From the NCBI RefSeq assembly GCF_029894165.1, contig NZ_JARXXU010000001.1:806001-870000 (forward strand): a DNA stretch of 64,000 nucleotides, in the 5' to 3' direction. The notes beneath the pieces were generated by a model, which made no database searches, was not told where the DNA came from, and was given only the letters and a program-made list of their open reading frames with translations. Both the position numbers and the translations under genes were made by a program. This DNA is from Aurantimicrobium minutum. Lineage in GTDB: Bacteria > Actinomycetota > Actinomycetes > Actinomycetales > Microbacteriaceae. Of this stretch, positions 1 through 64,000 are shown in pieces (position 1 is the stretch's first letter; each line of letters starts with the position of its first letter).

Positions 1-557
1 TCTTCGACGGTGGTGTAGAGACTGTCGTTGATGTCGTGAGAAACACCATCTTCTTCGCCACCGACAACACCAATCTCGACCTCGAGAATGGCGTTAATGT
101 TTTTGGTCTTGGCCAGCATCATCTGGGCAATCTCGAGGTTCTCTGCCAGAGGCACAGCGGAGCCATCCCACATGTGGGACTGGAAGATGGGGTTACGACC
201 GGCCTTAACCTCTTCCTCGCTTGCAGCGATGAGGGGCAGAACGAAGTCATCGAGAGCATTCTTAGGGCAGTGGTCAGTATGCAGTGCAACGGTGATGGGG
301 TAGCTCTTCGCTACTTCGTGTGCGAACTTGGCGAACGCGAGGGCGCCGGTTGCACGAGCCTTGACGGTGTGACCTGCGAAGTAGTCTGCGCCACCGGTGG
401 TGACCTGGATGATGCCGTCAGAACCAGCTTCGGTTAAACCCTGCAAGACAGCGTTGAGCGTCTGAGAGCTCGACACGTTGAAGGCGGGGTAGGCAAAGCC
501 CTTGGCTTTGGCCTTATCGAGCATCTCTGCGTACTGTTCCGGTGTTGCGACGGGCAT
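1..557 (-). CDS. fba: Class II fructose-bisphosphate aldolase, 3' end cut by window edge
   Basis: Fructose-bisphosphate aldolase, zinc-dependent class II: reversible cleavage of fructose-1,6-bisphosphate to DHAP and glyceraldehyde-3-phosphate in glycolysis and gluconeogenesis. Translating the minus strand from the ATG at 557 gives MPVATPEQYAEMLDKAKAKG and then the strongly conserved segment VALHTDHCPKNALDDF, which carries the catalytic Asp and a zinc-binding His as in E. coli FbaA-type (class IIA) enzymes. About 185 residues are present; the C-terminal half lies beyond position 1. A GGAG ribosome-binding site precedes the ATG by 6-7 nt. The gene is divergent from the gluconeogenic phosphatase glpX across about 155 bp, so two enzymes acting on the same sugar bisphosphate share one promoter region. 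Family call is firm. Confidence 0.95.
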   Translation of the reverse strand, partial: MPVATPEQYAEMLDKAKAKGFAYPAFNVSSSQTLNAVLQGLTEAGSDGIIQVTTGGADYFAGHTVKARATGALAFAKFAHEVAKSYPITVALHTDHCPKNALDDFVLPLIAASEEEVKAGRNPIFQSHMWDGSAVPLAENLEIAQMMLAKTKNINAILEVEIGVVGGEEDGVSHDINDSLYTTVE

Positions 558-712
558 GTCATCTCCTTGTGCTGGCGCGAATATAAGTGGGAAAGCGCTC
601 TTCTAGTCTAACCAGCCGGCACGAGCGGGTGTTTGTCCTCAGCCGGGAGAGATTTCGTCTGTGTGTGCCCGTCGACTCGAGCACAACGCGCGTCGACGCC
701 TAGGCTGGAGCT

Positions 713-1702
713 GTGATGACAACAAACACCGGAACTTTGAACCTGCACCCTGATCGCAACCTTGGTATGGAGCTGGTGCGTGCCACCGAAGCTGCTGCAA
801 TTCGTGCGTATCCCTTCATTGGTAAGGGTGATAAGAACGCAGCCGACGGCGCCGCCGTCGACGCCATGCGTGAATTTCTGGGAACCGTGGACTTTAGCGG
901 AACCATCGTCATCGGTGAGGGCGAGAAGGACAATGCCCCCATGTTGTTCAACGGTGAAGTTGTCGGCACCGGCCGCGGCCCTGCCTGCGATATCGCCGTG
1001 GACCCCATTGATGGAACCAGCCTCACCGGTGCTGGTCGTCAGAACGCCCTGTCTGTGATTGCCGTTTCTGATCGCGGAACCATGCTAGATGCTTCGTCCG
1101 TGTTCTACATGAACAAGATTGTCGCCGGCCCCGAAGCAATTGGTGTGGTGGACATTCGCCAGACCATTGCAGAAAACATTCGTGCACTAGCCAAGGCCAA
1201 AGGCAAGCCCGTGAGCGAAATGTCGATTGCAGTTCTTGATCGTCCCCGTCACGAGGGTTTGATTGAAGAGATTCGCGCAGCCGGTGCTGGAACACGTCTT
1301 CTTCTGGACGGCGACGTTGCCGGCGGCATCAATGCGGCTCGGTACGAGTCACGTATTGATATGTGTGTTGGCATCGGCGGTAGCCCCGAAGGTATTGTGA
1401 CCGCGTGTGCCATCAAGGCACTCGGTGGCTTTATTCAGACCACGATGGCGCCCAAGGATGAGGCAGAAGCTGCTAAAGGCATTGCTGCCGGACTCAAGAT
1501 GGATTACGTCTACACCGCCAACGAACTGGTCAGCAGTGACAATACTTTCTTCGTGGCCACCGGTGTGACCGATGGTGCACTGGTGGAGGGTGTTCGACGT
1601 AAGGGGCCGGTCATCCGCACGGACAGCATCATTCTTCGAGGCCGTTCTGGCACTATCCGCCGCGTACAGGCTGACTACCGCGCAGATCGCTGGCTCGCTT
1701 AA
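713..1702 (+). CDS. glpX: Class II fructose-1,6-bisphosphatase GlpX
   Basis: Hydrolyses fructose-1,6-bisphosphate to fructose-6-phosphate, the committed gluconeogenic step; GlpX is the usual FBPase of Actinobacteria. The 329-residue product shows the family metal/phosphate motifs GEGEKDNAPMLFNGE (about residues 66-80) and DPIDGTSLTGAGRQNA (about 98-113), and is full length. Two starts are possible: GTG at 713, which sits 6 nt after a TAGGCT -10-like hexamer (701-706) and would be leaderless, or ATG at 716, which has GGAG (707-710) at a good distance. The stop codon overlaps the convergent DUF3237 gene by 4 bp. Confidence 0.95.
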   Translation: MMTTNTGTLNLHPDRNLGMELVRATEAAAIRAYPFIGKGDKNAADGAAVDAMREFLGTVDFSGTIVIGEGEKDNAPMLFNGEVVGTGRGPACDIAVDPIDGTSLTGAGRQNALSVIAVSDRGTMLDASSVFYMNKIVAGPEAIGVVDIRQTIAENIRALAKAKGKPVSEMSIAVLDRPRHEGLIEEIRAAGAGTRLLLDGDVAGGINAARYESRIDMCVGIGGSPEGIVTACAIKALGGFIQTTMAPKDEAEAAKGIAAGLKMDYVYTANELVSSDNTFFVATGVTDGALVEGVRRKGPVIRTDSIILRGRSGTIRRVQADYRADRWLA

Positions 1703-2103
1703 AGAACCGGTGACACCTCGAGTACCACCTGGTTAGCCAGGCGTGCTCCGGTTGCAGCAAACAGTCGCTGGTTAATATCTGGGCGGTCCGCCGATGTGGT
1801 GAAGCGAATAGAGGTGCGGAAATACACGTTGCCATCTTCGGCCACGTGTCGAATGCCGCGTGATTCCACCTCGACCAGCTCACCGCTGTCGAGCTGGAGG
1901 GCATAGTGTGCGTCCAAACTCACGGTGCCATCGCTGTGAATCCACTGCCAGTCAGTCCCCGGCAAAACAACACCGTGACCCATCACACCCGACACGCGTC
2001 CACCGGTGATGGGAACCATCCGGCGGTGACCTATGGCGGTCTTGCCAAAGTCCACAATGTCGGCAACCTCAACCTCGATCTGCGCGAAAACTTCTGCACT
2101 CAA
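1699..2103 (-). CDS. DUF3237 domain protein
   Basis: Small beta-rich protein of the DUF3237 family; function unknown. The signature is a VEV strand followed by DFG...GHRRMVPITGGRVSG and a C-terminal VYFRTSIRFTT segment. I prefer the TTG at 2103: it lies 2 nt after the stop of the upstream monooxygenase gene, has an AGCAGG ribosome-binding-like site 8 nt before it, and gives the usual short N-terminus (134 aa). A GTG at 2139 would add 12 residues but has no Shine-Dalgarno and would overlap the monooxygenase gene. The two genes are surely cotranscribed. DUF3237 proteins often sit beside genes for small aromatic or hydroxylated substrates, so a partner role to the monooxygenase is an inference. 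Confidence 0.8.
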   Translation of the reverse strand: MSAEVFAQIEVEVADIVDFGKTAIGHRRMVPITGGRVSGVMGHGVVLPGTDWQWIHSDGTVSLDAHYALQLDSGELVEVESRGIRHVAEDGNVYFRTSIRFTTSADRPDINQRLFAATGARLANQVVLEVSPVL

Positions 2104-2105
2104 GG

Positions 2106-3356
2106 CTAGGACCTGCTTTCTTCGAGGAGGGTGTCCCACGAGGGACGGTTGTTGAGGGTCTGCTGGTCGAATCCGGCAACCTTCTTGTAATTCTGGGCGA
2201 TTTCATCGAGTTCTGACTGCGCAATCACGTCGTTGATGTTGGTGAAGCCCTGTGGTGCACGTTCGTGCACCATCTGGAGGACTAACTCGGGACCCATCTG
2301 ACGATTGGCGTTCTGAAGTGCAGTTGTCTTGGGGAGGCGCTCGTTTTCGTAGAAAGCCAGTGCATCTTCGAGGGGCAGAGTTGCGAGTGCATAAGCCAGG
2401 ACGCGGGCATCAAGCAGGGCCTGTGAAGTTCCATTTGAGCCAACGGGGAATGTGGGGTGCGCGGTGTCACCCAGCAAGACAGTGCGACCTCGAACCCAGG
2501 AGGTGAGGGGTTCGCGGTCCACCATGGGATATTCCAGAACTTCCTCCGCAGTACTAATGAGTTCTGGAATGTTGAGCCATTCCCACTCCCAGTCAGCAAA
2601 CAACTGCGCAAAGCGTGAAATGGGAACGGCGCGATTCCAGTCGTTCTCTAGATCAGTCATGCCCGGGTCAACCTGTTCGGCAATCCAGTTGATTTCCTGC
2701 AGGCCGTCCTCGCCGACGGGGCTGAGGGGATAAGCCACGAACTTGAGATTGCGATAACCGGCCATAAACATGGAACGGCCGCTGAGGAATGGCTGTGCCC
2801 GACTGGTTGCCCGCCACAGCACCGCACCATTCCAGATAGGGGCGCCTTCGTTTGGGTACCACGCAGCACGCGTGGCGCTCTTGATTCCTTCGGCTGCAAT
2901 GAGGAGGTCACCGCGAAATTCTCCGGCCGTGGTTTCCACGATGACGGTGTCGCCTTCGGTGCGCTCAGAGAGGACGCGCGCATCAGTTTTCAGTGCGTCT
3001 GCGCCTAAGCGTTCCTGCACCTTCTGCGCCAGAAGTATCTGGAAACGCCCGCGGTGGACGGAATATTGTGGCCAGTGATACCCAGCGTCCAGGCCACGCG
3101 GCTCGGACCAAATGACGTTTCCATGTTCGCTGATATAGCTGAGGTCAGCGGTGCGAATCCCTATCGCGTCGAGATCGTCACCCAATCCAAGTTCGGTGAG
3201 CTCCCGAACGGCGTGAGGCAGGATGTTGATTCCAACGCCGAGAGGCTTGATTTCTTTGACCGATTCAAGAATCTGAATGTCGGTGATTCCGACGTGGTGC
3301 AAGGCGAGTGCAGTGGCTAACCCACCGATACCTCCGCCGGAAATAATGACACGCAA
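2106..3356 (-). CDS. FAD-dependent aromatic monooxygenase (PhzS/salicylate hydroxylase-like)
   Basis: Group A flavoprotein monooxygenase, 416 aa, cytosolic; such enzymes use NAD(P)H and O2 to hydroxylate an aromatic ring. Visible motifs are the N-terminal FAD-binding GGGIGGLATALAL (about residues 7-19), the middle segment LLIAAEGIKSATR that corresponds to the family DG motif, and the second FAD motif GDTAHPTFPVGSNGTSQALL (about 297-316). The GSNG form is typical of the PhzS-like flavin-dependent oxidoreductases. The start is TTG at 3356 with GAGGAG 5 nt upstream; no ATG is available nearby. It is followed by the DUF3237 gene and preceded by an MFS transporter gene on the same strand, which suggests uptake or efflux plus oxidation of one compound. 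The substrate cannot be read from the sequence. Confidence 0.88.
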   Translation of the reverse strand: MRVIISGGGIGGLATALALHHVGITDIQILESVKEIKPLGVGINILPHAVRELTELGLGDDLDAIGIRTADLSYISEHGNVIWSEPRGLDAGYHWPQYSVHRGRFQILLAQKVQERLGADALKTDARVLSERTEGDTVIVETTAGEFRGDLLIAAEGIKSATRAAWYPNEGAPIWNGAVLWRATSRAQPFLSGRSMFMAGYRNLKFVAYPLSPVGEDGLQEINWIAEQVDPGMTDLENDWNRAVPISRFAQLFADWEWEWLNIPELISTAEEVLEYPMVDREPLTSWVRGRTVLLGDTAHPTFPVGSNGTSQALLDARVLAYALATLPLEDALAFYENERLPKTTALQNANRQMGPELVLQMVHERAPQGFTNINDVIAQSELDEIAQNYKKVAGFDQQTLNNRPSWDTLLEESRS

Positions 3357-3412
3357 CTGGGCTCCTCTGCCAACGTCGAATGCTCAAATTCTAGCGAAAA
3401 CCTATCAAGTGT

Positions 3413-4648
3413 TTAGTGCCGTGCTAGCTCTTGGTCAACACTGCGGTTTCGCCGAAGAATGAGTGCTGCCGGCACGTTCACGACAACAGAAATGATCATG
3501 AGGGTGGTAAGAACAACCGTCCACGTTCCTGACAGGTTAAACAGGGCACCCATCACGCCAGGCGCAATTGCCGCACTCAGATAGGCCACAATCTGAGCAA
3601 ACCCACTGACGGCCATTGCGCTGCGTTGAGACTCTGTGCGCACATTGATGAGCAACATAGACAGCGGGAATTCCAGGCAGCCAATACCGACCACAGCAAC
3701 CCAGACCCAGGTGGCATGAGTGGGCACAAAAAGTAATCCGAGATAACCGGCAACAAAGAAAACACTAGAGATAGTGACGAGCCAGTGTGCATGGCGACCC
3801 ATGCGCTTCGCAATCCCTGGGGTGAGGAATGCCAAGGGCAAACCCATGCCTGTGAACAGGGCGAGCAGAGCACCACTCTGCGCAGGCGTGACGCCGGCAA
3901 TATCTATCAGGATCACCGGCATCCACGCGTACATCGCATAGCCCGTAATCGACGAGACAGCGAGAACAGCACCGATCGCCCAGGCGGTGGGGGAGCGCCA
4001 CGGGTGGGCCTGGCGGGCAACGTGCGCCTCGTCGGTGACCCCGGTGATTTTTTCGCGGCCGTGTCTGCGGTATTCGATGATCCAAGGAATCAACGCCACG
4101 AGGGCAAAGATGGACCACTGCGCGAGCGATCCGCGCCAAGACACCACCTCAGAAACTGGAACTGCAATCAGAGCAGGCAGGAATGCGCTGACCGCCATGA
4201 TCGACATATAGACAGAAGTGAGCGTGCTGACACGGTCGGGGAAGTACTTCCGCACCACAGGCGGCATGGCCACGTTGGCAAAACCCATACCCATCAGTGC
4301 CACGAGCGTGCCCAGAGCGAGTGTCTGCCAGTTCACAGAGAGGGCACGAATGAGGTGACCCGAAATCATGAGTATCAACCCCACAATGAGCGTGCGCTCT
4401 AATCCAATCTTCTTTTCGATTCGAGGGGTGAAGATACCGCCGGCAGCAAAGCTCAACGGCGCAATGGCGCCGAGAAGCGAAATAGCAAAAGTGTTGAGTT
4501 CAAATGTTTCATTAATTGCGGGAATCAGAGGTGACAGTCCAGCCACAGCCGAACGCATGCTGAATGCCACCAGCGCGATTCCGGCAAAAGCGAGAACGCG
4601 CCCTGCCCAGAAGGCACGAGGCGCGTTAGTCGCGGACGGGGAACTCAC
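3413..4648 (-). CDS. MFS transporter, CynX/NimT-like
   Basis: Twelve-helix major facilitator superfamily permease, 411 aa. The N-terminal stretch VAFSMRSAVAGLSPLIPAI and the mid-protein hydrophobic segments resemble the CynX/NimT group (cyanate and 2-nitroimidazole transporters). GTG start at 4648 with AGGA 7 nt upstream. It lies 15 bp after rmuC and 56 bp before the FAD monooxygenase on the same strand. Direction of transport and substrate are not evident. Confidence 0.87.
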   Translation of the reverse strand: MSSPSATNAPRAFWAGRVLAFAGIALVAFSMRSAVAGLSPLIPAINETFELNTFAISLLGAIAPLSFAAGGIFTPRIEKKIGLERTLIVGLILMISGHLIRALSVNWQTLALGTLVALMGMGFANVAMPPVVRKYFPDRVSTLTSVYMSIMAVSAFLPALIAVPVSEVVSWRGSLAQWSIFALVALIPWIIEYRRHGREKITGVTDEAHVARQAHPWRSPTAWAIGAVLAVSSITGYAMYAWMPVILIDIAGVTPAQSGALLALFTGMGLPLAFLTPGIAKRMGRHAHWLVTISSVFFVAGYLGLLFVPTHATWVWVAVVGIGCLEFPLSMLLINVRTESQRSAMAVSGFAQIVAYLSAAIAPGVMGALFNLSGTWTVVLTTLMIISVVVNVPAALILRRNRSVDQELARH

Positions 4649-4663
4649 TGTCCCATCCTGTCA

Positions 4664-5911
4664 CTAGCTGGGGGAGTCGGTGACGCCCAGCATGCTGTTA
4701 TCGGGGTCCGTGAGCTCGCCTGCGGTGAGTGGTTTCGGAGCGTCATGGACTTCAATGCCTTCGGAAAGAATCTTGGTGGGATCGATACCTGGGAATTTTC
4801 GCGCCGTTGAAAGGACGCGAGTTTCCAGTGAGGAAATGAAACCGTTGTAGTGCTTGACGGTGTTCTCGATTGCTTTACGTAGGTCTTCGGTGTGCTTGGT
4901 CATGGTGCTCAGGCGTGAATACAGTTCGATACCCAGATCAAACAGCTTCTTCGCTTCATCTGTGACAACCTGCTGCTGCCAGGTGTAGGACACGGTCTTG
5001 AGAACAGCCCAGAGGTTGACTGGGGAGGCAAGCGCTACACGCTTACTGAAGGCATAATCCAGCAGAGTGGGGTCAGCTTCCAGGGCAGAAGCCAAGAGCG
5101 ACTCGCTGGGGATGAAGGCCAACACAAATTCAGGGCTGAAGTCGAAACCGCTCCAATAGCTCTTTGAGCTCAGAGCATCCACATGAGAGCGCACAGCTTT
5201 CACGTGAGCATCCATCAATGACTTCCGGCGAGCGGCTTCCTCGCCTGTTGCGGTGAGGGGAATCTGGCTGGCCTCCAGATAGGAGTTGAAGGGGACTTTG
5301 GCATCAATCACGATGGTTTTGCCGCCGGGAAGATTGATCACCATGTCCGGGCGGATGGTTCCGCCATCGGTTTTCATGGTGGTTTGGGTATCAAAGTCAA
5401 CATGCGCGGTGAGGCCGGCAACCTCCACCAGGCGACGCAGTTGTGCTTCACCCCAGGTGCCGCGAACACTGTTAGAGCTCAAGGCTGACGCCAAAGACTG
5501 TGTAGTGGCACGGAGCTCTTCGCCGAACTGCCGAGATGCGGTGAGTTGCTGAGCGATCTGCCCGTACTGTTCTTGACGCTGGTTTTCCAGGTCGTTGACC
5601 TTGGTTTGCATCGCCTGCAGTGTTTCTTTCACAGGCGCCAGAGCTTCAAGAACCTTGTGCTCCTCGCGCGCCCGTACAGCGTCTTCGTCGACCTTGCGCT
5701 CACTGACCTCGCGTAGTTCGGTGAGCATCCGTTCGAGGGTGTGGATCTGCTCGTCTTTGCCGGTCAGAAGAGCTTCTGCGGTCGCAACGCGCACAGCAAG
5801 CTCACCCGAGTCACGGGGAACGGCCGTGCGGGAGCGCAAACCCCAGCCCACGGCGATACCGGCGATGATGCCGGCAATGAGTCCAAGCACGAGAAAGAGA
5901 ACTGCATCCAT
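4664..5911 (-). CDS. rmuC: DNA recombination protein RmuC
   Basis: RmuC-family protein, 415 aa, thought to limit inversions and rearrangements at short inverted repeats. Residues about 4-27 form a membrane anchor, followed by a charged coiled coil (about 40-140) and the conserved nuclease-like core GTWGEAQLRRLVEVAGL ... IRPDMVINLPGGKTIVIDAKVP, in which D...DAK fits a PD-(D/E)XK-type active site. No Shine-Dalgarno precedes the ATG; a CACACT hexamer ends 6 nt before it, so leaderless translation is possible. Divergent from mmsA; heads the minus-strand group rmuC / MFS / monooxygenase / DUF3237. Confidence 0.93.
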   Translation of the reverse strand: MDAVLFLVLGLIAGIIAGIAVGWGLRSRTAVPRDSGELAVRVATAEALLTGKDEQIHTLERMLTELREVSERKVDEDAVRAREEHKVLEALAPVKETLQAMQTKVNDLENQRQEQYGQIAQQLTASRQFGEELRATTQSLASALSSNSVRGTWGEAQLRRLVEVAGLTAHVDFDTQTTMKTDGGTIRPDMVINLPGGKTIVIDAKVPFNSYLEASQIPLTATGEEAARRKSLMDAHVKAVRSHVDALSSKSYWSGFDFSPEFVLAFIPSESLLASALEADPTLLDYAFSKRVALASPVNLWAVLKTVSYTWQQQVVTDEAKKLFDLGIELYSRLSTMTKHTEDLRKAIENTVKHYNGFISSLETRVLSTARKFPGIDPTKILSEGIEVHDAPKPLTAGELTDPDNSMLGVTDSPS

Positions 5912-5990
5912 ATCTTTAGTGTGTCAGCAGGTACTGACATTTAGGGGTCGCCACGGTTAGAGTGAGGGAGCACAGAAGGAATTGATATTC

Positions 5991-7487
5991 ATGTCACAAC
6001 TCCCCGTTGTCCCTCACTGGATTGATGGGGCACTTCGCCCCGGCAATTCGGGTCGTACCGCTCCTGTTTTTGATCCCGCCCTGGGTATCGAAACTAAGCA
6101 GGTCGCTATCGCTGATGCGACTGAAATCAATGCAGCCATCGCTGCAGCCAAGGCTGCATTCCCCGACTGGCGTGACCAGTCCCTGGCCAAGCGTCAACAG
6201 GTCATGTTTGCCTTCCGCGAGCTGCTCAATGCACGCAAGGGTGAACTCGCTGAAATCATCACCTCCGAGCACGGCAAGGTTCTTTCTGACGCCCTGGGTG
6301 AAATCACCCGCGGCCAAGAAGTTGTCGAGTTCGCCTGTGGTCTGAACCAGATGCTCAAGGGCGAGTACTCGGAGAACGCCTCAACCGGCGTGGATGTCTA
6401 TTCCACTCGCCAGCCACTGGGTGTTGTGGGCATCATTAGCCCCTTCAACTTCCCCGCCATGGTCCCGATGTGGTTCTTCCCTGTCGCCATCGCCGCTGGA
6501 AACACCGTTGTACTCAAGCCATCAGAGAAAGACCCCTCAGCTGCGATCTGGTTGGCGGAGCTCCTCACCGAAGCAGGTCTTCCTGATGGAGTCTTCAACG
6601 TGCTCAACGGAGACAAGGTAGCTGTCGACGGTCTGCTCGAGCACCCTGATGTTCAGGCCATCTCTTTCGTGGGCTCAACCCCTATCGCCCAGTATGTCTA
6701 CGAAACCGGTGCCCGCAACGGCAAGCGTGTTCAGGCACTCGGTGGTGCCAAGAACCACATGCTCGTACTTCCTGATGCCGACCTCGACCTCGTCGCAGAC
6801 TCCGCCATCAACGCGGGCTTTGGTTCCGCCGGTGAGCGCTGTATGGCGATCTCCGTTGTTGTTGCTGTGGAGCCCGTTGCTGACCCCCTGATCGAGAAAA
6901 TCGTGGAGCGGATGGGCACACTCATCACCGGTGACGGCCGTCGCAATTGCGACATGGGTCCACTAGTGACCAAGGTGCACCGGGACAAGGTGGCCTCCTA
7001 CATCGATATCGCCATTGCTGACGGCGCGACTGTCGTCGTGGACGGCCGCGACGGCACTTTTGACGGTGCTGCCGACGGCTTCTGGTTGGGTCCCACCCTG
7101 GTGGATAACGTGTCGACCTCCTCCAAGGTCTACACCGAGGAAATCTTCGGCCCTGTTCTCTCTATCGTTCGGGTAAAGAGCTATGAAGAAGGTGTTGAGC
7201 TGATCAACAACGGCGCCTTCGGTAATGGAACCGCGATCTTCACCAACGATGGTGGCGCAGCTCGTCGTTTCCAGAACGAAATTGAGGTCGGCATGATCGG
7301 CATCAACGTGCCCATCCCCGTCCCTGTGGCGTATTACTCCTTTGGTGGCTGGAAGAACTCACTGTTTGGTGACACCAAAGCGCACGGTGCTGAAGGTGTT
7401 CACTTCTACACCCGAGGCAAGGCCATCACCAGTCGCTGGCTCGACCCCAGCCACGGTGGCATCAACTTGGGCTTCCCCCAGAACTAG
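5991..7487 (+). CDS. mmsA: CoA-acylating methylmalonate-semialdehyde dehydrogenase
   Basis: NAD-dependent aldehyde dehydrogenase, 498 aa, converting (methyl)malonate semialdehyde plus CoA to propionyl- or acetyl-CoA, in valine, beta-alanine and myo-inositol breakdown. MmsA-type motifs: SPFNFPAMVPMWFFPVAIA (about 152-170), GGAKNHMLVLPDADLD (about 250-265) and the catalytic cysteine in GSAGERCMAIS. The ATG at 5991 is chosen because AAGGA lies 10 nt upstream; the TTG at 5982 has the site immediately against it. No other valine or inositol catabolic gene is adjacent. Confidence 0.93.
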   Translation: MSQLPVVPHWIDGALRPGNSGRTAPVFDPALGIETKQVAIADATEINAAIAAAKAAFPDWRDQSLAKRQQVMFAFRELLNARKGELAEIITSEHGKVLSDALGEITRGQEVVEFACGLNQMLKGEYSENASTGVDVYSTRQPLGVVGIISPFNFPAMVPMWFFPVAIAAGNTVVLKPSEKDPSAAIWLAELLTEAGLPDGVFNVLNGDKVAVDGLLEHPDVQAISFVGSTPIAQYVYETGARNGKRVQALGGAKNHMLVLPDADLDLVADSAINAGFGSAGERCMAISVVVAVEPVADPLIEKIVERMGTLITGDGRRNCDMGPLVTKVHRDKVASYIDIAIADGATVVVDGRDGTFDGAADGFWLGPTLVDNVSTSSKVYTEEIFGPVLSIVRVKSYEEGVELINNGAFGNGTAIFTNDGGAARRFQNEIEVGMIGINVPIPVPVAYYSFGGWKNSLFGDTKAHGAEGVHFYTRGKAITSRWLDPSHGGINLGFPQN

Positions 7488-7491
7488 TCTC

Positions 7492-8085
7492 ATGTCACGA
7501 GCCATCGGAGTGAAACCACCCCGGTGGACTCTGAGCGCCATCCTCTGGATGAGCGTGCTCACCATCATGGCCACGTTCCAAACCTGGCGCGGCGCCTATG
7601 TTGATGGCATCTTGTTCTATGCCATCGTGGCCATGCTGGTCATTGATCGCCTCACGGGCGGTCGTATTGTGCTGATGAAAAAGCCGATTGTCGCTCCGAA
7701 AGTTATCACCCTCGGAATTACAGGAGTCTTGGGAGCAGTTCTGGTCATTGCCCCACGGCATAGCTGGATTGACCTCATTGCCTTTATTGCCATCGGCGTG
7801 ACGGTGCTCGTCGTAGCATGGGAACCCTACGAGGTCAGAGTTACACGTCCGCGACAGGCCTTGGTGAGATCCATGTGGTTCTGGTCGCTGGCCGCTGTCG
7901 CAATATGTCTCTGGGAAGCCACCGCTTTTGTGCTCAGTGTGACGATGCCCGGGGGAAATGAAAACTTTCCCACCATCTCCGTACTTCTTGATCCCTTTGT
8001 GGAAAATCTGTGGGGCCGAGTCGTCTTCGTCGGGCTCTGGTTGGCTGCTGGCTATGGACTTCTTCGTTTTTGGAGGAAGTCATGA
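7492..8085 (+). CDS. Integral membrane protein of unknown function
   Basis: A 197-residue protein with about five to six hydrophobic helices (for example around residues 12-30, 38-55, 65-82, 88-105, 125-145 and near the C-terminus) and an RTL/WRGAYVDG loop near the N-terminus. I recognise no family. The start ATG at 7492 lies 4 nt after the mmsA stop with no clear Shine-Dalgarno, so translation may be coupled to mmsA; longer upstream starts would run inside mmsA. Its stop overlaps the start of the next small membrane gene (ATGA), so the two are expressed together and may form a complex. Confidence 0.75.
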   Translation: MSRAIGVKPPRWTLSAILWMSVLTIMATFQTWRGAYVDGILFYAIVAMLVIDRLTGGRIVLMKKPIVAPKVITLGITGVLGAVLVIAPRHSWIDLIAFIAIGVTVLVVAWEPYEVRVTRPRQALVRSMWFWSLAAVAICLWEATAFVLSVTMPGGNENFPTISVLLDPFVENLWGRVVFVGLWLAAGYGLLRFWRKS

Positions 8086-8300
8086 TCCGCAGCATTGTCG
8101 TTCTGGGATACATCGTTATTGTTCTTGTCGCCATAGGTGTCGAGATGTATGCCCAACGCAGGCCATTCGTTATTGCACCGCTGGGAGACATGCTGGATCG
8201 CGTGATGCAGTCTCGAACAACCAGGGTCGGTGTGATTGCTGCGTGGTGGTGGTTTGGCTGGCATTTTGCCTTCGCCGACACCGTCCAGATAGAGCTCTAG
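8082..8300 (+). CDS. Small membrane protein (DUF6186-like)
   Basis: 72-residue protein with an N-terminal helix (SIVVLGYIVIVLVAIGVEMYA), a conserved-looking basic QRRPF segment and a C-terminal WWWFGWHFAFA helix. The layout is that of short actinobacterial proteins I would place in DUF6186; that name is from memory and tentative. ATG at 8082 has GGAGGAAG just upstream and overlaps the previous stop by 4 bp. It ends 3 bp from the convergent mazF stop. Confidence 0.7.
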   Translation: MIRSIVVLGYIVIVLVAIGVEMYAQRRPFVIAPLGDMLDRVMQSRTTRVGVIAAWWWFGWHFAFADTVQIEL

Positions 8301-8303
8301 CCA

Positions 8304-8636
8304 CTATCGGGCTGTGCCGATTCCCAGGTGTGTAAGTAAAGAGCGTTCAATTGCACGCATTTCAGGCAAACTGAGAGCCCCGATGCGCTTACTCACATGT
8401 GAAGTTTTCACCGTGGTGATTTTGTCCACTTGAGCGAAGCTTTCTATTGACTCTCCGTCTGGGGTTTCAAGGCGAATCGCAACCCGGATACGTCTCAGTT
8501 CACTGGGCATGGACGTCAGAGGAATGATAGTGACACTCGAGGCTTCCTGGGCGCTGTCATCTTGGATGATGATGCCTGGACGCGGCTTGCTGGAATACGT
8601 TCCACCGGCAACCGTCCAGATTTCTCCGCGTCTCAC
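8304..8636 (-). CDS. mazF: MazF/PemK-family toxin (endoribonuclease)
   Basis: Toxin of a type II toxin-antitoxin pair; MazF-fold proteins cut mRNA at short sequences. The 110 residues carry the family pattern MRRGEIWTVAG...KPRPGIIIQDD (strands 1-2 with the PG turn), VTIIPLTS and the basic/acidic core around AQVDKITTVKTSHVSKRIG (about 68-86, with the KI and G positions of the fold). The ATG overlaps the end of the antitoxin gene by 4 bp (translational coupling). The protein is full length and appears intact. Confidence 0.92.
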   Translation of the reverse strand: MRRGEIWTVAGGTYSSKPRPGIIIQDDSAQEASSVTIIPLTSMPSELRRIRVAIRLETPDGESIESFAQVDKITTVKTSHVSKRIGALSLPEMRAIERSLLTHLGIGTAR

Positions 8637-8845
8637 GCGGGCTCATCCCAAATCCAGCCAGAGTGTTCAGAGAGCCATTCATAAATGTCATCCTGCTCAT
8701 CTGCTTTGTTGATACTGGCATATTCACGTTTCATGTCTGACAAAAACTTTTCGTTTGCCCGGTCGGGTACCCAGATTTGTAGAAGGCGGTAGCCCTCTTC
8801 TTCCATTTTCTTGCGGTGTTGTGCAACTCTCATACGACTAGACAT
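8633..8845 (-). CDS. mazE: MazE-type antitoxin (DUF3018-like)
   Basis: 70-residue antitoxin upstream of and overlapping mazF. The sequence SSRMRVAQHRKKMEEEGYRLLQIWVPD is the RHH-like N-terminal DNA-binding pattern of the antitoxin MazE/DUF3018 group, and the C-terminus is acidic (DEQDDIYEWLSEHSG), as expected for the toxin-neutralising tail. The start is ATG at 8845 or, four codons in, 8833; neither has a good Shine-Dalgarno. A perfect 12-bp palindrome lies 10 nt upstream of the start. Confidence 0.88.
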   Translation of the reverse strand: MSSRMRVAQHRKKMEEEGYRLLQIWVPDRANEKFLSDMKREYASINKADEQDDIYEWLSEHSGWIWDEPA

Positions 8846-8855
8846 ACCTGAAATT

Positions 8856-8867
8856 GTTACATGTAAC
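8856..8867. promoter_or_regulatory. Palindromic operator candidate for mazEF
   Basis: GTTACATGTAAC is a perfect 12-bp palindrome, 10 nt upstream of the mazE start and about 50 bp upstream of ychF. RHH-type antitoxins bind such palindromes to repress their own operon, so this is the natural autoregulation site. The role is inferred; the symmetry is seen directly. Confidence 0.6.
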
Positions 8868-8903
8868 TCTCTGTGGTGGCAAGAGTGTGGATAACTCCAC
8901 CGC

Positions 8904-8909
8904 TACGAT
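8904..8909 (+). promoter_or_regulatory. -10 element, leaderless-type promoter of ychF
   Basis: TACGAT ends 8 nt before the GTG start of ychF and there is no Shine-Dalgarno in between, so transcription probably begins at or within a base or two of the start codon. Confidence 0.5.
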
Positions 8910-8917
8910 TAACCCTT

Positions 8918-9991
8918 GTGGCTCTAACTATCGCAATCGTGGGACTGCCCAATGTCGGCAAGTCAACCCTGTTCAACGCTCTGACCAAGAGCACCGTTCT
9001 CGCAGCGAACTACCCGTTCGCCACGATTGAACCCAACGTGGGAGTAGTCAACCTCCCCGATGAGCGCCTCGGCGTCCTCGCGGGCATCTTTGGCTCTGAA
9101 CGCCTGCTGCCAGCGGCGGTCTCCTTTGTCGACATCGCCGGCATTGTGAAGGGGGCTTCTGAAGGTGAAGGCCTCGGAAACAAGTTCTTGGCCAATATCC
9201 GTGAAGCTGACGCCATTGCGCAGGTTGTGCGTGGATTCTCTGACCCTGACGTCGTTCACGTTGATGGCACCGTCAACCCAGCCTCCGACATGGAGACCAT
9301 CAACACGGAGTTGATCCTCGCTGACCTCCAGACGCTGGAGAAGGCCATTCCTCGTATTGAGAAGGAAGTCAAGGGCAAGAAGGCAGAGCCTGCTGCTCTC
9401 GAGACTGCTCTGGAAGCACAGAAAGTACTCAACGACGGCAAGCCACTCTCGTCCACCACCATTGATCTCGCACCCATCAAGGAACTGGGTCTCCTCACGG
9501 CCAAGCCTTTTATCTATGTGTTCAACGTGGATGAGGATGTTCTCGGTGACGCTACTAAGCGCACTGAACTTGAAGCTCTCGTCGCCCCTGCCAAGGCTGT
9601 TCTCCTCGATGCCAAGCTCGAGTCTGAACTCATTGACCTTGACGCCGCAGATGCTGCCGAACTGCTGGCCTCGACCGGTCAGGATGAGTCCGGTCTCGAC
9701 CAGCTCGCACGTATTGGCTTCGACACTCTCGGACTACAGACCTACCTCACCGCAGGTCCGAAGGAAGCTCGTGCCTGGACTATTGGTAAAGGCTGGAAAG
9801 CTCCTCAGGCTGCTGGTGTGATTCACACCGACTTCGAGCGTGGCTTTATCAAGGCCGAAATTATCTCCTTCCAGGATCTGGTTGACACTGGTTCCGTCGC
9901 AGAGGCTCGAGCCAAGGGCAAGGCCCGCATGGAAGGTAAGGACTACGTCATGCAAGATGGCGACGTCGTCGAATTCCGCTTCAACGTCTAG
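8918..9991 (+). CDS. ychF: Redox-regulated ATPase YchF (OLA1 family)
   Basis: Obg-like P-loop ATPase, 357 aa, that binds ribosomes and acts in translation and stress response. G1 is GLPNVGKS (residues 8-15) and G3 is DIAGIVKGASEGEGLGN; the G4 position reads NVDE instead of NKxD, which is the known basis for ATP rather than GTP preference in this family. The C-terminal TGS domain ends in DYVMQDGDVVEFRFNV, the normal family terminus. GTG at 8918 gives the usual length; an upstream in-frame start at 8873 has no support. The SRAP gene follows after 14 bp. Confidence 0.95.
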   Translation: MALTIAIVGLPNVGKSTLFNALTKSTVLAANYPFATIEPNVGVVNLPDERLGVLAGIFGSERLLPAAVSFVDIAGIVKGASEGEGLGNKFLANIREADAIAQVVRGFSDPDVVHVDGTVNPASDMETINTELILADLQTLEKAIPRIEKEVKGKKAEPAALETALEAQKVLNDGKPLSSTTIDLAPIKELGLLTAKPFIYVFNVDEDVLGDATKRTELEALVAPAKAVLLDAKLESELIDLDAADAAELLASTGQDESGLDQLARIGFDTLGLQTYLTAGPKEARAWTIGKGWKAPQAAGVIHTDFERGFIKAEIISFQDLVDTGSVAEARAKGKARMEGKDYVMQDGDVVEFRFNV

Positions 9992-10005
9992 CGAGGAGAT
10001 CTAGC

Positions 10006-10683
10006 ATGTGTGGAGGTTACGCGCTCGCGGAACCGACCGACGTGCTGGAAGACGTCTTCAATATTGATCTGGTGGGGGAGAACCTCCCCGGGCCCAGCTG
10101 GAACATCAGACCCACTAACCAGGTTCCTGTGGTGGTGGACACTCTGGGTGCCGCAGGCGACCAGCACCGGCGCTTGGAAAGCGCTCGCTGGTCATTGATT
10201 CCCTCGTGGGTGAAGGGGGAACCCCCGAAGTTCTCTACCTTCAATGCTCGTAGCGAAGACGCTGCATCAAAAGCTTCCTGGAAAGACGCGGTGAAATCCA
10301 AGCGCTGTCTGGTTCCTGCTTCCGGTTACTTCGAGTGGGTTGTGGAAGACGGAGTGAAAGTTCCGCACTATATTCACACGGAAGAAACCCTTGCTTTTGC
10401 TGGGTTGTATTCGTGGTGGCGGGCAGTAGAAACAGATCCCTGGATGCTCACCGCCACCATTCTGACCATGCCTACGGTTCCAGAACTTGCGGCTATTCAC
10501 GACCGCAATCCTGTGCCGTTGCCCAAGCAATTCTGGTCAACGTGGTTGGATCCACATGCGGTGGGAACTCAAGACCTCGTGGATGCGGCCGTTGCCGCCG
10601 CGGTTCCTGTTGCTGCGTTCCTGACCCAATATCGAGTGAACCCGCTGCGAGGAAACGGCCCGGAGCTTATTTCCCGGGCTTGA
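10006..10683 (+). CDS. SRAP-domain abasic-site DNA-protein crosslink protein (YedK/HMCES family)
   Basis: SOS response-associated peptidase family, 225 aa; the N-terminal Cys, exposed after Met removal, forms a thiazolidine crosslink with abasic sites in single-stranded DNA. All key positions are present: Cys2 in MCGGY, the Asn in TFNARSED, the Glu in SGYFEW and the His in IHDRNPVPL. GAGGAG lies 6 nt before the ATG. It is probably cotranscribed with ychF (14-bp gap). Its 3' end overlaps the convergent exporter gene by 17 bp. Confidence 0.94.
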   Translation: MCGGYALAEPTDVLEDVFNIDLVGENLPGPSWNIRPTNQVPVVVDTLGAAGDQHRRLESARWSLIPSWVKGEPPKFSTFNARSEDAASKASWKDAVKSKRCLVPASGYFEWVVEDGVKVPHYIHTEETLAFAGLYSWWRAVETDPWMLTATILTMPTVPELAAIHDRNPVPLPKQFWSTWLDPHAVGTQDLVDAAVAAAVPVAAFLTQYRVNPLRGNGPELISRA

Positions 10684-11965
10684 TTGTGACGGACTTCAGA
10701 ATGAGTCCTGCTCCGTTGCGCATAATGAGCTTGGCGTCTGGAGTGATTTTGGACAGCAATGGATACACCGCAGTGGCCAACATCATGCCGATCGCCATGG
10801 CAAAGAATGTCAGGCCTGCCGTGCCGGCAACGTTGCTGAGGTCCTGAGCAGATTCGAGTTCTCCGGTGATCGCGACAAAGCCAGTTGATCCAGGCACGAT
10901 CAGCCAGAACGTGGGCAGGAAGATGGCCAGATCGCCGGGACCTCCGCCGAGGCGTGCATTAATCGCCCACGAGGTGATGAGGCCCACGGCTGTGGCGATT
11001 CCCGCAGACAGCGGGACACCCAGGCTGGGCAATGTGAGAACGGAAATGGCGAAGCTGAGCATCATGACAAACAGGCTGGGCAGCCACAAACGAACGGGTG
11101 TGCAGAAGTAGAGGAAGGTTCCGATGCCATAAATCGCGGCACCGGCCCAGGCAACCCACGCGGGTGTCATGGTGGCGGTGACGTCTTCAAGCCTGGACGC
11201 AGGTAGTCCGCTGGCCGCAATCGCCAGAGCTCCGCCAAAGGCCATGCTTCCCAAAATCATGACGGCATAAATCAAACGTGATGCCCCAGAAACCATATAT
11301 CCGCTGACCAGTTCGATGATGGCCGAGGTGAGTGCGGCGCCGGGAAGCAAGACAACGACGAGCATGGCCACCATGCGAATAGGGTCAGGCTTATCCAGGA
11401 AGATGGAGAGTCCCGCCACCATTATTCCTGCCAAGAATGTGGCCATTAGAGGTAACAATGCAGCGAAACGGGTGGAGCTGCTGAGAAACAACACCAGGGT
11501 TCCAATGACGGCACCCATGACTGCCACTGCGCCCAGTGCAGGAAGGTCTAAGCGAAATGCCGCACCAAACCCGAGTGAGGAGAGGGCATATCCCAGGATG
11601 CGCAGCCAGGCAGGGTAAAGGGGTTTCTTGGTCGCAATGGCGCGCAGACTTTCGGCAACATCGTGGGCATCGTCCTTGTTGTGACGAGCCTGGGCCAGGA
11701 CGGACTGCACTTGGGTCATTTGATCAAAGCGGTAACTGGTTTTCACAACGTGCATTTGGGGGACACCGTGGCGTTTGGTCTCGGTCAGCACCAATGTGGG
11801 CAGCAACACAATTTCTGCATCCGCGTCGTAGGCCTCGGCCAGGTCTCTCAGAACAGCTTCTGCCTGGGGTGCGGGATAGGTTGAACTGACCATCGCGGCA
11901 GCTGCTTCGGTGAGCATGTCTGTGACGTCTGGTCGCGTCGAATCGGGGGAGTTCTGCGCTGTCAT
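10667..11965 (-). CDS. Threonine/serine exporter family membrane protein (ThrE-like)
   Basis: 432-residue protein with a cytoplasmic N-terminal domain of about 130 residues (ThrE/DUF1212 type, TEAAAAMVSSTYPAPQAEAVL) followed by about ten membrane helices (ThrE plus ThrE_2/DUF3815 halves fused in one chain, as in Corynebacterium ThrE). It is expected to export threonine and serine by proton antiport. No Shine-Dalgarno; TACCGT ends 6 nt before the ATG, a leaderless-type start. Convergent with the SRAP gene, divergent from the SDR gene. Confidence 0.88.
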   Translation of the reverse strand: MTAQNSPDSTRPDVTDMLTEAAAAMVSSTYPAPQAEAVLRDLAEAYDADAEIVLLPTLVLTETKRHGVPQMHVVKTSYRFDQMTQVQSVLAQARHNKDDAHDVAESLRAIATKKPLYPAWLRILGYALSSLGFGAAFRLDLPALGAVAVMGAVIGTLVLFLSSSTRFAALLPLMATFLAGIMVAGLSIFLDKPDPIRMVAMLVVVLLPGAALTSAIIELVSGYMVSGASRLIYAVMILGSMAFGGALAIAASGLPASRLEDVTATMTPAWVAWAGAAIYGIGTFLYFCTPVRLWLPSLFVMMLSFAISVLTLPSLGVPLSAGIATAVGLITSWAINARLGGGPGDLAIFLPTFWLIVPGSTGFVAITGELESAQDLSNVAGTAGLTFFAMAIGMMLATAVYPLLSKITPDAKLIMRNGAGLILKSVTIKPGK

Positions 11966-12043
11966 GAGATAACGGTAACAAAGCCCAGGCGCAACCTAGA
12001 CTTGGAGCCTCGCACCATTTCTGTTACGGAAACAAGGTTTGCC

Positions 12044-12826
12044 ATGGAATACACCGGATTGACCACTCTCATTACTGGCGCAAGTTCAGGTATTGGCGTG
12101 GAGTTTGCAGAGGGCTTTGCAGCACGCGGAAGCAACCTCGTTCTCGTCGCCCGGCGCAAAGACCGGCTGACGGAACTCGCCTCCCGGCTCGAGAAGCAGT
12201 ATTCGGTCCAGGTCTCGGTCATTGCACAGGACCTGAGCGTGCCCGGTGCCGGGGCAGCTCTCGAGAAGGCAGTGGCGAAGCAGAAGTTGACCGTCGATGT
12301 TCTCGTCAACAATGCAGGGTTTGGAGTTAATGGCTATTTCGTGGATGAAGACCGCGCCGTGACCCAAGCAGAAATTACCCTCAACATGGGCACTCTGGTT
12401 GATCTCACCGCTGCCTTCCTCCCCGGCATGATCAGCCGCGACAAGGGTGCCGTGGTTAACATCGCCAGCACGGCATCGTTCCAGCCTGTTCCTGGCATGG
12501 CTGTTTATGCGGCAACCAAGGCCTTTGTTCGCTCGTTTACGGAGGCTCTCTGGGGTGAACTGGGCACCTCACAGGTGCGGGTGCTTGCGGTGAGCCCTGG
12601 TGCGACGGAGTCAGAATTCTTCGAGGTAGCCGGCGGAAAGCCCTCAGGCACGTCGATGCCCGCATCTGCAGTGGTGGACACCATGTTCACGGCATTAGAT
12701 AAGCCACGTTCCACGCCTTCTGTCGTGGTGGGGGGAACCAACGGTTTCACCGCCGGTTTGGTGAAGTTCTTTCCCAAGAAGTCGGTCATCCACATGGCCG
12801 GTGGCATGTTCCTGCCCAAGAAGTAA
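12044..12826 (+). CDS. Short-chain dehydrogenase/reductase (SDR)
   Basis: Classical SDR of 260 aa, NAD(P)-dependent. Cofactor motif TGASSGIG (about residues 10-17) followed by the basic ARRKDRL that favours NADPH, NNAG in the middle, and a catalytic Ser...Tyr-x3-Lys in IASTASFQPVPGMAVYAATK. The ATG at 12044 has AAGG 6-7 nt upstream. Substrate unknown. Confidence 0.9.
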   Translation: MEYTGLTTLITGASSGIGVEFAEGFAARGSNLVLVARRKDRLTELASRLEKQYSVQVSVIAQDLSVPGAGAALEKAVAKQKLTVDVLVNNAGFGVNGYFVDEDRAVTQAEITLNMGTLVDLTAAFLPGMISRDKGAVVNIASTASFQPVPGMAVYAATKAFVRSFTEALWGELGTSQVRVLAVSPGATESEFFEVAGGKPSGTSMPASAVVDTMFTALDKPRSTPSVVVGGTNGFTAGLVKFFPKKSVIHMAGGMFLPKK

Positions 12827-12910
12827 ACAGCTCGATGCGGGCCAGAGCCTGCCCGGCATAGTCTGGAACAGAAATATTTCACCTGTTGCCTGACGAAACG
12901 AGTACACATC

Positions 12911-13945
12911 ATGAGAGCCACATTCCTGTATGGAGCCGGTGATGTACGCGTCGTGGATGTTCCAGAACCTACTCTCGTCGCCCCAACAAATGCCATACTC
13001 TCGGTTGTGCTGGCCTGTATTTGTGGCAGCGATCTGTGGGATTATCAGGCCATGCCGGACAATCCCGGTGGACGAGGCAAAGGCCATGAGGTTATTGGGG
13101 TAGTTGAGAGCATCGGCGCCGAGGTTATTGACTTTGCCGTGGGGGATCTGGTCCTTGCTCCCTTTGTGTGTTCAGACAACACCTGTGATTTCTGCCAGGA
13201 AGGGTTGCACTCTTCCTGCCGGAACGTGTCCTTCTTTGGCGGAGACGGTACTCCGGGTGCTCAGGCCGAGAAGGTGCGCATTCAGCAGGCAGATGGCACT
13301 TTAGTAAAGGTGCCCGTCAGTGTTGATTCACCGCTTCTGCCCTCGATTCTGACTCTCACCGACGTGATGTGCACGGGACACCATGCCGCAGTGTGTGCGG
13401 ATGTGTCACCGGGAGACACGGTCGTCGTGATCGGGGACGGTGCTGTGGGTTTGTGTGCCGTCATTGCCGCCAAGCGCCGTGGTGCTGAACGCATCATTTT
13501 GATGGGCCGTCACACAGCCCGAACAGATCTCGGCCGTGAATTTGGGGCAACCGATGTCGTCGCCGAGCGTGACGAAGAAGGTGTAGCCAAGGTTCGGGAG
13601 CTCACCGGCGGCGACGGTGCCGCCAAGGTGCTCGAATGTGTGGGAACGTCCTCCACGATTTCCATGGCTCTGGGCATATGCCGAGATGGTGGGGTGGTGT
13701 CCTGTGTGGGTGCCCCTCAATATTCCGAGGCACCCCTCAACTTCGGTACCTTCCTGCGCAACATCACCGTCACCGGTGGCGTGGCCCCCGCGCGCGCCTA
13801 TATCGATGAACTGATGCCCGATATTCTCGCGGGAACGATCAATCCCGGTAAAGTTTTTGACCAGGAGATTACTCTCGACGACGTTGCGGTGGGCTACAAA
13901 GCCATGGCAGACCGTCAGGCCTTGAAAACCATCGTTCGACCCTAG
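12911..13945 (+). CDS. Zinc-dependent alcohol dehydrogenase (MDR family)
   Basis: 344-residue GroES-like medium-chain dehydrogenase. Catalytic zinc ligands are Cys38 in CICGSD and His in GKGHE; the four structural-zinc cysteines are spaced in CSDNTCDFCQEGLHSSC. The Rossmann glycine motif is GDGAVGLCAV. The preceding stretch holds no obvious strong ribosome-binding site beyond a weak purine run. It lies 84 bp after the SDR gene and 10 bp before an SRPBCC gene, so the ADH and SRPBCC genes are likely cotranscribed. Substrate unknown. Confidence 0.9.
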   Translation: MRATFLYGAGDVRVVDVPEPTLVAPTNAILSVVLACICGSDLWDYQAMPDNPGGRGKGHEVIGVVESIGAEVIDFAVGDLVLAPFVCSDNTCDFCQEGLHSSCRNVSFFGGDGTPGAQAEKVRIQQADGTLVKVPVSVDSPLLPSILTLTDVMCTGHHAAVCADVSPGDTVVVIGDGAVGLCAVIAAKRRGAERIILMGRHTARTDLGREFGATDVVAERDEEGVAKVRELTGGDGAAKVLECVGTSSTISMALGICRDGGVVSCVGAPQYSEAPLNFGTFLRNITVTGGVAPARAYIDELMPDILAGTINPGKVFDQEITLDDVAVGYKAMADRQALKTIVRP

Positions 13946-13955
13946 GATTTTCACC

Positions 13956-14423
13956 ATGCAGCACAACTTCCTCTACTCCGTAGAACGTGAGTACACCCAG
14001 CCCATGTCACGTATCTGGGAAGCCTGGACCGATGCTGCCCAGCTCGAAGCCTGGTACCACCCCACTGTGCTCGCGAATGTTCCCGGTTCTTCCGTCTCGG
14101 AGCCGCACGTTGGTGGCGCCTGGGCAATTGCGGTGGATGTGCCTGAAGCAGGTTTTCAATCCTGCTTCTGGGGCACCTACACCGCAGTGGAACCGCATGT
14201 CCTCATCGAGCACACCATGCACTACAGCCAAGACCCGGCAGAATTCGCAGCGAAGGACCTCTCCGGGGAGTTCGCCAAGATCGTCGTGAACTTCGAAGAG
14301 CGCGCTGGTGGTGCCTGGGTGAAGTTTTCTCAATATGGAGAACTTCCGGAAGAACACATCCCGATGGCCCAGGCAGGAATGGAAAGCTATTTCCAGTCTT
14401 TGGCCGACTTCCTCGGCGAATAA
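13956..14423 (+). CDS. SRPBCC / AHSA1-like domain protein
   Basis: 155-residue START/Bet v1-like protein. The family pattern REYTQPMSRIWEAWTDAAQLEAWYHP starts at about residue 10 and a C-terminal helix (QAGMESYFQSLADFL) closes the barrel. Members bind hydrophobic ligands or assist Hsp90-like partners; this one cannot be assigned. Start ATG at 13956, 10 bp downstream of the alcohol dehydrogenase. Confidence 0.85.
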   Translation: MQHNFLYSVEREYTQPMSRIWEAWTDAAQLEAWYHPTVLANVPGSSVSEPHVGGAWAIAVDVPEAGFQSCFWGTYTAVEPHVLIEHTMHYSQDPAEFAAKDLSGEFAKIVVNFEERAGGAWVKFSQYGELPEEHIPMAQAGMESYFQSLADFLGE

Positions 14424-14477
14424 CTCTCTGCTGCTTCGTGGTGTTGTGAGCTCCCACAATCCACTAAATTTGTTAGA

Positions 14478-14493
14478 TAGTGCGCTCGCACTA
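14478..14493. promoter_or_regulatory. Near-perfect palindrome upstream of smc
   Basis: TAGTGCGCTCGCACTA has 7-bp arms around a CT centre, 20 bp before the smc start codon. It could be an operator or a hairpin in the leader. No known factor can be named. Confidence 0.4.
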
Positions 14494-14513
14494 CTGACCG
14501 GGGAGCCTTCGAC

Positions 14514-17500
14514 GTGTATCTGAAAAGCCTGACGCTCAAAGGCTTTAAGTCGTTTGCCCAACCGACCACTTTCGCTTTCGAACCTGGGGTCACCTGCGTG
14601 GTGGGCCCCAACGGTTCAGGTAAGTCCAACGTCGTCGATGCTTTGGCCTGGGTCATGGGTGAGCAGGGTGCAAAAACCCTGCGCGGCGGCAAGATGGAAG
14701 ACGTCATCTTTGCCGGAACATCCACCCGGGGACCCTTAGGTCGCGCGGAAGTTCTGCTCACCATCGATAACTCTGATGGCGCTCTACCGATCGAGTATTC
14801 CGAAGTAACGATCAGTCGCACCCTGTTCCGTAATGGGTCGAGCGAATATGCCATCAATGGCGAGAACTGCCGTCTGCTCGATGTGCAAGAGCTGCTCTCC
14901 GACTCAGGTTTGGGTCGGGAGATGCATGTCATCGTGGGTCAGGGCCGACTTGATAATGTTCTGCAAGCCAGCCCTGAAGATCGTCGTGGCTTCATCGAAG
15001 AAGCTGCCGGAATTCTCAAGCACCGTCGCCGCAAGGAAAAGACGGTGCGCAAGCTCGAAGCGATGCAGGCTAACCTCACTCGCTTGACCGACCTGGCTAC
15101 CGAAGTGCGACGTCAGCTTAAACCTCTGGGGCACCAAGCAGAGATTGCCCGAGAAGCACAGAGCATTCAGGCAGAAGTGCGCGACGCCCGTGCGCGTATT
15201 TTGGCCGATGACGTTGTCCAACTGCGCGTCACGCTCGATGCGCATAACAAGACAGAGTCTGAGCGTCACTGCGAACGTATCGTGTTGCAAGAACAGCTGG
15301 AGCGCACCATGCTCCGCGTTCGTCGCCTGGAAGCAGACCAGAGTGCGGATGATGTCGAGTCGGCACGCAAAACCGTCTTTGCCCTCGAATCCATCCAGGA
15401 ACGCCTGCGTGGTCTCTATAACCTGGCCAACCAGCGCCTTGCTCTCTTGGGCGCAGACACTGACCAGCAGCCACTGGGTTCGGGGGTCAACCAAGCCATG
15501 ATCGAGGGCGCAGAGTCCGAAGTCGAGGTCATGCGTGGCATCGTGATCGCGGCAGAAGCTGCCTGGCACGCCGCCCAGCAGGCAACCGTGTCAGCCCGCG
15601 CCAAGCTCGACTCCATCGATGAACAAATCTCTGCCCAGTCTGCTTTGGTCTCCCAGCATGACCTGGAGCTCACCAGCCTGCGCGGAAAGAAAGAAGCAGC
15701 CGACTCGGCACTGGCTGCCGTGCGCGGAGAAGTTCTGCGTCAGCAGAATGCACTGGATGCGGCAACCGACCGCAAGGTTTCAGCCCAAGAGAACCTCGCC
15801 CAGGTCGAATCCGATTCTGCGGATACCACCGCGGGTGAAACCGGGCTCAACGATGCGTATGAGGCAGCTCAAGCAGCGGTAGTCGAAGCGGAGTCCACCA
15901 TTGATCGTCTCCGTGATGAACTCCACACGCTCGAACGTGAGCGTGATGCCCTCCAGGCGCGCACGGGGGCACTCTCGATGGCGCTGGATCAGAAAGATGG
16001 CTCTTCTGCACTGGTCAAAGCCAGGCTCTCCGGTATTCGTGGACTCGTTGCTGAACATATCCAGGTGACCAGCGGTTACGAAGCAGCTATTGCGGCGGGA
16101 TTGGGTTCACTTTCGGACGCCGTTCTCGCAGATGACATGGATTCAGCCATCTCGGCACTGGCGAACGTCGATCGTGATGACCTCGGCCGCGTCGAGATCG
16201 TGGTGGCAGAAAAGCCCCGCACTTCCTCTCTGTCGTTGCCTTCTGTTGCCGGGGTAGTTCCTGCCTCCGATGTGGTCACTGCCCCCGAAGGTGTGCTGGC
16301 GCTGCTCGCTGCCACGGTCATCGCAGATGACCTCGAGGCAGCTCGGGCAGCGTGGAAGCAAGGCTTGGAAAAGTCTGAGGCCAACGTCACCATCATTACG
16401 AAAGCTGGTGAAGTTCTCACTCGTTTCGTCCTGCGCGGGGGTTCTGGTTCCAAGCAGAGCCGCATCGAACTCGTTTCTGAGCGTGACACAGCACACAAGC
16501 GCCTGGATGAGGTTGTTGGCCTGATTGACAAAGCTCGTCTCGAGTTGGCTGACCAGCGCGGTGTTGCACAGGTGGCCAAAGAACGTTCTACGGCGGCCCT
16601 TGCAGCCTTGCGGGAATACGACTCACAGCTTGCTGCCCGTTCCGAAGCACTCAACCGTGCACGTGTGCAGGTGGAAGCGGCCGTGGCAGAGTCAGAGCGT
16701 CTCAGCGCATCTGTGGCCTTAGCGGCATCCTCGGTAGAAGAAGCAGAACAGAACGCGCACCGCGCAGGTTCTGAACTGGACGCCGTCGAGTCTCGACCAC
16801 GCCCCATCCTGGACGTCTCTGCCCGTGATGAACTCTTTGCCGAACTCGAAAGTGTTCGGGAGAGCGAAGTCCAAGCACGACTCGAACTTGAAACTGCACG
16901 TGAACGTGTCCGCGCTGAAGAACTCCGCGTGGAGGGTCTGCGTCAGCAACTGGATGCGGACCGTGCTGCAGCGGAAGAAGCAGCACGCCGTGCAGTAGTG
17001 CGCCGTCGACAAATCGATGCGGCTGCTGGCGTCGCCGAAGCGCTTCCTGCAGTTCTCGATTCGGTAGATCGTTCTGTGTCGGAGGCACGTGTTCTTCTGG
17101 GGCAGCGTGAAGCAGACCGCGCAGCACAAAACCAGGAACTGGTTTCGCTGCGCCAGGAAGAATCACAACTGCGTGAGCGGCTGCACTCGATCACCGAGAA
17201 CGTGCACGGCCTGGAACTCCAGATCTACGAAAAGAAGATGCACCTCTCTGCCCTGTTGGAGCGTGCCGGGAATGAACTCGGCCTGGTCGAGGACGTCCTC
17301 ATTGCCGAATACGGTCCCGAAGTTAGCATCCCTGTTCCTGCAGCAGCTGATGCTCCAGCTGATGCAGAGCCTGAAACTAAAGCCTATGACCGTGCCGAGC
17401 AGCAAATTCGTCTCGAGAAGGCAGAACGCAAACTCGGTCAGTTAGGTCGAGTTAACCCGCTCGCGCTCGAAGAGTTTGCTGCACTGGAACAGCGCCACAC

Positions 17501-18059
17501 CTTCCTCACTGAGCAGCTCACGGACCTCAGCAACACGCGTAAAGACCTGATGACGATCATTGATGAGGTGGATAACACCATGCAGTCGGTGTTCCAGACC
17601 GCTTTCGATGACACACAGGCCGCCTTCGCGGAAGTTTTCCCGATCCTCTTCCCCGGTGGTTCGGGGAGTATTACCTTGACCAACCCGGACGACCTGCTCA
17701 CCACGGGTATTGAAGTGATGGTCAAGCCTGCCGGTAAGAAGATTGACCGTCTGAGCCTGCTCTCTGGTGGTGAGCGATCACTGGCCGCAGTTGCCCTTCT
17801 GGTGGCTATCTTCAAGGCGCGCCCGTCGCCGTTCTACATCATGGACGAAGTGGAAGCAGCACTTGATGACGCCAACCTCGGACGCCTGCTGGCGATCTTT
17901 GAGGACCTGCGTAACTCCAGTCAGCTCATCGTGATTACGCACCAAAAACGCACGATGGAGATCGCCGACGCACTCTATGGTGTGTCCATGCGTCAAGACG
18001 GTGTTTCTGCCGTGGTGGGCCAACGTGTTGCGGCGACGGAGAACGCACCAGCTTCCTAG
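14514..18059 (+). CDS. smc: Chromosome segregation protein SMC
   Basis: Structural maintenance of chromosomes ATPase, 1181 aa, which loops and organises the nucleoid with ScpA/ScpB. Walker A GPNGSGKS at residues 31-38, long coiled coils, hinge around residues 500-640 (HIQVTSGYEAAIAAGLG onwards), C-terminal signature LSGGERSLAAVALLVAIF and Walker B FYIMDEVEAALDDAN. GTG start at 14514 with GGGGAG 8 nt upstream and the canonical N-terminus MYLKSLTLKGFKSF. In many Actinobacteria ftsY and ffh follow; here the FHA/phosphatase/kinase cluster follows 23 bp later. Confidence 0.97.
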   Translation: MYLKSLTLKGFKSFAQPTTFAFEPGVTCVVGPNGSGKSNVVDALAWVMGEQGAKTLRGGKMEDVIFAGTSTRGPLGRAEVLLTIDNSDGALPIEYSEVTISRTLFRNGSSEYAINGENCRLLDVQELLSDSGLGREMHVIVGQGRLDNVLQASPEDRRGFIEEAAGILKHRRRKEKTVRKLEAMQANLTRLTDLATEVRRQLKPLGHQAEIAREAQSIQAEVRDARARILADDVVQLRVTLDAHNKTESERHCERIVLQEQLERTMLRVRRLEADQSADDVESARKTVFALESIQERLRGLYNLANQRLALLGADTDQQPLGSGVNQAMIEGAESEVEVMRGIVIAAEAAWHAAQQATVSARAKLDSIDEQISAQSALVSQHDLELTSLRGKKEAADSALAAVRGEVLRQQNALDAATDRKVSAQENLAQVESDSADTTAGETGLNDAYEAAQAAVVEAESTIDRLRDELHTLERERDALQARTGALSMALDQKDGSSALVKARLSGIRGLVAEHIQVTSGYEAAIAAGLGSLSDAVLADDMDSAISALANVDRDDLGRVEIVVAEKPRTSSLSLPSVAGVVPASDVVTAPEGVLALLAATVIADDLEAARAAWKQGLEKSEANVTIITKAGEVLTRFVLRGGSGSKQSRIELVSERDTAHKRLDEVVGLIDKARLELADQRGVAQVAKERSTAALAALREYDSQLAARSEALNRARVQVEAAVAESERLSASVALAASSVEEAEQNAHRAGSELDAVESRPRPILDVSARDELFAELESVRESEVQARLELETARERVRAEELRVEGLRQQLDADRAAAEEAARRAVVRRRQIDAAAGVAEALPAVLDSVDRSVSEARVLLGQREADRAAQNQELVSLRQEESQLRERLHSITENVHGLELQIYEKKMHLSALLERAGNELGLVEDVLIAEYGPEVSIPVPAAADAPADAEPETKAYDRAEQQIRLEKAERKLGQLGRVNPLALEEFAALEQRHTFLTEQLTDLSNTRKDLMTIIDEVDNTMQSVFQTAFDDTQAAFAEVFPILFPGGSGSITLTNPDDLLTTGIEVMVKPAGKKIDRLSLLSGGERSLAAVALLVAIFKARPSPFYIMDEVEAALDDANLGRLLAIFEDLRNSSQLIVITHQKRTMEIADALYGVSMRQDGVSAVVGQRVAATENAPAS

Positions 18060-18082
18060 GAGGCTCCAGGCGAGGTCAGGGT

Positions 18083-18763
18083 ATGAACGCAGACACGTCG
18101 AACGACAACATCCCCGAGGACCAGACGGCCCTCACCGTGAACGATGACACTGTCATTGGGGCAGATTCTGCCGAAGATGACACCATCATTACTGTTCCCA
18201 GTGATGCCACGATTGTGCAGGCACCCGGAGTGGAGGAACACACGGTCGTCGGAGCTGTGGTGTCCGAAGAAACCGTCATCCCCTCCAGCACAACCGATGA
18301 GTACCCCACGCTTATCGGTTCTCTGATGGATACTTCGCTTGGCTTGGCAGAGATACTCGCTGATGTGGAAGAAGCACACGAGGCAGAAGCTGCCGAGCGA
18401 ATATTACGCACGGAAGAACTTGCTCAGCAATCACGATTTTTTCTCCGCCACATCAATGGCACCCGCACATCCCTGACCCAACCTGTCATCGCTGGCCGCC
18501 TTCCGGCAGCGCCGAGGCGGGGCGATGTGGCCGTGCAATTACTGGTGCTCGACTCTCCAGACGGAATTGTCTCGGGAACTCACGCCCGCATCGAAGCGCA
18601 GGGAGACGTGGTCGTGGTGACTGACCTGAACTCCACCAATGGCACACGGGTGATCATTCCGGGGAAGCCCACCGTGTTGTTAGCACCGGGGGAATCGATG
18701 GCACTGGCTAGTGGCGCGATGATTGACCTCGGGGACTCTAATAGACTTGAGGTTCTTGGCTAG
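18083..18763 (+). CDS. FHA-domain protein with acidic, Thr-rich N-terminal region
   Basis: 226 aa. Residues about 1-100 are acidic, low in complexity and rich in Thr/Val (repeated DDT-I/V and EETVI-like units), a good kinase target region. A C-terminal forkhead-associated domain (about 125-226) contains SGTHARIE and DLNSTNGT, the phosphothreonine-binding loops. Start ATG at 18083 with GAGGT upstream. It lies between smc and a PP2C/kinase pair, so it probably reads phosphorylation by the neighbouring kinase; that link is inferred. Confidence 0.88.
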   Translation: MNADTSNDNIPEDQTALTVNDDTVIGADSAEDDTIITVPSDATIVQAPGVEEHTVVGAVVSEETVIPSSTTDEYPTLIGSLMDTSLGLAEILADVEEAHEAEAAERILRTEELAQQSRFFLRHINGTRTSLTQPVIAGRLPAAPRRGDVAVQLLVLDSPDGIVSGTHARIEAQGDVVVVTDLNSTNGTRVIIPGKPTVLLAPGESMALASGAMIDLGDSNRLEVLG

Positions 18764-18808
18764 CCCACATGTCGTGTGGCATCTGCCCCACCCTCTTGGA
18801 GATTTTCT

Positions 18809-19624
18809 GTGACTGCCCTTGGCCAGAACTCGACCGGCACAATTGTTGCCGACCCGAGCACCGGGGCGAGTGTCACTCTCACCTGGGCTGCCGGCACGGA
18901 CGTGGGAAACCACCGAGCCAACAACGAAGACTCGTATTCCATCGCCTGCCCCGTTTTTGCTGTCGCGGACGGCATGGGCGGTCACAGCGCCGGCGATATC
19001 GCCAGCGATGCTGTAGTGCAGCGCATCGCAGGTCTCGAAAAGCCCGGATTTGCAAACCTTGATGAGCTGGAAATGGCGTTGGCCATGTCGGTGGTGGACC
19101 TTCGTGCCCGCCTCACCCCTGATCAGCAGGGTGCTGGAACCACGGTCACGGGTGTTGCTCTTGTGCAGGAAGGCCCCCAATTGCAGTGGGCCGTGTTCAA
19201 CATTGGTGACTCTCGCGTCTATGCCAAGCTGGCCGATACGTTTGAGCAGATCACGGTGGACCACTCGGTCGTGCAGCAGTTGGTCGATGCGGGAACTATC
19301 ACCAAGGAAGAGGCTGATTACCACCCTCACTCCAACGTGATTACCCGAGCTGTCGGCATCATTGACGAGCCTGTCCCGGATTATGTTGCGCTTCCTGTCG
19401 TTCCCGGCATGCGGTTGCTGCTCTGTTCGGATGGCCTCACCAAAGAGCTCACCGATGTAGGCATTGAGCATTTCCTCACCACCGCGGCGACCGCCGAAGA
19501 TGCGGTGGCCGACCTGATGAACGCCGCACTGACAAACAGCGGCCGTGACAACGTCACGATCATTGTGATTGACGTTATCGCGGTCACGGTGGGGCACACC
19601 GAATCCTCAGCTTCCCCTGCCTAA
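18809..19624 (+). CDS. PP2C-family Ser/Thr protein phosphatase
   Basis: Metal-dependent PPM phosphatase, 271 aa, cytosolic. Motifs in order: GNHRANNEDSY, ADGMGGHSAGDIAS, NIGDSRVY, SDGLTKELTD and GRDNVTI, which supply the metal-binding aspartates. GTG at 18809 is chosen because TTGGAGA lies 6-7 nt upstream; an earlier GTG at 18776 has none. It most likely reverses the neighbouring kinase (gene start at 19704). Confidence 0.94.
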   Translation: MTALGQNSTGTIVADPSTGASVTLTWAAGTDVGNHRANNEDSYSIACPVFAVADGMGGHSAGDIASDAVVQRIAGLEKPGFANLDELEMALAMSVVDLRARLTPDQQGAGTTVTGVALVQEGPQLQWAVFNIGDSRVYAKLADTFEQITVDHSVVQQLVDAGTITKEEADYHPHSNVITRAVGIIDEPVPDYVALPVVPGMRLLLCSDGLTKELTDVGIEHFLTTAATAEDAVADLMNAALTNSGRDNVTIIVIDVIAVTVGHTESSASPA

Positions 19625-19703
19625 ACTGCAAGTGCGCTGAATTTACGGCGTTATTTGCGTTGACCGCACCAGCATTGCTGGCAGTGAAGGGAGGGAAATA
19701 CAG

Positions 19704-20810
19704 ATGACTCGTCGCCTGCCCTCCAGCCCGCCTGTTCTCTCCGGATTCACGTTCATTCGAGTCTTGGGTTCCGGTGGTTTCGGTGACGTCTTCTTGTATG
19801 AACAGCAGCTTCCTCGCCGCCAGGTGGCCGTCAAAGTTCTTCTCCCAGAAGTAGTCAATCCTCGGGTGAGCAGCATGTTCCAATCTGAGGCAGAACTCAT
19901 GTCTCAATTGAGTACCCACCCGGCCATTTTGAGTGTCTTTGAAGCAGGGGTGAGCTCTGATGGGCGCCCCTTTCTCGTCACCGAAGTCTGTGTGGGTGGC
20001 TATGGCGAACGTTTCCGCGCAGAAACCATTCCCGTGGCAGAAGCGGTCCGCACGGGCATCAAGATTGCCGCCGCACTGGAAACCGCGCACCGGGCCAATG
20101 TCCTCCACCGTGATATCAAGCCCGGCAACATTCTGGTGACCGCCTATGGTCACCCGGTGCTCAGTGACTTCGGTATTGCGTCCTCGGTCTATCAGGGCGA
20201 TAACTCAACAGCTGTCGGGTTGAGCGTTCCCTGGGCAGCGCCCGAAGTGATTCGTGAGAGCACCACCGGAACGACAGCGTCAGAGATGTGGGCACTTTCC
20301 GCGACAATTTATTCGCTTCTGGCCGGTCGCAGTCCCTTCGAAATTCCGGGCAAAGACAATTCTCCCGGCCACCTGGCGGGTCGAATTCTGAAAAGTTCTC
20401 CACAGCCCATAGGTCGTCCTGATGTTCCTGCCCAGCTCGAGAAAGTACTCTTCTCAGCTATGAGCAAGAATCCCATGGAACGACCACACTCGGCACTGGA
20501 ATTCGCGCGCCAGTTGCAGCAGGTCGAAACCTCGATGGGTCTAGCCCAAACACCCCTGGATGTGGTGGGGGATGAGTGGGGCTCCACCGCTATCCTCATC
20601 AACGAGAACGACCGCACCGCACTCGCTCCCCTCGATGCACACACGGGCGCGGCCTGGAAGCGGAAGGGCTACAACACCACTCCAGCCAAGCGTGACGAGA
20701 TTGCGCTGGCCGCTGCGAAGCGCCGTCGTGTGCTGTTGTGGGGCTTTGTTTCCGCTGCTGTGGGTGTTGTGGGAGTCATCGTGGGCGTGATTGCATTGAC
20801 GGCCGGGTAA
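19704..20810 (+). CDS. Membrane-anchored Ser/Thr protein kinase (PknB-like, no PASTA domains)
   Basis: 368-residue Hanks-type kinase. Glycine loop GSGGFGDVF (about residues 22-30), ATP lysine in VAVKVLL, catalytic HRDIKPGNILV (about 135), metal-binding DFG in SDFGIAS. A single membrane helix (VLLWGFVSAAVGVVGVIVGVIAL) lies at the extreme C-terminus with essentially nothing outside the cell, so unlike PknB it has no PASTA sensor. A strong GAAGGGAGGG site precedes the ATG. The next gene starts 2 bp after the stop, implying a coupled operon with the large Ig-like protein, which may act as its extracellular partner (inference). Confidence 0.94.
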   Translation: MTRRLPSSPPVLSGFTFIRVLGSGGFGDVFLYEQQLPRRQVAVKVLLPEVVNPRVSSMFQSEAELMSQLSTHPAILSVFEAGVSSDGRPFLVTEVCVGGYGERFRAETIPVAEAVRTGIKIAAALETAHRANVLHRDIKPGNILVTAYGHPVLSDFGIASSVYQGDNSTAVGLSVPWAAPEVIRESTTGTTASEMWALSATIYSLLAGRSPFEIPGKDNSPGHLAGRILKSSPQPIGRPDVPAQLEKVLFSAMSKNPMERPHSALEFARQLQQVETSMGLAQTPLDVVGDEWGSTAILINENDRTALAPLDAHTGAAWKRKGYNTTPAKRDEIALAAAKRRRVLLWGFVSAAVGVVGVIVGVIALTAG

Positions 20811-20812
20811 TC

Positions 20813-23800
20813 ATGTTCCGAACGTGGCTCACCCCCGGTCGCACGACGGCCATCAAGTGGACGTCTGCTCTGAGTGTTTTTGTGCTGCTCATCGTGGGGG
20901 CGCTGTTAGCTACCGGTTATCAGGCCCAGCGCGTGAACCTTAACGACGGTGCTGTCTGGGTAACGAACGGAGACAAGCAGGCCATTGGCCGTGCCAACAC
21001 CAAAGTTCTCGAACTCAACACTGTCGTCACGACAGACTCCACCCGTATGGATCTGGTGCAAAACTCGTCTACCGTTTTCCTTCTCAATGACGCCACACGC
21101 TCACTCGATGTGGTGAACCAAGCCACGGGCTTGGTTTCTGAGAGCATCCCCTTGCCCCAAGATGTGACCTATGCCGCTCTCGCCGGCACCAACGTGATCT
21201 TGCACGCACCGGCAACCGGTGATGTCTGGGTTCTTCCGTCGGCCACCATTTCTAACTTTGACGCACAGACGCAGCCAGCCAACTTCACCGTGGGCGCAGA
21301 CTCGGTCGTTGCTGTGACCACCGAGGGCTATCTCGTCGGTGCCAGTGCGCAACTGGGCACTCTCACCACGCTCAACACCGTGACGTCCGTCACTCCAGAG
21401 AGCCAAGCGCTGGACGGTGAGCTCACCGCAGATAACCTCGGTATCACGGTGATTGGGGAACGCTGGGCGCTGCTTGATCGTGCCACGGGAATCCTTTATA
21501 CCGCTGGCCGTGTGATTGATCTGGGAAGCCAGATAGAAAACAGCACACAGGCTGTACTGCAGTGGCCCAGTGCACAGGGTGTGCAGGTGGCCAATGGGCA
21601 AGTGAGTGCTGTCTCCGGAAACTCTGGAATCCTGCTCTCCACGTCTTCAGGTCTCTCTGCAGTGAACTTGGATAGCGCAGAAGTAACCACAGTAACGAGT
21701 TCACGGGGACGCGCGGCAGCGCCGCTCATCTCAGGAGACTGTGCCTTTGCGGCATGGTCGGGTGGGGATGTGTGGTCGCACTGCGGCGCAACAGAAGCCC
21801 TCTCCGAGGTTGCAGATTCCATGCCGGGAACAGCGCAGCTTACGTTCCGGGAAAGCGCAGGTGTTGTTGCGCTCAATGACACCGTTAGCGGTCTGGTCTG
21901 GGCCGTCCAGGGTGGCGTTCGCTTGATTGATAACTGGGATTCTTTGCTGGAACAACAGGCTCTCGAAGAGCAGGTTGTGCAAACCAACTCGGCCGATGCT
22001 CCCGAATATGACAAGGACCCACAGCCACCTGTTGCGGTGGATGACGATTTGGGTGCCAGGCCGGGTCGAGTAACGGGTCTTCCCGTTCTCCTCAATGACT
22101 ATGACCCCAACGGGGATGCATTGGTCATCGACTCTGTCACAACCATTCCGGCAGCATGGGGAGAAATTTTCATCAACGCTGACCGCAATCAGGTCATGTT
22201 GCGACTGACCTCCGAAGCAGCCGGAACCACGCAGTTTGACTACACCATCTCGGATGGTCGTGGCGGTGAAGCTACTGCCACGGTCACGGTCACCATTCGC
22301 CCCGAGAGTGAGAACTCTGCGCCCGTCCAGGCTCGTCCGACCCGCACTGACGTGGCTATGGGTGGACAGGTCATTGTGAACGTATTGGGCGACTGGATTG
22401 ACCCCGATGGCGATGCCATCTTCGTCCAAGCTGCTTCCACCGAGGAGCCTGATTCCCTGTCATATTCCCCTGCCGGTCGTGTGGCCTTCACCGACTCCGG
22501 TCGCGGTGGTGGCGGCACCAAGCAGGTTGCACTGGAAGTCTCTGATGGCCGGGCATCAGGGTTTGGCTCCGTGCAGGTTAACGTCCGTGCCGCAGGTCAG
22601 GTGCCCATTGTGGCAGAAGCTTTTGCTGTGATGGCGATTGCAGGTCAGCCGCTCACTATTGATCCGTCACCCCACATTCGCGGCGGCTCCGGTGTTCTCA
22701 GCTTGACGGGAGTTCCCGCTGTGGCCGGGCTGGATATCGTTCCCGACTTTGCTGATTTCTCATTTACCGTGACACCTTCCCGCACCGGTTCCAGCTACAT
22801 CACCTATGCCGTGACAGATGGAGACACCACGGGTTCCGGTGTGGTTCGCATCGATGTCATCGATCCTCCCGAAGTTTCGGCGCAGCCCGTAACCGCTGCT
22901 CACGCGGTGTATGTGCCCCTGCAGCAAACTCGCTCGGTAGATGTCACGGCAACTGACCGGGATCCTGCAGGTGGAGTTCTCGTGGTGACCGGTGTGATGA
23001 ATGTTCCGGTGCAGTCGGGCATTCAGGTGGAAGTGACGGAGCACCGACTCATTCGAGTGACCCTGACGAAACCGTTGGATGCTCCGGTGTCGTTCAGTTA
23101 TCGCATCAGCAACGGAATTTCGCAAAGCGAAGGCACCATCACAGTTGTGCAAACTCCGGCACCCACAATTGCACAAGCTCCCGTCGCACTACCTGACGTG
23201 GTCTCGGTGCGCGTGGGGGACGTTATTTCCATTCCCGTCCTCGCAAATGACATTCATCCCGATGGTGGTCAGCTCACCCTGGCGCCCACGCTGGATCAGG
23301 ACGTTAGCAGCTCGGCAGGTCTGCTTTTCGTCTCCGGTTCGCAGCTACGTTTTTTAGCGGGCACTAACCCTGGAACATATTCAGCGGTGTATCGCGTAAA
23401 TGCCGATAACGGGCAGTGGGCTAGCGGCACCGTCACCATTGCCGTTCGTGCCATCGATGCCGATACTAACCAAGCACCGACACCCCGCTCGGTGACCGCG
23501 CGGGCCATGTCGGGACAAACCGTGCGGATACCTATTCCTCTGTCGGGTATCGATCCTGACGGCGACTCGGTCCAATTCGTGGGCCTCGATACCAACCCCG
23601 AAAAGGGTTCCATCTCGGCGGTGGGCTCTGACTGGGTCGAGTATGAAGCTTCGGCGTATGCCACCGGCACAGACACCTTCTCCTATTCCGTGGTGGATGC
23701 TCTGGGAGCTCAAGGCAGAGCCTCGATCCGGGTGGGAATCGCAGAAACTTTGGCTGGAGGTCGCAACCCCATCGCGGTGGCAGATAACGTCACAGCGAGG

Positions 23801-26512
23801 CCTGGAGCAACTGTTTATGTGCGTGCATTGCTCAACGACAGCGATCCGGACGGACGTCCGCTGACACTGCTGAGTGTCACCCCACAGGATCCTTCTGTCA
23901 CGGCTGAAATAGTGGGCGATCTGGTCAAGATCACGGCCCCACGCACGCTTGGCCGCTACGGCATGGTCTACGAGATTGAAAATGACCTTGCGGGCACAGC
24001 ATCGAACTTCATTACCCTCGATGTGCAGGACCAGGCGCCTCTGTCCAAGCCTGTCATTGGCGATGCTGTGGTGAGTTTGAGCGACATACTGGGCCGTAGC
24101 TCTGTAGATGTGAATGTCATGGCAAACGCTTTCTTTGCCGATGGCCCCGTCTCGAGTCTGCGACCAACGATTGTCGGCGGATATGGCGCCACCGCTCGCG
24201 TGATTTCTAGCAGTACGGTTCGCGTGCAGGTACTGGCGACCAGCCAGATCATTCCGTTCCAGGTCGCTCACCCCGATGACCCCCGTGTGGTCTCCACCGC
24301 GTTCATGTGGGTTCCTGGAACCGATGATGCCCTGCCACAGCGCAAGCGCGGTGTTGCCCCCTTGACGGTGGTCAGTGAGGAAACCCTCCGCATCAACATC
24401 AATGACTACGTCATCGCCGCTTTGGGGAAAACGGTGAGCATTACCGACAGTGCAACCGTGCGTGCCACCCACGCGGATGGCTCGCGAGTGGTGGTCAACG
24501 ACACCACCTTGAGCTACACCAGCGAAGATCGCTACTTCGGACCTGCGTCAATCTCGTTTGAGGTCACCGACGGTGCTTCCGCATCCGCCTCGGGGGCTCA
24601 CACCGCCACGATCGTTCTGCCGATTACAGTGACGCCGCGTGAAAACATGCCCCCGGTCATGTTGGGTGCAGACATCGACTTAGAACCTGGTCAAGAAAAG
24701 ACTCTGGACCTCGTTCGTGTGACCCGTTACCCCTACGTCGATGACCAAGACGAGCTCGAATACACCGTCACCGGTGCGGGACAGGGTGTCAGCGCGACCC
24801 TGTCGGGTCAGACGCTGACGCTCACAGCCCGTGACGATGCCGCCAAGGGTCGGACCGTTCCGCTCACAGTGACGGTCAAGGACAAGGTTGCCGACGGAAA
24901 CTCGGGCGAGATTATTGTCCGCATCGTGCCTTCCACCAGGCCACTTGCTATCCCCGCGACAGACAGCATTGTGGCCACGCGTGGTGAAACCCAGACGGTG
25001 GATGTTCTGGCCAATGACGGGGCAACCAACCCCTTCCCTGGACAGCCCCTGCGTGTGGTTTCTGTCCGTGGACTCAACAACGGCAACATTCCTGCCGGGG
25101 TCACCGTGACGCCCTCTGCAGATAAGGCCACCCTGACGGTGACGGTGTCCTCCTCGGCCGACCCCAGCGATACCACCCTGGAATATGAGGTGGCAGATGC
25201 CACCAATGATGAAGATCGCTATGTCTGGGGCATCATTAACATTTCGGTGCAAGACGCACCCGATGCACCTGCCGCGCCCACGCGCGCAGCTGGATTCGTT
25301 TCTGGTGCGCTGACTCTGTCCTGGCCTGCACCAACAGCAAACAACTCAGCGATTACGACCTACATCGTGGAAAGCGATGGTGGGTACCGCAAGGAATGCA
25401 CATCCACCATCTGCACGCTCGATGGCTTGCCCACCGGTCAGCGTTTCCGATTCTCCGTATCTGCGGTTAACGGGATTGGCAACTCAGGCCCGGGGAGCTG
25501 GAGCACACCACTGAGTGCTGATGTTGTTCCTGACGGCCCCTCCTCGGTCACCATCAGCACACTCGGATATGACAGCGCTCATCCAGACGGCGGCGGGATA
25601 TCAGTTTCGTGGAGTGCCGTGGGCGTACCCTCCGGCGGAAGCGCCGTCACGGCGTACCGGGTTGTGGTTCTCGAGGATGGTTCCACCGTCCGCGGCTCCT
25701 TCGAGATCCCCGCTGGCACCACCCCCAGTATTGGTCCACTTTGGTACTCTGCAGGTCACAGCTATGTTGCTCGGGTCACACCCATCAACGATGCAGACAC
25801 AGATAACTGGAACTCCACCACCTCCAATCCGGTGACGGCCATTGGCGCCCCCATTGCCGGTGGCGGGCTATCTGCCAGCCAAACCGGAACGAACGGTGAG
25901 ACGGTATTCAGCTGGGCACCGGTGGGGGCAAACGGTGCCAACACGGTGAGCTACTTCGTTCGTGGTTCAACCTCACCACTGAGCTCTGGAACATGCCCCG
26001 CAGATTATGCTTCTGCAACGCCTCTGGGCTCGGCAACCTCCTGGAGTGATGCAACTGCGAAGAATCCCGGAAGTTACTCCTTCGCTGTGTATGCCACTAA
26101 TGGCTTCAGCTGTGTGGCTCAAACAACAAGCGTGACAATTAGCCAGCGCGTTCCGGGGACTGCGAGCTATACCTCTGTTGAATGTTTTGACACCAGTACA
26201 CAGCTTCCTTGTGGAGCTAACCCAGCGCAGGGAACTAGATTCTCCATCCGCGTGATTGATCCCACGGTGGATGCCTTTGCCAACACAGTCACCATCTGGC
26301 AAATCAAGGTGGGTACTGAATGGAAAGACCTCACTGAGGTCACGACAACACCTCGTCCCACGAGTCCAACCTACGAAATTTCAGACACTGACTATTTCGC
26401 AGCCCAGGGTGCATCTGGTTCAGGCCAGACTGTAGTCATTCGGGGATGCGCAACGACAACTAACTGTGGTGCTGACGGTGGCACAACACAGATCACGATC
26501 CCCGCACAATAG
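20813..26512 (+). CDS. Giant N-terminally anchored Ig-like/fibronectin type III surface protein
   Basis: 1,899 aa. A short cytosolic stub (RTWLTPGRTTAIKW) precedes one membrane helix at about residues 17-36. About 45-390 looks like a beta-propeller (repeated short strand motifs, with a Cys pair in GDCAFAAWSGGDVWSHC). About 405-1475 contains roughly ten cadherin/Ig-like modules with recurring LLNDYDPNGDALVIDSV, SDGRGG and DPDGD calcium-site-like loops. About 1482-1760 contains FnIII modules (APTRAAGFVSGALTLSWPAP and following), then a Cys-containing C-terminal domain. There is no C-terminal helix or LPXTG, so it is a type II membrane protein facing outward. ATG at 20813 is chosen because it follows the kinase stop by 2 bp and gives the basic-stub/helix start. 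Confidence 0.87.
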   Translation: MFRTWLTPGRTTAIKWTSALSVFVLLIVGALLATGYQAQRVNLNDGAVWVTNGDKQAIGRANTKVLELNTVVTTDSTRMDLVQNSSTVFLLNDATRSLDVVNQATGLVSESIPLPQDVTYAALAGTNVILHAPATGDVWVLPSATISNFDAQTQPANFTVGADSVVAVTTEGYLVGASAQLGTLTTLNTVTSVTPESQALDGELTADNLGITVIGERWALLDRATGILYTAGRVIDLGSQIENSTQAVLQWPSAQGVQVANGQVSAVSGNSGILLSTSSGLSAVNLDSAEVTTVTSSRGRAAAPLISGDCAFAAWSGGDVWSHCGATEALSEVADSMPGTAQLTFRESAGVVALNDTVSGLVWAVQGGVRLIDNWDSLLEQQALEEQVVQTNSADAPEYDKDPQPPVAVDDDLGARPGRVTGLPVLLNDYDPNGDALVIDSVTTIPAAWGEIFINADRNQVMLRLTSEAAGTTQFDYTISDGRGGEATATVTVTIRPESENSAPVQARPTRTDVAMGGQVIVNVLGDWIDPDGDAIFVQAASTEEPDSLSYSPAGRVAFTDSGRGGGGTKQVALEVSDGRASGFGSVQVNVRAAGQVPIVAEAFAVMAIAGQPLTIDPSPHIRGGSGVLSLTGVPAVAGLDIVPDFADFSFTVTPSRTGSSYITYAVTDGDTTGSGVVRIDVIDPPEVSAQPVTAAHAVYVPLQQTRSVDVTATDRDPAGGVLVVTGVMNVPVQSGIQVEVTEHRLIRVTLTKPLDAPVSFSYRISNGISQSEGTITVVQTPAPTIAQAPVALPDVVSVRVGDVISIPVLANDIHPDGGQLTLAPTLDQDVSSSAGLLFVSGSQLRFLAGTNPGTYSAVYRVNADNGQWASGTVTIAVRAIDADTNQAPTPRSVTARAMSGQTVRIPIPLSGIDPDGDSVQFVGLDTNPEKGSISAVGSDWVEYEASAYATGTDTFSYSVVDALGAQGRASIRVGIAETLAGGRNPIAVADNVTARPGATVYVRALLNDSDPDGRPLTLLSVTPQDPSVTAEIVGDLVKITAPRTLGRYGMVYEIENDLAGTASNFITLDVQDQAPLSKPVIGDAVVSLSDILGRSSVDVNVMANAFFADGPVSSLRPTIVGGYGATARVISSSTVRVQVLATSQIIPFQVAHPDDPRVVSTAFMWVPGTDDALPQRKRGVAPLTVVSEETLRININDYVIAALGKTVSITDSATVRATHADGSRVVVNDTTLSYTSEDRYFGPASISFEVTDGASASASGAHTATIVLPITVTPRENMPPVMLGADIDLEPGQEKTLDLVRVTRYPYVDDQDELEYTVTGAGQGVSATLSGQTLTLTARDDAAKGRTVPLTVTVKDKVADGNSGEIIVRIVPSTRPLAIPATDSIVATRGETQTVDVLANDGATNPFPGQPLRVVSVRGLNNGNIPAGVTVTPSADKATLTVTVSSSADPSDTTLEYEVADATNDEDRYVWGIINISVQDAPDAPAAPTRAAGFVSGALTLSWPAPTANNSAITTYIVESDGGYRKECTSTICTLDGLPTGQRFRFSVSAVNGIGNSGPGSWSTPLSADVVPDGPSSVTISTLGYDSAHPDGGGISVSWSAVGVPSGGSAVTAYRVVVLEDGSTVRGSFEIPAGTTPSIGPLWYSAGHSYVARVTPINDADTDNWNSTTSNPVTAIGAPIAGGGLSASQTGTNGETVFSWAPVGANGANTVSYFVRGSTSPLSSGTCPADYASATPLGSATSWSDATAKNPGSYSFAVYATNGFSCVAQTTSVTISQRVPGTASYTSVECFDTSTQLPCGANPAQGTRFSIRVIDPTVDAFANTVTIWQIKVGTEWKDLTEVTTTPRPTSPTYEISDTDYFAAQGASGSGQTVVIRGCATTTNCGADGGTTQITIPAQ

Positions 26513-26520
26513 GAGAAACA

Positions 26521-27483
26521 ATGAGCATGAAGCCTGAACAAGCAGCCGGGTTCCAGAAGGTATTCGACAAGCTCGTCGAGAACGTGGAGCAGGTCCTGCT
26601 GGGCAAAAATCGCACGGTGCGCCTGGCCTTCACCGCCATGCTCAGCGGGGGACACCTCCTCCTCGAGGACTTCCCGGGAACAGGCAAGACCTCCCTGGCT
26701 CGGGCGATGGCACAGAGTGTGCAGGGCAGTCACTCACGCATCCAATTCACCCCTGACCTGCTGCCCGGCGATATTACCGGCGTCAGCATCTTTGACCAGA
26801 AGCAGGGAGTGTTCGAATTCCACCGTGGGCCGATCTTCTCCAACATCGTGCTTGCGGATGAGATCAACCGTGCCAGCCCCAAGACACAGTCCGCTTTGCT
26901 CGAAGTCATGGAAGAACACCAGGTCACTGTCGATGGTGTGACACATGAAACCGGTGAGCCATTCATGGTTATCGCAACGCAAAACCCCATCGAACAAGCG
27001 GGCACCTACCGTCTGCCTGAAGCTCAGCTAGACCGTTTCCTCATGAAGGCTTCTCTCGGATATCCCGATCACGCCTCCACCATGCGCATTCTGGAAGGCT
27101 CCGCCAAGAAAGCTGCCGGAGAATTAGATGGGGTTGTTCCCGCAGACATGGTGGTCAAGCTCATTGAACTGGCCAGGACCGTGCACGTGGACACGGAAAT
27201 CAACGACTATGTCTCGCGCATCGTGGAAGCGACACGTTTCGCTCCTGAAGTCCGTCTCGGTGCCTCGGTACGTGGTGCTCTTGCCCTGATTCGAGCATCG
27301 CGAGTCCATGCAGCGGCGCAGGGACGCCACTTCGTTATCCCTGATGATGTCAAGGCGCTCGCCGATTCTGTCCTTTCTCACCGTCTCGTTCTGGACCCCG
27401 AGGCAGAGTTTGATGGCGTCACCGCGAATAACGTCGTGGGGAAGATTCTCATTGATCTTCCTGTGGGAGCACCCGCAGAATAA
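26521..27483 (+). CDS. MoxR-family AAA+ ATPase
   Basis: 320-residue AAA+ chaperone-like ATPase. Walker A GTGKTS (about residues 57-62), Walker B LADEIN, sensor 1 ATQNPIEQAGTYRLPEAQLDRF and the C-terminal lid. MoxR proteins help assemble or activate protein complexes and are commonly encoded with DUF58 and transglutaminase-like proteins, as here. AGGAG directly precedes the ATG. The stop overlaps the DUF58 start by 1 nt. Confidence 0.95.
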   Translation: MSMKPEQAAGFQKVFDKLVENVEQVLLGKNRTVRLAFTAMLSGGHLLLEDFPGTGKTSLARAMAQSVQGSHSRIQFTPDLLPGDITGVSIFDQKQGVFEFHRGPIFSNIVLADEINRASPKTQSALLEVMEEHQVTVDGVTHETGEPFMVIATQNPIEQAGTYRLPEAQLDRFLMKASLGYPDHASTMRILEGSAKKAAGELDGVVPADMVVKLIELARTVHVDTEINDYVSRIVEATRFAPEVRLGASVRGALALIRASRVHAAAQGRHFVIPDDVKALADSVLSHRLVLDPEAEFDGVTANNVVGKILIDLPVGAPAE

Positions 27484-28745
27484 TGATCTTCCGCGTCGTC
27501 ACCTCGAGAGGCTGGGGCTGGGCAATTATTGCTTTGCTCTGCCTTGTGGTGGGCGCGGTACTGGGCTGGATTGAACTCATTGGTCTGGGAATTGCCGGGC
27601 TCGTGACTTTCGGTGTGGCCACGTTGTATGCGCTGTTCCGCCATGCACACGAGGTTTCCTTCCGGTTGGCTCACCACCGTGTAGTCGTGGGAGAGGACGC
27701 AGAAGTACTCGTATCGGTAGAAAACCCCACTCCTCACTCGCTGCTTCCGTTGGATGTCATTGTTCCCGTGGGGGAGCAACAGGTGGAAACACACGTGGGC
27801 CGCCTGCGCAAGGGTGCACGTGAGGACATCACGGTGCCCGTGCCTACCGGCCACCGTGGAATGGTTGCAGTCGGGCCTGCCCGTGTGGTTCGCCAAGACC
27901 CTCTGGGGCTCATCTCTCGTGAAGTTGTGCACGGTGATCCCCAGACGCTCTATATCCATCCAAAAACTATTGGCCTGCTCAGCATGAGTAGCGGATTTGT
28001 CCGAGACCTCGAAGGCAATCCGACCCGTGATCTCACAGATAGCGACCTGTCCTTCCACGCACTGCGCGAGTATGTTCCTGGCGATGATCGCCGCAATATT
28101 CACTGGAAGTCCACGGCAAAAACTGGCCAATTCATGGTTCGACAATTTGAACAAACCAGACGTAGCCATCTCATGATCGCGCTGGACACTGAGCCCGAGG
28201 TTTTTTCCGGTGATGACGAGTTTGAGCTTGCTGTGAGCGTGGCAGCGTCTGTTGCTGTTCGCGCGATCCGTGACACCAGAGAACTTTCAGTCCTCGTCAG
28301 TGCAGACGCCCAAGTGGTGTCGAGTGGCCGCATGAGTGCGTTACGAGAGGCTGCACGAGAACTGGCGACTCGGCGTCGCGCGGAGCGCGGGACGGCCACG
28401 GCCAAGATTCGTGCGCTGTCGACCATCTCCCGCGAGCGGTTACTCGATGAGCTCTCTGGAGTTCACCTGCAACCAGGTAGTCCGAACATTGTGGAACTTT
28501 CACGCCTCGCGTCGGTGCAGGCTGGGGATGTATCGATCGTGTTCCTGGTCACCGCAGGCTCTGTAGATTCAAAGACTCTGCACTCGGCATCGGTTGCCTT
28601 CCCCGCGGGGGTCGAGGTTGTGGTGTTGTGTTGCGCCCCAGAAGCATCACCGGTGACTCGCCGAATGGGGCGTTTGACCGTGGCGACCATTGGTCGCCTC
28701 GATGACGTCCAACAGCTCCTCGGTAAGCGGATGGTGACCGCATGA
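27483..28745 (+). CDS. DUF58 domain protein
   Basis: 420 aa with two N-terminal membrane helices (about 9-28 and 33-50), an extracytoplasmic-type beta domain, and the DUF58 core REYVPGDDRRNIHWKSTAKTG (about 198-218) leading into a vWA-like fold (LMIALDTEP). Members are predicted scaffolds or adaptors acting with MoxR ATPases. Overlaps moxR by 1 nt and the next gene by 4 nt (ATGA), so the three are translationally coupled. Confidence 0.92.
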   Translation: MIFRVVTSRGWGWAIIALLCLVVGAVLGWIELIGLGIAGLVTFGVATLYALFRHAHEVSFRLAHHRVVVGEDAEVLVSVENPTPHSLLPLDVIVPVGEQQVETHVGRLRKGAREDITVPVPTGHRGMVAVGPARVVRQDPLGLISREVVHGDPQTLYIHPKTIGLLSMSSGFVRDLEGNPTRDLTDSDLSFHALREYVPGDDRRNIHWKSTAKTGQFMVRQFEQTRRSHLMIALDTEPEVFSGDDEFELAVSVAASVAVRAIRDTRELSVLVSADAQVVSSGRMSALREAARELATRRRAERGTATAKIRALSTISRERLLDELSGVHLQPGSPNIVELSRLASVQAGDVSIVFLVTAGSVDSKTLHSASVAFPAGVEVVVLCCAPEASPVTRRMGRLTVATIGRLDDVQQLLGKRMVTA

Positions 28746-30940
28746 GAGCCGTGATCGTTGCACTCGCGGTTCTGGTGTCCCTTGTTCCGCTGTGGCCGGT
28801 CTATCACAGTCCCGCATTTTTTGTGGCGGTTGTGGGCGGTGCGCTACTTGGTAGTGTGATCGCCTGGATTTCAGCACTACGTCAGTGGTCGGTTCTGCGC
28901 ACCACACTGGTGGTTGTCCTGGCCATACTGATCTTCGGTGTTCCTCTGGCGGTTCCCACCGCAGCGCTTTTTGGTTTCCTTCCGACGCTGCCAGGTCTTC
29001 TCACGCTGCTGTCGGGAGTGGTGCTGTCCTGGAAGCAGCTGGTCACCATCATGCCTCCTGTGGGCACCTATGAGGCCTTGCTTGTACCTGCATTCCTCTT
29101 AGCATTAGGGGGTTGTGTACTGGCCGTGTCGCTGAGTTTGCGTCTCACGAAACAGTCGGGAAGGTCCAGTCTCGCAGCACTAGTTCCCGTTTTCACACTG
29201 GGTGTCTCGATTTGGTTGGGATCCGGGCAAGGCTTCGCCGCCATCGTGGTCTCAACTGTGGTGTTCGTCCTCATTGCTTTCTGGTTTGCCTCCGCCACGC
29301 GTGGCATTGCGCGCTCGGGACTGCGGGCTGTGGGAATCGTGTCGGTGGCAACGGTGGTTTCCAGCGCGATCCTGCTCGTGGTGCCCATCACTGACCGCAG
29401 TGTGTGGCGCAACAGCATTGAACAGCCTTTTGTTCTGCAAGAGGGCACAAGCCCTCTGTCGGAATATCGTGCTTTTGTTACCGGAGAATTTTCCTCCACC
29501 GATTTACTGACTGTCACTGGATTATCCGCGGGGGATCGCGTTTCTCTCGCCACCCTCGATAACTACACCGGCGTGAACTTCACCGTCGGCGGAACAGCTG
29601 CCGACTTCACTCGCCTCCCTGGCTCGGTCTCGACAGCCGGGGTTGAGGGGGATGCTGTTCGTGCACAATTCCAGCTCCAAGATCTCGCAGGGCCCTGGTT
29701 ACCCCTTCCGGGCGCCTTGGGCTCCCTCACGTTTATTGGCCAGAATGCACAATCGCTGACCGATCATTTTTATTACAGCCGGCCTGCCGCAACAGGAGCA
29801 CTCACGGTGGGCTTTGTGTCGGGGGATAGCTACCAGACCAGTGCCATGGCAGCCCCGCTCGTGACGCTGTCACAACTGGCCGACCAGGCTCCAGGAACTG
29901 CCACGCTCCCTGCGCCGGCGGTCATTCCTGAGGGACTGGATGCCTTCATTGCCCTTTCTGCCCGGGGGGAGACCACTCCAGGTGGCCGTTTGCAGGCAAC
30001 CCTCGAAGCTCTTGCTGCAGAAGGATATGTCAGTCACGGCGCCCCTGATGAGGTGCCCAGTGCTTCGGGTCATGGTGCGAACCGCATTGCCGCACTTTTT
30101 GCCAGCACGCCAATGGTGGGCGACGCTGAACAATATGCCAGCGCTGCGGCCTTGATCGCGACGCAGACTGGTTTCCCTGCCCGTGTGGTGATGGGGTTCC
30201 TCATCCCCCAGGGAACAGGTGCAGATGCTGCAGTGAACCTGACCGGCGCGGACATGACCGCGTGGATCGAAATCTCCACTGAACAAGGTTGGGTTGCCGT
30301 CAACCCCAACCCTGACGCGCGTCCCATTCCTGAACAGCAACCCGATGACCCAACCGAGGTGGCGTTCCCGCAGACGGCGGTAGAGCCTCCCGCACAAGAA
30401 GAACCTCAACTCAACGACAACACCGTGCCTGAGGCAGCGGAAGAGGAGCAGCCCACTGCTTCTGATCCTGTCTTGCACATAGTGCTGGCAATTGTGACCG
30501 GTGTTTCCTGGCTGCTTCTCATCCTGGGGCTGAGTGTGTCTCCGTTCCTGGGCATCATCGCTCTGAAACGGCGCCGGCGCTCACAGCGCCACAGCGCCGA
30601 GGGCAACCGGGCTCAAGTTGAGGGCGCATGGTCAGAAATGCGAGATGTCATGACAGATCATGGTGTGCTCACCATACATTCGGCCACCCGAACTGAAACG
30701 GCGAGCCAGATTGGCCTCCAAGCCGCCTCAATGGTGGCAGCTCTCGGCGATAAAGCCCAATATTCGCCTGACCCCGTCAGTGACACAGATGTCCAGCGGG
30801 CGTGGGCTGATGTCATGAGCGTGGAACTCGAATTGGGTGCAGGGCTCACGCGTTGGCAACGAATACAGGCTCTTGTTTCTCTGAAATCATTTGGCTGGTC
30901 ACGGGCACGCTTCACGAAATGGCGCGGGTCACGCCGGTAA
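28742..30940 (+). CDS. Polytopic membrane protein with a degenerate transglutaminase-like domain
   Basis: 732 aa: about seven N-terminal membrane helices (1-230), an extracytoplasmic region with a transglutaminase-fold segment (about 395-530), a Pro/Glu-rich linker, one more helix (about 580-605) and a cytosolic tail. The segment GDAEQYASAAALIATQTGFPARVVMG aligns with the usual G-x-C-x-x-[FY]-A motif, but Ala462 replaces the catalytic Cys. DMTAWIEI has Thr506 for the His, and WVAVNPN has Asn521 for the Asp. All three triad residues are lost, so the domain cannot be a Cys transglutaminase or protease and is probably a binding module. Similar substitutions may hold across actinobacterial homologues in this gene context (recollection, not checked). 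Confidence 0.88.
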   Translation: MRAVIVALAVLVSLVPLWPVYHSPAFFVAVVGGALLGSVIAWISALRQWSVLRTTLVVVLAILIFGVPLAVPTAALFGFLPTLPGLLTLLSGVVLSWKQLVTIMPPVGTYEALLVPAFLLALGGCVLAVSLSLRLTKQSGRSSLAALVPVFTLGVSIWLGSGQGFAAIVVSTVVFVLIAFWFASATRGIARSGLRAVGIVSVATVVSSAILLVVPITDRSVWRNSIEQPFVLQEGTSPLSEYRAFVTGEFSSTDLLTVTGLSAGDRVSLATLDNYTGVNFTVGGTAADFTRLPGSVSTAGVEGDAVRAQFQLQDLAGPWLPLPGALGSLTFIGQNAQSLTDHFYYSRPAATGALTVGFVSGDSYQTSAMAAPLVTLSQLADQAPGTATLPAPAVIPEGLDAFIALSARGETTPGGRLQATLEALAAEGYVSHGAPDEVPSASGHGANRIAALFASTPMVGDAEQYASAAALIATQTGFPARVVMGFLIPQGTGADAAVNLTGADMTAWIEISTEQGWVAVNPNPDARPIPEQQPDDPTEVAFPQTAVEPPAQEEPQLNDNTVPEAAEEEQPTASDPVLHIVLAIVTGVSWLLLILGLSVSPFLGIIALKRRRRSQRHSAEGNRAQVEGAWSEMRDVMTDHGVLTIHSATRTETASQIGLQAASMVAALGDKAQYSPDPVSDTDVQRAWADVMSVELELGAGLTRWQRIQALVSLKSFGWSRARFTKWRGSRR

Positions 30941-30949
30941 CATCGCACC

Positions 30950-31555
30950 ATGTCGTGTGAATTTTGTCAGAGTGAGTTGCCTGCCGGTGCCTTGTTCTGC
31001 GGTGAATGTGGAAACGCTGTTTCGCGGAAACCCCTCGCACCTGCACCTCTGGAGACACCTCCTCCTGCAGCTGAACACTTCGCTCCTGTTGCCACGGGAG
31101 AGCCTGAGACCACGTCGACAAAGATTGTTCCCCGTGTCGAGGGTGTGAACCTCTCTGAGCTCTTCGAATCTTCCCCCCAGGAACCTGCCCCGACGCCTCG
31201 TTTTGCAACCGAAAAAGAGCTGAGCTCGGTGTTGTCGTTCACCATCACACTGGGCAGTGGTGAGTCTGTTGAACTCACCCGCAGTGGATTACTGGGCCGC
31301 ATGCCGGCGCCTACCGACGGCGAAGAATTTGAACATCTCATCGTGGTTACTGACCCGGGACGATCTGTCTCCAAGACGCATCTGGAGCTGGGCGTCGAGA
31401 ATGACGAGCTGTGGGTAGCGGACCGCAATAGCGGAAACGGCTCCATCATCCGGGAACCCGGCGTGGTTCCTCGCCGCGCACAACCAGGAACTCGCTATCC
31501 GGTTGTGCGGGGAACCCGCATCGACATCGGGGATCTCCACCTCACCATTTCTTAG
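30950..31555 (+). CDS. Zinc-ribbon FHA-domain protein
   Basis: 201 aa. N-terminal rubredoxin-type zinc ribbon CEFCQSELPAGALFCGECG (residues 3-21, two CxxC knuckles), a Pro-rich linker to about residue 75, then an FHA domain: GLLGRMPAP, RSVSKTHLEL and DRNSGNGS carry the phosphothreonine-binding Arg, Ser and Asn positions. Start ATG at 30950, 9 bp after the previous stop. It is the second FHA reader of the cluster and lies directly before the FtsK-like ATPase. A direct link to that ATPase is inferred. Confidence 0.9.
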   Translation: MSCEFCQSELPAGALFCGECGNAVSRKPLAPAPLETPPPAAEHFAPVATGEPETTSTKIVPRVEGVNLSELFESSPQEPAPTPRFATEKELSSVLSFTITLGSGESVELTRSGLLGRMPAPTDGEEFEHLIVVTDPGRSVSKTHLELGVENDELWVADRNSGNGSIIREPGVVPRRAQPGTRYPVVRGTRIDIGDLHLTIS

Positions 31556-31621
31556 CGAGAGTTATCCACCGATAACGTGCACGGCTGTATGCGGGCCGAC
31601 CTCGTGTGATGAAGTGCGCTT

Positions 31622-34168
31622 ATGCGCTTCCCTCTCTTTGCCCTGATCGCTCCGCTCATCGCCAGTGTTGTGCTGTGGGCGGTGACCGGGTCTGCGATCA
31701 CTTTGCTCTTTGCGCTTCTCGGCCCGGTCATGGCTCTTGCTCAGTTCGCGGACGGGAAGTTGCATGGCCGTCGACAGTTGAAGCAAAGACAGATTCAGCT
31801 CGAAGAAGATGAAATACGTGCGGTGCTGGAGAACAACAACGCTCGTGAAGAAGAACGACAACAACAACTTCAGCAGTTTCCTTCAGCCACTGCATATTGC
31901 GGCGAGGACGTAGCATTTCGCCCATTGTGGGCGGCAGGAGAATGCATTCCTGGCAGCCAGCGCATTGTTCGGCTGGGGGTAAGCGTCGGAGACGCGTTCC
32001 CTGTTGTCCTAGATCTCTCCGCGGGGGTAGCCGTGCAGGGTGATGACGTGGAAGTTGCTGCGGCCCTCCGTGCTTTAGCAGCTCATCTGGCATGGAAGTG
32101 GGGTCCTGCAGAAGCGTTTCGGGTAGAGCAGGACCTTGCTGCGCAGCCCGAATGGCTGAAACTTGATTCTGAGAGCGCAGCCAGGCAGGAGAAGCTTGTC
32201 TTTCATATCTCTGGTGGGACACAACTTCCCCCGGGGGTGCGATATCTGTTGAAAGTGAGCACAGGGCGGGGTGTGGTGGTAGATACCGCCCTGCAGGGCA
32301 TGGCCGAGAACTCCTTACCCCAGATCGACATTGATTTCCTCACTCGAGCCCAAGCGCAGCCCATCCTGAGGGTGTTGCAACTGGAACGAGAAGCCCGTTC
32401 CACTCCGCACCGATCTGGATTACCTGAGAAAGCATCGACCAGGCTCGTGGAATCCGAGGAGTATCAGTCGTGCCGAACTACTTTGGTGGTGTGTGCCGGG
32501 GAGCAGGCGACGCAGCCTTTGTTTCTTGACCTCGTGAGTGCCGGCCCGCACGCTGTCGTCACCGGGATGACCGGAAGTGGCAAAACAGAGTTCTTACGGG
32601 CCTGGTTGTTGGCGCTGTGCTGTAGCTACGCACCCGATCAGCTCTCGCTCCTCATTGTGGATTTCAAGGGCGGGGCCGGTTTCCAGTCTCTCGCAGAGCT
32701 TCCCCACGTTGCCGGGCTCGTCACGGATTTGAATCCCCACGAGGTGCATCGTGCGGTGACATCGCTCCGTGCAGAAATTCGTTATCGGGAGAGAATCCTC
32801 GTTGACCACCAGGTCACGGATATTCGGGACCTGCCCCTGACCTGTGAGCTCACCAGATTGATTGTGGTGGTCGATGAGTATCGGGCACTGCTGGAGAGGT
32901 TTCCTGATTTTGCCCAGCTCTTCGTTGATCTCTCTTCGCGAGGTCGCGCGCTCGGGATACACATGATTGTTTCGAGCCAGCAGATCGGGGGAGCCATGGG
33001 TGACGCCTTACTCGCCAATTGTGCACTTCGGATTAGTTTCCGGGTATCGCAGAAGCAGGACTCACTGACTGTATTGGGTACGGACGCAGCCCACACCTTA
33101 GAACACGCTGCCGGCAGGGCGCTACTGATGGGGACGGGAATCGCACTGCGAGAATTTCACGCACCGCTGTGTTCGTCGGACGATATTCATCTCGTTGCAT
33201 CACGAGCCCAGGCGTGGAGTCTCGAACATGCCACCTGGCAGCGCAGAAGGCCCTGGCTTGCCCCGCTTCCTCGGCATATTTCTCTCGGGCAGGCTCCAGA
33301 ACGTGTGCCGGAAACTGCGTGGCTCGGTCTCGCAGATCTTCCCGAGCACCAGGTGCAGAGTTGGGTTACCTATTCGCCCGCCCACGATGGAAACCTTCTC
33401 GTCGCAGGCCCTGCCCGGTCGGGCGTGAGCACCGTGTTGCACCTCCTTGCCGAACAATGTGACGGAGCAGTGATCGACAGGGCTGAACACGCCTGGGATG
33501 TGGTTGTCGAACAGGAAGGCAACACAACTGGAGTATTGATCCTCGACAATCTCGACACAATCCTGGAGGAGTTCACACTCGAGCATCGTGAGGAATTTGT
33601 GCGATGCCTCACCGCGTGTGGTCGAGAACTCCCAAGGAGAGGGCAGGCGCTCATTGCAAACTGGTCAGATACGCCACTTTCATATGGTGGCTTCGCCAAG
33701 GTATTCAGTGCTGTTCTGAACCTGCAGGATGCTCAGCTGCCTGGTCGCGCGAGGTGGAAAGAGCACGAAGTTCAACTTGCGTCGTCCCCACCTGCTGCGC
33801 GGAAACACTTCTCGATCCCGACAGTGGAATGTCAACCAGGCCAGGAATACGTCGTCATCACGCGACGCCTCAACGCGGTGAGTAAAGAGCTGTCGACGCG
33901 TTACCCAGATCGGTTCGCCACTTTGGGCACTGGGCTCACGATTTCCTCGGCAGAGGGGATTTACGTGGGAACTCCCGATGCGTGGTTATCTCGTCATGCA
34001 GTGTTGCAGGAGAAGCTCTCTCATGCGGTTGTTGTTCTGGATAGTTGCTCACCTTCGGAGCTTCGATCCTTGCGGTTAAGTTCTCGAATATTTCCTTATG
34101 TCGAGCCCGGAAAAGTTCTCCTGATGGAGCCAGGCGGGCTGATTAGCCGGGCTCAAATGTTTATTTGA
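31622..34168 (+). CDS. FtsK/SpoIIIE-domain ATPase, EccC/EssC-like
   Basis: 848 aa. Two closely spaced N-terminal helices (about 2-20 and 23-40) followed by a charged coiled segment. The first ATPase domain has an intact Walker A GMTGSGKTEF (about 316-325), a conserved LLIVDFKGGAGF and Walker B IVVVDEY (about 415-421). A second domain has a ruined P-loop, GPARSGVST (about 597), where Val stands for the Lys, and LILDNLD in place of Walker B. This hairpin-plus-tandem-ATPase layout is that of type VII secretion motors (EccC/EssC), not of chromosomal FtsK, which has a gamma DNA-binding domain missing here. It ends the cluster; no WXG100 gene follows. Confidence 0.9.
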   Translation: MRFPLFALIAPLIASVVLWAVTGSAITLLFALLGPVMALAQFADGKLHGRRQLKQRQIQLEEDEIRAVLENNNAREEERQQQLQQFPSATAYCGEDVAFRPLWAAGECIPGSQRIVRLGVSVGDAFPVVLDLSAGVAVQGDDVEVAAALRALAAHLAWKWGPAEAFRVEQDLAAQPEWLKLDSESAARQEKLVFHISGGTQLPPGVRYLLKVSTGRGVVVDTALQGMAENSLPQIDIDFLTRAQAQPILRVLQLEREARSTPHRSGLPEKASTRLVESEEYQSCRTTLVVCAGEQATQPLFLDLVSAGPHAVVTGMTGSGKTEFLRAWLLALCCSYAPDQLSLLIVDFKGGAGFQSLAELPHVAGLVTDLNPHEVHRAVTSLRAEIRYRERILVDHQVTDIRDLPLTCELTRLIVVVDEYRALLERFPDFAQLFVDLSSRGRALGIHMIVSSQQIGGAMGDALLANCALRISFRVSQKQDSLTVLGTDAAHTLEHAAGRALLMGTGIALREFHAPLCSSDDIHLVASRAQAWSLEHATWQRRRPWLAPLPRHISLGQAPERVPETAWLGLADLPEHQVQSWVTYSPAHDGNLLVAGPARSGVSTVLHLLAEQCDGAVIDRAEHAWDVVVEQEGNTTGVLILDNLDTILEEFTLEHREEFVRCLTACGRELPRRGQALIANWSDTPLSYGGFAKVFSAVLNLQDAQLPGRARWKEHEVQLASSPPAARKHFSIPTVECQPGQEYVVITRRLNAVSKELSTRYPDRFATLGTGLTISSAEGIYVGTPDAWLSRHAVLQEKLSHAVVVLDSCSPSELRSLRLSSRIFPYVEPGKVLLMEPGGLISRAQMFI

Positions 34169-34181
34169 ACATTTCCCCATC

Positions 34182-34199
34182 ACAGCGATATATCGCTGT
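34182..34199. promoter_or_regulatory. 18-bp perfect palindrome upstream of the actinorhodopsin gene
   Basis: ACAGCGATATATCGCTGT is perfectly symmetric and lies 110 bp before the rhodopsin start, just after the FtsK-like gene. A TACGAT hexamer overlaps its right end (34199-34204) and could be a -10 element, which would put the palindrome over the promoter. Either an operator for a dimeric regulator or a short hairpin; an operator is more likely because no T run follows. Confidence 0.6.
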
Positions 34200-34271
34200 A
34201 CGATGAATCCATAACACCTCTGGTGACGCCAAGCCCCAATGTCGGGGTGTGGACCTCAAGGCTTTCCGCCA

Positions 34272-34294
34272 CCAATAGATCTATTGACTATTGG
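34272..34294 (+). promoter_or_regulatory. Overlapping repeats at the actinorhodopsin ribosome-binding site
   Basis: CAATAGATCTATTG (34273-34286) is a 14-bp palindrome. CTATTG occurs again at 34288-34293 (7-nt direct repeat), so CCAATAG (34272-34278) can pair instead with CTATTGG (34288-34294), whose last bases begin the GGAAGG Shine-Dalgarno (34293-34298). Two mutually exclusive hairpins, one of which covers the start of the ribosome-binding site, can thus form. A hairpin-prone CCCC/GGGG pair lies further upstream near 34233-34246. Regulation by structure is an inference. Confidence 0.5.
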
Positions 34295-34308
34295 AAGGCT
34301 CCTGCACA

Positions 34309-35100
34309 ATGAATAACCTCTCAGAACTGTTGACTGATACTCAGTTCAACATCGTTTTCAACATGCTCTCTCTCGGCATTGCGAGCATGCTCTTCACCAC
34401 CTTCTTCTTGGTGCTGGCACGAGATCGCGTGTTGCCGCGCTATCGACTTGCGGTGCTGATTTCGGCAACAGTGACGGGTATTGCTGCCTATCACTACTTC
34501 CGGATGTTCGACTCGTTCAACCACGCATTCTCAACTCTCGATGGCGCCGTCAACAATGCTGCTGTCTATAACGTGGGCTACCGCTACGTGGACTGGTTCC
34601 TGACCGTTCCACTGCTGTTGGTTGAGACTGTCGCAGTACTGGCGCTGACACGTCAGCTCCAAGGCTCGCTTCTCAAGCGCTTGGTTCCTGCCGCAGCCCT
34701 GATGATTCTCTTGGGTTACCCCGGTGACGCCAAGATCGATCTCTGGGGAATTACTGCCGGCTGGTGGGGCTTGTTCTCGACCATCCCCTTCCTCTACATC
34801 ATGTATGTCCTGTTCGTAGAGCTCGGCAAGAGCTTTGTTCGCCAGTCCGCTCCGGTTCGGAAGAAGCTTCAGCTTCTTCGCATCCTGCTGATTGCGACCT
34901 GGGGCTTTTACCCCATCACCTTCATCCTCGCGATGAACAGTGATGGTTTCTCTCCAGACTCCTTCGTCGCCCGTGAAGTGGGATACACCATCGCAGACAT
35001 CTTGGCGAAGTGTCTATTCGGTCTGCTGATCTTCTCGATTGCTCGTATGAAGTCTGCAGAAGACGACGCAGAGTTCGCGAAAACAGAGTTCCGCGACTAA
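34309..35100 (+). CDS. actR: Actinorhodopsin (light-driven proton pump)
   Basis: 263-residue seven-helix type I rhodopsin. Helix C reads YRYVDWFLTVPLLLVE: Asp95 (proton acceptor), Thr99 and Glu106 (proton donor) form the DTE motif of outward proton pumps. Leu103 matches the green-tuning position of proteorhodopsin. Lys234 in ADILAKCLFG is the retinal Schiff-base lysine and His62 matches the acceptor-associated His75 of proteorhodopsin. Gly154 in GWWGLFSTIP fits the small residue that opens a fenestration for carotenoid antennae in xanthorhodopsin-type pumps. ATG at 34309 is chosen for GGAAGG 10 nt upstream; a TTG at 34291 would put the Shine-Dalgarno inside the gene. A strong terminator follows. 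No retinal synthesis gene is in the window. Confidence 0.97.
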   Translation: MNNLSELLTDTQFNIVFNMLSLGIASMLFTTFFLVLARDRVLPRYRLAVLISATVTGIAAYHYFRMFDSFNHAFSTLDGAVNNAAVYNVGYRYVDWFLTVPLLLVETVAVLALTRQLQGSLLKRLVPAAALMILLGYPGDAKIDLWGITAGWWGLFSTIPFLYIMYVLFVELGKSFVRQSAPVRKKLQLLRILLIATWGFYPITFILAMNSDGFSPDSFVAREVGYTIADILAKCLFGLLIFSIARMKSAEDDAEFAKTEFRD

Positions 35101-35116
35101 ACACAGCATGAGAAGC

Positions 35117-35150
35117 AAGCCAGGCACCCTGTTGTGCCTGGCTTTCTTCT
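35117..35150 (+). terminator. Rho-independent terminator of actinorhodopsin
   Basis: AAGCCAGGCAC (35117-35127) pairs with GTGCCTGGCTT (35134-35144), an 11-bp perfect stem with a 6-nt loop, followed by TTTCTTCT-type sequence. It begins 16 bp after the rhodopsin stop, so actR is monocistronic at its 3' end and the isochorismatase gene needs its own promoter. Confidence 0.9.
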
Positions 35151-35161
35151 ATGCTCGGGGT

Positions 35162-35710
35162 ATGAGCCGGAACGCATTAATCGTGATTGATGTTCAGCAA
35201 GGGTTTGATCAATTGGAATATTGGGGGCCTCGGAACAATCCCGCGTGCGAAGACAACATCCGGGCGTTGCTGAAGAAATGGCGCGCATCTGGCCAGCCGG
35301 TAGTCCTCGTGCGGCATGATTCAGCGGGGCCACAATCGCCGCTTCGCCCAGGGCAACCAGGAAATGATTTCAAGCCAGGCATCGATGGCCCGCATGATCT
35401 TCTGATCGCCAAGACTGTCAATTCGGCTTTTTATGGAGAGCCTGACTTGGATGCGTGGTTAACAGCTTCCGAGATAACCGACGTCACTATTTGTGGAATT
35501 ACAACCAATCACTGTTGTGAAACAACGGCCCGCATGGCCGGCAATCTGGGCTATGACGTGACCTTCGTCCTGGATGCAACGCATACCAATGACCGCATCG
35601 ACGTCGACGGGAATGTTATTCCGGCGGCTGACATTGCGCGAACGACAGGTGCAAACCTGCATGGTGAATTTGCCACCGTGCGCAGCACAGCAGAAGTCCT
35701 CGCAGGTTAG
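35162..35710 (+). CDS. Isochorismatase-like cysteine hydrolase
   Basis: 182 aa alpha/beta hydrolase of the isochorismatase/nicotinamidase superfamily. Catalytic Asp in VIDVQQGF (about residue 9), Lys in IAKTVNSAF, and the nucleophilic Cys in GITTNHCCETTARM with the preceding cis-peptide-type turn. Members hydrolyse isochorismate, nicotinamide, ureidoacrylate and related amides; this one is not assignable. ATG at 35162 is used because the earlier in-frame start at 35108 would overlap the rhodopsin terminator. The stop overlaps the convergent TetR gene by 4 bp. Confidence 0.9.
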   Translation: MSRNALIVIDVQQGFDQLEYWGPRNNPACEDNIRALLKKWRASGQPVVLVRHDSAGPQSPLRPGQPGNDFKPGIDGPHDLLIAKTVNSAFYGEPDLDAWLTASEITDVTICGITTNHCCETTARMAGNLGYDVTFVLDATHTNDRIDVDGNVIPAADIARTTGANLHGEFATVRSTAEVLAG

Positions 35711-36318
35711 TTCAGTAGGGACTTCTCGACCACGGTCATGATGAGGTTCATCCAGGCTTCCTGATCGACCTTCTCGGGTGCGATGTCATCGACAATGCGG
35801 CCAACCGTATATGCCTGGACGAACACTGCAGCAGCGCGGGCATCAACCGTGGGGGACATCCAGCCTTTGTTCTGTGCTTCGACGAAGAGGTCAGTAAACG
35901 CTTCGGTGAGACGCTGCTGTTCAAGGCCCAGCGCGTCGTGGAAGCGAGGGCTGCTGTACGTGAGGCCGGCCGCGCGTGCACGCTCCAGGCGGAAGCTTGA
36001 GCGGCTTTGTGCCTGGTTGTAGACATTGAGCTCGCGGAGTGCTCCGAGGAGCTCCTCTTTGGAACTGACGGTTGCGAGAATCTGAGACAGGGCATCGATG
36101 GTCGCATCGACGTTCACGCTAAATCGAGCAATCAATGCTGCCTCAACGAGGTCTTCGAAGTCTTCGAAGTGGTGGTACAGCGAACCCTTGGAAATCCCGG
36201 AAGCGTTGAGTACCTGGTCGGCAGTAATGTGCTCGGGGTCTGAGCCGTCGAGCAGTTCAACCATGGTCATGATTAATCGATCACGGGTGGGGTGCGAAGT
36301 CTTGGGCATGCTGCCCAT
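35707..36318 (-). CDS. TetR-family transcriptional regulator
   Basis: 203 aa. N-terminal helix-turn-helix at about residues 30-55 (ITADQVLNASGISKGSLYHHFEDFEDLVEAAL), the canonical TetR DNA-binding unit, and a ligand-binding helical C-terminus. The start is ATG at 36318 or at 36309 (MPKTSHPTRDRL). No clear Shine-Dalgarno. Its neighbour is the convergent isochorismatase-like gene. The regulated gene is unknown. Confidence 0.92.
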   Translation of the reverse strand: MGSMPKTSHPTRDRLIMTMVELLDGSDPEHITADQVLNASGISKGSLYHHFEDFEDLVEAALIARFSVNVDATIDALSQILATVSSKEELLGALRELNVYNQAQSRSSFRLERARAAGLTYSSPRFHDALGLEQQRLTEAFTDLFVEAQNKGWMSPTVDARAAAVFVQAYTVGRIVDDIAPEKVDQEAWMNLIMTVVEKSLLN

Positions 36319-36366
36319 TCTACTGAGCGTGCAAGCCAGGCCGCGGTGTATCAGCTGATGTGCTCT

Positions 36367-37143
36367 TTATGTTCCTGGCAGGAATCCAGGGGCGATTGAT
36401 TTAACCAGTGCATATCCGGTGAACGAGACAATGTCGAGTATCCAGTGCGCAATGACGAGGGGCATCGTGCGACCCCAGCGTTGGTAAGCCAGTCCGAACA
36501 CGATTCCCATCGCCACATTGCCGACAAAGGGTCCAAAACCTTGGTAGAGATGGTAGCTCCCGCGCAAGATCGCACTCGCACCGATAATGTGCCAGGTTTT
36601 CCACCCCAGTTCTCTCAGGCGAGTGAAGAGGTAACCCACCACGATGAGCTCTTCGACGAGCGCTGCGCGCAACGCGGCAAGAACGAGAACGGGCACCGTC
36701 CACCAGAAGGTATCGAGCGCGGTGGGAACAATGGTGACGGTGAAACCGAGTGCATGGCCGACGAGATACAGTCCTAGGCCTGGGATGCCGATGACCGCGG
36801 CCAGGCCCACACCGCGAAGCAGGTCTTTCCCCGGCTGTGAGAGAGTGAAACCGAGTTGTGTGAAGGCACTCTTCCCTGGCTGTTCCAGCAGCCAGAACAC
36901 CAGCACCACGGGGACGAGCCCAAAGAAGATCCCCAGAAGTTGATACACAAGATCGAATACGGGCTGGTCAGCCAGTGACTGGTTGATCACCGCTTTCTGG
37001 GCGTTCAGGGATTGTTCACTGGAGAGTTTCCGCAGTAACGAGACAATCGAATACACCGCCGAGGACCCCAGTGAGAGCCCTAGCACGATGGCAATCTCAA
37101 GCCACGTGCGCGAGCGCCGCTGTTTCTGGGTCCATTCGGTCAC
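36367..37143 (-). CDS. CPBP-family intramembrane protein (Abi/Rce1-like)
   Basis: 258-residue protein with about seven to eight helices. CPBP glutamic proteases carry EExxxR, FxxxH and HxxxN/D motifs: here EELIVVGYLFTRL (the Arg of motif 1 is Val), SYHLYQGF and IAHWILDIV. The two glutamates and both histidines are kept. The replaced Arg makes classical protease activity uncertain. GTG at 37143 is chosen over an upstream start at 37203, which would add a polar extension; an AGG lies about 10 nt before it. Confidence 0.85.
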   Translation of the reverse strand: MTEWTQKQRRSRTWLEIAIVLGLSLGSSAVYSIVSLLRKLSSEQSLNAQKAVINQSLADQPVFDLVYQLLGIFFGLVPVVLVFWLLEQPGKSAFTQLGFTLSQPGKDLLRGVGLAAVIGIPGLGLYLVGHALGFTVTIVPTALDTFWWTVPVLVLAALRAALVEELIVVGYLFTRLRELGWKTWHIIGASAILRGSYHLYQGFGPFVGNVAMGIVFGLAYQRWGRTMPLVIAHWILDIVSFTGYALVKSIAPGFLPGT

Positions 37144-37257
37144 GCCGATAAGCCTAGTTTGGGATGCCTGCGGTATGCTGAGAGTGCTCGATTTTCCCGG
37201 CATCGCACATCTTTGGTGCCGCTGGTTTATTCATGTCGGGCACTCACTTCTAACCAA

Positions 37258-37279
37258 CGATGACCATGTCTGGTCATCG
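37258..37279 (+). promoter_or_regulatory. Hairpin abutting the typA ribosome-binding site
   Basis: CGATGACCA (37258-37266) and TGGTCATCG (37271-37279) form a 9-bp perfect stem with a TGTC loop. The Shine-Dalgarno AGAGGA (37280-37285) begins at the next base and the ATG is at 37292. A stem stacked against the Shine-Dalgarno could tune initiation, for example with temperature, which fits the cold-related role of BipA/TypA. The structure is seen; the function is inferred. Confidence 0.55.
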
Positions 37280-37291
37280 AGAGGATTTTTC

Positions 37292-39199
37292 ATGGCGCAC
37301 GCCCTCCGCACAGACCGACGTAACGTCGCAATCGTTGCACACGTTGACCACGGTAAGACCACCCTGGTTGACGCCATGCTCAAGCAGACCAACTCCTTCG
37401 ACGCCCACTTTGCTGGCGAAGACCGCATGATGGACTCGAACGACCTCGAACGCGAAAAGGGCATCACCATCCTCGCGAAGAACACGTCGGTTTCTTACGA
37501 GGGTAAGCACGCCACCGATGGTCCCATCATCATCAACGTGATCGACACCCCAGGCCACGCCGACTTCGGTGGCGAGGTGGAACGTGGTCTGTCCATGGTG
37601 GACGGCGTTGTTCTTCTCGTTGACGCCTCTGAGGGCCCACTGCCTCAGACTCGCTTCGTACTGCGTAAGGCACTGGAAGCGAAGCTTCCCGTCATTCTTT
37701 TGGTCAACAAGACCGACCGCCCCGATGCTCGTATCGATGAGGTTGTGGGCGAAAGCCAGGACCTGCTTCTCGGTCTGGCTTCTGACATGGCCGATGACGT
37801 ACCTGACCTCGACTTGGACCTCGTCCTAGACGTTCCTGTTGTGTATGCATCTGGCCGTGCCGGTGCTGCCAGCCACAACAAGCCAGAGAACGGTTCGTTG
37901 CCTGATAACGATGACCTTGAGCCTCTGTTCGAAGCCATCCTGCAGCACGTCCCTGCGCCGTCTTACGATGACGCTCACCCACTGCAGGCTCACGTGACCA
38001 ACCTCGATGCGTCGCCATTCTTGGGTCGTCTTGCACTGCTGCGTATCTTCAACGGAAACATCAAGAAGGGCCAGCAGGTTGCCTGGGTCAAGAACGATGG
38101 CTCGGTTCAGAACGTCAAGATTACGGAACTGCTCATCACCAAGGCGCTGGAGCGTTTCCCCACCGACACTGCAGGCCCTGGTGACATCGTCGCTATCGCC
38201 GGTATTGAAGACATCACCATTGGTGAAACCATTGCTGACCCCAACGATGTTCGCCCCTTGCCCACCATCACGGTGGATGATCCTGCGATCTCGATGACCA
38301 TTGGTACCAACACCTCGCCCATTATTGGCAAAGTCAAGGGCCACAAGCTCACCGCTCGCATGGTCAAGGACCGCCTTGACCGCGAGCTCGTCGGTAACGT
38401 TTCGATCAAGTTGGTTGACATTGGTCGCCCCGACGCCTGGGAAATCCAGGGCCGTGGTGAACTTGCTCTCGCCATCCTCGTCGAGAACATGCGCCGTGAA
38501 GGCTTCGAGCTCACTGTGGGCAAGCCACAGGTTGTGACCAAGAAGGTGGACGGCAAGGTGCACGAGCCTTTCGAGCACCTCACCATTGACGCCCCCGAGG
38601 AATACCTTGGTGCCGTGACACAGCTTCTCGCAGCTCGTAAGGGCCGCATGGAGTCCATGACCAACCACGGCACCGGCTGGGTTCGTATGGAATTCATCGT
38701 TCCGTCCCGCGGTCTGATTGGTTTCCGTACCGAGTTCATGACCATCACCCGGGGCGCTGGAATCGCGAACGCTGTTTCTCACGGTTATGAAGCATGGGCA
38801 GGTTCCATCGTGACTCGCACCAATGGTTCGATTGTTGCGGACCGCGCTGGTGTGGCAACACCGTTTGCCATGGTCGCACTCCAGGAGCGCATGAGCTTCT
38901 TCGTAGAGCCCACTCAGGAGGTTTACGAAGGCATGGTCGTCGGCGAGAACTCCCGCGCTGATGACATGGACGTCAACATCACGAAGGAAAAGCAGCTGAC
39001 CAACATGCGTCAGTCCACCTCCGACAGCTTTGAGCGCATGACGCCCTCACGCAAGCTCACGCTGGAAGAGTGCCTCGAGTTCGCTCGTGAAGATGAGTGT
39101 GTGGAGGTAACCCCTGAACACGTTCGTATCCGTAAGGTCGAGCTGGATTCCAACGCTCGTGCGCGGACCACGAGTCGCCTCAAGAAGCAGAACGAATAA
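37292..39199 (+). CDS. typA: Translational GTPase TypA/BipA
   Basis: 635-residue ribosome-binding GTPase involved in 50S assembly and growth under cold or other stress. G1 AHVDHGKTTL (about 14-23), switch region LEREKGITILAKNTS, G3 DTPGHADFGGEVERG, G4 NKTDRPDAR, then the EF-G-like domains and the BipA-specific C-terminus (TRTNGSIVADRAGVATPFAM, LTLEECLEFAREDE). ATG at 37292 with AGAGGA 6 nt upstream gives the standard N-terminus; the long in-frame extension upstream overlaps the divergent CPBP gene and is not coding. Confidence 0.97.
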   Translation: MAHALRTDRRNVAIVAHVDHGKTTLVDAMLKQTNSFDAHFAGEDRMMDSNDLEREKGITILAKNTSVSYEGKHATDGPIIINVIDTPGHADFGGEVERGLSMVDGVVLLVDASEGPLPQTRFVLRKALEAKLPVILLVNKTDRPDARIDEVVGESQDLLLGLASDMADDVPDLDLDLVLDVPVVYASGRAGAASHNKPENGSLPDNDDLEPLFEAILQHVPAPSYDDAHPLQAHVTNLDASPFLGRLALLRIFNGNIKKGQQVAWVKNDGSVQNVKITELLITKALERFPTDTAGPGDIVAIAGIEDITIGETIADPNDVRPLPTITVDDPAISMTIGTNTSPIIGKVKGHKLTARMVKDRLDRELVGNVSIKLVDIGRPDAWEIQGRGELALAILVENMRREGFELTVGKPQVVTKKVDGKVHEPFEHLTIDAPEEYLGAVTQLLAARKGRMESMTNHGTGWVRMEFIVPSRGLIGFRTEFMTITRGAGIANAVSHGYEAWAGSIVTRTNGSIVADRAGVATPFAMVALQERMSFFVEPTQEVYEGMVVGENSRADDMDVNITKEKQLTNMRQSTSDSFERMTPSRKLTLEECLEFAREDECVEVTPEHVRIRKVELDSNARARTTSRLKKQNE

Positions 39200-39219
39200 A
39201 TCTCTTCAGATTTACTAAG

Positions 39220-39255
39220 AAAAGGGCTCCTACGAAAGTAGGAGCCCTTTTCTGT
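39220..39255 (+). terminator. Rho-independent terminator of typA
   Basis: AAAAGGGCTCCTAC (39220-39233) pairs with GTAGGAGCCCTTTT (39238-39251) around a GAAA tetraloop: a 14-bp perfect stem ending in a T run. It isolates typA from the downstream surface-protein gene. Confidence 0.95.
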
Positions 39256-39288
39256 TGTTGAACACCGCGAAAAAATAAAGGTTTAATC

Positions 39289-39334
39289 CCCTTATGCTTA
39301 AGGGAAATATCCCTTAGTTTCTTAAGGTGATAAT
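39289..39334 (+). promoter_or_regulatory. Phased CCTTA/TAAGG operator array and -10 of the surface-protein gene
   Basis: Four half-sites alternate in orientation: CCCTTA (39289-39294), TAAGGG (39299-39304), CCCTTA (39311-39316) and TAAGG (39323-39327). Neighbouring sites start 10-12 bp apart, about one helical turn. A good -10 hexamer GATAAT (39329-39334) follows at once, so the array covers the core promoter. An AAGGGG ribosome-binding site (39348-39353) and the GTG start at 39362 come after. A dimeric regulator binding cooperatively is the simplest reading; the factor is unknown. Confidence 0.6.
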
Positions 39335-39361
39335 CACTGAAATTTTCAAGGGGAATCATTC

Positions 39362-42300
39362 GTGAAAAGCAGCACCTTATCTGTGACTCGGATCTTTCAC
39401 TCCCGCACAAATCAGTGGATTAGCGGACTTTTTGCAATCGTTCTCTTCACCGCAGGCTTAGTTGCTTTCACGCCTATTGCCGCTAGTGCAGCAGTTCCTA
39501 CTGCACCGACAATTACTGATGTTGATCAAATCGATCAAGGTCTTACAATCACATTTACAGCGCCTAGTGGTGTGACTCCTTCGATATCTAACTATGAATA
39601 TTCAGTTGACGGAGGGGCGACCTGGACCGCCTCAAACCCTGCAGTGACCTCAAGTCCCATTACGATTACCGGATTGAACAACTGTCAAACATATTCAATT
39701 TCACTGCGTGCAGTTAATGCTGACGGTGCGGGTGTCGCAGCCGAGCCTTGGAACGGCGTACCTGGGGCACTTCAGTATGTTTTAAATAATGGTTTGATGA
39801 GATTCGGTACAGGGGCAGAAGCTTCAGTTCAAACTAATGGAAATCTAAAACAGCCCTGGTATAAAAATTCATCTGGTGGTTGGTCCCCAATGACTTTCTC
39901 TAACTATGCATTGAACTATGGGCTTGCAGTAGGAGGCGACGGCTCGAGTGAATGGAATGCAAATGGTTCGTTAGTTGAGTTCAACGGGGTTACCCTTGAA
40001 CGCCAAACAATCGACTGTTCTCAATTTGTCACTACCTCCACATCTGGGAATCTTGCAACTGGCTACGGATCACTTTCAACAACTGGGAGATACACGTTTC
40101 CAGGAAGCGGTGAAGTGGTTGAAATATCTCGCAAATATACCCAGAGCTTAACCAGTAAATACACCACATTTACTGAAACAATTCGAAATGTTGGCTTGGT
40201 GCCCATGAGGAACGCACGCTTATGGGTAGGAACCCAGGATGACTGGATCGGTAGTGATGACCGAAATACCAAAAAACGTGGAAATATTTCTAACGGAGCG
40301 TTTGTTCAGATTCCACAGTCGAGTACCCAAGCCAAAGTTTTGGAAATATCAAACGCTTCAGATACCGTTTATTTCTACACAACCTCAAACCTTGGTTACG
40401 TCACGGGCTTAAACGGGTACGGTGATTTTACTCAACGAGTCATGAGGCAGAACCCTGGAACTGCGCTAACGAGTGTTTACAATGACGGTTCGTATGGGAT
40501 GTATCTTCGATTCCAAGATTTGGATCCAGGTGCTTCTGAGTCTTTCAACTGGTATTACCTTGCGTCTTCATCTGCTGAAGCTGCAAACCTTCTTGGGAAT
40601 GTAGCATCGTCTGCGTTACCAGGTGCGCCTTCGATTAGTTCCGTAGATGCTGGTGACGGCCAGGTATCAGTTGACTTCGTTGAAGGAACCACTGGTGGAT
40701 CCGGCCTAACAAACTACCAGTATTCGACTGACAGTGGAGCTACTTGGCAAACCCGTTCACCAGCTTCAATTTCTAGCCCGCTTGTGATTAACGGACTCAC
40801 GAACGGCACTTCTTATGATGTCAAGATTCGTGCCGTGAACTCAGAAGGAGCTGGTACCTCCACGAGCTCAACGCCCGTAATTCCAATAGGCGCTCCCCAA
40901 GCCCCGCAGATCACATCGCTTTCACAAACGGACACTTCCGTTACGGTCTCCTTTAATGCACCTGGTTCTGATGGTGGCTCCGCAATTACCTCTTACCAAC
41001 ACTCAAGCGATGGCGGAAATACTTGGATTTCACCCACACCTGCTGTCACTTCATCGCCTGTGACCATCACTGGGTTAATGCCTGGTACGCAATATCAAAT
41101 TGCTGTCAGGGCGGTAAACGCTCAGGGGGATGGAATTTCAAGCGCTAGTCAAAGTGTGACTACCTACACTGCTCCCGGTGCGCCGACCGTGGGGGCAATA
41201 ACCCCCGGAAACCAGAGTCTTTCAATTAGTTTTGTCTCCGGCACGAGCGGTGGAACTCCGTATACGAATATTGAGTATTCGTTGGATGGAGGCGCCTCCT
41301 GGAATACTCGGTCCCCTACAAGCACCGATTCTCCTTTGATTGTTTCCGGTCTGACAAATGGAACTTCGTATGATGTTGCACTCAGAACGGTTAACTCAGT
41401 GGGACATAGTGTGCGTTCTAACATTGTCACTGCTGAGCCAGTTGCCGTCCCGGCTGCAATCACTTTCCCCCAAGGGACAAATGTCACTCCTAGTAGCGGA
41501 ACCCTTACCTTAACTTTCGCGGCTCCTGATAATGGGGGGTCCCCCATAACCGGTTATCAATACTCCACTGATTTGGGTGTGACATGGCGTGACCGAACAG
41601 ATTCTGGCGGTACTTCAACCACTCTCACTATTTCCAAACTCTCTGTGGACGGAGCAACAGATTTAGCAAACGGTACTGCTTATCGTGTTCAAGTTCGTGC
41701 TGTGAATTCTGTTGGACCGGGTCTTGCTTCCAACGATGCTAGTGGTACTCCCGCTACGGTCTCTGCAGCCCCAACCATTGACTCTGTGACTGCTCGAGAC
41801 AGATCACTGGAACTTGCATTCACCCTAGGTAGCAATGGTGGAGCACCCATCACATCTCTTGAATATTGTTTGCTGGATTGTTCAACTTCTTCAAACTGGA
41901 TTTCTGTTGCAAGTGTCTCTAGTCCACTTCGGATTACGGGCCTTTTCAATGGAATCGCATACACCCCGAGTATTCGGGCAGTCAATGCTCAAGGACCAGG
42001 CACTTCGGTAACCGCAGCTTCTTCGACCCCTGCAAGTGCTCCAACAGCAGTGACAATTTCCTCAGTGACAACAGGGGCCGGCCAAGCAGCGGTCCTCTTC
42101 AATGCCCCATCGAGTAACGGTGGTCTTTCGATAACGAATTACGAATACTCATTAGATGGTGGGACAACATGGGTGACGCCATCTCCCACCTCTACTGCCA
42201 CCACCATAACTGTGCTTGGACTAACTAACGGAACCAGCTATGGCTTTGCAGTTCGCGCAGTTACAGCATCAACCACTGGTCTTGCGAGTGCCGTGACATA

Positions 42301-44848
42301 CGGCACTCCATCGACTACACCGAGTGTTCCTGTTTCTCCTACTTTGGAGGCAGCAAGTGGACGAATCAACGTTTCACTCACGGCACCAGACAATGGTGGT
42401 TCGCCAATCACAACCTACGAATATGCGCTTTCTTCCAACGGTGGGGCGTATGGAGCGTGGGTTTCAACAAATTCAACTTCGACAAGTTTTATGATTCAGG
42501 GCGTGACAAACGGCACTGCTTATGGTGTAAAAATTCGTGCACTGAACATCAATGGCTCTGGAACGGTATATACCCATTCAACAACTGTCACACCAGTTGG
42601 AGTCCCTGATTCTCCTGTGGTGACATCTACGAGTAATTCACAAATTCTGAATAGTTTGACCACCCGCCAGATTGCTGTTAACTTCACAGAGCCAGCAAAT
42701 AATGGTTCTGCCATTACTAACTATCAGTACTCAACCGACAACGGAGCTACGTGGATAAACAGAACAGACACGACTGGACGTCTTTCCCCCATCGTGATTT
42801 CTAAATTATCTACTGACGGAACCACTGATCTCAACATAGATACCCCATACACATTAAAGATTCGTGCCATCAACGCGAATGGAAATGGTGACGCTTCGGT
42901 CGCGGTTTCTGCTCGAACCGGCGGTGCCGTGGATACAACCGCGCCAACCGTGACATTGAGTCGTGTGGCTGGTGATTTCAGTTCCTCTCGGAACCTGACA
43001 TTCCTGGCAACTTTTAGTGAAACTGTGTCAGGCGTGACGACATCAGACATCGTTCGCAGCTCAGGTACGGCATCATGTTCCATTTCAAGCGTTTCAGCTG
43101 CTTCAGGGACGTCTATCAATATCAACGTGAGCTGCACAACTGACGGAACGTACCAGATTAGAATTAACGCAAACACTGTCACCGATGGCCAGAACACAGG
43201 CCCCACTTCAGCGGTTACTTCTAACCTCGTAACCATTAACTCGGTTGCACCCACTGCAAGTATTCAAACAGCGAGCGCTACCTCTGGCAGTAGGACTCTT
43301 ACTTTCCCGGTAACTTTCAGCTCATCGGTCACAGGAATTGGCTACAGCGACTTTGTTCAGGCAAGTGGAACTGCAAGTTGCTCCTCGATTGCTGTCTCTG
43401 CGGCATCTGGGACCACTGTGAGCTTCACAGTTTTATGTTCAACTGATGGCACTGTAACCATGAGGCTTCTTGCCAACTCGGTGGCAAATAGCTATTTCTC
43501 AGCACCCGTAAATGCCGTGGATTCCTCCCAAGTAACAATTGACTCCAGTGTGCCTACCGCTACGGTCGCTTCGCCTTCTACTCGAACAAGCTCACGTTCA
43601 TTGACTTACGTCGTGACCTTTTCAGAAACCGTTTCGGGCGTGAGCGCATCTGATTTTGTTCAATATGCGGGAACAGCGAGCTGTACAACTTCTGCTCTAT
43701 CGGCAACGAGCGGCACAAGCATCACGTTTACTGTTACCTGTTCGAATGATGGTTCAGTTCAGATGAGGCTTTCCGCTAATTCCATTACAGATGGAATTAA
43801 CCTCGGTCCTTCGGCAGTTTTGAATTCAAATATGGTGACGGTCGATCAAATAGCACCTTCAGCTTCCATCGCATCACCAGCAGTCAACTCGAAAATCCGT
43901 GTCCTGAGTTACACGGTTGATTTCAGCGAAATTGTGACTGGAATTTCTGATGCTGACTTTGTACAGAGTGCCGGAACAGCAACATGTTCAACCAGCAGTG
44001 TTTCTCAGGCCTCTGGTCAAAGCGTCACATTCAAAGTGACGTGTACCTCGGATGGAACTGTAACCATGAAGTTCTTATCGGGTTCTGTTTCTGACGGTCT
44101 CTATACAGGGCCGTCCGCAGATGTACTTTCGCGTGAAGTGAACATCGACTCCACTGTTGCTTTCGTGATTACGCCTCGGGTTTCACCGCGCTCTGGGCCA
44201 GTAATTCAACCTGCCCCGCAGGTAACACCGGCTCCACGGGCACCCACGCTTCTTAACGGTGAATTGCCCCGAGTTACAACCTCAGCACCTGTGATCATTA
44301 TTGATGGAACTGCCACAACTACTCAAATCACTACCTTGCCATCAGGTGCGCAACAGATTTCACTGTCTGCAGGTGCATCCGTATCGCTGGACGCAGTGAG
44401 CGAGAAGACGGGAAAATCAGTTTCTGCTTCTTCATCTGGCGTAATGCAAATAAGCCACGGTGACAGCCTTGTAATCCAGGCAATTGGTCTGCAGCCAGGC
44501 TCCGAAATTGAAGTATGGCTGTTCTCGACACCAAAATTGTTGGGAACAGTGATTGTCGGACCCGATGGAACTGCATCTGGAGAGTTTGCAATCCCTGCTG
44601 GTCTTCATGTGGGTTCTCACACCGCGCAGATTGACGGCATTGATTCAACCGGCACAGAAGTTTCTGTGAATACGGCACTTCAGATTTCTGAACAGAAAGC
44701 TTCTTCCACAGTGGAAACTGCGGGTTCCCAGTCCTCCGGTACTTCAACGATCACCATGGTGGTGTGGATTGGGGCTGGAGCGTTACTCCTGGCTCTGCTC
44801 TTCTTCTTGTTCTTCCTGTTCAGGAAGCGCATTAGAAACTCAGACTAA
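39362..44848 (+). CDS. Giant secreted FnIII/Ig-like repeat surface protein with C-terminal membrane anchor
   Basis: 1,828 aa. Sec signal peptide (helix about 19-38, AASAA cleavage-like site about 40-45). One FnIII module (about 45-130), then an unrecognised domain (about 135-415, with WVGTQDDWIGSDD and FNWYYLAS), then about eight FnIII repeats (about 420-1190, each with a YQYSTDGGATW-like strand and LTNGTSYDVKIRAVN). Four tandem repeats of about 101 residues follow (about 1193-1598), each with FSE-VSGVxxSDFVQ-x-SGTASC. Next come a Pro-rich spacer, a final beta domain, and a C-terminal helix (VVWIGAGALLLALLFFLFFLF) with a basic tail. There is no LPXTG. Composition is visibly richer in A+T than the flanks, which suggests transfer or relaxed selection. 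GTG start with AAGGGG upstream. Confidence 0.87.
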   Translation: MKSSTLSVTRIFHSRTNQWISGLFAIVLFTAGLVAFTPIAASAAVPTAPTITDVDQIDQGLTITFTAPSGVTPSISNYEYSVDGGATWTASNPAVTSSPITITGLNNCQTYSISLRAVNADGAGVAAEPWNGVPGALQYVLNNGLMRFGTGAEASVQTNGNLKQPWYKNSSGGWSPMTFSNYALNYGLAVGGDGSSEWNANGSLVEFNGVTLERQTIDCSQFVTTSTSGNLATGYGSLSTTGRYTFPGSGEVVEISRKYTQSLTSKYTTFTETIRNVGLVPMRNARLWVGTQDDWIGSDDRNTKKRGNISNGAFVQIPQSSTQAKVLEISNASDTVYFYTTSNLGYVTGLNGYGDFTQRVMRQNPGTALTSVYNDGSYGMYLRFQDLDPGASESFNWYYLASSSAEAANLLGNVASSALPGAPSISSVDAGDGQVSVDFVEGTTGGSGLTNYQYSTDSGATWQTRSPASISSPLVINGLTNGTSYDVKIRAVNSEGAGTSTSSTPVIPIGAPQAPQITSLSQTDTSVTVSFNAPGSDGGSAITSYQHSSDGGNTWISPTPAVTSSPVTITGLMPGTQYQIAVRAVNAQGDGISSASQSVTTYTAPGAPTVGAITPGNQSLSISFVSGTSGGTPYTNIEYSLDGGASWNTRSPTSTDSPLIVSGLTNGTSYDVALRTVNSVGHSVRSNIVTAEPVAVPAAITFPQGTNVTPSSGTLTLTFAAPDNGGSPITGYQYSTDLGVTWRDRTDSGGTSTTLTISKLSVDGATDLANGTAYRVQVRAVNSVGPGLASNDASGTPATVSAAPTIDSVTARDRSLELAFTLGSNGGAPITSLEYCLLDCSTSSNWISVASVSSPLRITGLFNGIAYTPSIRAVNAQGPGTSVTAASSTPASAPTAVTISSVTTGAGQAAVLFNAPSSNGGLSITNYEYSLDGGTTWVTPSPTSTATTITVLGLTNGTSYGFAVRAVTASTTGLASAVTYGTPSTTPSVPVSPTLEAASGRINVSLTAPDNGGSPITTYEYALSSNGGAYGAWVSTNSTSTSFMIQGVTNGTAYGVKIRALNINGSGTVYTHSTTVTPVGVPDSPVVTSTSNSQILNSLTTRQIAVNFTEPANNGSAITNYQYSTDNGATWINRTDTTGRLSPIVISKLSTDGTTDLNIDTPYTLKIRAINANGNGDASVAVSARTGGAVDTTAPTVTLSRVAGDFSSSRNLTFLATFSETVSGVTTSDIVRSSGTASCSISSVSAASGTSININVSCTTDGTYQIRINANTVTDGQNTGPTSAVTSNLVTINSVAPTASIQTASATSGSRTLTFPVTFSSSVTGIGYSDFVQASGTASCSSIAVSAASGTTVSFTVLCSTDGTVTMRLLANSVANSYFSAPVNAVDSSQVTIDSSVPTATVASPSTRTSSRSLTYVVTFSETVSGVSASDFVQYAGTASCTTSALSATSGTSITFTVTCSNDGSVQMRLSANSITDGINLGPSAVLNSNMVTVDQIAPSASIASPAVNSKIRVLSYTVDFSEIVTGISDADFVQSAGTATCSTSSVSQASGQSVTFKVTCTSDGTVTMKFLSGSVSDGLYTGPSADVLSREVNIDSTVAFVITPRVSPRSGPVIQPAPQVTPAPRAPTLLNGELPRVTTSAPVIIIDGTATTTQITTLPSGAQQISLSAGASVSLDAVSEKTGKSVSASSSGVMQISHGDSLVIQAIGLQPGSEIEVWLFSTPKLLGTVIVGPDGTASGEFAIPAGLHVGSHTAQIDGIDSTGTEVSVNTALQISEQKASSTVETAGSQSSGTSTITMVVWIGAGALLLALLFFLFFLFRKRIRNSD
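42940..44156 (+). repeat. Four tandem ~303-bp coding repeats (Ig-like modules)
   Basis: Modules begin near nt 42940, 43245, 43550 and 43852 (TAPTVTLSR, APTASIQTA, VPTATVASP and APSASIASP) and each ends in a TDG/SDG-x-N-x-V segment. The unit is about 303-305 bp, and each module keeps one Cys pair (TASC ... SC/C). Divergence between copies is high enough that they are old, not recent, duplications. Confidence 0.7.
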
Positions 44849-44976
44849 GCTTCGATAAGTCTTCGTGGAAATTCTGTGTTGAGGAAATTCGTAGGGCGTT
44901 GCTAGCAGTACAAACTGACTCACCGAGAGGCAGATCATTGTTTTTGCGTGCTTGACTTTGCGCAATTGAGTTAGTA
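44849..44976. other. Convergent intergenic strip with no recognised feature
   Basis: 128 bp between the 3' ends of the surface-protein gene and efeU. I see no open reading frame with a start, no stable terminator hairpin and no repeat. The composition stays AT-rich, like the surface gene. Confidence 0.5.
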
Positions 44977-45789
44977 CTACGAAGTAGCTTTATCTTTCAT
45001 CTTGCTCAGGAACAAGCTCAACGTGATCGCGACAAAGAGTACCCAGCCAATGACCTGGAGCCAGCTCATTTCGGGGGTGAAGCCAATGGTTCCCCGCAGG
45101 ATCACGCCATACCAGCTGTCAGAGGGGATAACGGAGCTCACATTGAAGGCCTTGTCCGCATCGCCGGGAATGAGTCCAGCTTCCTGCCATTCGTGGATGC
45201 CGTAGCTCAGGACGCCTGCTGCCACGATGATGAGGAAAGCTCCAGACCAGGCAAAAAACTTTTTGAGGTTCAGGCGCACCATGCCCTTGAAGATGAGCCA
45301 GCCCAGCAGGGCGGCGATACCCAGCCCGAGAATTGCACCAATGGTCGGAAGAAGCTTTTCCCCGGTTGCAGTGGCAGCAGCCCAGATAAAGAGAGCTGTT
45401 TCGATACCTTCTCGAGCAACGGCCAAAAAGGCTACAAACATAATTCCCCAGCCATTGCCAGCCAGGTTCTTCTCGACATCGGCTTCAAGGTGGGTTCTCA
45501 GTGAACGGGCGGTCTTCGCCATCCAGAACACCATCCAGGTGACGAGGGCAACGGCGAGGAAGGAAAGTGCACCTGCCAGTATTTCTTCAGCTCGACCATC
45601 GAGTTGGGCAACTCCGGTACCCAGCAAAATACCGACGAGGGCGGAGAGGAGAGCGGCACCAATGACGCCGGCCCACATTTTGGGCAGCACATCTCGGCGG
45701 TCAATCTTGATGAGGTAGGCGCCGAGAATACCGATTATCAGTGCAGCTTCGAGGCCTTCACGAAGACCAATGAGGAGGTTAGCGAGCAT
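44977..45789 (-). CDS. efeU: FTR1/EfeU-type high-affinity iron permease
   Basis: 270 aa with about seven helices. Both REGxE iron-binding motifs are present: REGLEAAL (about residues 9-16) in helix 1 and REGIETALF (about 125) in helix 4. EfeU imports ferric/ferrous iron, usually with periplasmic/lipoprotein EfeO and peroxidase EfeB; neither gene adjoins it here. Two DtxR/IdeR-type boxes lie 29-67 bp upstream, so it should be induced by iron starvation. No clear Shine-Dalgarno before the ATG. Confidence 0.93.
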   Translation of the reverse strand: MLANLLIGLREGLEAALIIGILGAYLIKIDRRDVLPKMWAGVIGAALLSALVGILLGTGVAQLDGRAEEILAGALSFLAVALVTWMVFWMAKTARSLRTHLEADVEKNLAGNGWGIMFVAFLAVAREGIETALFIWAAATATGEKLLPTIGAILGLGIAALLGWLIFKGMVRLNLKKFFAWSGAFLIIVAAGVLSYGIHEWQEAGLIPGDADKAFNVSSVIPSDSWYGVILRGTIGFTPEMSWLQVIGWVLFVAITLSLFLSKMKDKATS

Positions 45790-45817
45790 GTGTGCACTGA
45801 ACTTTCTGGTTGAAAAC

Positions 45818-45836
45818 TTAGGTTAGGTTTACCTAA
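45818..45836. promoter_or_regulatory. IdeR/DtxR iron box 1 (efeU)
   Basis: TTAGGTTAGGTTTACCTAA matches the 19-bp IdeR/DmdR consensus TTAGGTTAGGCTAACCTAA at 17 positions. It lies 29 bp upstream of the efeU start, in promoter range, so iron-loaded repressor would block transcription. Confidence 0.9.
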
Positions 45837-45837
45837 C

Positions 45838-45856
45838 TTAGGTTAACCTAACCTAG
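45838..45856. promoter_or_regulatory. IdeR/DtxR iron box 2 (efeU)
   Basis: TTAGGTTAACCTAACCTAG; its reverse complement matches the 19-bp consensus at 17 positions. It starts 1 bp after box 1, giving a 39-bp double site with half-sites repeated at about 10-bp steps, the layout for two or more cooperating repressor dimers. The divergent gene at 45945 is about 88 bp away and might also respond. Confidence 0.88.
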
Positions 45857-45932
45857 ACCTCACGGACCCGTCAATCCTCACTTGTTCACTCAGTGGAACT
45901 TTTGCTCAGGATGTAGATGAATTCCCGCTGAC

Positions 45933-45938
45933 TACACT
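45933..45938 (+). promoter_or_regulatory. -10 element, leaderless-type promoter of the 45945 gene
   Basis: TACACT ends 6 nt before the ATG at 45945; no Shine-Dalgarno intervenes. Confidence 0.45.
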
Positions 45939-45944
45939 TCTGTT

Positions 45945-46364
45945 ATGAGCCAAACTCCCCCACACCGCCCCCTGGGTACCCGATTACTCCTGAGTGTGGG
46001 AGCACTCCTGATGGGGCTGCTCGTCGGCTCAGTGACGACCGTGGTGCACCAAAACGTCGTCACGATTGCCGGTGCGGTCATTCCCTGGGGCCTTATCTTG
46101 TGCTTGATAGCTGTGACAGGTTTTCTCATCGGGTTACGCATTGTGGTGCAGGACCGGCTCATTGTGCTCTGTGCGGCTCTCGGCATCGTGGGAATGGTGT
46201 TCTTCCTCAGTCAGCGCAGTGTGGGGGGATCAGTGCTCGTTCCCAACAACCTGTGGGGCAGCATCTGGGCCATCGCGCCCACATTGATAGCCACCGTGGT
46301 CGTCGCGTGGCCCCAGCTTCCTGAACGTCGCCGTGGCGCGAGTACGACTGCTGTTTCTTCCTGA
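45945..46364 (+). CDS. Small polytopic membrane protein (DUF6113-like) beside fdxA
   Basis: 139 aa with four predicted helices (about 13-35, 38-62, 66-88, 100-123) and a short charged tail. Its position 44 bp before the ferredoxin gene matches a membrane protein found at the same place in other Actinobacteria, which I would tentatively name DUF6113 from memory. No function is known to me. Confidence 0.75.
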   Translation: MSQTPPHRPLGTRLLLSVGALLMGLLVGSVTTVVHQNVVTIAGAVIPWGLILCLIAVTGFLIGLRIVVQDRLIVLCAALGIVGMVFFLSQRSVGGSVLVPNNLWGSIWAIAPTLIATVVVAWPQLPERRRGASTTAVSS

Positions 46365-46408
46365 GTAAACTAAAAACCAGTACAACCCGTTCGTTAGAGG
46401 AGTTCCAC

Positions 46409-46726
46409 GTGACCTACGTCATCGCCCTGCCCTGTGTAGACGTCAAGGACCGTGCCTGCATCGACGAATGCCCCGTGGACTGCATCTACGAGGGTGACCG
46501 CATGCTCTACATCCACCCCGATGAGTGCGTGGACTGTGGCGCGTGCGAACCCGTCTGCCCCGTCGAAGCGATTTACTATGAAGACGACCTCCCTGAGCAG
46601 TGGGCTGACTACTACAAGGCCAACGTCGAGTTCTTCCAGGAAATCGGCTCACCCGGTGGTGCGGCCAAGGTTGGCGTGATCAAGGGCGACCACGCCGTGA
46701 TTACCGCTCTGCCACCCCAGGCCTAA
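46409..46726 (+). CDS. fdxA: 7Fe ferredoxin FdxA
   Basis: 105-residue seven-iron ferredoxin. The N-terminal set CVDVKDRACIDECPVDCIYEG supplies the [3Fe-4S] ligands plus the Cys shared with the second cluster, and CVDCGACEPVCP supplies the [4Fe-4S] cluster. The C-terminal extension is normal for actinobacterial FdxA/FdxC. GTG start with AGAGGAG upstream. It donates electrons to cytosolic oxidoreductases; the partner is not in the window. dapC follows after 5 bp. Confidence 0.96.
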   Translation: MTYVIALPCVDVKDRACIDECPVDCIYEGDRMLYIHPDECVDCGACEPVCPVEAIYYEDDLPEQWADYYKANVEFFQEIGSPGGAAKVGVIKGDHAVITALPPQA

Positions 46727-46731
46727 GTCTT

Positions 46732-47835
46732 ATGCTCGTCGAGCTGCCCGATTACCCCTGGGATGCCATGACGCCCTATGTGGCGAAGGCGAAGGCTCAC
46801 CCGGGCGGAGCACTCGATCTCTCTATCGGGTCTCCCGTCGACCCCACTCCACAGGTCGTGCGCGACGCACTGGCCCAGGCTACGGACTCACACGCCTATC
46901 CCACCACGGTGGGAACTCCGGCACTGCGGGAAGCCATTGTGGCCTGGTATGCCCGTCGCCGCGGAGTGACCGGACTGAGTGTGGACAACGTTCTGCCCAC
47001 CATTGGTTCCAAAGAATTCGTCGCGTGGCTACCCTTCATGTTGCGCCTCGGCCCCGGCGATGTTGTGGTTCATCCCACTGCCGCCTATCCCACCTATGAC
47101 ATTGGTGCGCGGATGGCGGAGACAACCCCATTTGCTTCGGATGATCCAGCCGAGTGGCCCGATGAAACCAAGCTGGTCTGGCTCAACAGCCCCGGAAACC
47201 CTGACGGCCAGGTACTCGATAGTGCCCAGCTCACAGCGCGAGTGGAGCGTGCCCGCGAGCTGGGTGCATACATCGTCGGCGACGAATGTTATGCAGAGCT
47301 TGGCTGGACAGGGCGCTGGAGTGAAGAACGTATTCCCTCACTTCTGGATCCACACGTCACCGGGGGAGACCTCAGCGGTATCCTCACTGCTTACTCCTTG
47401 AGTAAGCAGTCCAACCTGGCTGGCTACCGTGCCGCGTTTGTTGCCGGAGATGCAGAACTCATTGCTCAGCTGCTCAACATTCGTAAACATGCGGGCATGA
47501 TGTTGCCAGGACCCGTGCAGGCAGCCATGGTTGCGGCGTTGAATGATGATGCTCATGTCGCAGCGCAGAAGGAGCTGTACCGCGCTCGCCGAAACGTGCT
47601 CCTTCCGGCTCTGAATTCTGCCGGGTACCGCATCGATCACAGCGACGCTGGCCTCTATCTGTGGGTGACCGAAGGTGTGGATGCCTGGGCGTCGATTGAC
47701 AAGCTGGCAAGCCTGGGAATCATTGCGGGTCCGGGTGTTTTCTATGGTGATTTCTACCCCCAACACGTGCGACTTTCACTCACCGCGAGTGATGCACACA
47801 TCGCTGAGGCTGCTCGTCGTTTGCACAGCGTTTAG
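46732..47835 (+). CDS. dapC: Succinyldiaminopimelate transaminase
   Basis: PLP-dependent class I aminotransferase, 367 aa, catalysing the third step of the succinylase DAP/lysine pathway. Conserved NSPGNPDG (about 154-161), DECYAELGW, and the PLP lysine in SLSKQSNLAGYR (about 222-233). The fdxA-dapC order is a common actinobacterial arrangement that supports the specific assignment; dapD and dapE lie 2-3 kb downstream. The ATG at 46732 lacks a good Shine-Dalgarno and is probably coupled to fdxA. Confidence 0.93.
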   Translation: MLVELPDYPWDAMTPYVAKAKAHPGGALDLSIGSPVDPTPQVVRDALAQATDSHAYPTTVGTPALREAIVAWYARRRGVTGLSVDNVLPTIGSKEFVAWLPFMLRLGPGDVVVHPTAAYPTYDIGARMAETTPFASDDPAEWPDETKLVWLNSPGNPDGQVLDSAQLTARVERARELGAYIVGDECYAELGWTGRWSEERIPSLLDPHVTGGDLSGILTAYSLSKQSNLAGYRAAFVAGDAELIAQLLNIRKHAGMMLPGPVQAAMVAALNDDAHVAAQKELYRARRNVLLPALNSAGYRIDHSDAGLYLWVTEGVDAWASIDKLASLGIIAGPGVFYGDFYPQHVRLSLTASDAHIAEAARRLHSV

Positions 47836-47939
47836 CAACCGTTCTTTTTGCCAATAAGCTTGAAGAATTCGTTGAAAAACCACACACCGGTTTGCCAGCG
47901 GATACCCGTTCACCCAGACAGTTTCCACAAGGAGTCTCC

Positions 47940-49247
47940 GTGACTGAAGCCACCAACTCAGTGCCGCAGGGCGATACCGTTTCCCTGACCTACAACGGCA
48001 AGACCGTTGATTTTCCCGTACTTCGGGGAACAGAGGGTAACCCCGCCATCGATCTGTCCTCACTGACCCGCGAGACCGGTCTGACCGCACTCGACTACGG
48101 CTTCGTGAACACATCGTCCACCAAGTCAAAGATCACCTATATCGATGGTGAAGCCGGAATCCTGCGATATCGCGGATTTCCCATCGACCAGGTGGCAACC
48201 AAGCTCTCCTTCGTGGAAACCGCGTACCTTCTCATCCACGGCAACGTTCCTTCGCAGAACGAGCTCGAGAACTTCGAAGACAACATTCGTCGTCACACCC
48301 TGCTGCACGAAGACCTCAAGGACTTCTTCTCCGGTTTTCCCCGCCGCGCACACCCCATGCCTGTTCTTTCCGCTGGTGTCTCCGCCCTCTCCACCTACTA
48401 CGAAGACTCCCTGGACCCCAGCAGTCCTGCCCAGGTTGAGACTTCCACCTACCGCCTGCTGGCCAAGCTTCCTGTGATGGCGGCCTACGCCCACAAGAAG
48501 AGCATCGGCCAGGCGTTCCTCTACCCCGACAATTCCTTGTCGTATGTCGAAAACTTCCTCCGCATGACCTTCGGCAACATGGCCGAGGATTATGTTCAGA
48601 ACCCTGTTGTGGTGAACGCTCTCGAGCGCTTGCTCATTCTGCACGCAGACCACGAACAGAATGCCTCGACATCAACCGTGCGCTTGGTGGGCTCCACCGA
48701 TGCAAACTTGTTTGCGTCCGTGTCTGCCGGCATCAACGCACTCTTTGGCCCCCTCCACGGTGGCGCTAACGAAGCTGTGCTCACCATGCTCGCGGAAATT
48801 CAGGCCTCCGGTGAATCCGTGGCTAAGTATGTCGAGCGCGTCAAGAACAAGGAAGACGGTGTTCGCCTGATGGGCTTCGGACACCGCGTGTACAAGAACT
48901 ACGACCCTCGTGCACGTCTCGTCAAGGATTCTGCCGACGAGGTACTCAATGCTCTGGGTGTTAACGACCCCTTGCTGGGTATCGCCAAGGAGCTCGAGGC
49001 AATTGCCCTCGAGGACGAGTACTTCCAAGAGCGCAAGCTGTACCCGAACGTCGACTTCTACACCGGCGTGATCTACAAGGCCATGGGCTTCCCCACGCGC
49101 ATGTTCACTGTGCTCTTCGCACTGGGTCGTCTGCCTGGATGGATTGCGCACTGGCGTGAAATGAACCTGGATCCCCAGACCAAGATTGGTCGCCCACAGC
49201 AGCTCTACATTGGTGAGCAGCAGCGCAACCTTCCTGGTTTCAACTAA
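47940..49247 (+). CDS. gltA: Type II citrate synthase
   Basis: 435 aa hexameric-type citrate synthase: acetyl-CoA + oxaloacetate to citrate, TCA entry. Catalytic and substrate motifs HADHEQNASTSTVR, LHGGANEAVL, GFGHRVYKNYDPR and the Asp in VDFYTGVIYKAMG are all present. GTG at 47940 has AAGGAG 6 nt upstream; upstream in-frame codons in the 104-bp gap have no such support. A GCGGGC/GCCCGC hairpin follows the stop but has no T run. Confidence 0.97.
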   Translation: MTEATNSVPQGDTVSLTYNGKTVDFPVLRGTEGNPAIDLSSLTRETGLTALDYGFVNTSSTKSKITYIDGEAGILRYRGFPIDQVATKLSFVETAYLLIHGNVPSQNELENFEDNIRRHTLLHEDLKDFFSGFPRRAHPMPVLSAGVSALSTYYEDSLDPSSPAQVETSTYRLLAKLPVMAAYAHKKSIGQAFLYPDNSLSYVENFLRMTFGNMAEDYVQNPVVVNALERLLILHADHEQNASTSTVRLVGSTDANLFASVSAGINALFGPLHGGANEAVLTMLAEIQASGESVAKYVERVKNKEDGVRLMGFGHRVYKNYDPRARLVKDSADEVLNALGVNDPLLGIAKELEAIALEDEYFQERKLYPNVDFYTGVIYKAMGFPTRMFTVLFALGRLPGWIAHWREMNLDPQTKIGRPQQLYIGEQQRNLPGFN

Positions 49248-49283
49248 CACAATGCGGGCACGCGCCCGCGAGGAAGTTCTGTT

Positions 49284-49919
49284 GTGAATCCCATCGTCGA
49301 GGGCATTGGTCTGCTCGGTGGTGCATTTGGGCTCTTTATTTCTGTGCCACAGATTGTGCGCATCATTCGCACCAAATCACATGTGGGAGTGAGCCTCTCG
49401 AGCTGGCTCATCTACTTCTTGAGCATGAGCTCATGGTCCGCTTTCGGCTTCAGATATCACAGCCCCAGTCAGATCATCTCCAACACCATCGCGCTGAGCT
49501 TCACCGGTTTGTTGAGCTGGATGTTGCTGAGTGAAAACCTGAGCACCAAGGTGAAGTTCTCCAAGAGCGCTGCGCTCGCCATTTTGCTCGCGCTGGGCGC
49601 TGGGTGTTTTGCCGTCGTGACATTCTCTCCAGAACCCGTCGTCAACGTGTTCCTGATTCTGTTCCTTTATAGCCGCGTTCCCCAGGTCATAGAGTCGTAC
49701 AAGTCTTATCGTTCTGGGCGTCAGACCGTTGTCTCGATGCCCACCTATGCGCTGTCCGCCCTGTCAGCATTCACCTGGATTGTGTATGGAATCCTGACCG
49801 GACTCACCATGATTATCGTGGCCTCCAGCATTGTGCTCGGGTTGAGCTTGCTGGTGTTTATCTTCGAAACGTTGGCGCAGAAGAAGGCCCAGAAAATGGA
49901 CCAGGTTGGTCAGGGCTGA
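49284..49919 (+). CDS. PQ-loop (SemiSWEET/KDEL-receptor-like) membrane protein
   Basis: 211 aa with about seven helices and two PQ-loop motifs, ISVPQIVRIIRTK (about 20-32) and SRVPQVIESYKSY (about 130-142), so it is a fused two-repeat form rather than the single-repeat SemiSWEET. Such proteins carry sugars or amino acids across membranes; the substrate is unknown. GTG start at 49284 with GAGGAAG upstream. Ends 7 bp from the convergent dapD stop. Confidence 0.87.
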   Translation: MNPIVEGIGLLGGAFGLFISVPQIVRIIRTKSHVGVSLSSWLIYFLSMSSWSAFGFRYHSPSQIISNTIALSFTGLLSWMLLSENLSTKVKFSKSAALAILLALGAGCFAVVTFSPEPVVNVFLILFLYSRVPQVIESYKSYRSGRQTVVSMPTYALSALSAFTWIVYGILTGLTMIIVASSIVLGLSLLVFIFETLAQKKAQKMDQVGQG

Positions 49920-49926
49920 CGCAGAA

Positions 49927-50874
49927 TTAGTGCAGCGCTGAATTCAGCACAATCCCCACACCGCTACGCGAGGTTACTTCCACGGCACCAGTGAGCGAGT
50001 TCCGACGGAACAAGAGGTTGTTCACCCCAGAGAGTTCTTTGGCTTTGAGCGTGGTGCTGTTGGCACCATCCATGACGTTGACCTTGGTTCCCGCGGTGAC
50101 ATAGAGGCCAGCTTCGACGATGCAATCATCACCGATAGAGATACCGATGCCGGAGTTAGCGCCCAGCAGAGTGCGCTGACCAATCTTGATCTTTTCGGTG
50201 CCACCACCGGAGAGCGTGCCCATGATGGAGGCGCTGCCGCCAATGTCGGAACCATCACCCACAACAACGCCCTGGGAAATACGTCCCTCCACCATGGAGG
50301 TTCCAAGGGTTCCTGCATTGAAGTTCACGAAACCTTCGTGCATCACCACGGTCCCGGGAGCAAGGTGAGCACCGAGGCGCACCCGCGATGCATCAGCGAT
50401 GCGCACGCGATCAGGAGTGACGTAATCGGTCAGGCGAGGGAATCGGTCGATTCCCTGAGCCTGAATGCCTGCGCGCATGAGATGAGGGCGCAAGGCGGTG
50501 TAGTCATCAGGGTGAACGGGGCCTGCATTGGTCCAGACCACGTTGGGAAGCTGGCCAAAGATTCCATCAAGGTTGATGGTGTTGGGCTGAACCAACAAGT
50601 GTGAGAGCAGGTGCAGGCGCAGGAATGCATCGGAGGTGCCGACAGCAGGTGCATCCAGTTCAATCTCGACAGTGACAGCTTCGAGCCGCACATTGCGACG
50701 TCGATCTTCACCCACGAGGTCCTGCAAGTCAGCAGGAACAATCCACTTGTCGCGTCCGGCAGGAATCTGACCCAATTGGGGGGCGGGATACCACGTGTCG
50801 AGGACGGTGCCATCAGCGGAGATGGTGGCGAGGCCGTAACCCCAAGCGTGCGTGTTCGTCTGCGTAGAAGCCAT
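49927..50874 (-). CDS. dapD: Tetrahydrodipicolinate N-succinyltransferase
   Basis: 315 aa trimeric left-handed beta-helix acyltransferase that succinylates tetrahydrodipicolinate in DAP/lysine synthesis. The hexapeptide-repeat region spans about residues 165-270 ([50 protein letters not shown]). The N-terminal domain is of the long actinobacterial type. The ATG at 50874 has TAACCT 6 nt upstream and no spaced Shine-Dalgarno, so it is probably leaderless. Divergent from dapE over only 32 bp. Confidence 0.95.
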
Positions 50875-50906
50875 ACCTCTAGGTTACCGGCGATAAACTG
50901 ACCAGT
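50875..50906. promoter_or_regulatory. 32-bp divergent dapD/dapE promoter region
   Basis: On the minus strand TAACCT (50881-50886) lies 6 nt before the dapD ATG. On the plus strand TAAACT (50894-50899) lies 7 nt before the dapE ATG. The two -10 elements are 7 bp apart and each -35 region must fall inside the other gene, so the two promoters should compete and the genes be co-regulated. Confidence 0.55.
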
Positions 50907-51995
50907 ATGTCCGCCTCCACGCCAACACTTGATCTCTCCCGTTCGAGCGTGGAATTGACCGCCGATATGTGCAATATCGAGTCAGTCTCAGGCAACGAAA
51001 CATCCCTTGCAGACGCTATTGAACAGGCATTGAGTGGCTGTGCCCACCTGGAGATCACCCGTGACGGTGATGCGATTGTGGCAAAGACCAGCCTTGGTCG
51101 AGCACAGCGCGTGATCATTGCCGGCCACATCGATACCGTGCCCGTGAATAACAATCTTCCCGTCAGCTACCGCGAAGAGGACGGTGCCGAATGGCTGTGG
51201 GGCCGCGGCACTGTCGACATGAAGGCAGGGGTCGCTGTTGCGCTCAAACTGGCTGCAGAACTGTCTGCACCCGCCTATGACGTGACCTGGATTTTTTACG
51301 ACCACGAAGAGGTCGAGTCCGCAAAGAACGGCCTGGGTCGTCTCGCGGTGAAATACCCTGAGCTCCTGGTGGGGGACTTCGCCATTTTGGGTGAACCCAG
51401 TAATTCCACCGTAGAGGGCGGCTGCAATGGCACCCTGCGCGTGGAAGTGCGCACACATGGCGTGCGTGCACACTCAGCTCGCGCCTGGATGGGCGAAAAC
51501 GCCATTCACAAGCTTGCCCCAGCCCTCACTGCTCTTGCCCACTACCAACCCGCCACAGTAACTGTCGACGGTCTGGATTACCGCGAAGGTCTCAGTGCTG
51601 TCGGAGTCACTGGGGGCGTGGCAGGAAATGTCATTCCGGACGCAGCAGCGTTGACGGTGAACTACCGCTTTGCTCCCGATAAGTCGGTTGCACAGGCGCT
51701 GACCCACGTTCAGGACGTCTTTGCGGGCTACGAGGTTGTCGTCACGGACAGTGCCGAAGGTGCACGCCCCGGACTGACCTCGGCCATTGCCACAGGCTTT
51801 GTTGCAGCAGTGGGGCATGAGCCTCAGCCGAAGTATGGTTGGACCGATGTGTCACGCTTCTCTGCACTGGGCATTCCCGCGGTGAACTTCGGCCCCGGCA
51901 ACCCTTCACTGGCCCACACCGACGACGAACGCGTCCTCACTAGCCAGATAGTGGAGTGCGAACACGCTCTGCGCAGCTGGCTCAGCCAAGGCTAG
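50907..51995 (+). CDS. dapE: Succinyl-diaminopimelate desuccinylase
   Basis: 362 aa M20 metallopeptidase-type hydrolase releasing LL-DAP for lysine and peptidoglycan. Zinc ligands in GHIDTVPVNN and GRGTVDMKAG, catalytic Glu-Glu in DHEEVES, and the C-terminal His in AHTDDERV. Sits opposite dapD; leaderless-type start. The next gene starts 15 bp after the stop. Confidence 0.95.
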   Translation: MSASTPTLDLSRSSVELTADMCNIESVSGNETSLADAIEQALSGCAHLEITRDGDAIVAKTSLGRAQRVIIAGHIDTVPVNNNLPVSYREEDGAEWLWGRGTVDMKAGVAVALKLAAELSAPAYDVTWIFYDHEEVESAKNGLGRLAVKYPELLVGDFAILGEPSNSTVEGGCNGTLRVEVRTHGVRAHSARAWMGENAIHKLAPALTALAHYQPATVTVDGLDYREGLSAVGVTGGVAGNVIPDAAALTVNYRFAPDKSVAQALTHVQDVFAGYEVVVTDSAEGARPGLTSAIATGFVAAVGHEPQPKYGWTDVSRFSALGIPAVNFGPGNPSLAHTDDERVLTSQIVECEHALRSWLSQG

Positions 51996-52010
51996 ATCGG
52001 CTTTCGGGGG

Positions 52011-53195
52011 ATGGCACAGACGCGTCTCGCGTGGTGGCTTCAGGTCACGCTGGTCTTTTTACTCGGTCGTGCAGTCACGACCGCGATGTTGCTTGTTCTC
52101 GCCAGTCAACAACCTGAAAATGCGTGGACAGCGGCACAGCCCTCGCTGTGGGATTTCTCCACCATGTGGGACGGCCGCTGGTACAACATCATTGCTGAGG
52201 TGGGCTATCCGCAGGATCTGCCCCTCACCGATACCGGTCACGTCGGTGAGAATGCCTGGGCATTCCTGCCGGTGTATCCGGCGCTCGTCAAAGGTGTGAT
52301 GCTGCTGACGGGATTTCCCTGGAGTATTTCTGGCGTTCTCGTCTCGGTTGTGGCCGCCTATGGTGCGTCGCTGTTGTTCTACAAAATCTTGACCAAGCAT
52401 GTTCCTGCGCAACAGGCGCTATTTGCCGTAGTGCTTTTTTCCGTTGCCCCCGTCTCGCCCCTGTTCCAACTGGCCTATGCCGAGTCCCTGCAGTTGTTCT
52501 TCATTGCGTTAGCCATCTACCTGCTACAACGTCGCCACTACGGCTGGATGATTCCCGTGGCGATCGTGCTCTCGCTGACCAGGCCCGGGGCGCTTGCCCT
52601 TGCGCTCGCGGTGGGACTGCACTGGATCTATCGCTTCGTGCGCCGGTCACGGTCCCGGTTCCCCACCCGTGAACGAGTGCTGGTCGCTGCTGTGGCGATT
52701 GTTGCCGCGATTTCAGGCGTGGCCTGGCTGGTTATCGCAGGATGGGTGACGGGAGTCCCCAGCGCCTATCTTGAGACTGAATTAGCTTGGCGCTCGGTCT
52801 ATATCGGCTACCAAGAGCTGGTTCCGTTTACCCCCTGGATCCATGCAGCAACCTGGTGGGCGTCCTTCATTGGCTGGCCTGCCGTCGTGGGATATGCCGT
52901 CCTCGGCGTGCTTGTGGTCGGTTTCGCTATTTTTCTCTTTACGCCTGCGGTGAAGAAGCTCGGCGTCGACGTGAAATTTTGGCTGATCAGCTATGCGCTG
53001 TATGTGCTCGCGGTGTTCTTTCCCCAGTCGAGTACGTTCCGGTTACTTGCTCCACTGTTTCCGGCTTTAGGTGCCGTGGCCGCTCCGAAATCTAAGATCT
53101 ATCGCATTGTCATGGTGCTGTTATTTATAGCCTTGCAGTGGGGCTGGTTGCTGATCTGCTGGCGCATCGATGGCTATGACTGGAGCCCACCCTAA
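52011..53195 (+). CDS. PIG-V-like mannosyltransferase (GT-C membrane glycosyltransferase)
   Basis: 394 aa with about nine to ten helices. The first outer loop has FSTMWDGRWYNIIAEVGYP and ENAWAFLPVYPALVK, the PIG-V/GPI mannosyltransferase II pattern with the catalytic-type Asp after Trp. Actinobacterial relatives use polyprenyl-phospho-mannose to mannosylate lipids or proteins. A GGGGG run abuts the ATG; coupling to dapE (15-bp gap) is likely. The specific acceptor is unknown. Confidence 0.85.
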   Translation: MAQTRLAWWLQVTLVFLLGRAVTTAMLLVLASQQPENAWTAAQPSLWDFSTMWDGRWYNIIAEVGYPQDLPLTDTGHVGENAWAFLPVYPALVKGVMLLTGFPWSISGVLVSVVAAYGASLLFYKILTKHVPAQQALFAVVLFSVAPVSPLFQLAYAESLQLFFIALAIYLLQRRHYGWMIPVAIVLSLTRPGALALALAVGLHWIYRFVRRSRSRFPTRERVLVAAVAIVAAISGVAWLVIAGWVTGVPSAYLETELAWRSVYIGYQELVPFTPWIHAATWWASFIGWPAVVGYAVLGVLVVGFAIFLFTPAVKKLGVDVKFWLISYALYVLAVFFPQSSTFRLLAPLFPALGAVAAPKSKIYRIVMVLLFIALQWGWLLICWRIDGYDWSPP

Positions 53196-53300
53196 AGATT
53201 CGGCTGAAATGTGCGAAATAGTGCGTTTGAGGGTAACCAAACTACGGATTCCGAAGTCGTTTTCGGGCTGAACGTGGTTTTTGGGCCTCACGGAATACGG

Positions 53301-53306
53301 GATAAT
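53301..53306 (+). promoter_or_regulatory. -10 element of the DUF3117 gene
   Basis: GATAAT lies 36 bp before the DUF3117 ATG; a weak -35 (TTTTTG) sits 17 bp upstream. The 145 bp before the gene hold no other recognisable feature. Confidence 0.5.
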
Positions 53307-53341
53307 AGAAGGACACGAAGTAAGTGAAAGGGGTGGCCTAA

Positions 53342-53515
53342 ATGGCTGCAATGAAGCCACGGACCGGCGACGGACCCATGGAGGCTGTCAAGGAAGGTCG
53401 CCTGATTATTGTGCGCGTTCCTCTCGAAGGTGGTGGCCGTCTGGTCGTCTCCGTTAACGACGCTGAAGCGAAAGAGCTTCACGACGTGCTGGCCAAGGTT
53501 GTCAACCCCGCCTAG
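53342..53515 (+). CDS. DUF3117 small protein
   Basis: 57-residue protein MAAMKPRTGDGPMEAVKEGR... ending in AKVVNPA. DUF3117 is a near-invariant small protein of Actinobacteria; its role is unknown. AAGGGG lies 9 nt before the ATG, the reading frame is complete, and a strong terminator follows 15 bp after the stop, so it is an independent, probably highly expressed gene. Confidence 0.93.
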   Translation: MAAMKPRTGDGPMEAVKEGRLIIVRVPLEGGGRLVVSVNDAEAKELHDVLAKVVNPA

Positions 53516-53530
53516 TTCAACGTCTTAAAC

Positions 53531-53562
53531 AAGAACCCCCGCTCCGGAGAGCGGGGGTTCTT
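53531..53562. terminator. Bidirectional rho-independent terminator
   Basis: AAGAACCCCCGCTC (53531-53544) pairs with GAGCGGGGGTTCTT (53549-53562), a 14-bp perfect stem with a 4-nt loop. A TTTGTGTTT tract follows on the plus strand (serving DUF3117), and on the minus strand it lies just past the methyltransferase stop at 53581. Confidence 0.93.
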
Positions 53563-53580
53563 TGTGTTTGTGCTTCGTGT

Positions 53581-54210
53581 TTATGAAATCTTGGTGATCT
53601 GGAGCAGACCGTCACCTGCGGGGGACAGCGCCACCACAAGGTTCTCTGCTTCGCTTGCTTCAGTAATGACGGTGCGGAAACCAGTCACCACAACTGAACG
53701 GTCAGACGGGTTGGCCACCGCGCCCTGCTGCAGTGCATGGGGAACTAACACCGTTCCGCCGATACGAACCAGGCGCAGGGCGTGCTCGACATTGGCAGGA
53801 AGCTGGGCAGGGTCACCATCCACGAGGACGATGTCGTAGCTGTTTTCGTTCATTCGTGGCAAAACATCCAGTGCCTTGCCGGTGATGAGACGAACACGGC
53901 TAGCAGGATAGCCAGCTTCGGTAAAGAATTCACGAGCCTGCTCGTGGTATTCGAATTCAGAGTCGATGGAGGTCAGAGTTGCCTCAGGAGCACCAGCGAG
54001 AAGCCACAGACCGGAAAGGCCGAACCCTGTGCCGATTTCGACAATGTTGGTGGCATTTGTCGATGCTGCAACCAGGGCGAGTTGTGCGCCGATGGCTGGC
54101 GTAATCACGTCCAGGCTGTGTTCCAGCGAGAGCGCGCGGGCTTTGCTTTGGGTGTTCGACTCAACGTCGTATTCGTTGAGGAACTTCCATGTTAGATCGT
54201 TGTGTGTCAC
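53581..54210 (-). CDS. Class I SAM-dependent O-methyltransferase (Rv1220c-like)
   Basis: 209 aa. SAM-binding motif I VEIGTGFGLSGLWLL (about 57-71), motif II acidic Asp in LTSIDSEFEYHEQA, and the family's VLVDGDPAQLP. Beside tatB it occupies the place of M. tuberculosis Rv1220c, where sigE, rseA and htrA intervene; here they are missing. Substrate unknown. Start ATG at 54210, divergent from tatB over 63 bp. Confidence 0.9.
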   Translation of the reverse strand: MTHNDLTWKFLNEYDVESNTQSKARALSLEHSLDVITPAIGAQLALVAASTNATNIVEIGTGFGLSGLWLLAGAPEATLTSIDSEFEYHEQAREFFTEAGYPASRVRLITGKALDVLPRMNENSYDIVLVDGDPAQLPANVEHALRLVRIGGTVLVPHALQQGAVANPSDRSVVVTGFRTVITEASEAENLVVALSPAGDGLLQITKIS

Positions 54211-54261
54211 GTCAGTCTCCTTGCTTCACAAGCGTAGAGCTAAGCCCGTGTTTCAGCGCGG

Positions 54262-54267
54262 TAGTCT
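54262..54267 (+). promoter_or_regulatory. -10 element, leaderless-type promoter of tatB
   Basis: TAGTCT ends 6 nt before the GTG start of tatB, with no Shine-Dalgarno between. Confidence 0.45.
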
Positions 54268-54273
54268 CGTAGT

Positions 54274-54639
54274 GTGTTTGGTTTGACCTTCGAGAAATTA
54301 CTCCTTATTGGGGTCATTGCTGTCTTCGTTATCGGTCCCGAACGCTTGCCTTCCTACGCTGCTAAATTTGGTCAATTTGTGCGCAAGCTCAAAGAGATGA
54401 GCGTGGGGGCGAAAGACCGCATCAAAGAAGAACTCGGTGCCGATTTCGATGAAGATGAGTGGAAGAAACTCGATCCTCGTCAGTATGACCCACGCCGCAT
54501 CATTCGCGAAGCGCTTCTCGACGACGGAGGTGCTGCTTCAGCAGCGAGTGTCCCTGTTGCGCCGGCTCCTGCTCAGTCCAAGAAACAAGCCCCACGTGAT
54601 GCCAGCGCTGGGACGCCCTACGATCTCGAATCGACCTAA
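54274..54639 (+). CDS. tatB: Twin-arginine translocase subunit TatB
   Basis: 121 aa: short N-terminal helix (FEKLLLIGVIAVFVIGPERLP, with the Glu and the GPxRLP hinge), amphipathic helix (YAAKFGQFVRKLKEMSVGAKDRIKEEL) and a long Ala/Pro-rich tail, as in actinobacterial TatB. It passes folded Tat substrates to TatC. GTG start at 54274, leaderless type. Its usual neighbour mrp lies 5.6 kb away, separated by an inserted gene block. Confidence 0.92.
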   Translation: MFGLTFEKLLLIGVIAVFVIGPERLPSYAAKFGQFVRKLKEMSVGAKDRIKEELGADFDEDEWKKLDPRQYDPRRIIREALLDDGGAASAASVPVAPAPAQSKKQAPRDASAGTPYDLEST

Positions 54640-54642
54640 GAG

Positions 54643-55011
54643 TTACTGTCGAGTAATTTCTGTTCTTTCCTCAGGAATCACGACGAGCTTGAGCCCCAAC
54701 GCATGCGTGAGGCGAAAGAGCGTCGTTGCCGTGGGGTTGCCTACGCCTCGTTCAATGCGGCTGATTTCAGCTTGCTGAACGTCTGCAAGTTCGGAGAGCT
54801 TCGGTTGAGTGAGTGACTGTGCTTTTCGGGCTGACTGCAGGGCGGCCCCAAGTTCAGAACGGTCACGCATTTCTTTTTGGAAATCCGCAGAAACCGCGTA
54901 GTAAATTTTCCAGTCATCCTCAGTCCAAGACTTTCGGAAATCCTGCATAAAGTCTTCGTAGGGTATCGTTTGCCGATTTTTGACCATGGTATTGATTATG
55001 TGATTAAACAC
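54643..55011 (-). CDS. higA: HigA-like XRE-family antitoxin
   Basis: 122 aa. Helix-turn-helix at about residues 58-110: LGAALQSARKAQSLTQPKLSELADVQQAEISRIERGVGNPTATTLFRLTHALG, a standard XRE/HigA fold, preceded by a helical segment. The GTG at 55011 starts 3 nt after the toxin stop; an internal ATG at 54987 has no Shine-Dalgarno. Composition is more A+T rich than flanking housekeeping genes, which suggests acquisition. Confidence 0.87.
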   Translation of the reverse strand: MFNHIINTMVKNRQTIPYEDFMQDFRKSWTEDDWKIYYAVSADFQKEMRDRSELGAALQSARKAQSLTQPKLSELADVQQAEISRIERGVGNPTATTLFRLTHALGLKLVVIPEERTEITRQ

Positions 55012-55014
55012 TTT

Positions 55015-55431
55015 TTATTTCAACCCTTCCTTCCATTCATTGTGAAGTTTTCTAGCAGCGCGTATCTCGCGTTGTTGCCTTTTGGGAGACGGGTCGCGTT
55101 GTTTGTCATAGCCATGATGGAGAACAACAATCTTGTCTCCATGAAATGTGCAAAATATTCGAATGAGGACCGGAGTGTTACTGCGAGCTGAGCGTGGTGA
55201 GTCCGATCCTGCGTTAGGCGGGTTTTCAAATGCATGTAGTGACTTCCTAATTCGGAATTCATACAGACCATCGCCAAGTGGCTTCCCCCACTCGCCTGAA
55301 CAAATTTGAATACCTTCGATAGCCAATACGTTCAACAATGCAGAGTCGACTACTAGCTGTTGATAGCTGGAGAGGGATGAGTAAAATCTGCCATACGATC
55401 GACCAAAGATTTCTATAGTCCACCTAGACAT
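55015..55431 (-). CDS. higB: HigB/RelE-like toxin (phage Gp49-like family)
   Basis: 138 aa. The C-terminal half shows the RelE-superfamily strand pattern LIRIFCTFHGDKIVVLHHGYDKQRDP...REIRAARKLHNEW typical of HigB/Gp49 mRNA interferases, with the preceding KPLGDGLYEFRIRKS strand. The ATG at 55431 has AAGGA 7 nt upstream; a start at 55446 would put it inside the gene. Toxin precedes antitoxin, the order that defines higBA modules. Confidence 0.88.
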   Translation of the reverse strand: MSRWTIEIFGRSYGRFYSSLSSYQQLVVDSALLNVLAIEGIQICSGEWGKPLGDGLYEFRIRKSLHAFENPPNAGSDSPRSARSNTPVLIRIFCTFHGDKIVVLHHGYDKQRDPSPKRQQREIRAARKLHNEWKEGLK

Positions 55432-55452
55432 CACACATTCCTTCACGCCTGA

Positions 55453-55465
55453 GCTCTAATAGAGC
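55453..55465. promoter_or_regulatory. Palindromic operator candidate for higBA
   Basis: GCTCTAATAGAGC is a perfect 13-bp odd palindrome 21 nt upstream of the higB start, where HigA would bind for autorepression. Confidence 0.5.
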
Positions 55466-55550
55466 GCTCACGTTACAAAGAAATCAGGTTCTAAGTAGCA
55501 CCGAAATCAAAGCTGGGAGTGTTTGTCGTCTGAACTCAGCTTGTGGAGGA

Positions 55551-56168
55551 CTAGTGCGCTCTGTGGCACCTAGCGAGATGGTCGTCGACCACACCTGCTG
55601 ATTGCATGAGGGCATACATCGTGGTGGCGCCCACGAACTTAAAGCCCAGTTTCTTGAGTGCTTTACTGAGCTGTTCCGATTCTGTTGTCACAGCAGGGAC
55701 TTCTGAGAGTGTTTCATAGCGCGTCTGCTCATCGCCGGCGCAAGCATTGGCGCGCTGTCTTGACATCGGTTGGAACGACCAGATCAGGTCGTGCAAGGCG
55801 CCGGGTGACTCCGCGAGCATTGCCTGAGTAACTTTGGCATTCTCAATCGTCGCCACAATCTTGGCGCGATTACGAATGATGCGATCATCTTGCATCAAGC
55901 GTTCCACATCGACCTCTGTGTAGTTCGCAACTGTGCCAATGTTGAAGTTGGAGAAAGCTTCACGGAAACCAGGACGACGCTTGAGAATAGTGATCCAGCT
56001 GAGACCTGCTTGGAACGCTTCGAGGGAGAGCTTTTCAAAAAGTTTCTGGTCGCCCAGGAGCTGCACGCCCCACTCCTCGTCGTGGTAGCGCATGTATTCG
56101 GGGTCAGTACCCACCCAGCCGCAGCGCGCACGACCGTCGGCGCCGATCTCGAGATCCTGATAGGCCAC
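55551..56168 (-). CDS. tag: DNA-3-methyladenine glycosylase I
   Basis: 205 aa. Removes 3-methyladenine from alkylated DNA. Zinc-snap ligands Cys in RCGWVGTDPEYMRYHDEEWG with its His, and the C-terminal DDHLARCHRAH. Catalytic Glu in KLSLEAFQAGLSW. GTG start at 56168 overlaps the ogt stop by 1 nt, so tag and ogt form a two-gene alkylation-repair operon. Confidence 0.95.
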   Translation of the reverse strand: MAYQDLEIGADGRARCGWVGTDPEYMRYHDEEWGVQLLGDQKLFEKLSLEAFQAGLSWITILKRRPGFREAFSNFNIGTVANYTEVDVERLMQDDRIIRNRAKIVATIENAKVTQAMLAESPGALHDLIWSFQPMSRQRANACAGDEQTRYETLSEVPAVTTESEQLSKALKKLGFKFVGATTMYALMQSAGVVDDHLARCHRAH

Positions 56169-56668
56169 TAGCGATACTCAATACCCTCAAGTTCAAGGAG
56201 CTGAATCTTGGTGGGAACGCCGGAGCCTCCGGAATAACCGGTCAGTTTGTTGTTTCCTGCCAGGATGCGGTGGCAGGGAACAATGATCGGCACCGGGTTT
56301 GAACCCACTGCCCCGCCCACGGCGCGGGCAGCCTTGGGGTTGCCCGCCCGGGTGGCGAGGTCACCATAGGAGGCGTGCCCGCCGTATGGAATGGCGAGGA
56401 GCTCATGCCAGATGGCCTGCTGGAAAGGGGTGCCGATGAGCTTCACGGGAACATCGAAGTCATGTCTGGTTCCTGCAAAGTATTCGCCCAGTTCCTGAGT
56501 TGCCTGAGTGATCACCGCATCGGCTGAACCGGGGCGTCCACCGTGTTGGAGTCTGCCGTGGGGGGAGCCTTCCACACCCTCGATGCTGAGGAATGTGAGG
56601 GCTTCACCATCACTGGTCAGCTCGATGCGCCCCAGCGGGGAATCAATCGTGGCGAAGGTGGAGGTCAT
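56168..56668 (-). CDS. ogt: Methylated-DNA-[protein]-cysteine S-methyltransferase
   Basis: 166 aa suicide repair protein that transfers the methyl group from O6-methylguanine to the Cys in PCHRI (about residue 130), with the DNA-binding helix GHASYGDLATRAGNPKAARAVGGAV and the active-site loop ending LTGYSGG. No ribosome-binding site; TATCTT lies 7 nt before the ATG (leaderless type). Coupled to tag by a 1-nt overlap. Confidence 0.95.
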   Translation of the reverse strand: MTSTFATIDSPLGRIELTSDGEALTFLSIEGVEGSPHGRLQHGGRPGSADAVITQATQELGEYFAGTRHDFDVPVKLIGTPFQQAIWHELLAIPYGGHASYGDLATRAGNPKAARAVGGAVGSNPVPIIVPCHRILAGNNKLTGYSGGSGVPTKIQLLELEGIEYR

Positions 56669-56680
56669 AGTTACAAAGAT

Positions 56681-56716
56681 AATGGGGCTGCCACCGTGTG
56701 CGGTAGCAGCCCCATT
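56681..56716 (-). terminator. Terminator of the aminotransferase operon
   Basis: AATGGGGCTGC (56681-56691) pairs with GCAGCCCCATT (56706-56716); the loop pairs further (ACCG/CGGT) apart from a single mismatch. On the minus strand a T-rich ATCTTTGT follows. It lies 28 bp past the aminotransferase stop, and its downstream edge overlaps the ogt -10 element. Confidence 0.8.
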
Positions 56717-56743
56717 GTGATCCTGACAAGGAGTCTGTCAGAC

Positions 56744-58210
56744 CTAGATAATCTTGGCGCCCTCTTTGAGGACTCCCTCGAGGATTTGTCGGATTTCGAC
56801 GAATTCCTTGGGGCCGATGGTCAGCGGTGGTGCGAGCTGAACAACGGGGTCTCCACGGTCATCTGCGCGGCAGAACAAGCCTGCGTCATAGAGAGCCTTG
56901 GAGAGGAAGCCACGGAGCAAACGCTCGGACTCGTCATCGTTGAAGGTTTCCTTCGTCGCTTTGTCCTTGACCAGTTCGATCGCGAAGAAGTAACCGTCAC
57001 CGCGCACGTCGCCGACGATAGGAATGTCGAGCAACTTCTCCAGTTCCTTGCGGAAGATGGGGGAGTTGGTGCGCACGTTCTCGTTGAGCTTCTCTTCTTC
57101 GAAGATGTTGAGGTTCTCGAGTGCAACAGCTGCCGACACAGGGTGACCGGCGAAGGTGTATCCGTGAGGGAAGTAGTTGGTTCCCTTGGAGAAGGGTTCG
57201 TAGATCTTGTCCGAGATGATGGTGGCGCCAATGGGAGAGTAACCACTGGTCATACCCTTGGCGCAGGTGATCATGTCGGGGACATAACCATAGGCGTTGC
57301 AGGCAAACATTTCACCAATGCGGCCGAAGGCACAGATCACTTCATCGCTGACCATGAGCACATCGTGCTTGTCGCAGATTTCGCGCACACGCTGCATGTA
57401 ACCGGGAGGTGGTGCGAACGCGCCACCAGAGTTCTGCACGGGTTCGAGGAAGACGGCCGCGACAGTGTCGGGGCCTTCGAACTCGATCATCTCTTCGATG
57501 CGGTTGGCAGCCCACTGACCGAATGCGTAGAGGTCATCCTGGTGCTGCTCGGCACGATAGAAGTTGGTGTTGGGCACGCGGAAGGTGGAAGGAACCAGAG
57601 GCTCAAACATTTCCTTCATTGCGGGGATACCGGTGATAGACAGTGCGCCCTGAGGGGTGCCGTGATAGGCAACTGAGCGGGAGATCACCTTGTGCTTGGT
57701 GGGCTTGCCCATCATCTTCCAGTACTGTTTGGCCAGCTTGAATGCTGTTTCAACAGCCTCGCCACCACCGGTGGAGAAAAAGACCTTGTTGAGGTCGCCA
57801 GGCGCATAGTCCGCGAGGCGATCGGCGAGCTCAATGGCGGAGGGGTGGGCATAGGACCAGATGGGGAAGAAAGCGAGTTCTTCTGCCTGCTTCGCTGCTG
57901 CCTGTGCCAGACGCTTCCGTCCATGGCCAGCCTGCACCACAAAGAGTCCGGAGAGGCCATCGATGTAGCTCTTGCCCTGAATGTCGGTGATCATGTGACC
58001 GTCACCCTTGACAATGATGGGCACGCCGTTTTCGTGCATGACCGACTGTCGAGTGAAGTGCATCCAGAGGTGGTCGCTGGCCTTCTTCTGGAGGTCTGCG
58101 TTGTCATACTTCGGGGCCGAGGATGCTGCGGCAGGCTCGGTAACGAGGTGTGTGGGAGCTACCACGTGCTCGGCAGCTTTCTTAGTCTTCTTTGAAGTGA
58201 ATAGCGGCAT
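56744..58210 (-). CDS. Class III PLP aminotransferase (putrescine/omega-amino acid type)
   Basis: 488 aa. Fold-type I aminotransferase with the glycine-rich FFSTGGGEAVETAFKLA, VSDEVICAFGRIG and PLP lysine in TCAKGMTSGYSPIGA. An unusual N-terminal extension of about 35 residues (KKTKKAAEHVVAPTHL...) precedes the core. It starts 2 nt after the Lrp/AsnC gene and lies opposite an aminobutyraldehyde-type dehydrogenase. That set resembles polyamine catabolic modules in which putrescine is transaminated to 4-aminobutyraldehyde (SpuC/YgjG-like). Other omega-amines (beta-alanine, taurine, GABA) remain possible. Confidence 0.88.
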   Translation of the reverse strand: MPLFTSKKTKKAAEHVVAPTHLVTEPAAASSAPKYDNADLQKKASDHLWMHFTRQSVMHENGVPIIVKGDGHMITDIQGKSYIDGLSGLFVVQAGHGRKRLAQAAAKQAEELAFFPIWSYAHPSAIELADRLADYAPGDLNKVFFSTGGGEAVETAFKLAKQYWKMMGKPTKHKVISRSVAYHGTPQGALSITGIPAMKEMFEPLVPSTFRVPNTNFYRAEQHQDDLYAFGQWAANRIEEMIEFEGPDTVAAVFLEPVQNSGGAFAPPPGYMQRVREICDKHDVLMVSDEVICAFGRIGEMFACNAYGYVPDMITCAKGMTSGYSPIGATIISDKIYEPFSKGTNYFPHGYTFAGHPVSAAVALENLNIFEEEKLNENVRTNSPIFRKELEKLLDIPIVGDVRGDGYFFAIELVKDKATKETFNDDESERLLRGFLSKALYDAGLFCRADDRGDPVVQLAPPLTIGPKEFVEIRQILEGVLKEGAKII

Positions 58211-58212
58211 TT

Positions 58213-58680
58213 TTATCGCGTTCCCCAGTTATACAACTGCTTATGCAGCTTGAGATAGACGAACGTTTCGGTTGAAACGACGCCCTCAAGCTTGCGGATT
58301 TGCTCGTTGAGCAAAGTAATCAAATCTTCGTCTGACTCGCAGACAACCTCGGCCATGATGTCGAAAGAACCAGCCGTGAGCACGACGTAGTCAACCGATG
58401 GCATCGACGCCAGCTGGTCGGCAATAGCCCGAGTGTCACCAGAGCAACGCAGACCGATCATGGCCTGGCGGTAGAAACCCAACTGCATCGGGTCCGTCAC
58501 GGCAACGACTTGCATGACGCCGGCATCGGTGAGCTTCTGCACGCGCTGACGCACGGCTGCTTCGGAGAGTCCAACAGCCTTGCCGATTTCTGCATAGGAA
58601 CGGCGGCCATCTTCCTGGAGCTGTTCGATAATCGCCTTCGATACATCGTCAAGCTGTGCGGCACGGGTCTTAGAGTTCAT
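58213..58680 (-). CDS. Lrp/AsnC-family transcriptional regulator
   Basis: 155 aa: N-terminal winged helix-turn-helix (about 10-60; DDVSKAIIEQLQEDGRRSYAEIGKAVGLSEAAVRQRVQKL) and a RAM ligand-binding domain (about 70-145). ATG at 58680 is chosen; the upstream in-frame extension RLIEPGF... has no support. It is the first gene of an operon with the aminotransferase and lies divergent from the dehydrogenase, so it almost certainly controls both, probably in response to an amino acid or amine. Confidence 0.93.
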   Translation of the reverse strand: MNSKTRAAQLDDVSKAIIEQLQEDGRRSYAEIGKAVGLSEAAVRQRVQKLTDAGVMQVVAVTDPMQLGFYRQAMIGLRCSGDTRAIADQLASMPSVDYVVLTAGSFDIMAEVVCESDEDLITLLNEQIRKLEGVVSTETFVYLKLHKQLYNWGTR

Positions 58681-58803
58681 GCGCTTGATTCTGGCAGTAA
58701 ATCCCGGCTCAATCAAGCGAAACCGCACTTTTCTAGAGATAAAACTACGAAATCCACATATTTACTCTTCATTTACTATCGGTTTTCGCCTTATGCTGTG
58801 TGC
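58681..58803. promoter_or_regulatory. Divergent control region of the Lrp/AsnC - dehydrogenase pair
   Basis: AT-rich 123 bp. CGCTTGATT (58682-58690) and AATCAAGCG (58711-58719) form a perfect 9-bp inverted repeat with a 20-bp gap. ATTTACT occurs at 58760-58766 and 58771-58777 (direct repeat, 11-bp period) with its inverse AGTAAAT at 58696-58702. The -10-like TATGCT (58792-58797) ends 6 nt before the dehydrogenase ATG. The arrangement suits Lrp-type octameric binding. Confidence 0.6.
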
Positions 58804-60240
58804 ATGAGCCCTCAGGTATTGAAGAACTTTATCAACGGTCAGTTCGTCGACTCACAGGCAGAAGAACGCCTCGACATTCTCAACCCCGCCACCGAAGAGG
58901 TGTATGCGACGAGCCCCGTCTCGAGTGAACGCGATGTTGCCGACGCCTATGGCGCAGCGGCAACAGCCTTTGAGGCCTGGGGCGACACAACTCCCAGTGA
59001 ACGTTCCCTTGCGCTGTTCCGCATTGCCGATGCGTTGGAATCACGTGCTCGCGAATTTGCTGAGGTGGAATCACAAGACACCGGTAAGCCACTGGACACG
59101 CTCGTCGAATACGAGATCATGCCGTCGGTGGATCAGATTCGTTTCTTTGCCACCGCTGCTCGTCATCTGGAAGGTAAGTCCGCTGGAGAATACCTGGCAG
59201 ACCACACCTCCATGATTCGCCGCGAGCCCATTGGCGTTATTGGCCAGGTCACGCCGTGGAACTATCCACTCAACATGGCGGTGTGGAAATTCGCACCAGC
59301 TATCGCGGCCGGAAACACCATCGTGTTGAAGCCCTCCGACACCACCCCAGCTTCCACCATGCTGTTAGCCGAGATGGCCTCCGAGTTCCTGCCCGCCGGA
59401 GTGTTCAACGCCGTGATGGGTAACCGAGACTCCGGGAAAGCAATGGTGGAGAACAAGACCCCCCAGATGATCTCGATCACGGGTTCTGTGCGAGCGGGTA
59501 TGGAAGTGGCCAAGAGCGCCGCGACAGACCTCAAGCGTGTCCACCTTGAACTCGGCGGCAAAGCACCGGTGATTGTTTTCAATGATGCAGATATTCCTTC
59601 GGCAGTTGAGGGCATTGTGGGAGCTGGCTACTTCAACGCCGGACAAGACTGCACGGCAGCTACCCGTCTACTCGTGCAAGAAGGCATTTATGACGAGTTC
59701 GTGGCTGAACTTGTGAAGTATGCCCGCGTGAATGCCATCACGGGCTCACCGCTGGACGTAGGCACCATGTTTGGACCTGTGAACAACGTGAACCAATTGG
59801 TGCAGGTGCAGGGCTTCATTGAGCGCTTGCCTGACAACGCCACCATCGAGCTCGGCGGAAACCGCCAGGGAACCACCGGCTACTTCCACGAAGCCACGAT
59901 TATTTCTGGACTGAAGCAAACAGACGAAGCTATCCAGAACGAGATCTTTGGTCCTGTGATGACCGTGCAGAAGTTCACTGATGAGGCACAGGCACTCACC
60001 TGGGCAAATGACGTGAACTATGCCCTGGCGTCCTCGGTCTGGACCCAGAACCACGGCCGTGCCATGCGGATGGCTAAGAAGCTGGACTTCGGGTGCGTGT
60101 GGATCAACACCCACATCCCCATCGTTGCGGAGATGCCGCACGGTGGTTTCAAGCACTCAGGATATGGAAAAGACCTCTCCGGCTATGGCTTTGATGACTA
60201 CACCCGTATCAAGCACGTGATGAGCTACATCGGAGAGTAG
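58804..60240 (+). CDS. Gamma-aminobutyraldehyde-type aldehyde dehydrogenase
   Basis: 478-residue NAD-dependent ALDH. TPWNYPLNMAVWKFAPAIAAGN (about 143-164), catalytic Glu in LELGGKAP and catalytic Cys in NAGQDCTAATR (about 285); the NAGQDC form is typical of PatD/gamma-aminobutyraldehyde dehydrogenases. It would oxidise 4-aminobutyraldehyde to GABA after the divergent aminotransferase. ATG at 58804 is leaderless type. The stop abuts the convergent mrp stop with no gap. Confidence 0.9.
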   Translation: MSPQVLKNFINGQFVDSQAEERLDILNPATEEVYATSPVSSERDVADAYGAAATAFEAWGDTTPSERSLALFRIADALESRAREFAEVESQDTGKPLDTLVEYEIMPSVDQIRFFATAARHLEGKSAGEYLADHTSMIRREPIGVIGQVTPWNYPLNMAVWKFAPAIAAGNTIVLKPSDTTPASTMLLAEMASEFLPAGVFNAVMGNRDSGKAMVENKTPQMISITGSVRAGMEVAKSAATDLKRVHLELGGKAPVIVFNDADIPSAVEGIVGAGYFNAGQDCTAATRLLVQEGIYDEFVAELVKYARVNAITGSPLDVGTMFGPVNNVNQLVQVQGFIERLPDNATIELGGNRQGTTGYFHEATIISGLKQTDEAIQNEIFGPVMTVQKFTDEAQALTWANDVNYALASSVWTQNHGRAMRMAKKLDFGCVWINTHIPIVAEMPHGGFKHSGYGKDLSGYGFDDYTRIKHVMSYIGE

Positions 60241-61374
60241 TTACCGAGGGCTGACGCCAAGGTTGACTCCCGCACGGCTGGGCCCGCTCTGGACAATGCG
60301 TCGTGCCAGTTCTGTGATGGCCTGTGCGGCAGGATCTGCGGGGTTCGCCAACACGATGGGCATACCCTCATCGCCGCCTTCCCGAAGTCCCAAACTGAGA
60401 GGAATCTTGGCAAGGACGTCGACGGGCTTGTCTTGACCAATGCTCAACGCAGTGGCCACCGACTCGGCACCACCTTCACCAAAAAGCGCCAATGCTGATC
60501 CGTCGGGCAGGACAAGCGGCCCCATATTTTCTACGACACCAATAACCCGTTGGCCGGTCTGTCGTGCAACGACGCCGGCCCGAACAGCAACCTCACTAGC
60601 TGCAGCCTGACCTGTCGTCACAACAAGTACTTCCGCATTAGGAAGTTGTTGCCCGACGGTGATGGCCACGTCGCCGGTGCCAGGTGGAAGGTCGAGCAGA
60701 AGGAAATCGAGGTCACCGAAATACACATCGGTCAGGAACTGCGTAATCGTGCGCTGCAACATGGGGCCGCGCCATGCCACGGCAGCATTGGCGTTCTCTA
60801 CGAACATGCCAATGCTAATTACTTTCACATTGTGGCCAACCGGAGGAACAATCATGTCGTCCAGGCGCGTGGGCTTCACCGCAACACCGCCGGGAGCAAG
60901 ACCCATCAACGCGGGGATCGAGAAGCCGTAAACGTCAGCGTCCAAGATACCGACGCGATACCCCTGTTGCGCCAGGGCAGCCGCCAAGTTGGCCGTCATG
61001 GTGGACTTCCCCACACCGCCCTTACCGCTGGTGACGGCAATGACACGAGTGAGTGTGCCGGGACCAAAAGGGTTGTGCTTCGGGCCCTCAGGGCGCAATG
61101 CACTGAGGAGCTCTGTTCGTTCTTCCGCCGTCATCACTTGCACATCAACAGTGACCTGTTCCACAACGGAAACAGCAGCTGAAGCAGCGTGAACGTCGGA
61201 TTCAATCTTCTGGGCGGCAGGGCAGCCCGCAATCGTCAGCTTCACTACAACAGTGACGGACGAACCCTGTGCTGTAACAGCACCGATCATGCCAAGTTCA
61301 CCGAGCGTGCGACGCAGTTCGGGATCCATGACGGATCCCGCGGCTGCGCGCACTTTCTCGGTGAGACTGCTCAC
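60241..61374 (-). CDS. mrp: Mrp/NBP35 family P-loop Fe-S carrier ATPase
   Basis: 377 aa: N-terminal DUF59/MIP18 domain (about 1-80; GSVMDPELRRTLGELGMI) and a deviant Walker A TSGKGGVGKST (about 114-124) in the ParA/MinD fold. After VVENM there is no CxxC (GPLVLPDGSALALFGEGG instead), a loss I recall as normal for actinobacterial Mrp. The presumed role is Fe-S cluster handling. Followed by DUF1003 and preceded, in synteny terms, by tatB. Confidence 0.93.
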   Translation of the reverse strand: MSSLTEKVRAAAGSVMDPELRRTLGELGMIGAVTAQGSSVTVVVKLTIAGCPAAQKIESDVHAASAAVSVVEQVTVDVQVMTAEERTELLSALRPEGPKHNPFGPGTLTRVIAVTSGKGGVGKSTMTANLAAALAQQGYRVGILDADVYGFSIPALMGLAPGGVAVKPTRLDDMIVPPVGHNVKVISIGMFVENANAAVAWRGPMLQRTITQFLTDVYFGDLDFLLLDLPPGTGDVAITVGQQLPNAEVLVVTTGQAAASEVAVRAGVVARQTGQRVIGVVENMGPLVLPDGSALALFGEGGAESVATALSIGQDKPVDVLAKIPLSLGLREGGDEGMPIVLANPADPAAQAITELARRIVQSGPSRAGVNLGVSPR

Positions 61375-61377
61375 GAG

Positions 61378-61929
61378 TTACGTGGTTGTGCGCGAGGCAG
61401 GACGTGTAACCGGCTTCTTCACAACTGGTGTGGCTGGCTCGTTGTCCTTCTCGAGCTCTTCGAGCAGGGCACGAAGCTCCGACTTGATGAAGTCTTTGGT
61501 GGCCATGTCCTTCATAGCCAAGCGCAGCGCAACAACCTCGCGGGCGAGGTATTCGGTATCAGCCAAGTTGCGCTCAGCGCGCTGGCGATCCTGCTCAAAC
61601 TGAACGCGGTCACGGTCATCCTGGCGATTCTGTGCGAGCAGAATCATGGGGGCAGCATAGGAAGCCTGCAAGGACAGGATCAGCGTCAACGCAGTAAAGC
61701 CAATGGCGAACGAGTCAAAACGCCATGGCTCGGGAGCAAAGGTGTTGAAGAGCATCCACAGTGCGGCAAAGATGGTGAGACCCAGCAAGAACCAGGGAGT
61801 TCCCATGCCTCGTGCAATGGTTTCCGTGAAGTGACCAAAGCGATCGCGGGAACGGGAAGGGCGGGGGTTGAGCGCGCTAAAACCCTTAGGAGTGTCGAAG
61901 CTTTCATCGTGACGGTTGTTCCGTGCCAT
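61378..61929 (-). CDS. DUF1003 membrane protein
   Basis: 183 aa with two helices (WFLLGLTIFAALWMLFNTF about 45-63 and FAIGFTALTLILSLQASYAA about 73-92), the conserved AAPMILLAQNRQDDRDR, then a coiled coil. ATG at 61929 has AAGGAGAGG upstream and follows the MgtE-like stop by 1 nt. Function unknown; it consistently accompanies the MgtE-like gene in Actinobacteria. Confidence 0.92.
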   Translation of the reverse strand: MARNNRHDESFDTPKGFSALNPRPSRSRDRFGHFTETIARGMGTPWFLLGLTIFAALWMLFNTFAPEPWRFDSFAIGFTALTLILSLQASYAAPMILLAQNRQDDRDRVQFEQDRQRAERNLADTEYLAREVVALRLAMKDMATKDFIKSELRALLEELEKDNEPATPVVKKPVTRPASRTTT

Positions 61930-61930
61930 A

Positions 61931-63268
61931 TCAGCCTCTCCTTCCTCGGGTTGCAGGCTTTGCTGTAGCAGTCTTGGTTGCGGGGCGCTTCTTCGGCGCA
62001 CGTTTACTCATTGCCGCGGAGGCAGGGGTGTCTTCATCGTCGTGACTGCGCCAGTCATCGGGCAGCAGGTAGTCGAGCACGTCATCCACGGTGACCACAC
62101 CGACCAGGCGGTGGTTTTCGTCAATGACCGGAACAGAAACCAGGTTGTAGCTGGCCAAAATACGTGACACTTCGGCCGCAGGAGTATCCACCGAGATGGG
62201 CTCGAGGCCGGGGTCAATCAGGCTTCCCAGACGCTCGTGAGGTGGGTACCGCAGCATGCGTTGGAAGTGCACCATGCCCAAGAAGCGACCGGTGGGTGCT
62301 TCATAGGGAGGCAGGGTGATGCAGACTGCTGCTGCCAGGGCAGGAGCAGTCTCATTACGACGAATCATGGCTAGGCCTTCAGCCACGGTGGATTCGGCAG
62401 ACAGGATGATCGGCTCAGGGGTCATCAAACCACCCGCCGTGTCAGCCCCGAAGCTCAGCAGCAGACGAACATCATCGGCTTCCTCAGGCTCCATGAGGCC
62501 CAGGAGGTGTTCACCACGCTCTTCGGGCAGCTGGGCAATGAGGTCGGCCGCGTCATCGGGTTCCATCTCGTCGAGAACGTCAGCGGCACGTTCGTCATCG
62601 AGCTGGGCCATAATTTCGACCTGGTCGCTCTCGTCCATCTCCTCGAGCACGTCAGCGAGACGGTCATCGGGAAGCTCTTCCGCAACCTCGAGCATGCGCT
62701 CTTGAGGGAGATCAAGCAAAGTGGTTGCGAGGTCGGCAGGACGCAGTTCTGAATAGGACGCAATGAGAGCTTCAGCAGACTGGGGCTCACCAGCTTCGGT
62801 CTTCTCTGTGACGAGTGCCCAGGGAACCAATGCAGTTGCACCTTTGGTGAAGGGAGCGCCACTTTGGCGGGGACGACGCACAAAAAGCTGGCTGATCGCC
62901 CACTCGCCGGGACCGGTCTCTTCAATCGCGGCGTCTTCGATTTCGGCATCGCCGGAACCGTCATTGAAGGTGACCTTACGGCCGAGGAATTCTGCAAGCA
63001 GGCGAACTTCGCCGCCGCGCTGCTCGAATTTCCTGTCCGAAATGGGGCCGGTGGTGATGACTTGCCCGCTGGCAATGCTGGAAACACGGCCAATGGAGAT
63101 GAACACACGACGCTTACCGGGAACCTCGGCGAGCAAGCCCACAACGCGGGGAGCATTGTCCTTGCGATAGACCACGAGGACATCACGAATACGACCCAGG
63201 CGGTCACCCGCGGGGTCGAAAACGCCAGATCCGGTCAGGCGCGCTACAAATACTCGTGTTCCAGTCAC
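61931..63268 (-). CDS. PRC-barrel / MgtE N-domain / CBS protein without a transporter domain
   Basis: 445 aa soluble protein. A PRC-barrel-like start (about 1-80, DPAGDRLGRIRDVLVVYR), then acidic MgtE_N superhelical repeats (about 180-285, LPDDRLADVLEEMDESDQVEIMAQLDDERAADVL...), two CBS motifs (about 290-405) and a basic Lys/Ala/Thr-rich tail. It has the magnesium-sensing half of MgtE but no membrane helices, so it is a sensor or regulator, perhaps of the adjacent DUF1003 protein. ATG start at 63268. Confidence 0.92.
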   Translation of the reverse strand: MTGTRVFVARLTGSGVFDPAGDRLGRIRDVLVVYRKDNAPRVVGLLAEVPGKRRVFISIGRVSSIASGQVITTGPISDRKFEQRGGEVRLLAEFLGRKVTFNDGSGDAEIEDAAIEETGPGEWAISQLFVRRPRQSGAPFTKGATALVPWALVTEKTEAGEPQSAEALIASYSELRPADLATTLLDLPQERMLEVAEELPDDRLADVLEEMDESDQVEIMAQLDDERAADVLDEMEPDDAADLIAQLPEERGEHLLGLMEPEEADDVRLLLSFGADTAGGLMTPEPIILSAESTVAEGLAMIRRNETAPALAAAVCITLPPYEAPTGRFLGMVHFQRMLRYPPHERLGSLIDPGLEPISVDTPAAEVSRILASYNLVSVPVIDENHRLVGVVTVDDVLDYLLPDDWRSHDDEDTPASAAMSKRAPKKRPATKTATAKPATRGRRG

Positions 63269-63325
63269 GTCTCTAACTTAGCCCGTTAAGGCGTCTTTGC
63301 GCCCCTTCCGGGGGTTAACGTCTGG

Positions 63326-64000
63326 CTAAATCAGGGCGTCGGTGAGGTGGTTGGGTGTGCCAAAACGGTGTGCAGTGATGCTGATGGCTTGTTCTCTCAA
63401 GAAAGGCAACATTTCGATTCGACCAGCCAGCAAAACCGGTCCTGCATAGACAGCCAGGTCCGGCCGCCCATTCGTTGCAGCGGTTACGAGAGCTGCGGTT
63501 GCGCCTAAGAGGCGAATGCGTCCGTTGGTCAGTTCGTCTCGGTCTTCCTCGAGGGTAGCTAGCCACGACTTATCCGAGCGCTGATCAACGCGAATACCGG
63601 TGGCCTGCAGGATCCACAAATACCGTTCGCCCATGGTGGGTGGCACAGAAATCGTGAAGTTGGATTCTGCGCGCATCGCTGCGGCCACCACACGCATCAG
63701 CTCAACCGGATTGCCGTCTTCGGTCAAACGGATACGTGTGGGAACCGAGCGATAACGGAAAATATTTCGCTCCACGCCCAGCTGTGAGACATCCATGGCT
63801 TGACCAAACTCTGTCGCCCAGGCGAACTGGTCCAGGCTCGTAGCTTGCCGAATCCACGCTAACTGGCCGCCATCGAACATTTCAGAACGTTCAATGGCAT
63901 CGAGCAGGGTGAGGACGTGGCTGGACAACGGCGCCATACCGATATCGACTGTGGGAGCAATGTTCCAATTTCCCAGTCCGAAGAGATAGTTGGGGCCACC
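63326..64000 (-). CDS. putA: Proline dehydrogenase / P5C dehydrogenase PutA, C-terminal part only
   Basis: Open to the right edge: reading back from 64000 gives GGPNYLFGLGNW... in frame with the 203 residues visible from the internal Met at 63937. GGPNY is the C-terminal hallmark of glutamate-semialdehyde dehydrogenases, and REQAISITAHRFGTPNHLTDALI is the actinobacterial PutA terminus as I know it. The true start lies beyond the window; the Met at 63937 should not be used. The enzyme converts proline to glutamate. Confidence 0.87.
   Translation of the reverse strand, partial: GGPNYLFGLGNWNIAPTVDIGMAPLSSHVLTLLDAIERSEMFDGGQLAWIRQATSLDQFAWATEFGQAMDVSQLGVERNIFRYRSVPTRIRLTEDGNPVELMRVVAAAMRAESNFTISVPPTMGERYLWILQATGIRVDQRSDKSWLATLEEDRDELTNGRIRLLGATAALVTAATNGRPDLAVYAGPVLLAGRIEMLPFLREQAISITAHRFGTPNHLTDALI

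Follow-up and report, generated by a model that had tools for sequence, protein, structure and literature searches.

The window, by which we mean the whole stretch of 64,000 nucleotides of Aurantimicrobium minutum DNA that was analysed, contains between typA and an FTR1 iron-permease gene an open reading frame of 1,828 aa starting at GTG 39362. Between a stem-loop after typA and this start codon lies an array of short inverted repeats. An earlier note on this DNA had described four alternating CCTTA/TAAGG half-sites leading into GATAAT in front of a giant surface-protein gene; the half-sites (39290-39327, followed by GATAAT at 39329-39334) and the giant gene behind them are there. The features of the region are:

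39218..39253 (+), 16-bp perfect stem with 4-nt loop, from an inverted-repeat search; likely typA terminator
39258..39287 (+), TTGAAC-18-TTTAAT, candidate rival promoter with 9/12 consensus matches
39289..39304 (no strand), dyad A-B, CCCTTATGCTTAAGGG, 6-bp arms; proposed first dimer site
39290..39294 (+), half-site A, CCTTA, read from the sequence
39299..39303 (-), half-site B, TAAGG (CCTTA on the minus strand), read from the sequence
39299..39316 (no strand), dyad B-C, TAAGGGAAATATCCCTTA, 7-bp arms; alternative pairing of the half-sites
39312..39316 (+), half-site C, CCTTA, read from the sequence
39312..39327 (no strand), dyad C-D, CCTTAGTTTCTTAAGG; proposed second dimer site, directly 5' of GATAAT
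39323..39327 (-), half-site D, TAAGG, read from the sequence
39329..39334 (+), GATAAT, candidate -10 without recognisable -35
39348..39353 (+), AAGGGG, likely Shine-Dalgarno sequence, 8 nt 5' of the GTG
39362..44848 (+), gene of the 1,828-aa surface protein, ORF from GTG 39362

The surface-protein gene and its surroundings

The 1,828-aa protein begins with a signal-peptide-like segment, contains fibronectin III repeats (PF00041, 5.5e-45) and carries a C-terminal membrane anchor; an LPxTG motif was not seen in it by eye. In all seven other Aurantimicrobium genomes examined, the sequences of which were read, typA directly precedes the FTR1 gene, and the surface gene with its promoter is therefore an insertion relative to those genomes. 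Its G+C content is 49%, that of the flanking genes 57% and 56%. An orthologue was not found in the seven genomes. Matches to the first 411 residues in 39 relatives cover no more than the repeat part, up to residue 159, a wide contig database search gave no close relative of the N-terminal part, and distant relatives (32-35% identity) occur in only 2 of 397 other family genomes, in neither of which the array is present upstream. The genome of A. minutum KNC has 1,622,386 bp (PMC4929513) and that of INA4 1,581,031 bp (PMC10019192); A. photophilum MWH-Mo1 of the same genus is naturally transformable (PMC11577799).

The stem-loop 3' of typA is, judged from its sequence, probably the typA terminator; it is missing from the stock terminator scan because its T-run sits inside the stem. 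GATAAT agrees with the -10 consensus at five of six positions, the best -35 at a distance of 15-20 bp at only two of six, and a stock promoter scan of the region found no promoter. In the TTTAAT of the upstream candidate, position 2 of the -10 element is not the customary A. If that candidate were used, the array would lie at and directly after the start of transcription, and either promoter position would suit an operator. That the array lies over a promoter, as the earlier note had it, holds for the presence of the GATAAT hexamer; its assignment as the promoter stays conjectural, there being no -35, an empty scan and an upstream rival that scores 9 of 12. The inverted-repeat search of 39195-39420, with a tool that omits runs of 1-3-base units, reported only the repeats of the array itself and the stem after typA and gave no sign of an invertible segment; the only short-unit run seen by eye in the same interval is an A6 run at 39270-39275.

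Several other places in the window deserve mention. Tandem DtxR-type iron boxes lie at 45818-45856, between the FTR1 permease gene and a divergent DUF6113-like gene, 6.5 kb from the array. Two dyads, ACAGCGATATATCGCTGT and CAATAGATCTATTG, stand at 34180-34290 before a rhodopsin gene at 34291. At 54643-55446 on the minus strand a Gp49-like protein (just under the Pfam cut-off) and an HTH_3 protein are encoded in tandem, which has the look of a HigBA-type toxin-antitoxin pair. A second large ORF of 1,924 aa with bacterial Ig/cadherin-like repeats at 20738-26512 is followed by MoxR, DUF58 and transglutaminase genes.

The half-site array and its frequency

The three dyads A-B, B-C and C-D overlap and are built from the same four half-sites; each offers inverted half-sites able to bind a homodimer, as looked for in a TetR-family operator. 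The centres of the half-sites are 9, 13 and 11 bp apart (cumulatively 9, 22 and 33 bp), those of dyads A-B and C-D 23 bp. The helical phasing claimed earlier is right to the extent that the half-sites recur roughly once per turn, and too strict as a description of spacings of 9, 13 and 11 bp: the cumulative distances deviate by at most 1.5 bp from multiples of 10.5, which three spacings can manage by chance. The spacers within dyads A-B and C-D are also unequal, 4 bp in the first and 6 bp in the second. The 108-bp region 39254-39361 has a G+C content of 35%, the window one of 57%.

Whether such a cluster can arise by chance was assessed by accepting any 5-mer (at least 3 different letters) that together with its reverse complement occurs in four alternating copies within 38 bp; since any 5-mer is allowed, the earlier selection of CCTTA brings no advantage. 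Such clusters appeared in 5 of 20,000 dinucleotide shuffles of 39254-39361 and at a rate of 0.1 per shuffled 64-kb window (40 shuffles). In the real window they are found at three places, namely the array, the FTR1 iron boxes and a coding stretch at 18993-19029. By this test the array is unlikely to be due to chance. A generic dyad score, which ignores the shared half-site, is borderline for the array region, being reached in 40 of 1,000 shuffles. CCTTA is otherwise under-represented in the window (30 found, 46 expected).

In the 1.63-Mb genome the triple half-site pattern occurs once per strand, both times inside the array; the reversed control of the pattern likewise occurs once per strand, and the single occurrence of the triple is therefore in itself unremarkable. 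A search of the genome for further copies of the array, which the earlier note had suggested, gave none. Dyads of CCTTA and TAAGG with 0-24 bp between them number 12 in the whole genome, three of which belong to the array: five in the order CCTTA-N0-24-TAAGG (two in the array; reversed control 67) and seven in the opposite order (one in the array; control 70). The idea of a genome-wide regulon of the array was rejected on the other nine: eight fall within predicted ORFs or at their ends, and the ninth is a DtxR-type box. A wide contig database search with the array returned three stretches, all from unrelated taxa, where about four would be expected by chance on rough arithmetic.

Direct analogues come from the genus and the family. 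In a sister genome an array of the same TAAGG/CCTTA half-site, TACTAAGGTTACTTTAGTACTAAGGTAACCTTAGTA, precedes a surface gene that is paired with a TetR-like gene; it accounts for two overlapping matches among the 66 forward matches of a dyad search in eight genus genomes, of which those viewed in context were seven of the own genome, the two of the sister genome and one further locus (L048). The triple half-site pattern is present in 5 of 398 family genomes, the source genome included, its reversed control in many more. Two of the other four triples are read as iron boxes (L141 and L144; 1 mismatch in one of them, 2-3 in the other), one lies in an intergenic region next to a TetR gene and one inside a predicted ORF. 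The third of these loci (L142), in another genus of the Microbacteriaceae, has the pattern in the stretch that separates a dehydrogenase gene from a TetR gene whose product scores above cut-off for PF00440 and PF02909; this regulator has no close homologue in the source genome, the best match being 28% over 53 aa. Arrays of this half-site can thus be iron boxes as well, and the same arrangement occurs near two classes of regulator, TetR and DtxR.

Large surface genes with TetR-like neighbours

Several giant genes with fibronectin III repeats adjoin a TetR-like gene of 247-259 aa. A profile built from three of these TetR-like proteins found eight strong members in five of eight genus genomes; six further, weak rows of the profile search are probably ordinary TetR proteins. 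Surface-type genes of 550-1,448 aa directly adjoin seven of the eight strong members; of the proteins that these genes encode, five have an LxxTG-type end and two a membrane anchor only. The eighth strong member (L094:8491-9490) lies directly 5' of dnaK, the promoter of which carries CTTGATATATCAAGACTCAAGTCTTGA, a sequence that resembles an HspR/HAIR site.

Loci with both a large surface gene and a TetR-like gene were seen in other genus genomes at L062, L065, L066, L093, L095 and L096; dyads are present at most of them and differ from locus to locus. In the source genome itself a 1,193-aa surface gene with a LAKTG end (L069:5349-9817; C1:235349-239817) is divergent from a TetR-like gene, and the intergenic region contains the dyads CTGAAATCATTTCAG and CTGAAGTTATTTCAG of the CTGAA/TTCAG type, 23 bp apart. 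The structural model of this regulator has a pLDDT of 80.8; among solved structures the folds closest to it belong to the TetR family (best E 6e-4), with a TM-score by query length of at most about 0.5. The Pfam scores of the TetR-like proteins are under the curated cut-off. In the wider family a TetR-like protein at E 1e-10 or better was found in 15 of 150 genomes; at loci outside the genus, a neighbour with an LxxTG end was called in only 3 of 27 cases, a rough guide obtained with a crude ORF picker and 1.5-kb flanks.

When the intergenic regions were scored for dyads, shuffled sequences reached the observed score in 1 (L062), 1 (L065), 5 (L069), 12 (L095) and 85 (L093) of 1,000 cases, and the region beside the TetR-like gene at L096 had no dyad; four of the six regions scored thus fall at or below 12 per 1,000, L066 (a near copy of L065) and L094 having been left out. 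For surface genes that lack a TetR neighbour the counts were 18 (L064), 20 (L067) and 50 (L077) of 1,000, which indicates that a TetR neighbour is not required for dyads. At L064 and L067 a dyad of the TTAGACCTGAGGTCTAA type precedes surface genes of 3,200-4,500 aa that have no TetR neighbour; at L068 it is degenerate, and in another genus (L070) a sequence related to TTAGACCTGAGGTCTAA precedes a smaller surface gene.

Dyads precede many other giant fibronectin III genes, with sequences that differ between unrelated loci. Counted over the window and 13 loci in those upstream regions that are 70 bp or longer (arm of at least 7, gap of at most 5), they are present before 8 of 16 ORFs of more than 600 aa and before 9 of 59 other ORFs, in a sample in which several of the 16 are homologous to one another, some of the 59 have their upstream region in common with a member of the 16, and the 13 loci had been picked for their surface genes. 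A pairing of TetR genes with giant or surface genes was found described neither in the literature listings searched nor by a term search in PMC8591293. The unexpected part of the analysis is this group, seen in the genus, of large surface genes that are accompanied by TetR-like regulators and by dyads specific to each locus, and it is a better lead than the array.

Readings of the array and comparison with known operators

That the array is an operator of some kind we consider quite probable. More specifically, we propose, with a probability of about 0.5, that it is a two-dyad operator at which a DNA-binding homodimer acts, most likely a repressor of the TetR type, a reading drawn from the anatomy of the array and from analogy. 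Dyads A-B and C-D, with their centres 23 bp apart, would form one transcriptional operator; the homodimeric regulator would occupy both as two dimers and thereby block RNA polymerase at the promoter of the surface gene, and a ligand would release the dimers, upon which the gene could be transcribed. The cognate protein would be encoded away from the surface gene. The neighbours of the target are typA and FTR1, and a regulator of the TetR-like family, commonly but not obligatorily adjacent to a TetR operator, is not found beside it. The sole strong member of the family in the source genome lies 606 kb off, beside another surface gene with different dyads. Within the window, the TetR gene closest to the target lies 3 kb from it at 35707-36318; it scores above cut-off for PF00440 and under it for the ScbR model. 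Relatives that lack the target gene show, near typA, weak matches of similar size and putative identity, which suggests that this TetR gene is not dedicated to the target. The earlier note had seen in the array a sign of tight control, perhaps phase-like or nutrient-dependent. Regulated transcription is kept here as the best reading, and its tightness is conjectural. Nothing seen supports phase variation, the interval searched having shown only an A6 run, a stem and the repeats of the array, and nutrient dependence meets the poor fit to an iron box that is described below.

The array could instead be a variant metal box of the single DtxR-type regulator, display of the surface protein then being dependent on iron or manganese. 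Next to the target lies an iron-permease gene that has tandem iron boxes, the iron-box clusters at the same site in 7/7 genus relatives contain CCTTAGTAAGG, and two of the four other family-wide matches to the triple pattern read as iron boxes. The DtxR iron box has the 19-bp consensus TWAGGTWAGSCTWACCTWA. Against this 19-mer the array region has at best 7 mismatches, the FTR1 boxes 1 and 2, and the TAAGG-CCTTA spacing is 8 rather than 9; by its match to the consensus the array falls short of an iron box. A self-made 18-mer variant from which one central base was dropped fits better, with 5 mismatches in dyad B-C; only 8 places in the window do as well. We set the identity with an iron box aside on the mismatches to the 19-mer and kept it as a rival in view of the 18-mer. 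A resemblance to the MntR boxes of Bacillus was also considered; a separate MntR regulator of that family was rejected, each of the eight genus genomes, that of the source included, having one single DtxR-family gene and the literature search for it being likewise empty. The proximity to an iron permease, moreover, is explained by the insertion into the typA-FTR1 pair. A variant metal box is unlikely, and we would grant it a slim chance.

A GATAAT without recognisable -35 would also suit an activator, a dimer of which at dyad A-B recruits polymerase, the array then being needed for expression. With a start of transcription near 39341, dyad A-B would be at about -44, near the usual position of class II activators; dyad C-D, however, would fall between -35 and -10, a place typical of repressors, and no activator family is linked to such a site here, which leaves this reading rather improbable. 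A transcript from the upstream promoter, with its 9 of 12 matches, could also carry the array as leader hairpins that attenuate transcription or protect the mRNA, and the stock scan picked out dyad B-C followed by GTTTCTTA as terminator-like (1 such hit against 0.7 expected from shuffles). The folding of 39280-39400 is, however, ordinary (z -1.27; 20 of 200 shuffles at least as stable), the T-run behind the stem is broken and a perfect 16-bp stem is already present upstream; such an RNA element is as poor a candidate as the metal box. Finally, the repeats could be without function, a chance product of a short A+T-rich region picked post hoc. The borderline generic dyad score, the equally frequent reversed control, the choice of the pentamer by a reader who had seen the array and the fact that no conservation can be demonstrated speak for this, the any-5-mer test and the lack of the triple anywhere else in the genome against it, and we hold it to be quite unlikely.

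Returning to the repressor operator, one may speculate that in these freshwater actinobacteria with their streamlined genomes giant surface genes are cassettes that come and go, most of them with a private dyad operator and often with a private TetR-like regulator, and that the target has kept its operator, the regulator being elsewhere or lost. We regard this extension as doubtful. If it were true, each surface protein would be switched by its own signal. If the array is bound, a genome of 1.6 Mb would still spend a dedicated switch on a surface protein that is missing from the related genomes examined, and through the pairing of large surface genes with TetR-like regulators and locus-specific dyads, surface display in these freshwater bacteria would become open to testing one gene at a time.

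In kind the array is an ordinary operator array, and it can be compared with four sets of known or newly seen sites. With the tandem DtxR/IdeR iron boxes of the FTR1 promoter it shares alternating half-sites of related sequence, but it has at least 7/19 mismatches and a spacing that is one base short. The TetR-like/surface pairs of the genus (L062, L069, L065, L066, L093, L095 and L096) have a large surface gene with, in most cases, dyads upstream, one pair being in the same genome and one array being of the same TAAGG/CCTTA type; each has its own regulator gene adjacent, whereas the target has none. The array before the zinc-type dehydrogenase gene at L142 differs from the target by its 7-bp spacers, the adjacent TetR gene and a neighbour of the cytoplasmic enzyme type, and has in common with it the CTTA/TAAGG half-sites in the same alternating order and the two dyads 5' of a start codon. 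In the operators of TetR and QacR the dyads lie between or beside the regulator gene and its target, whereas here no regulator gene is adjacent, the spacings are unequal and the site is putative; inverted half-sites forming two dyads over or next to a promoter are found in those operators as in the target.
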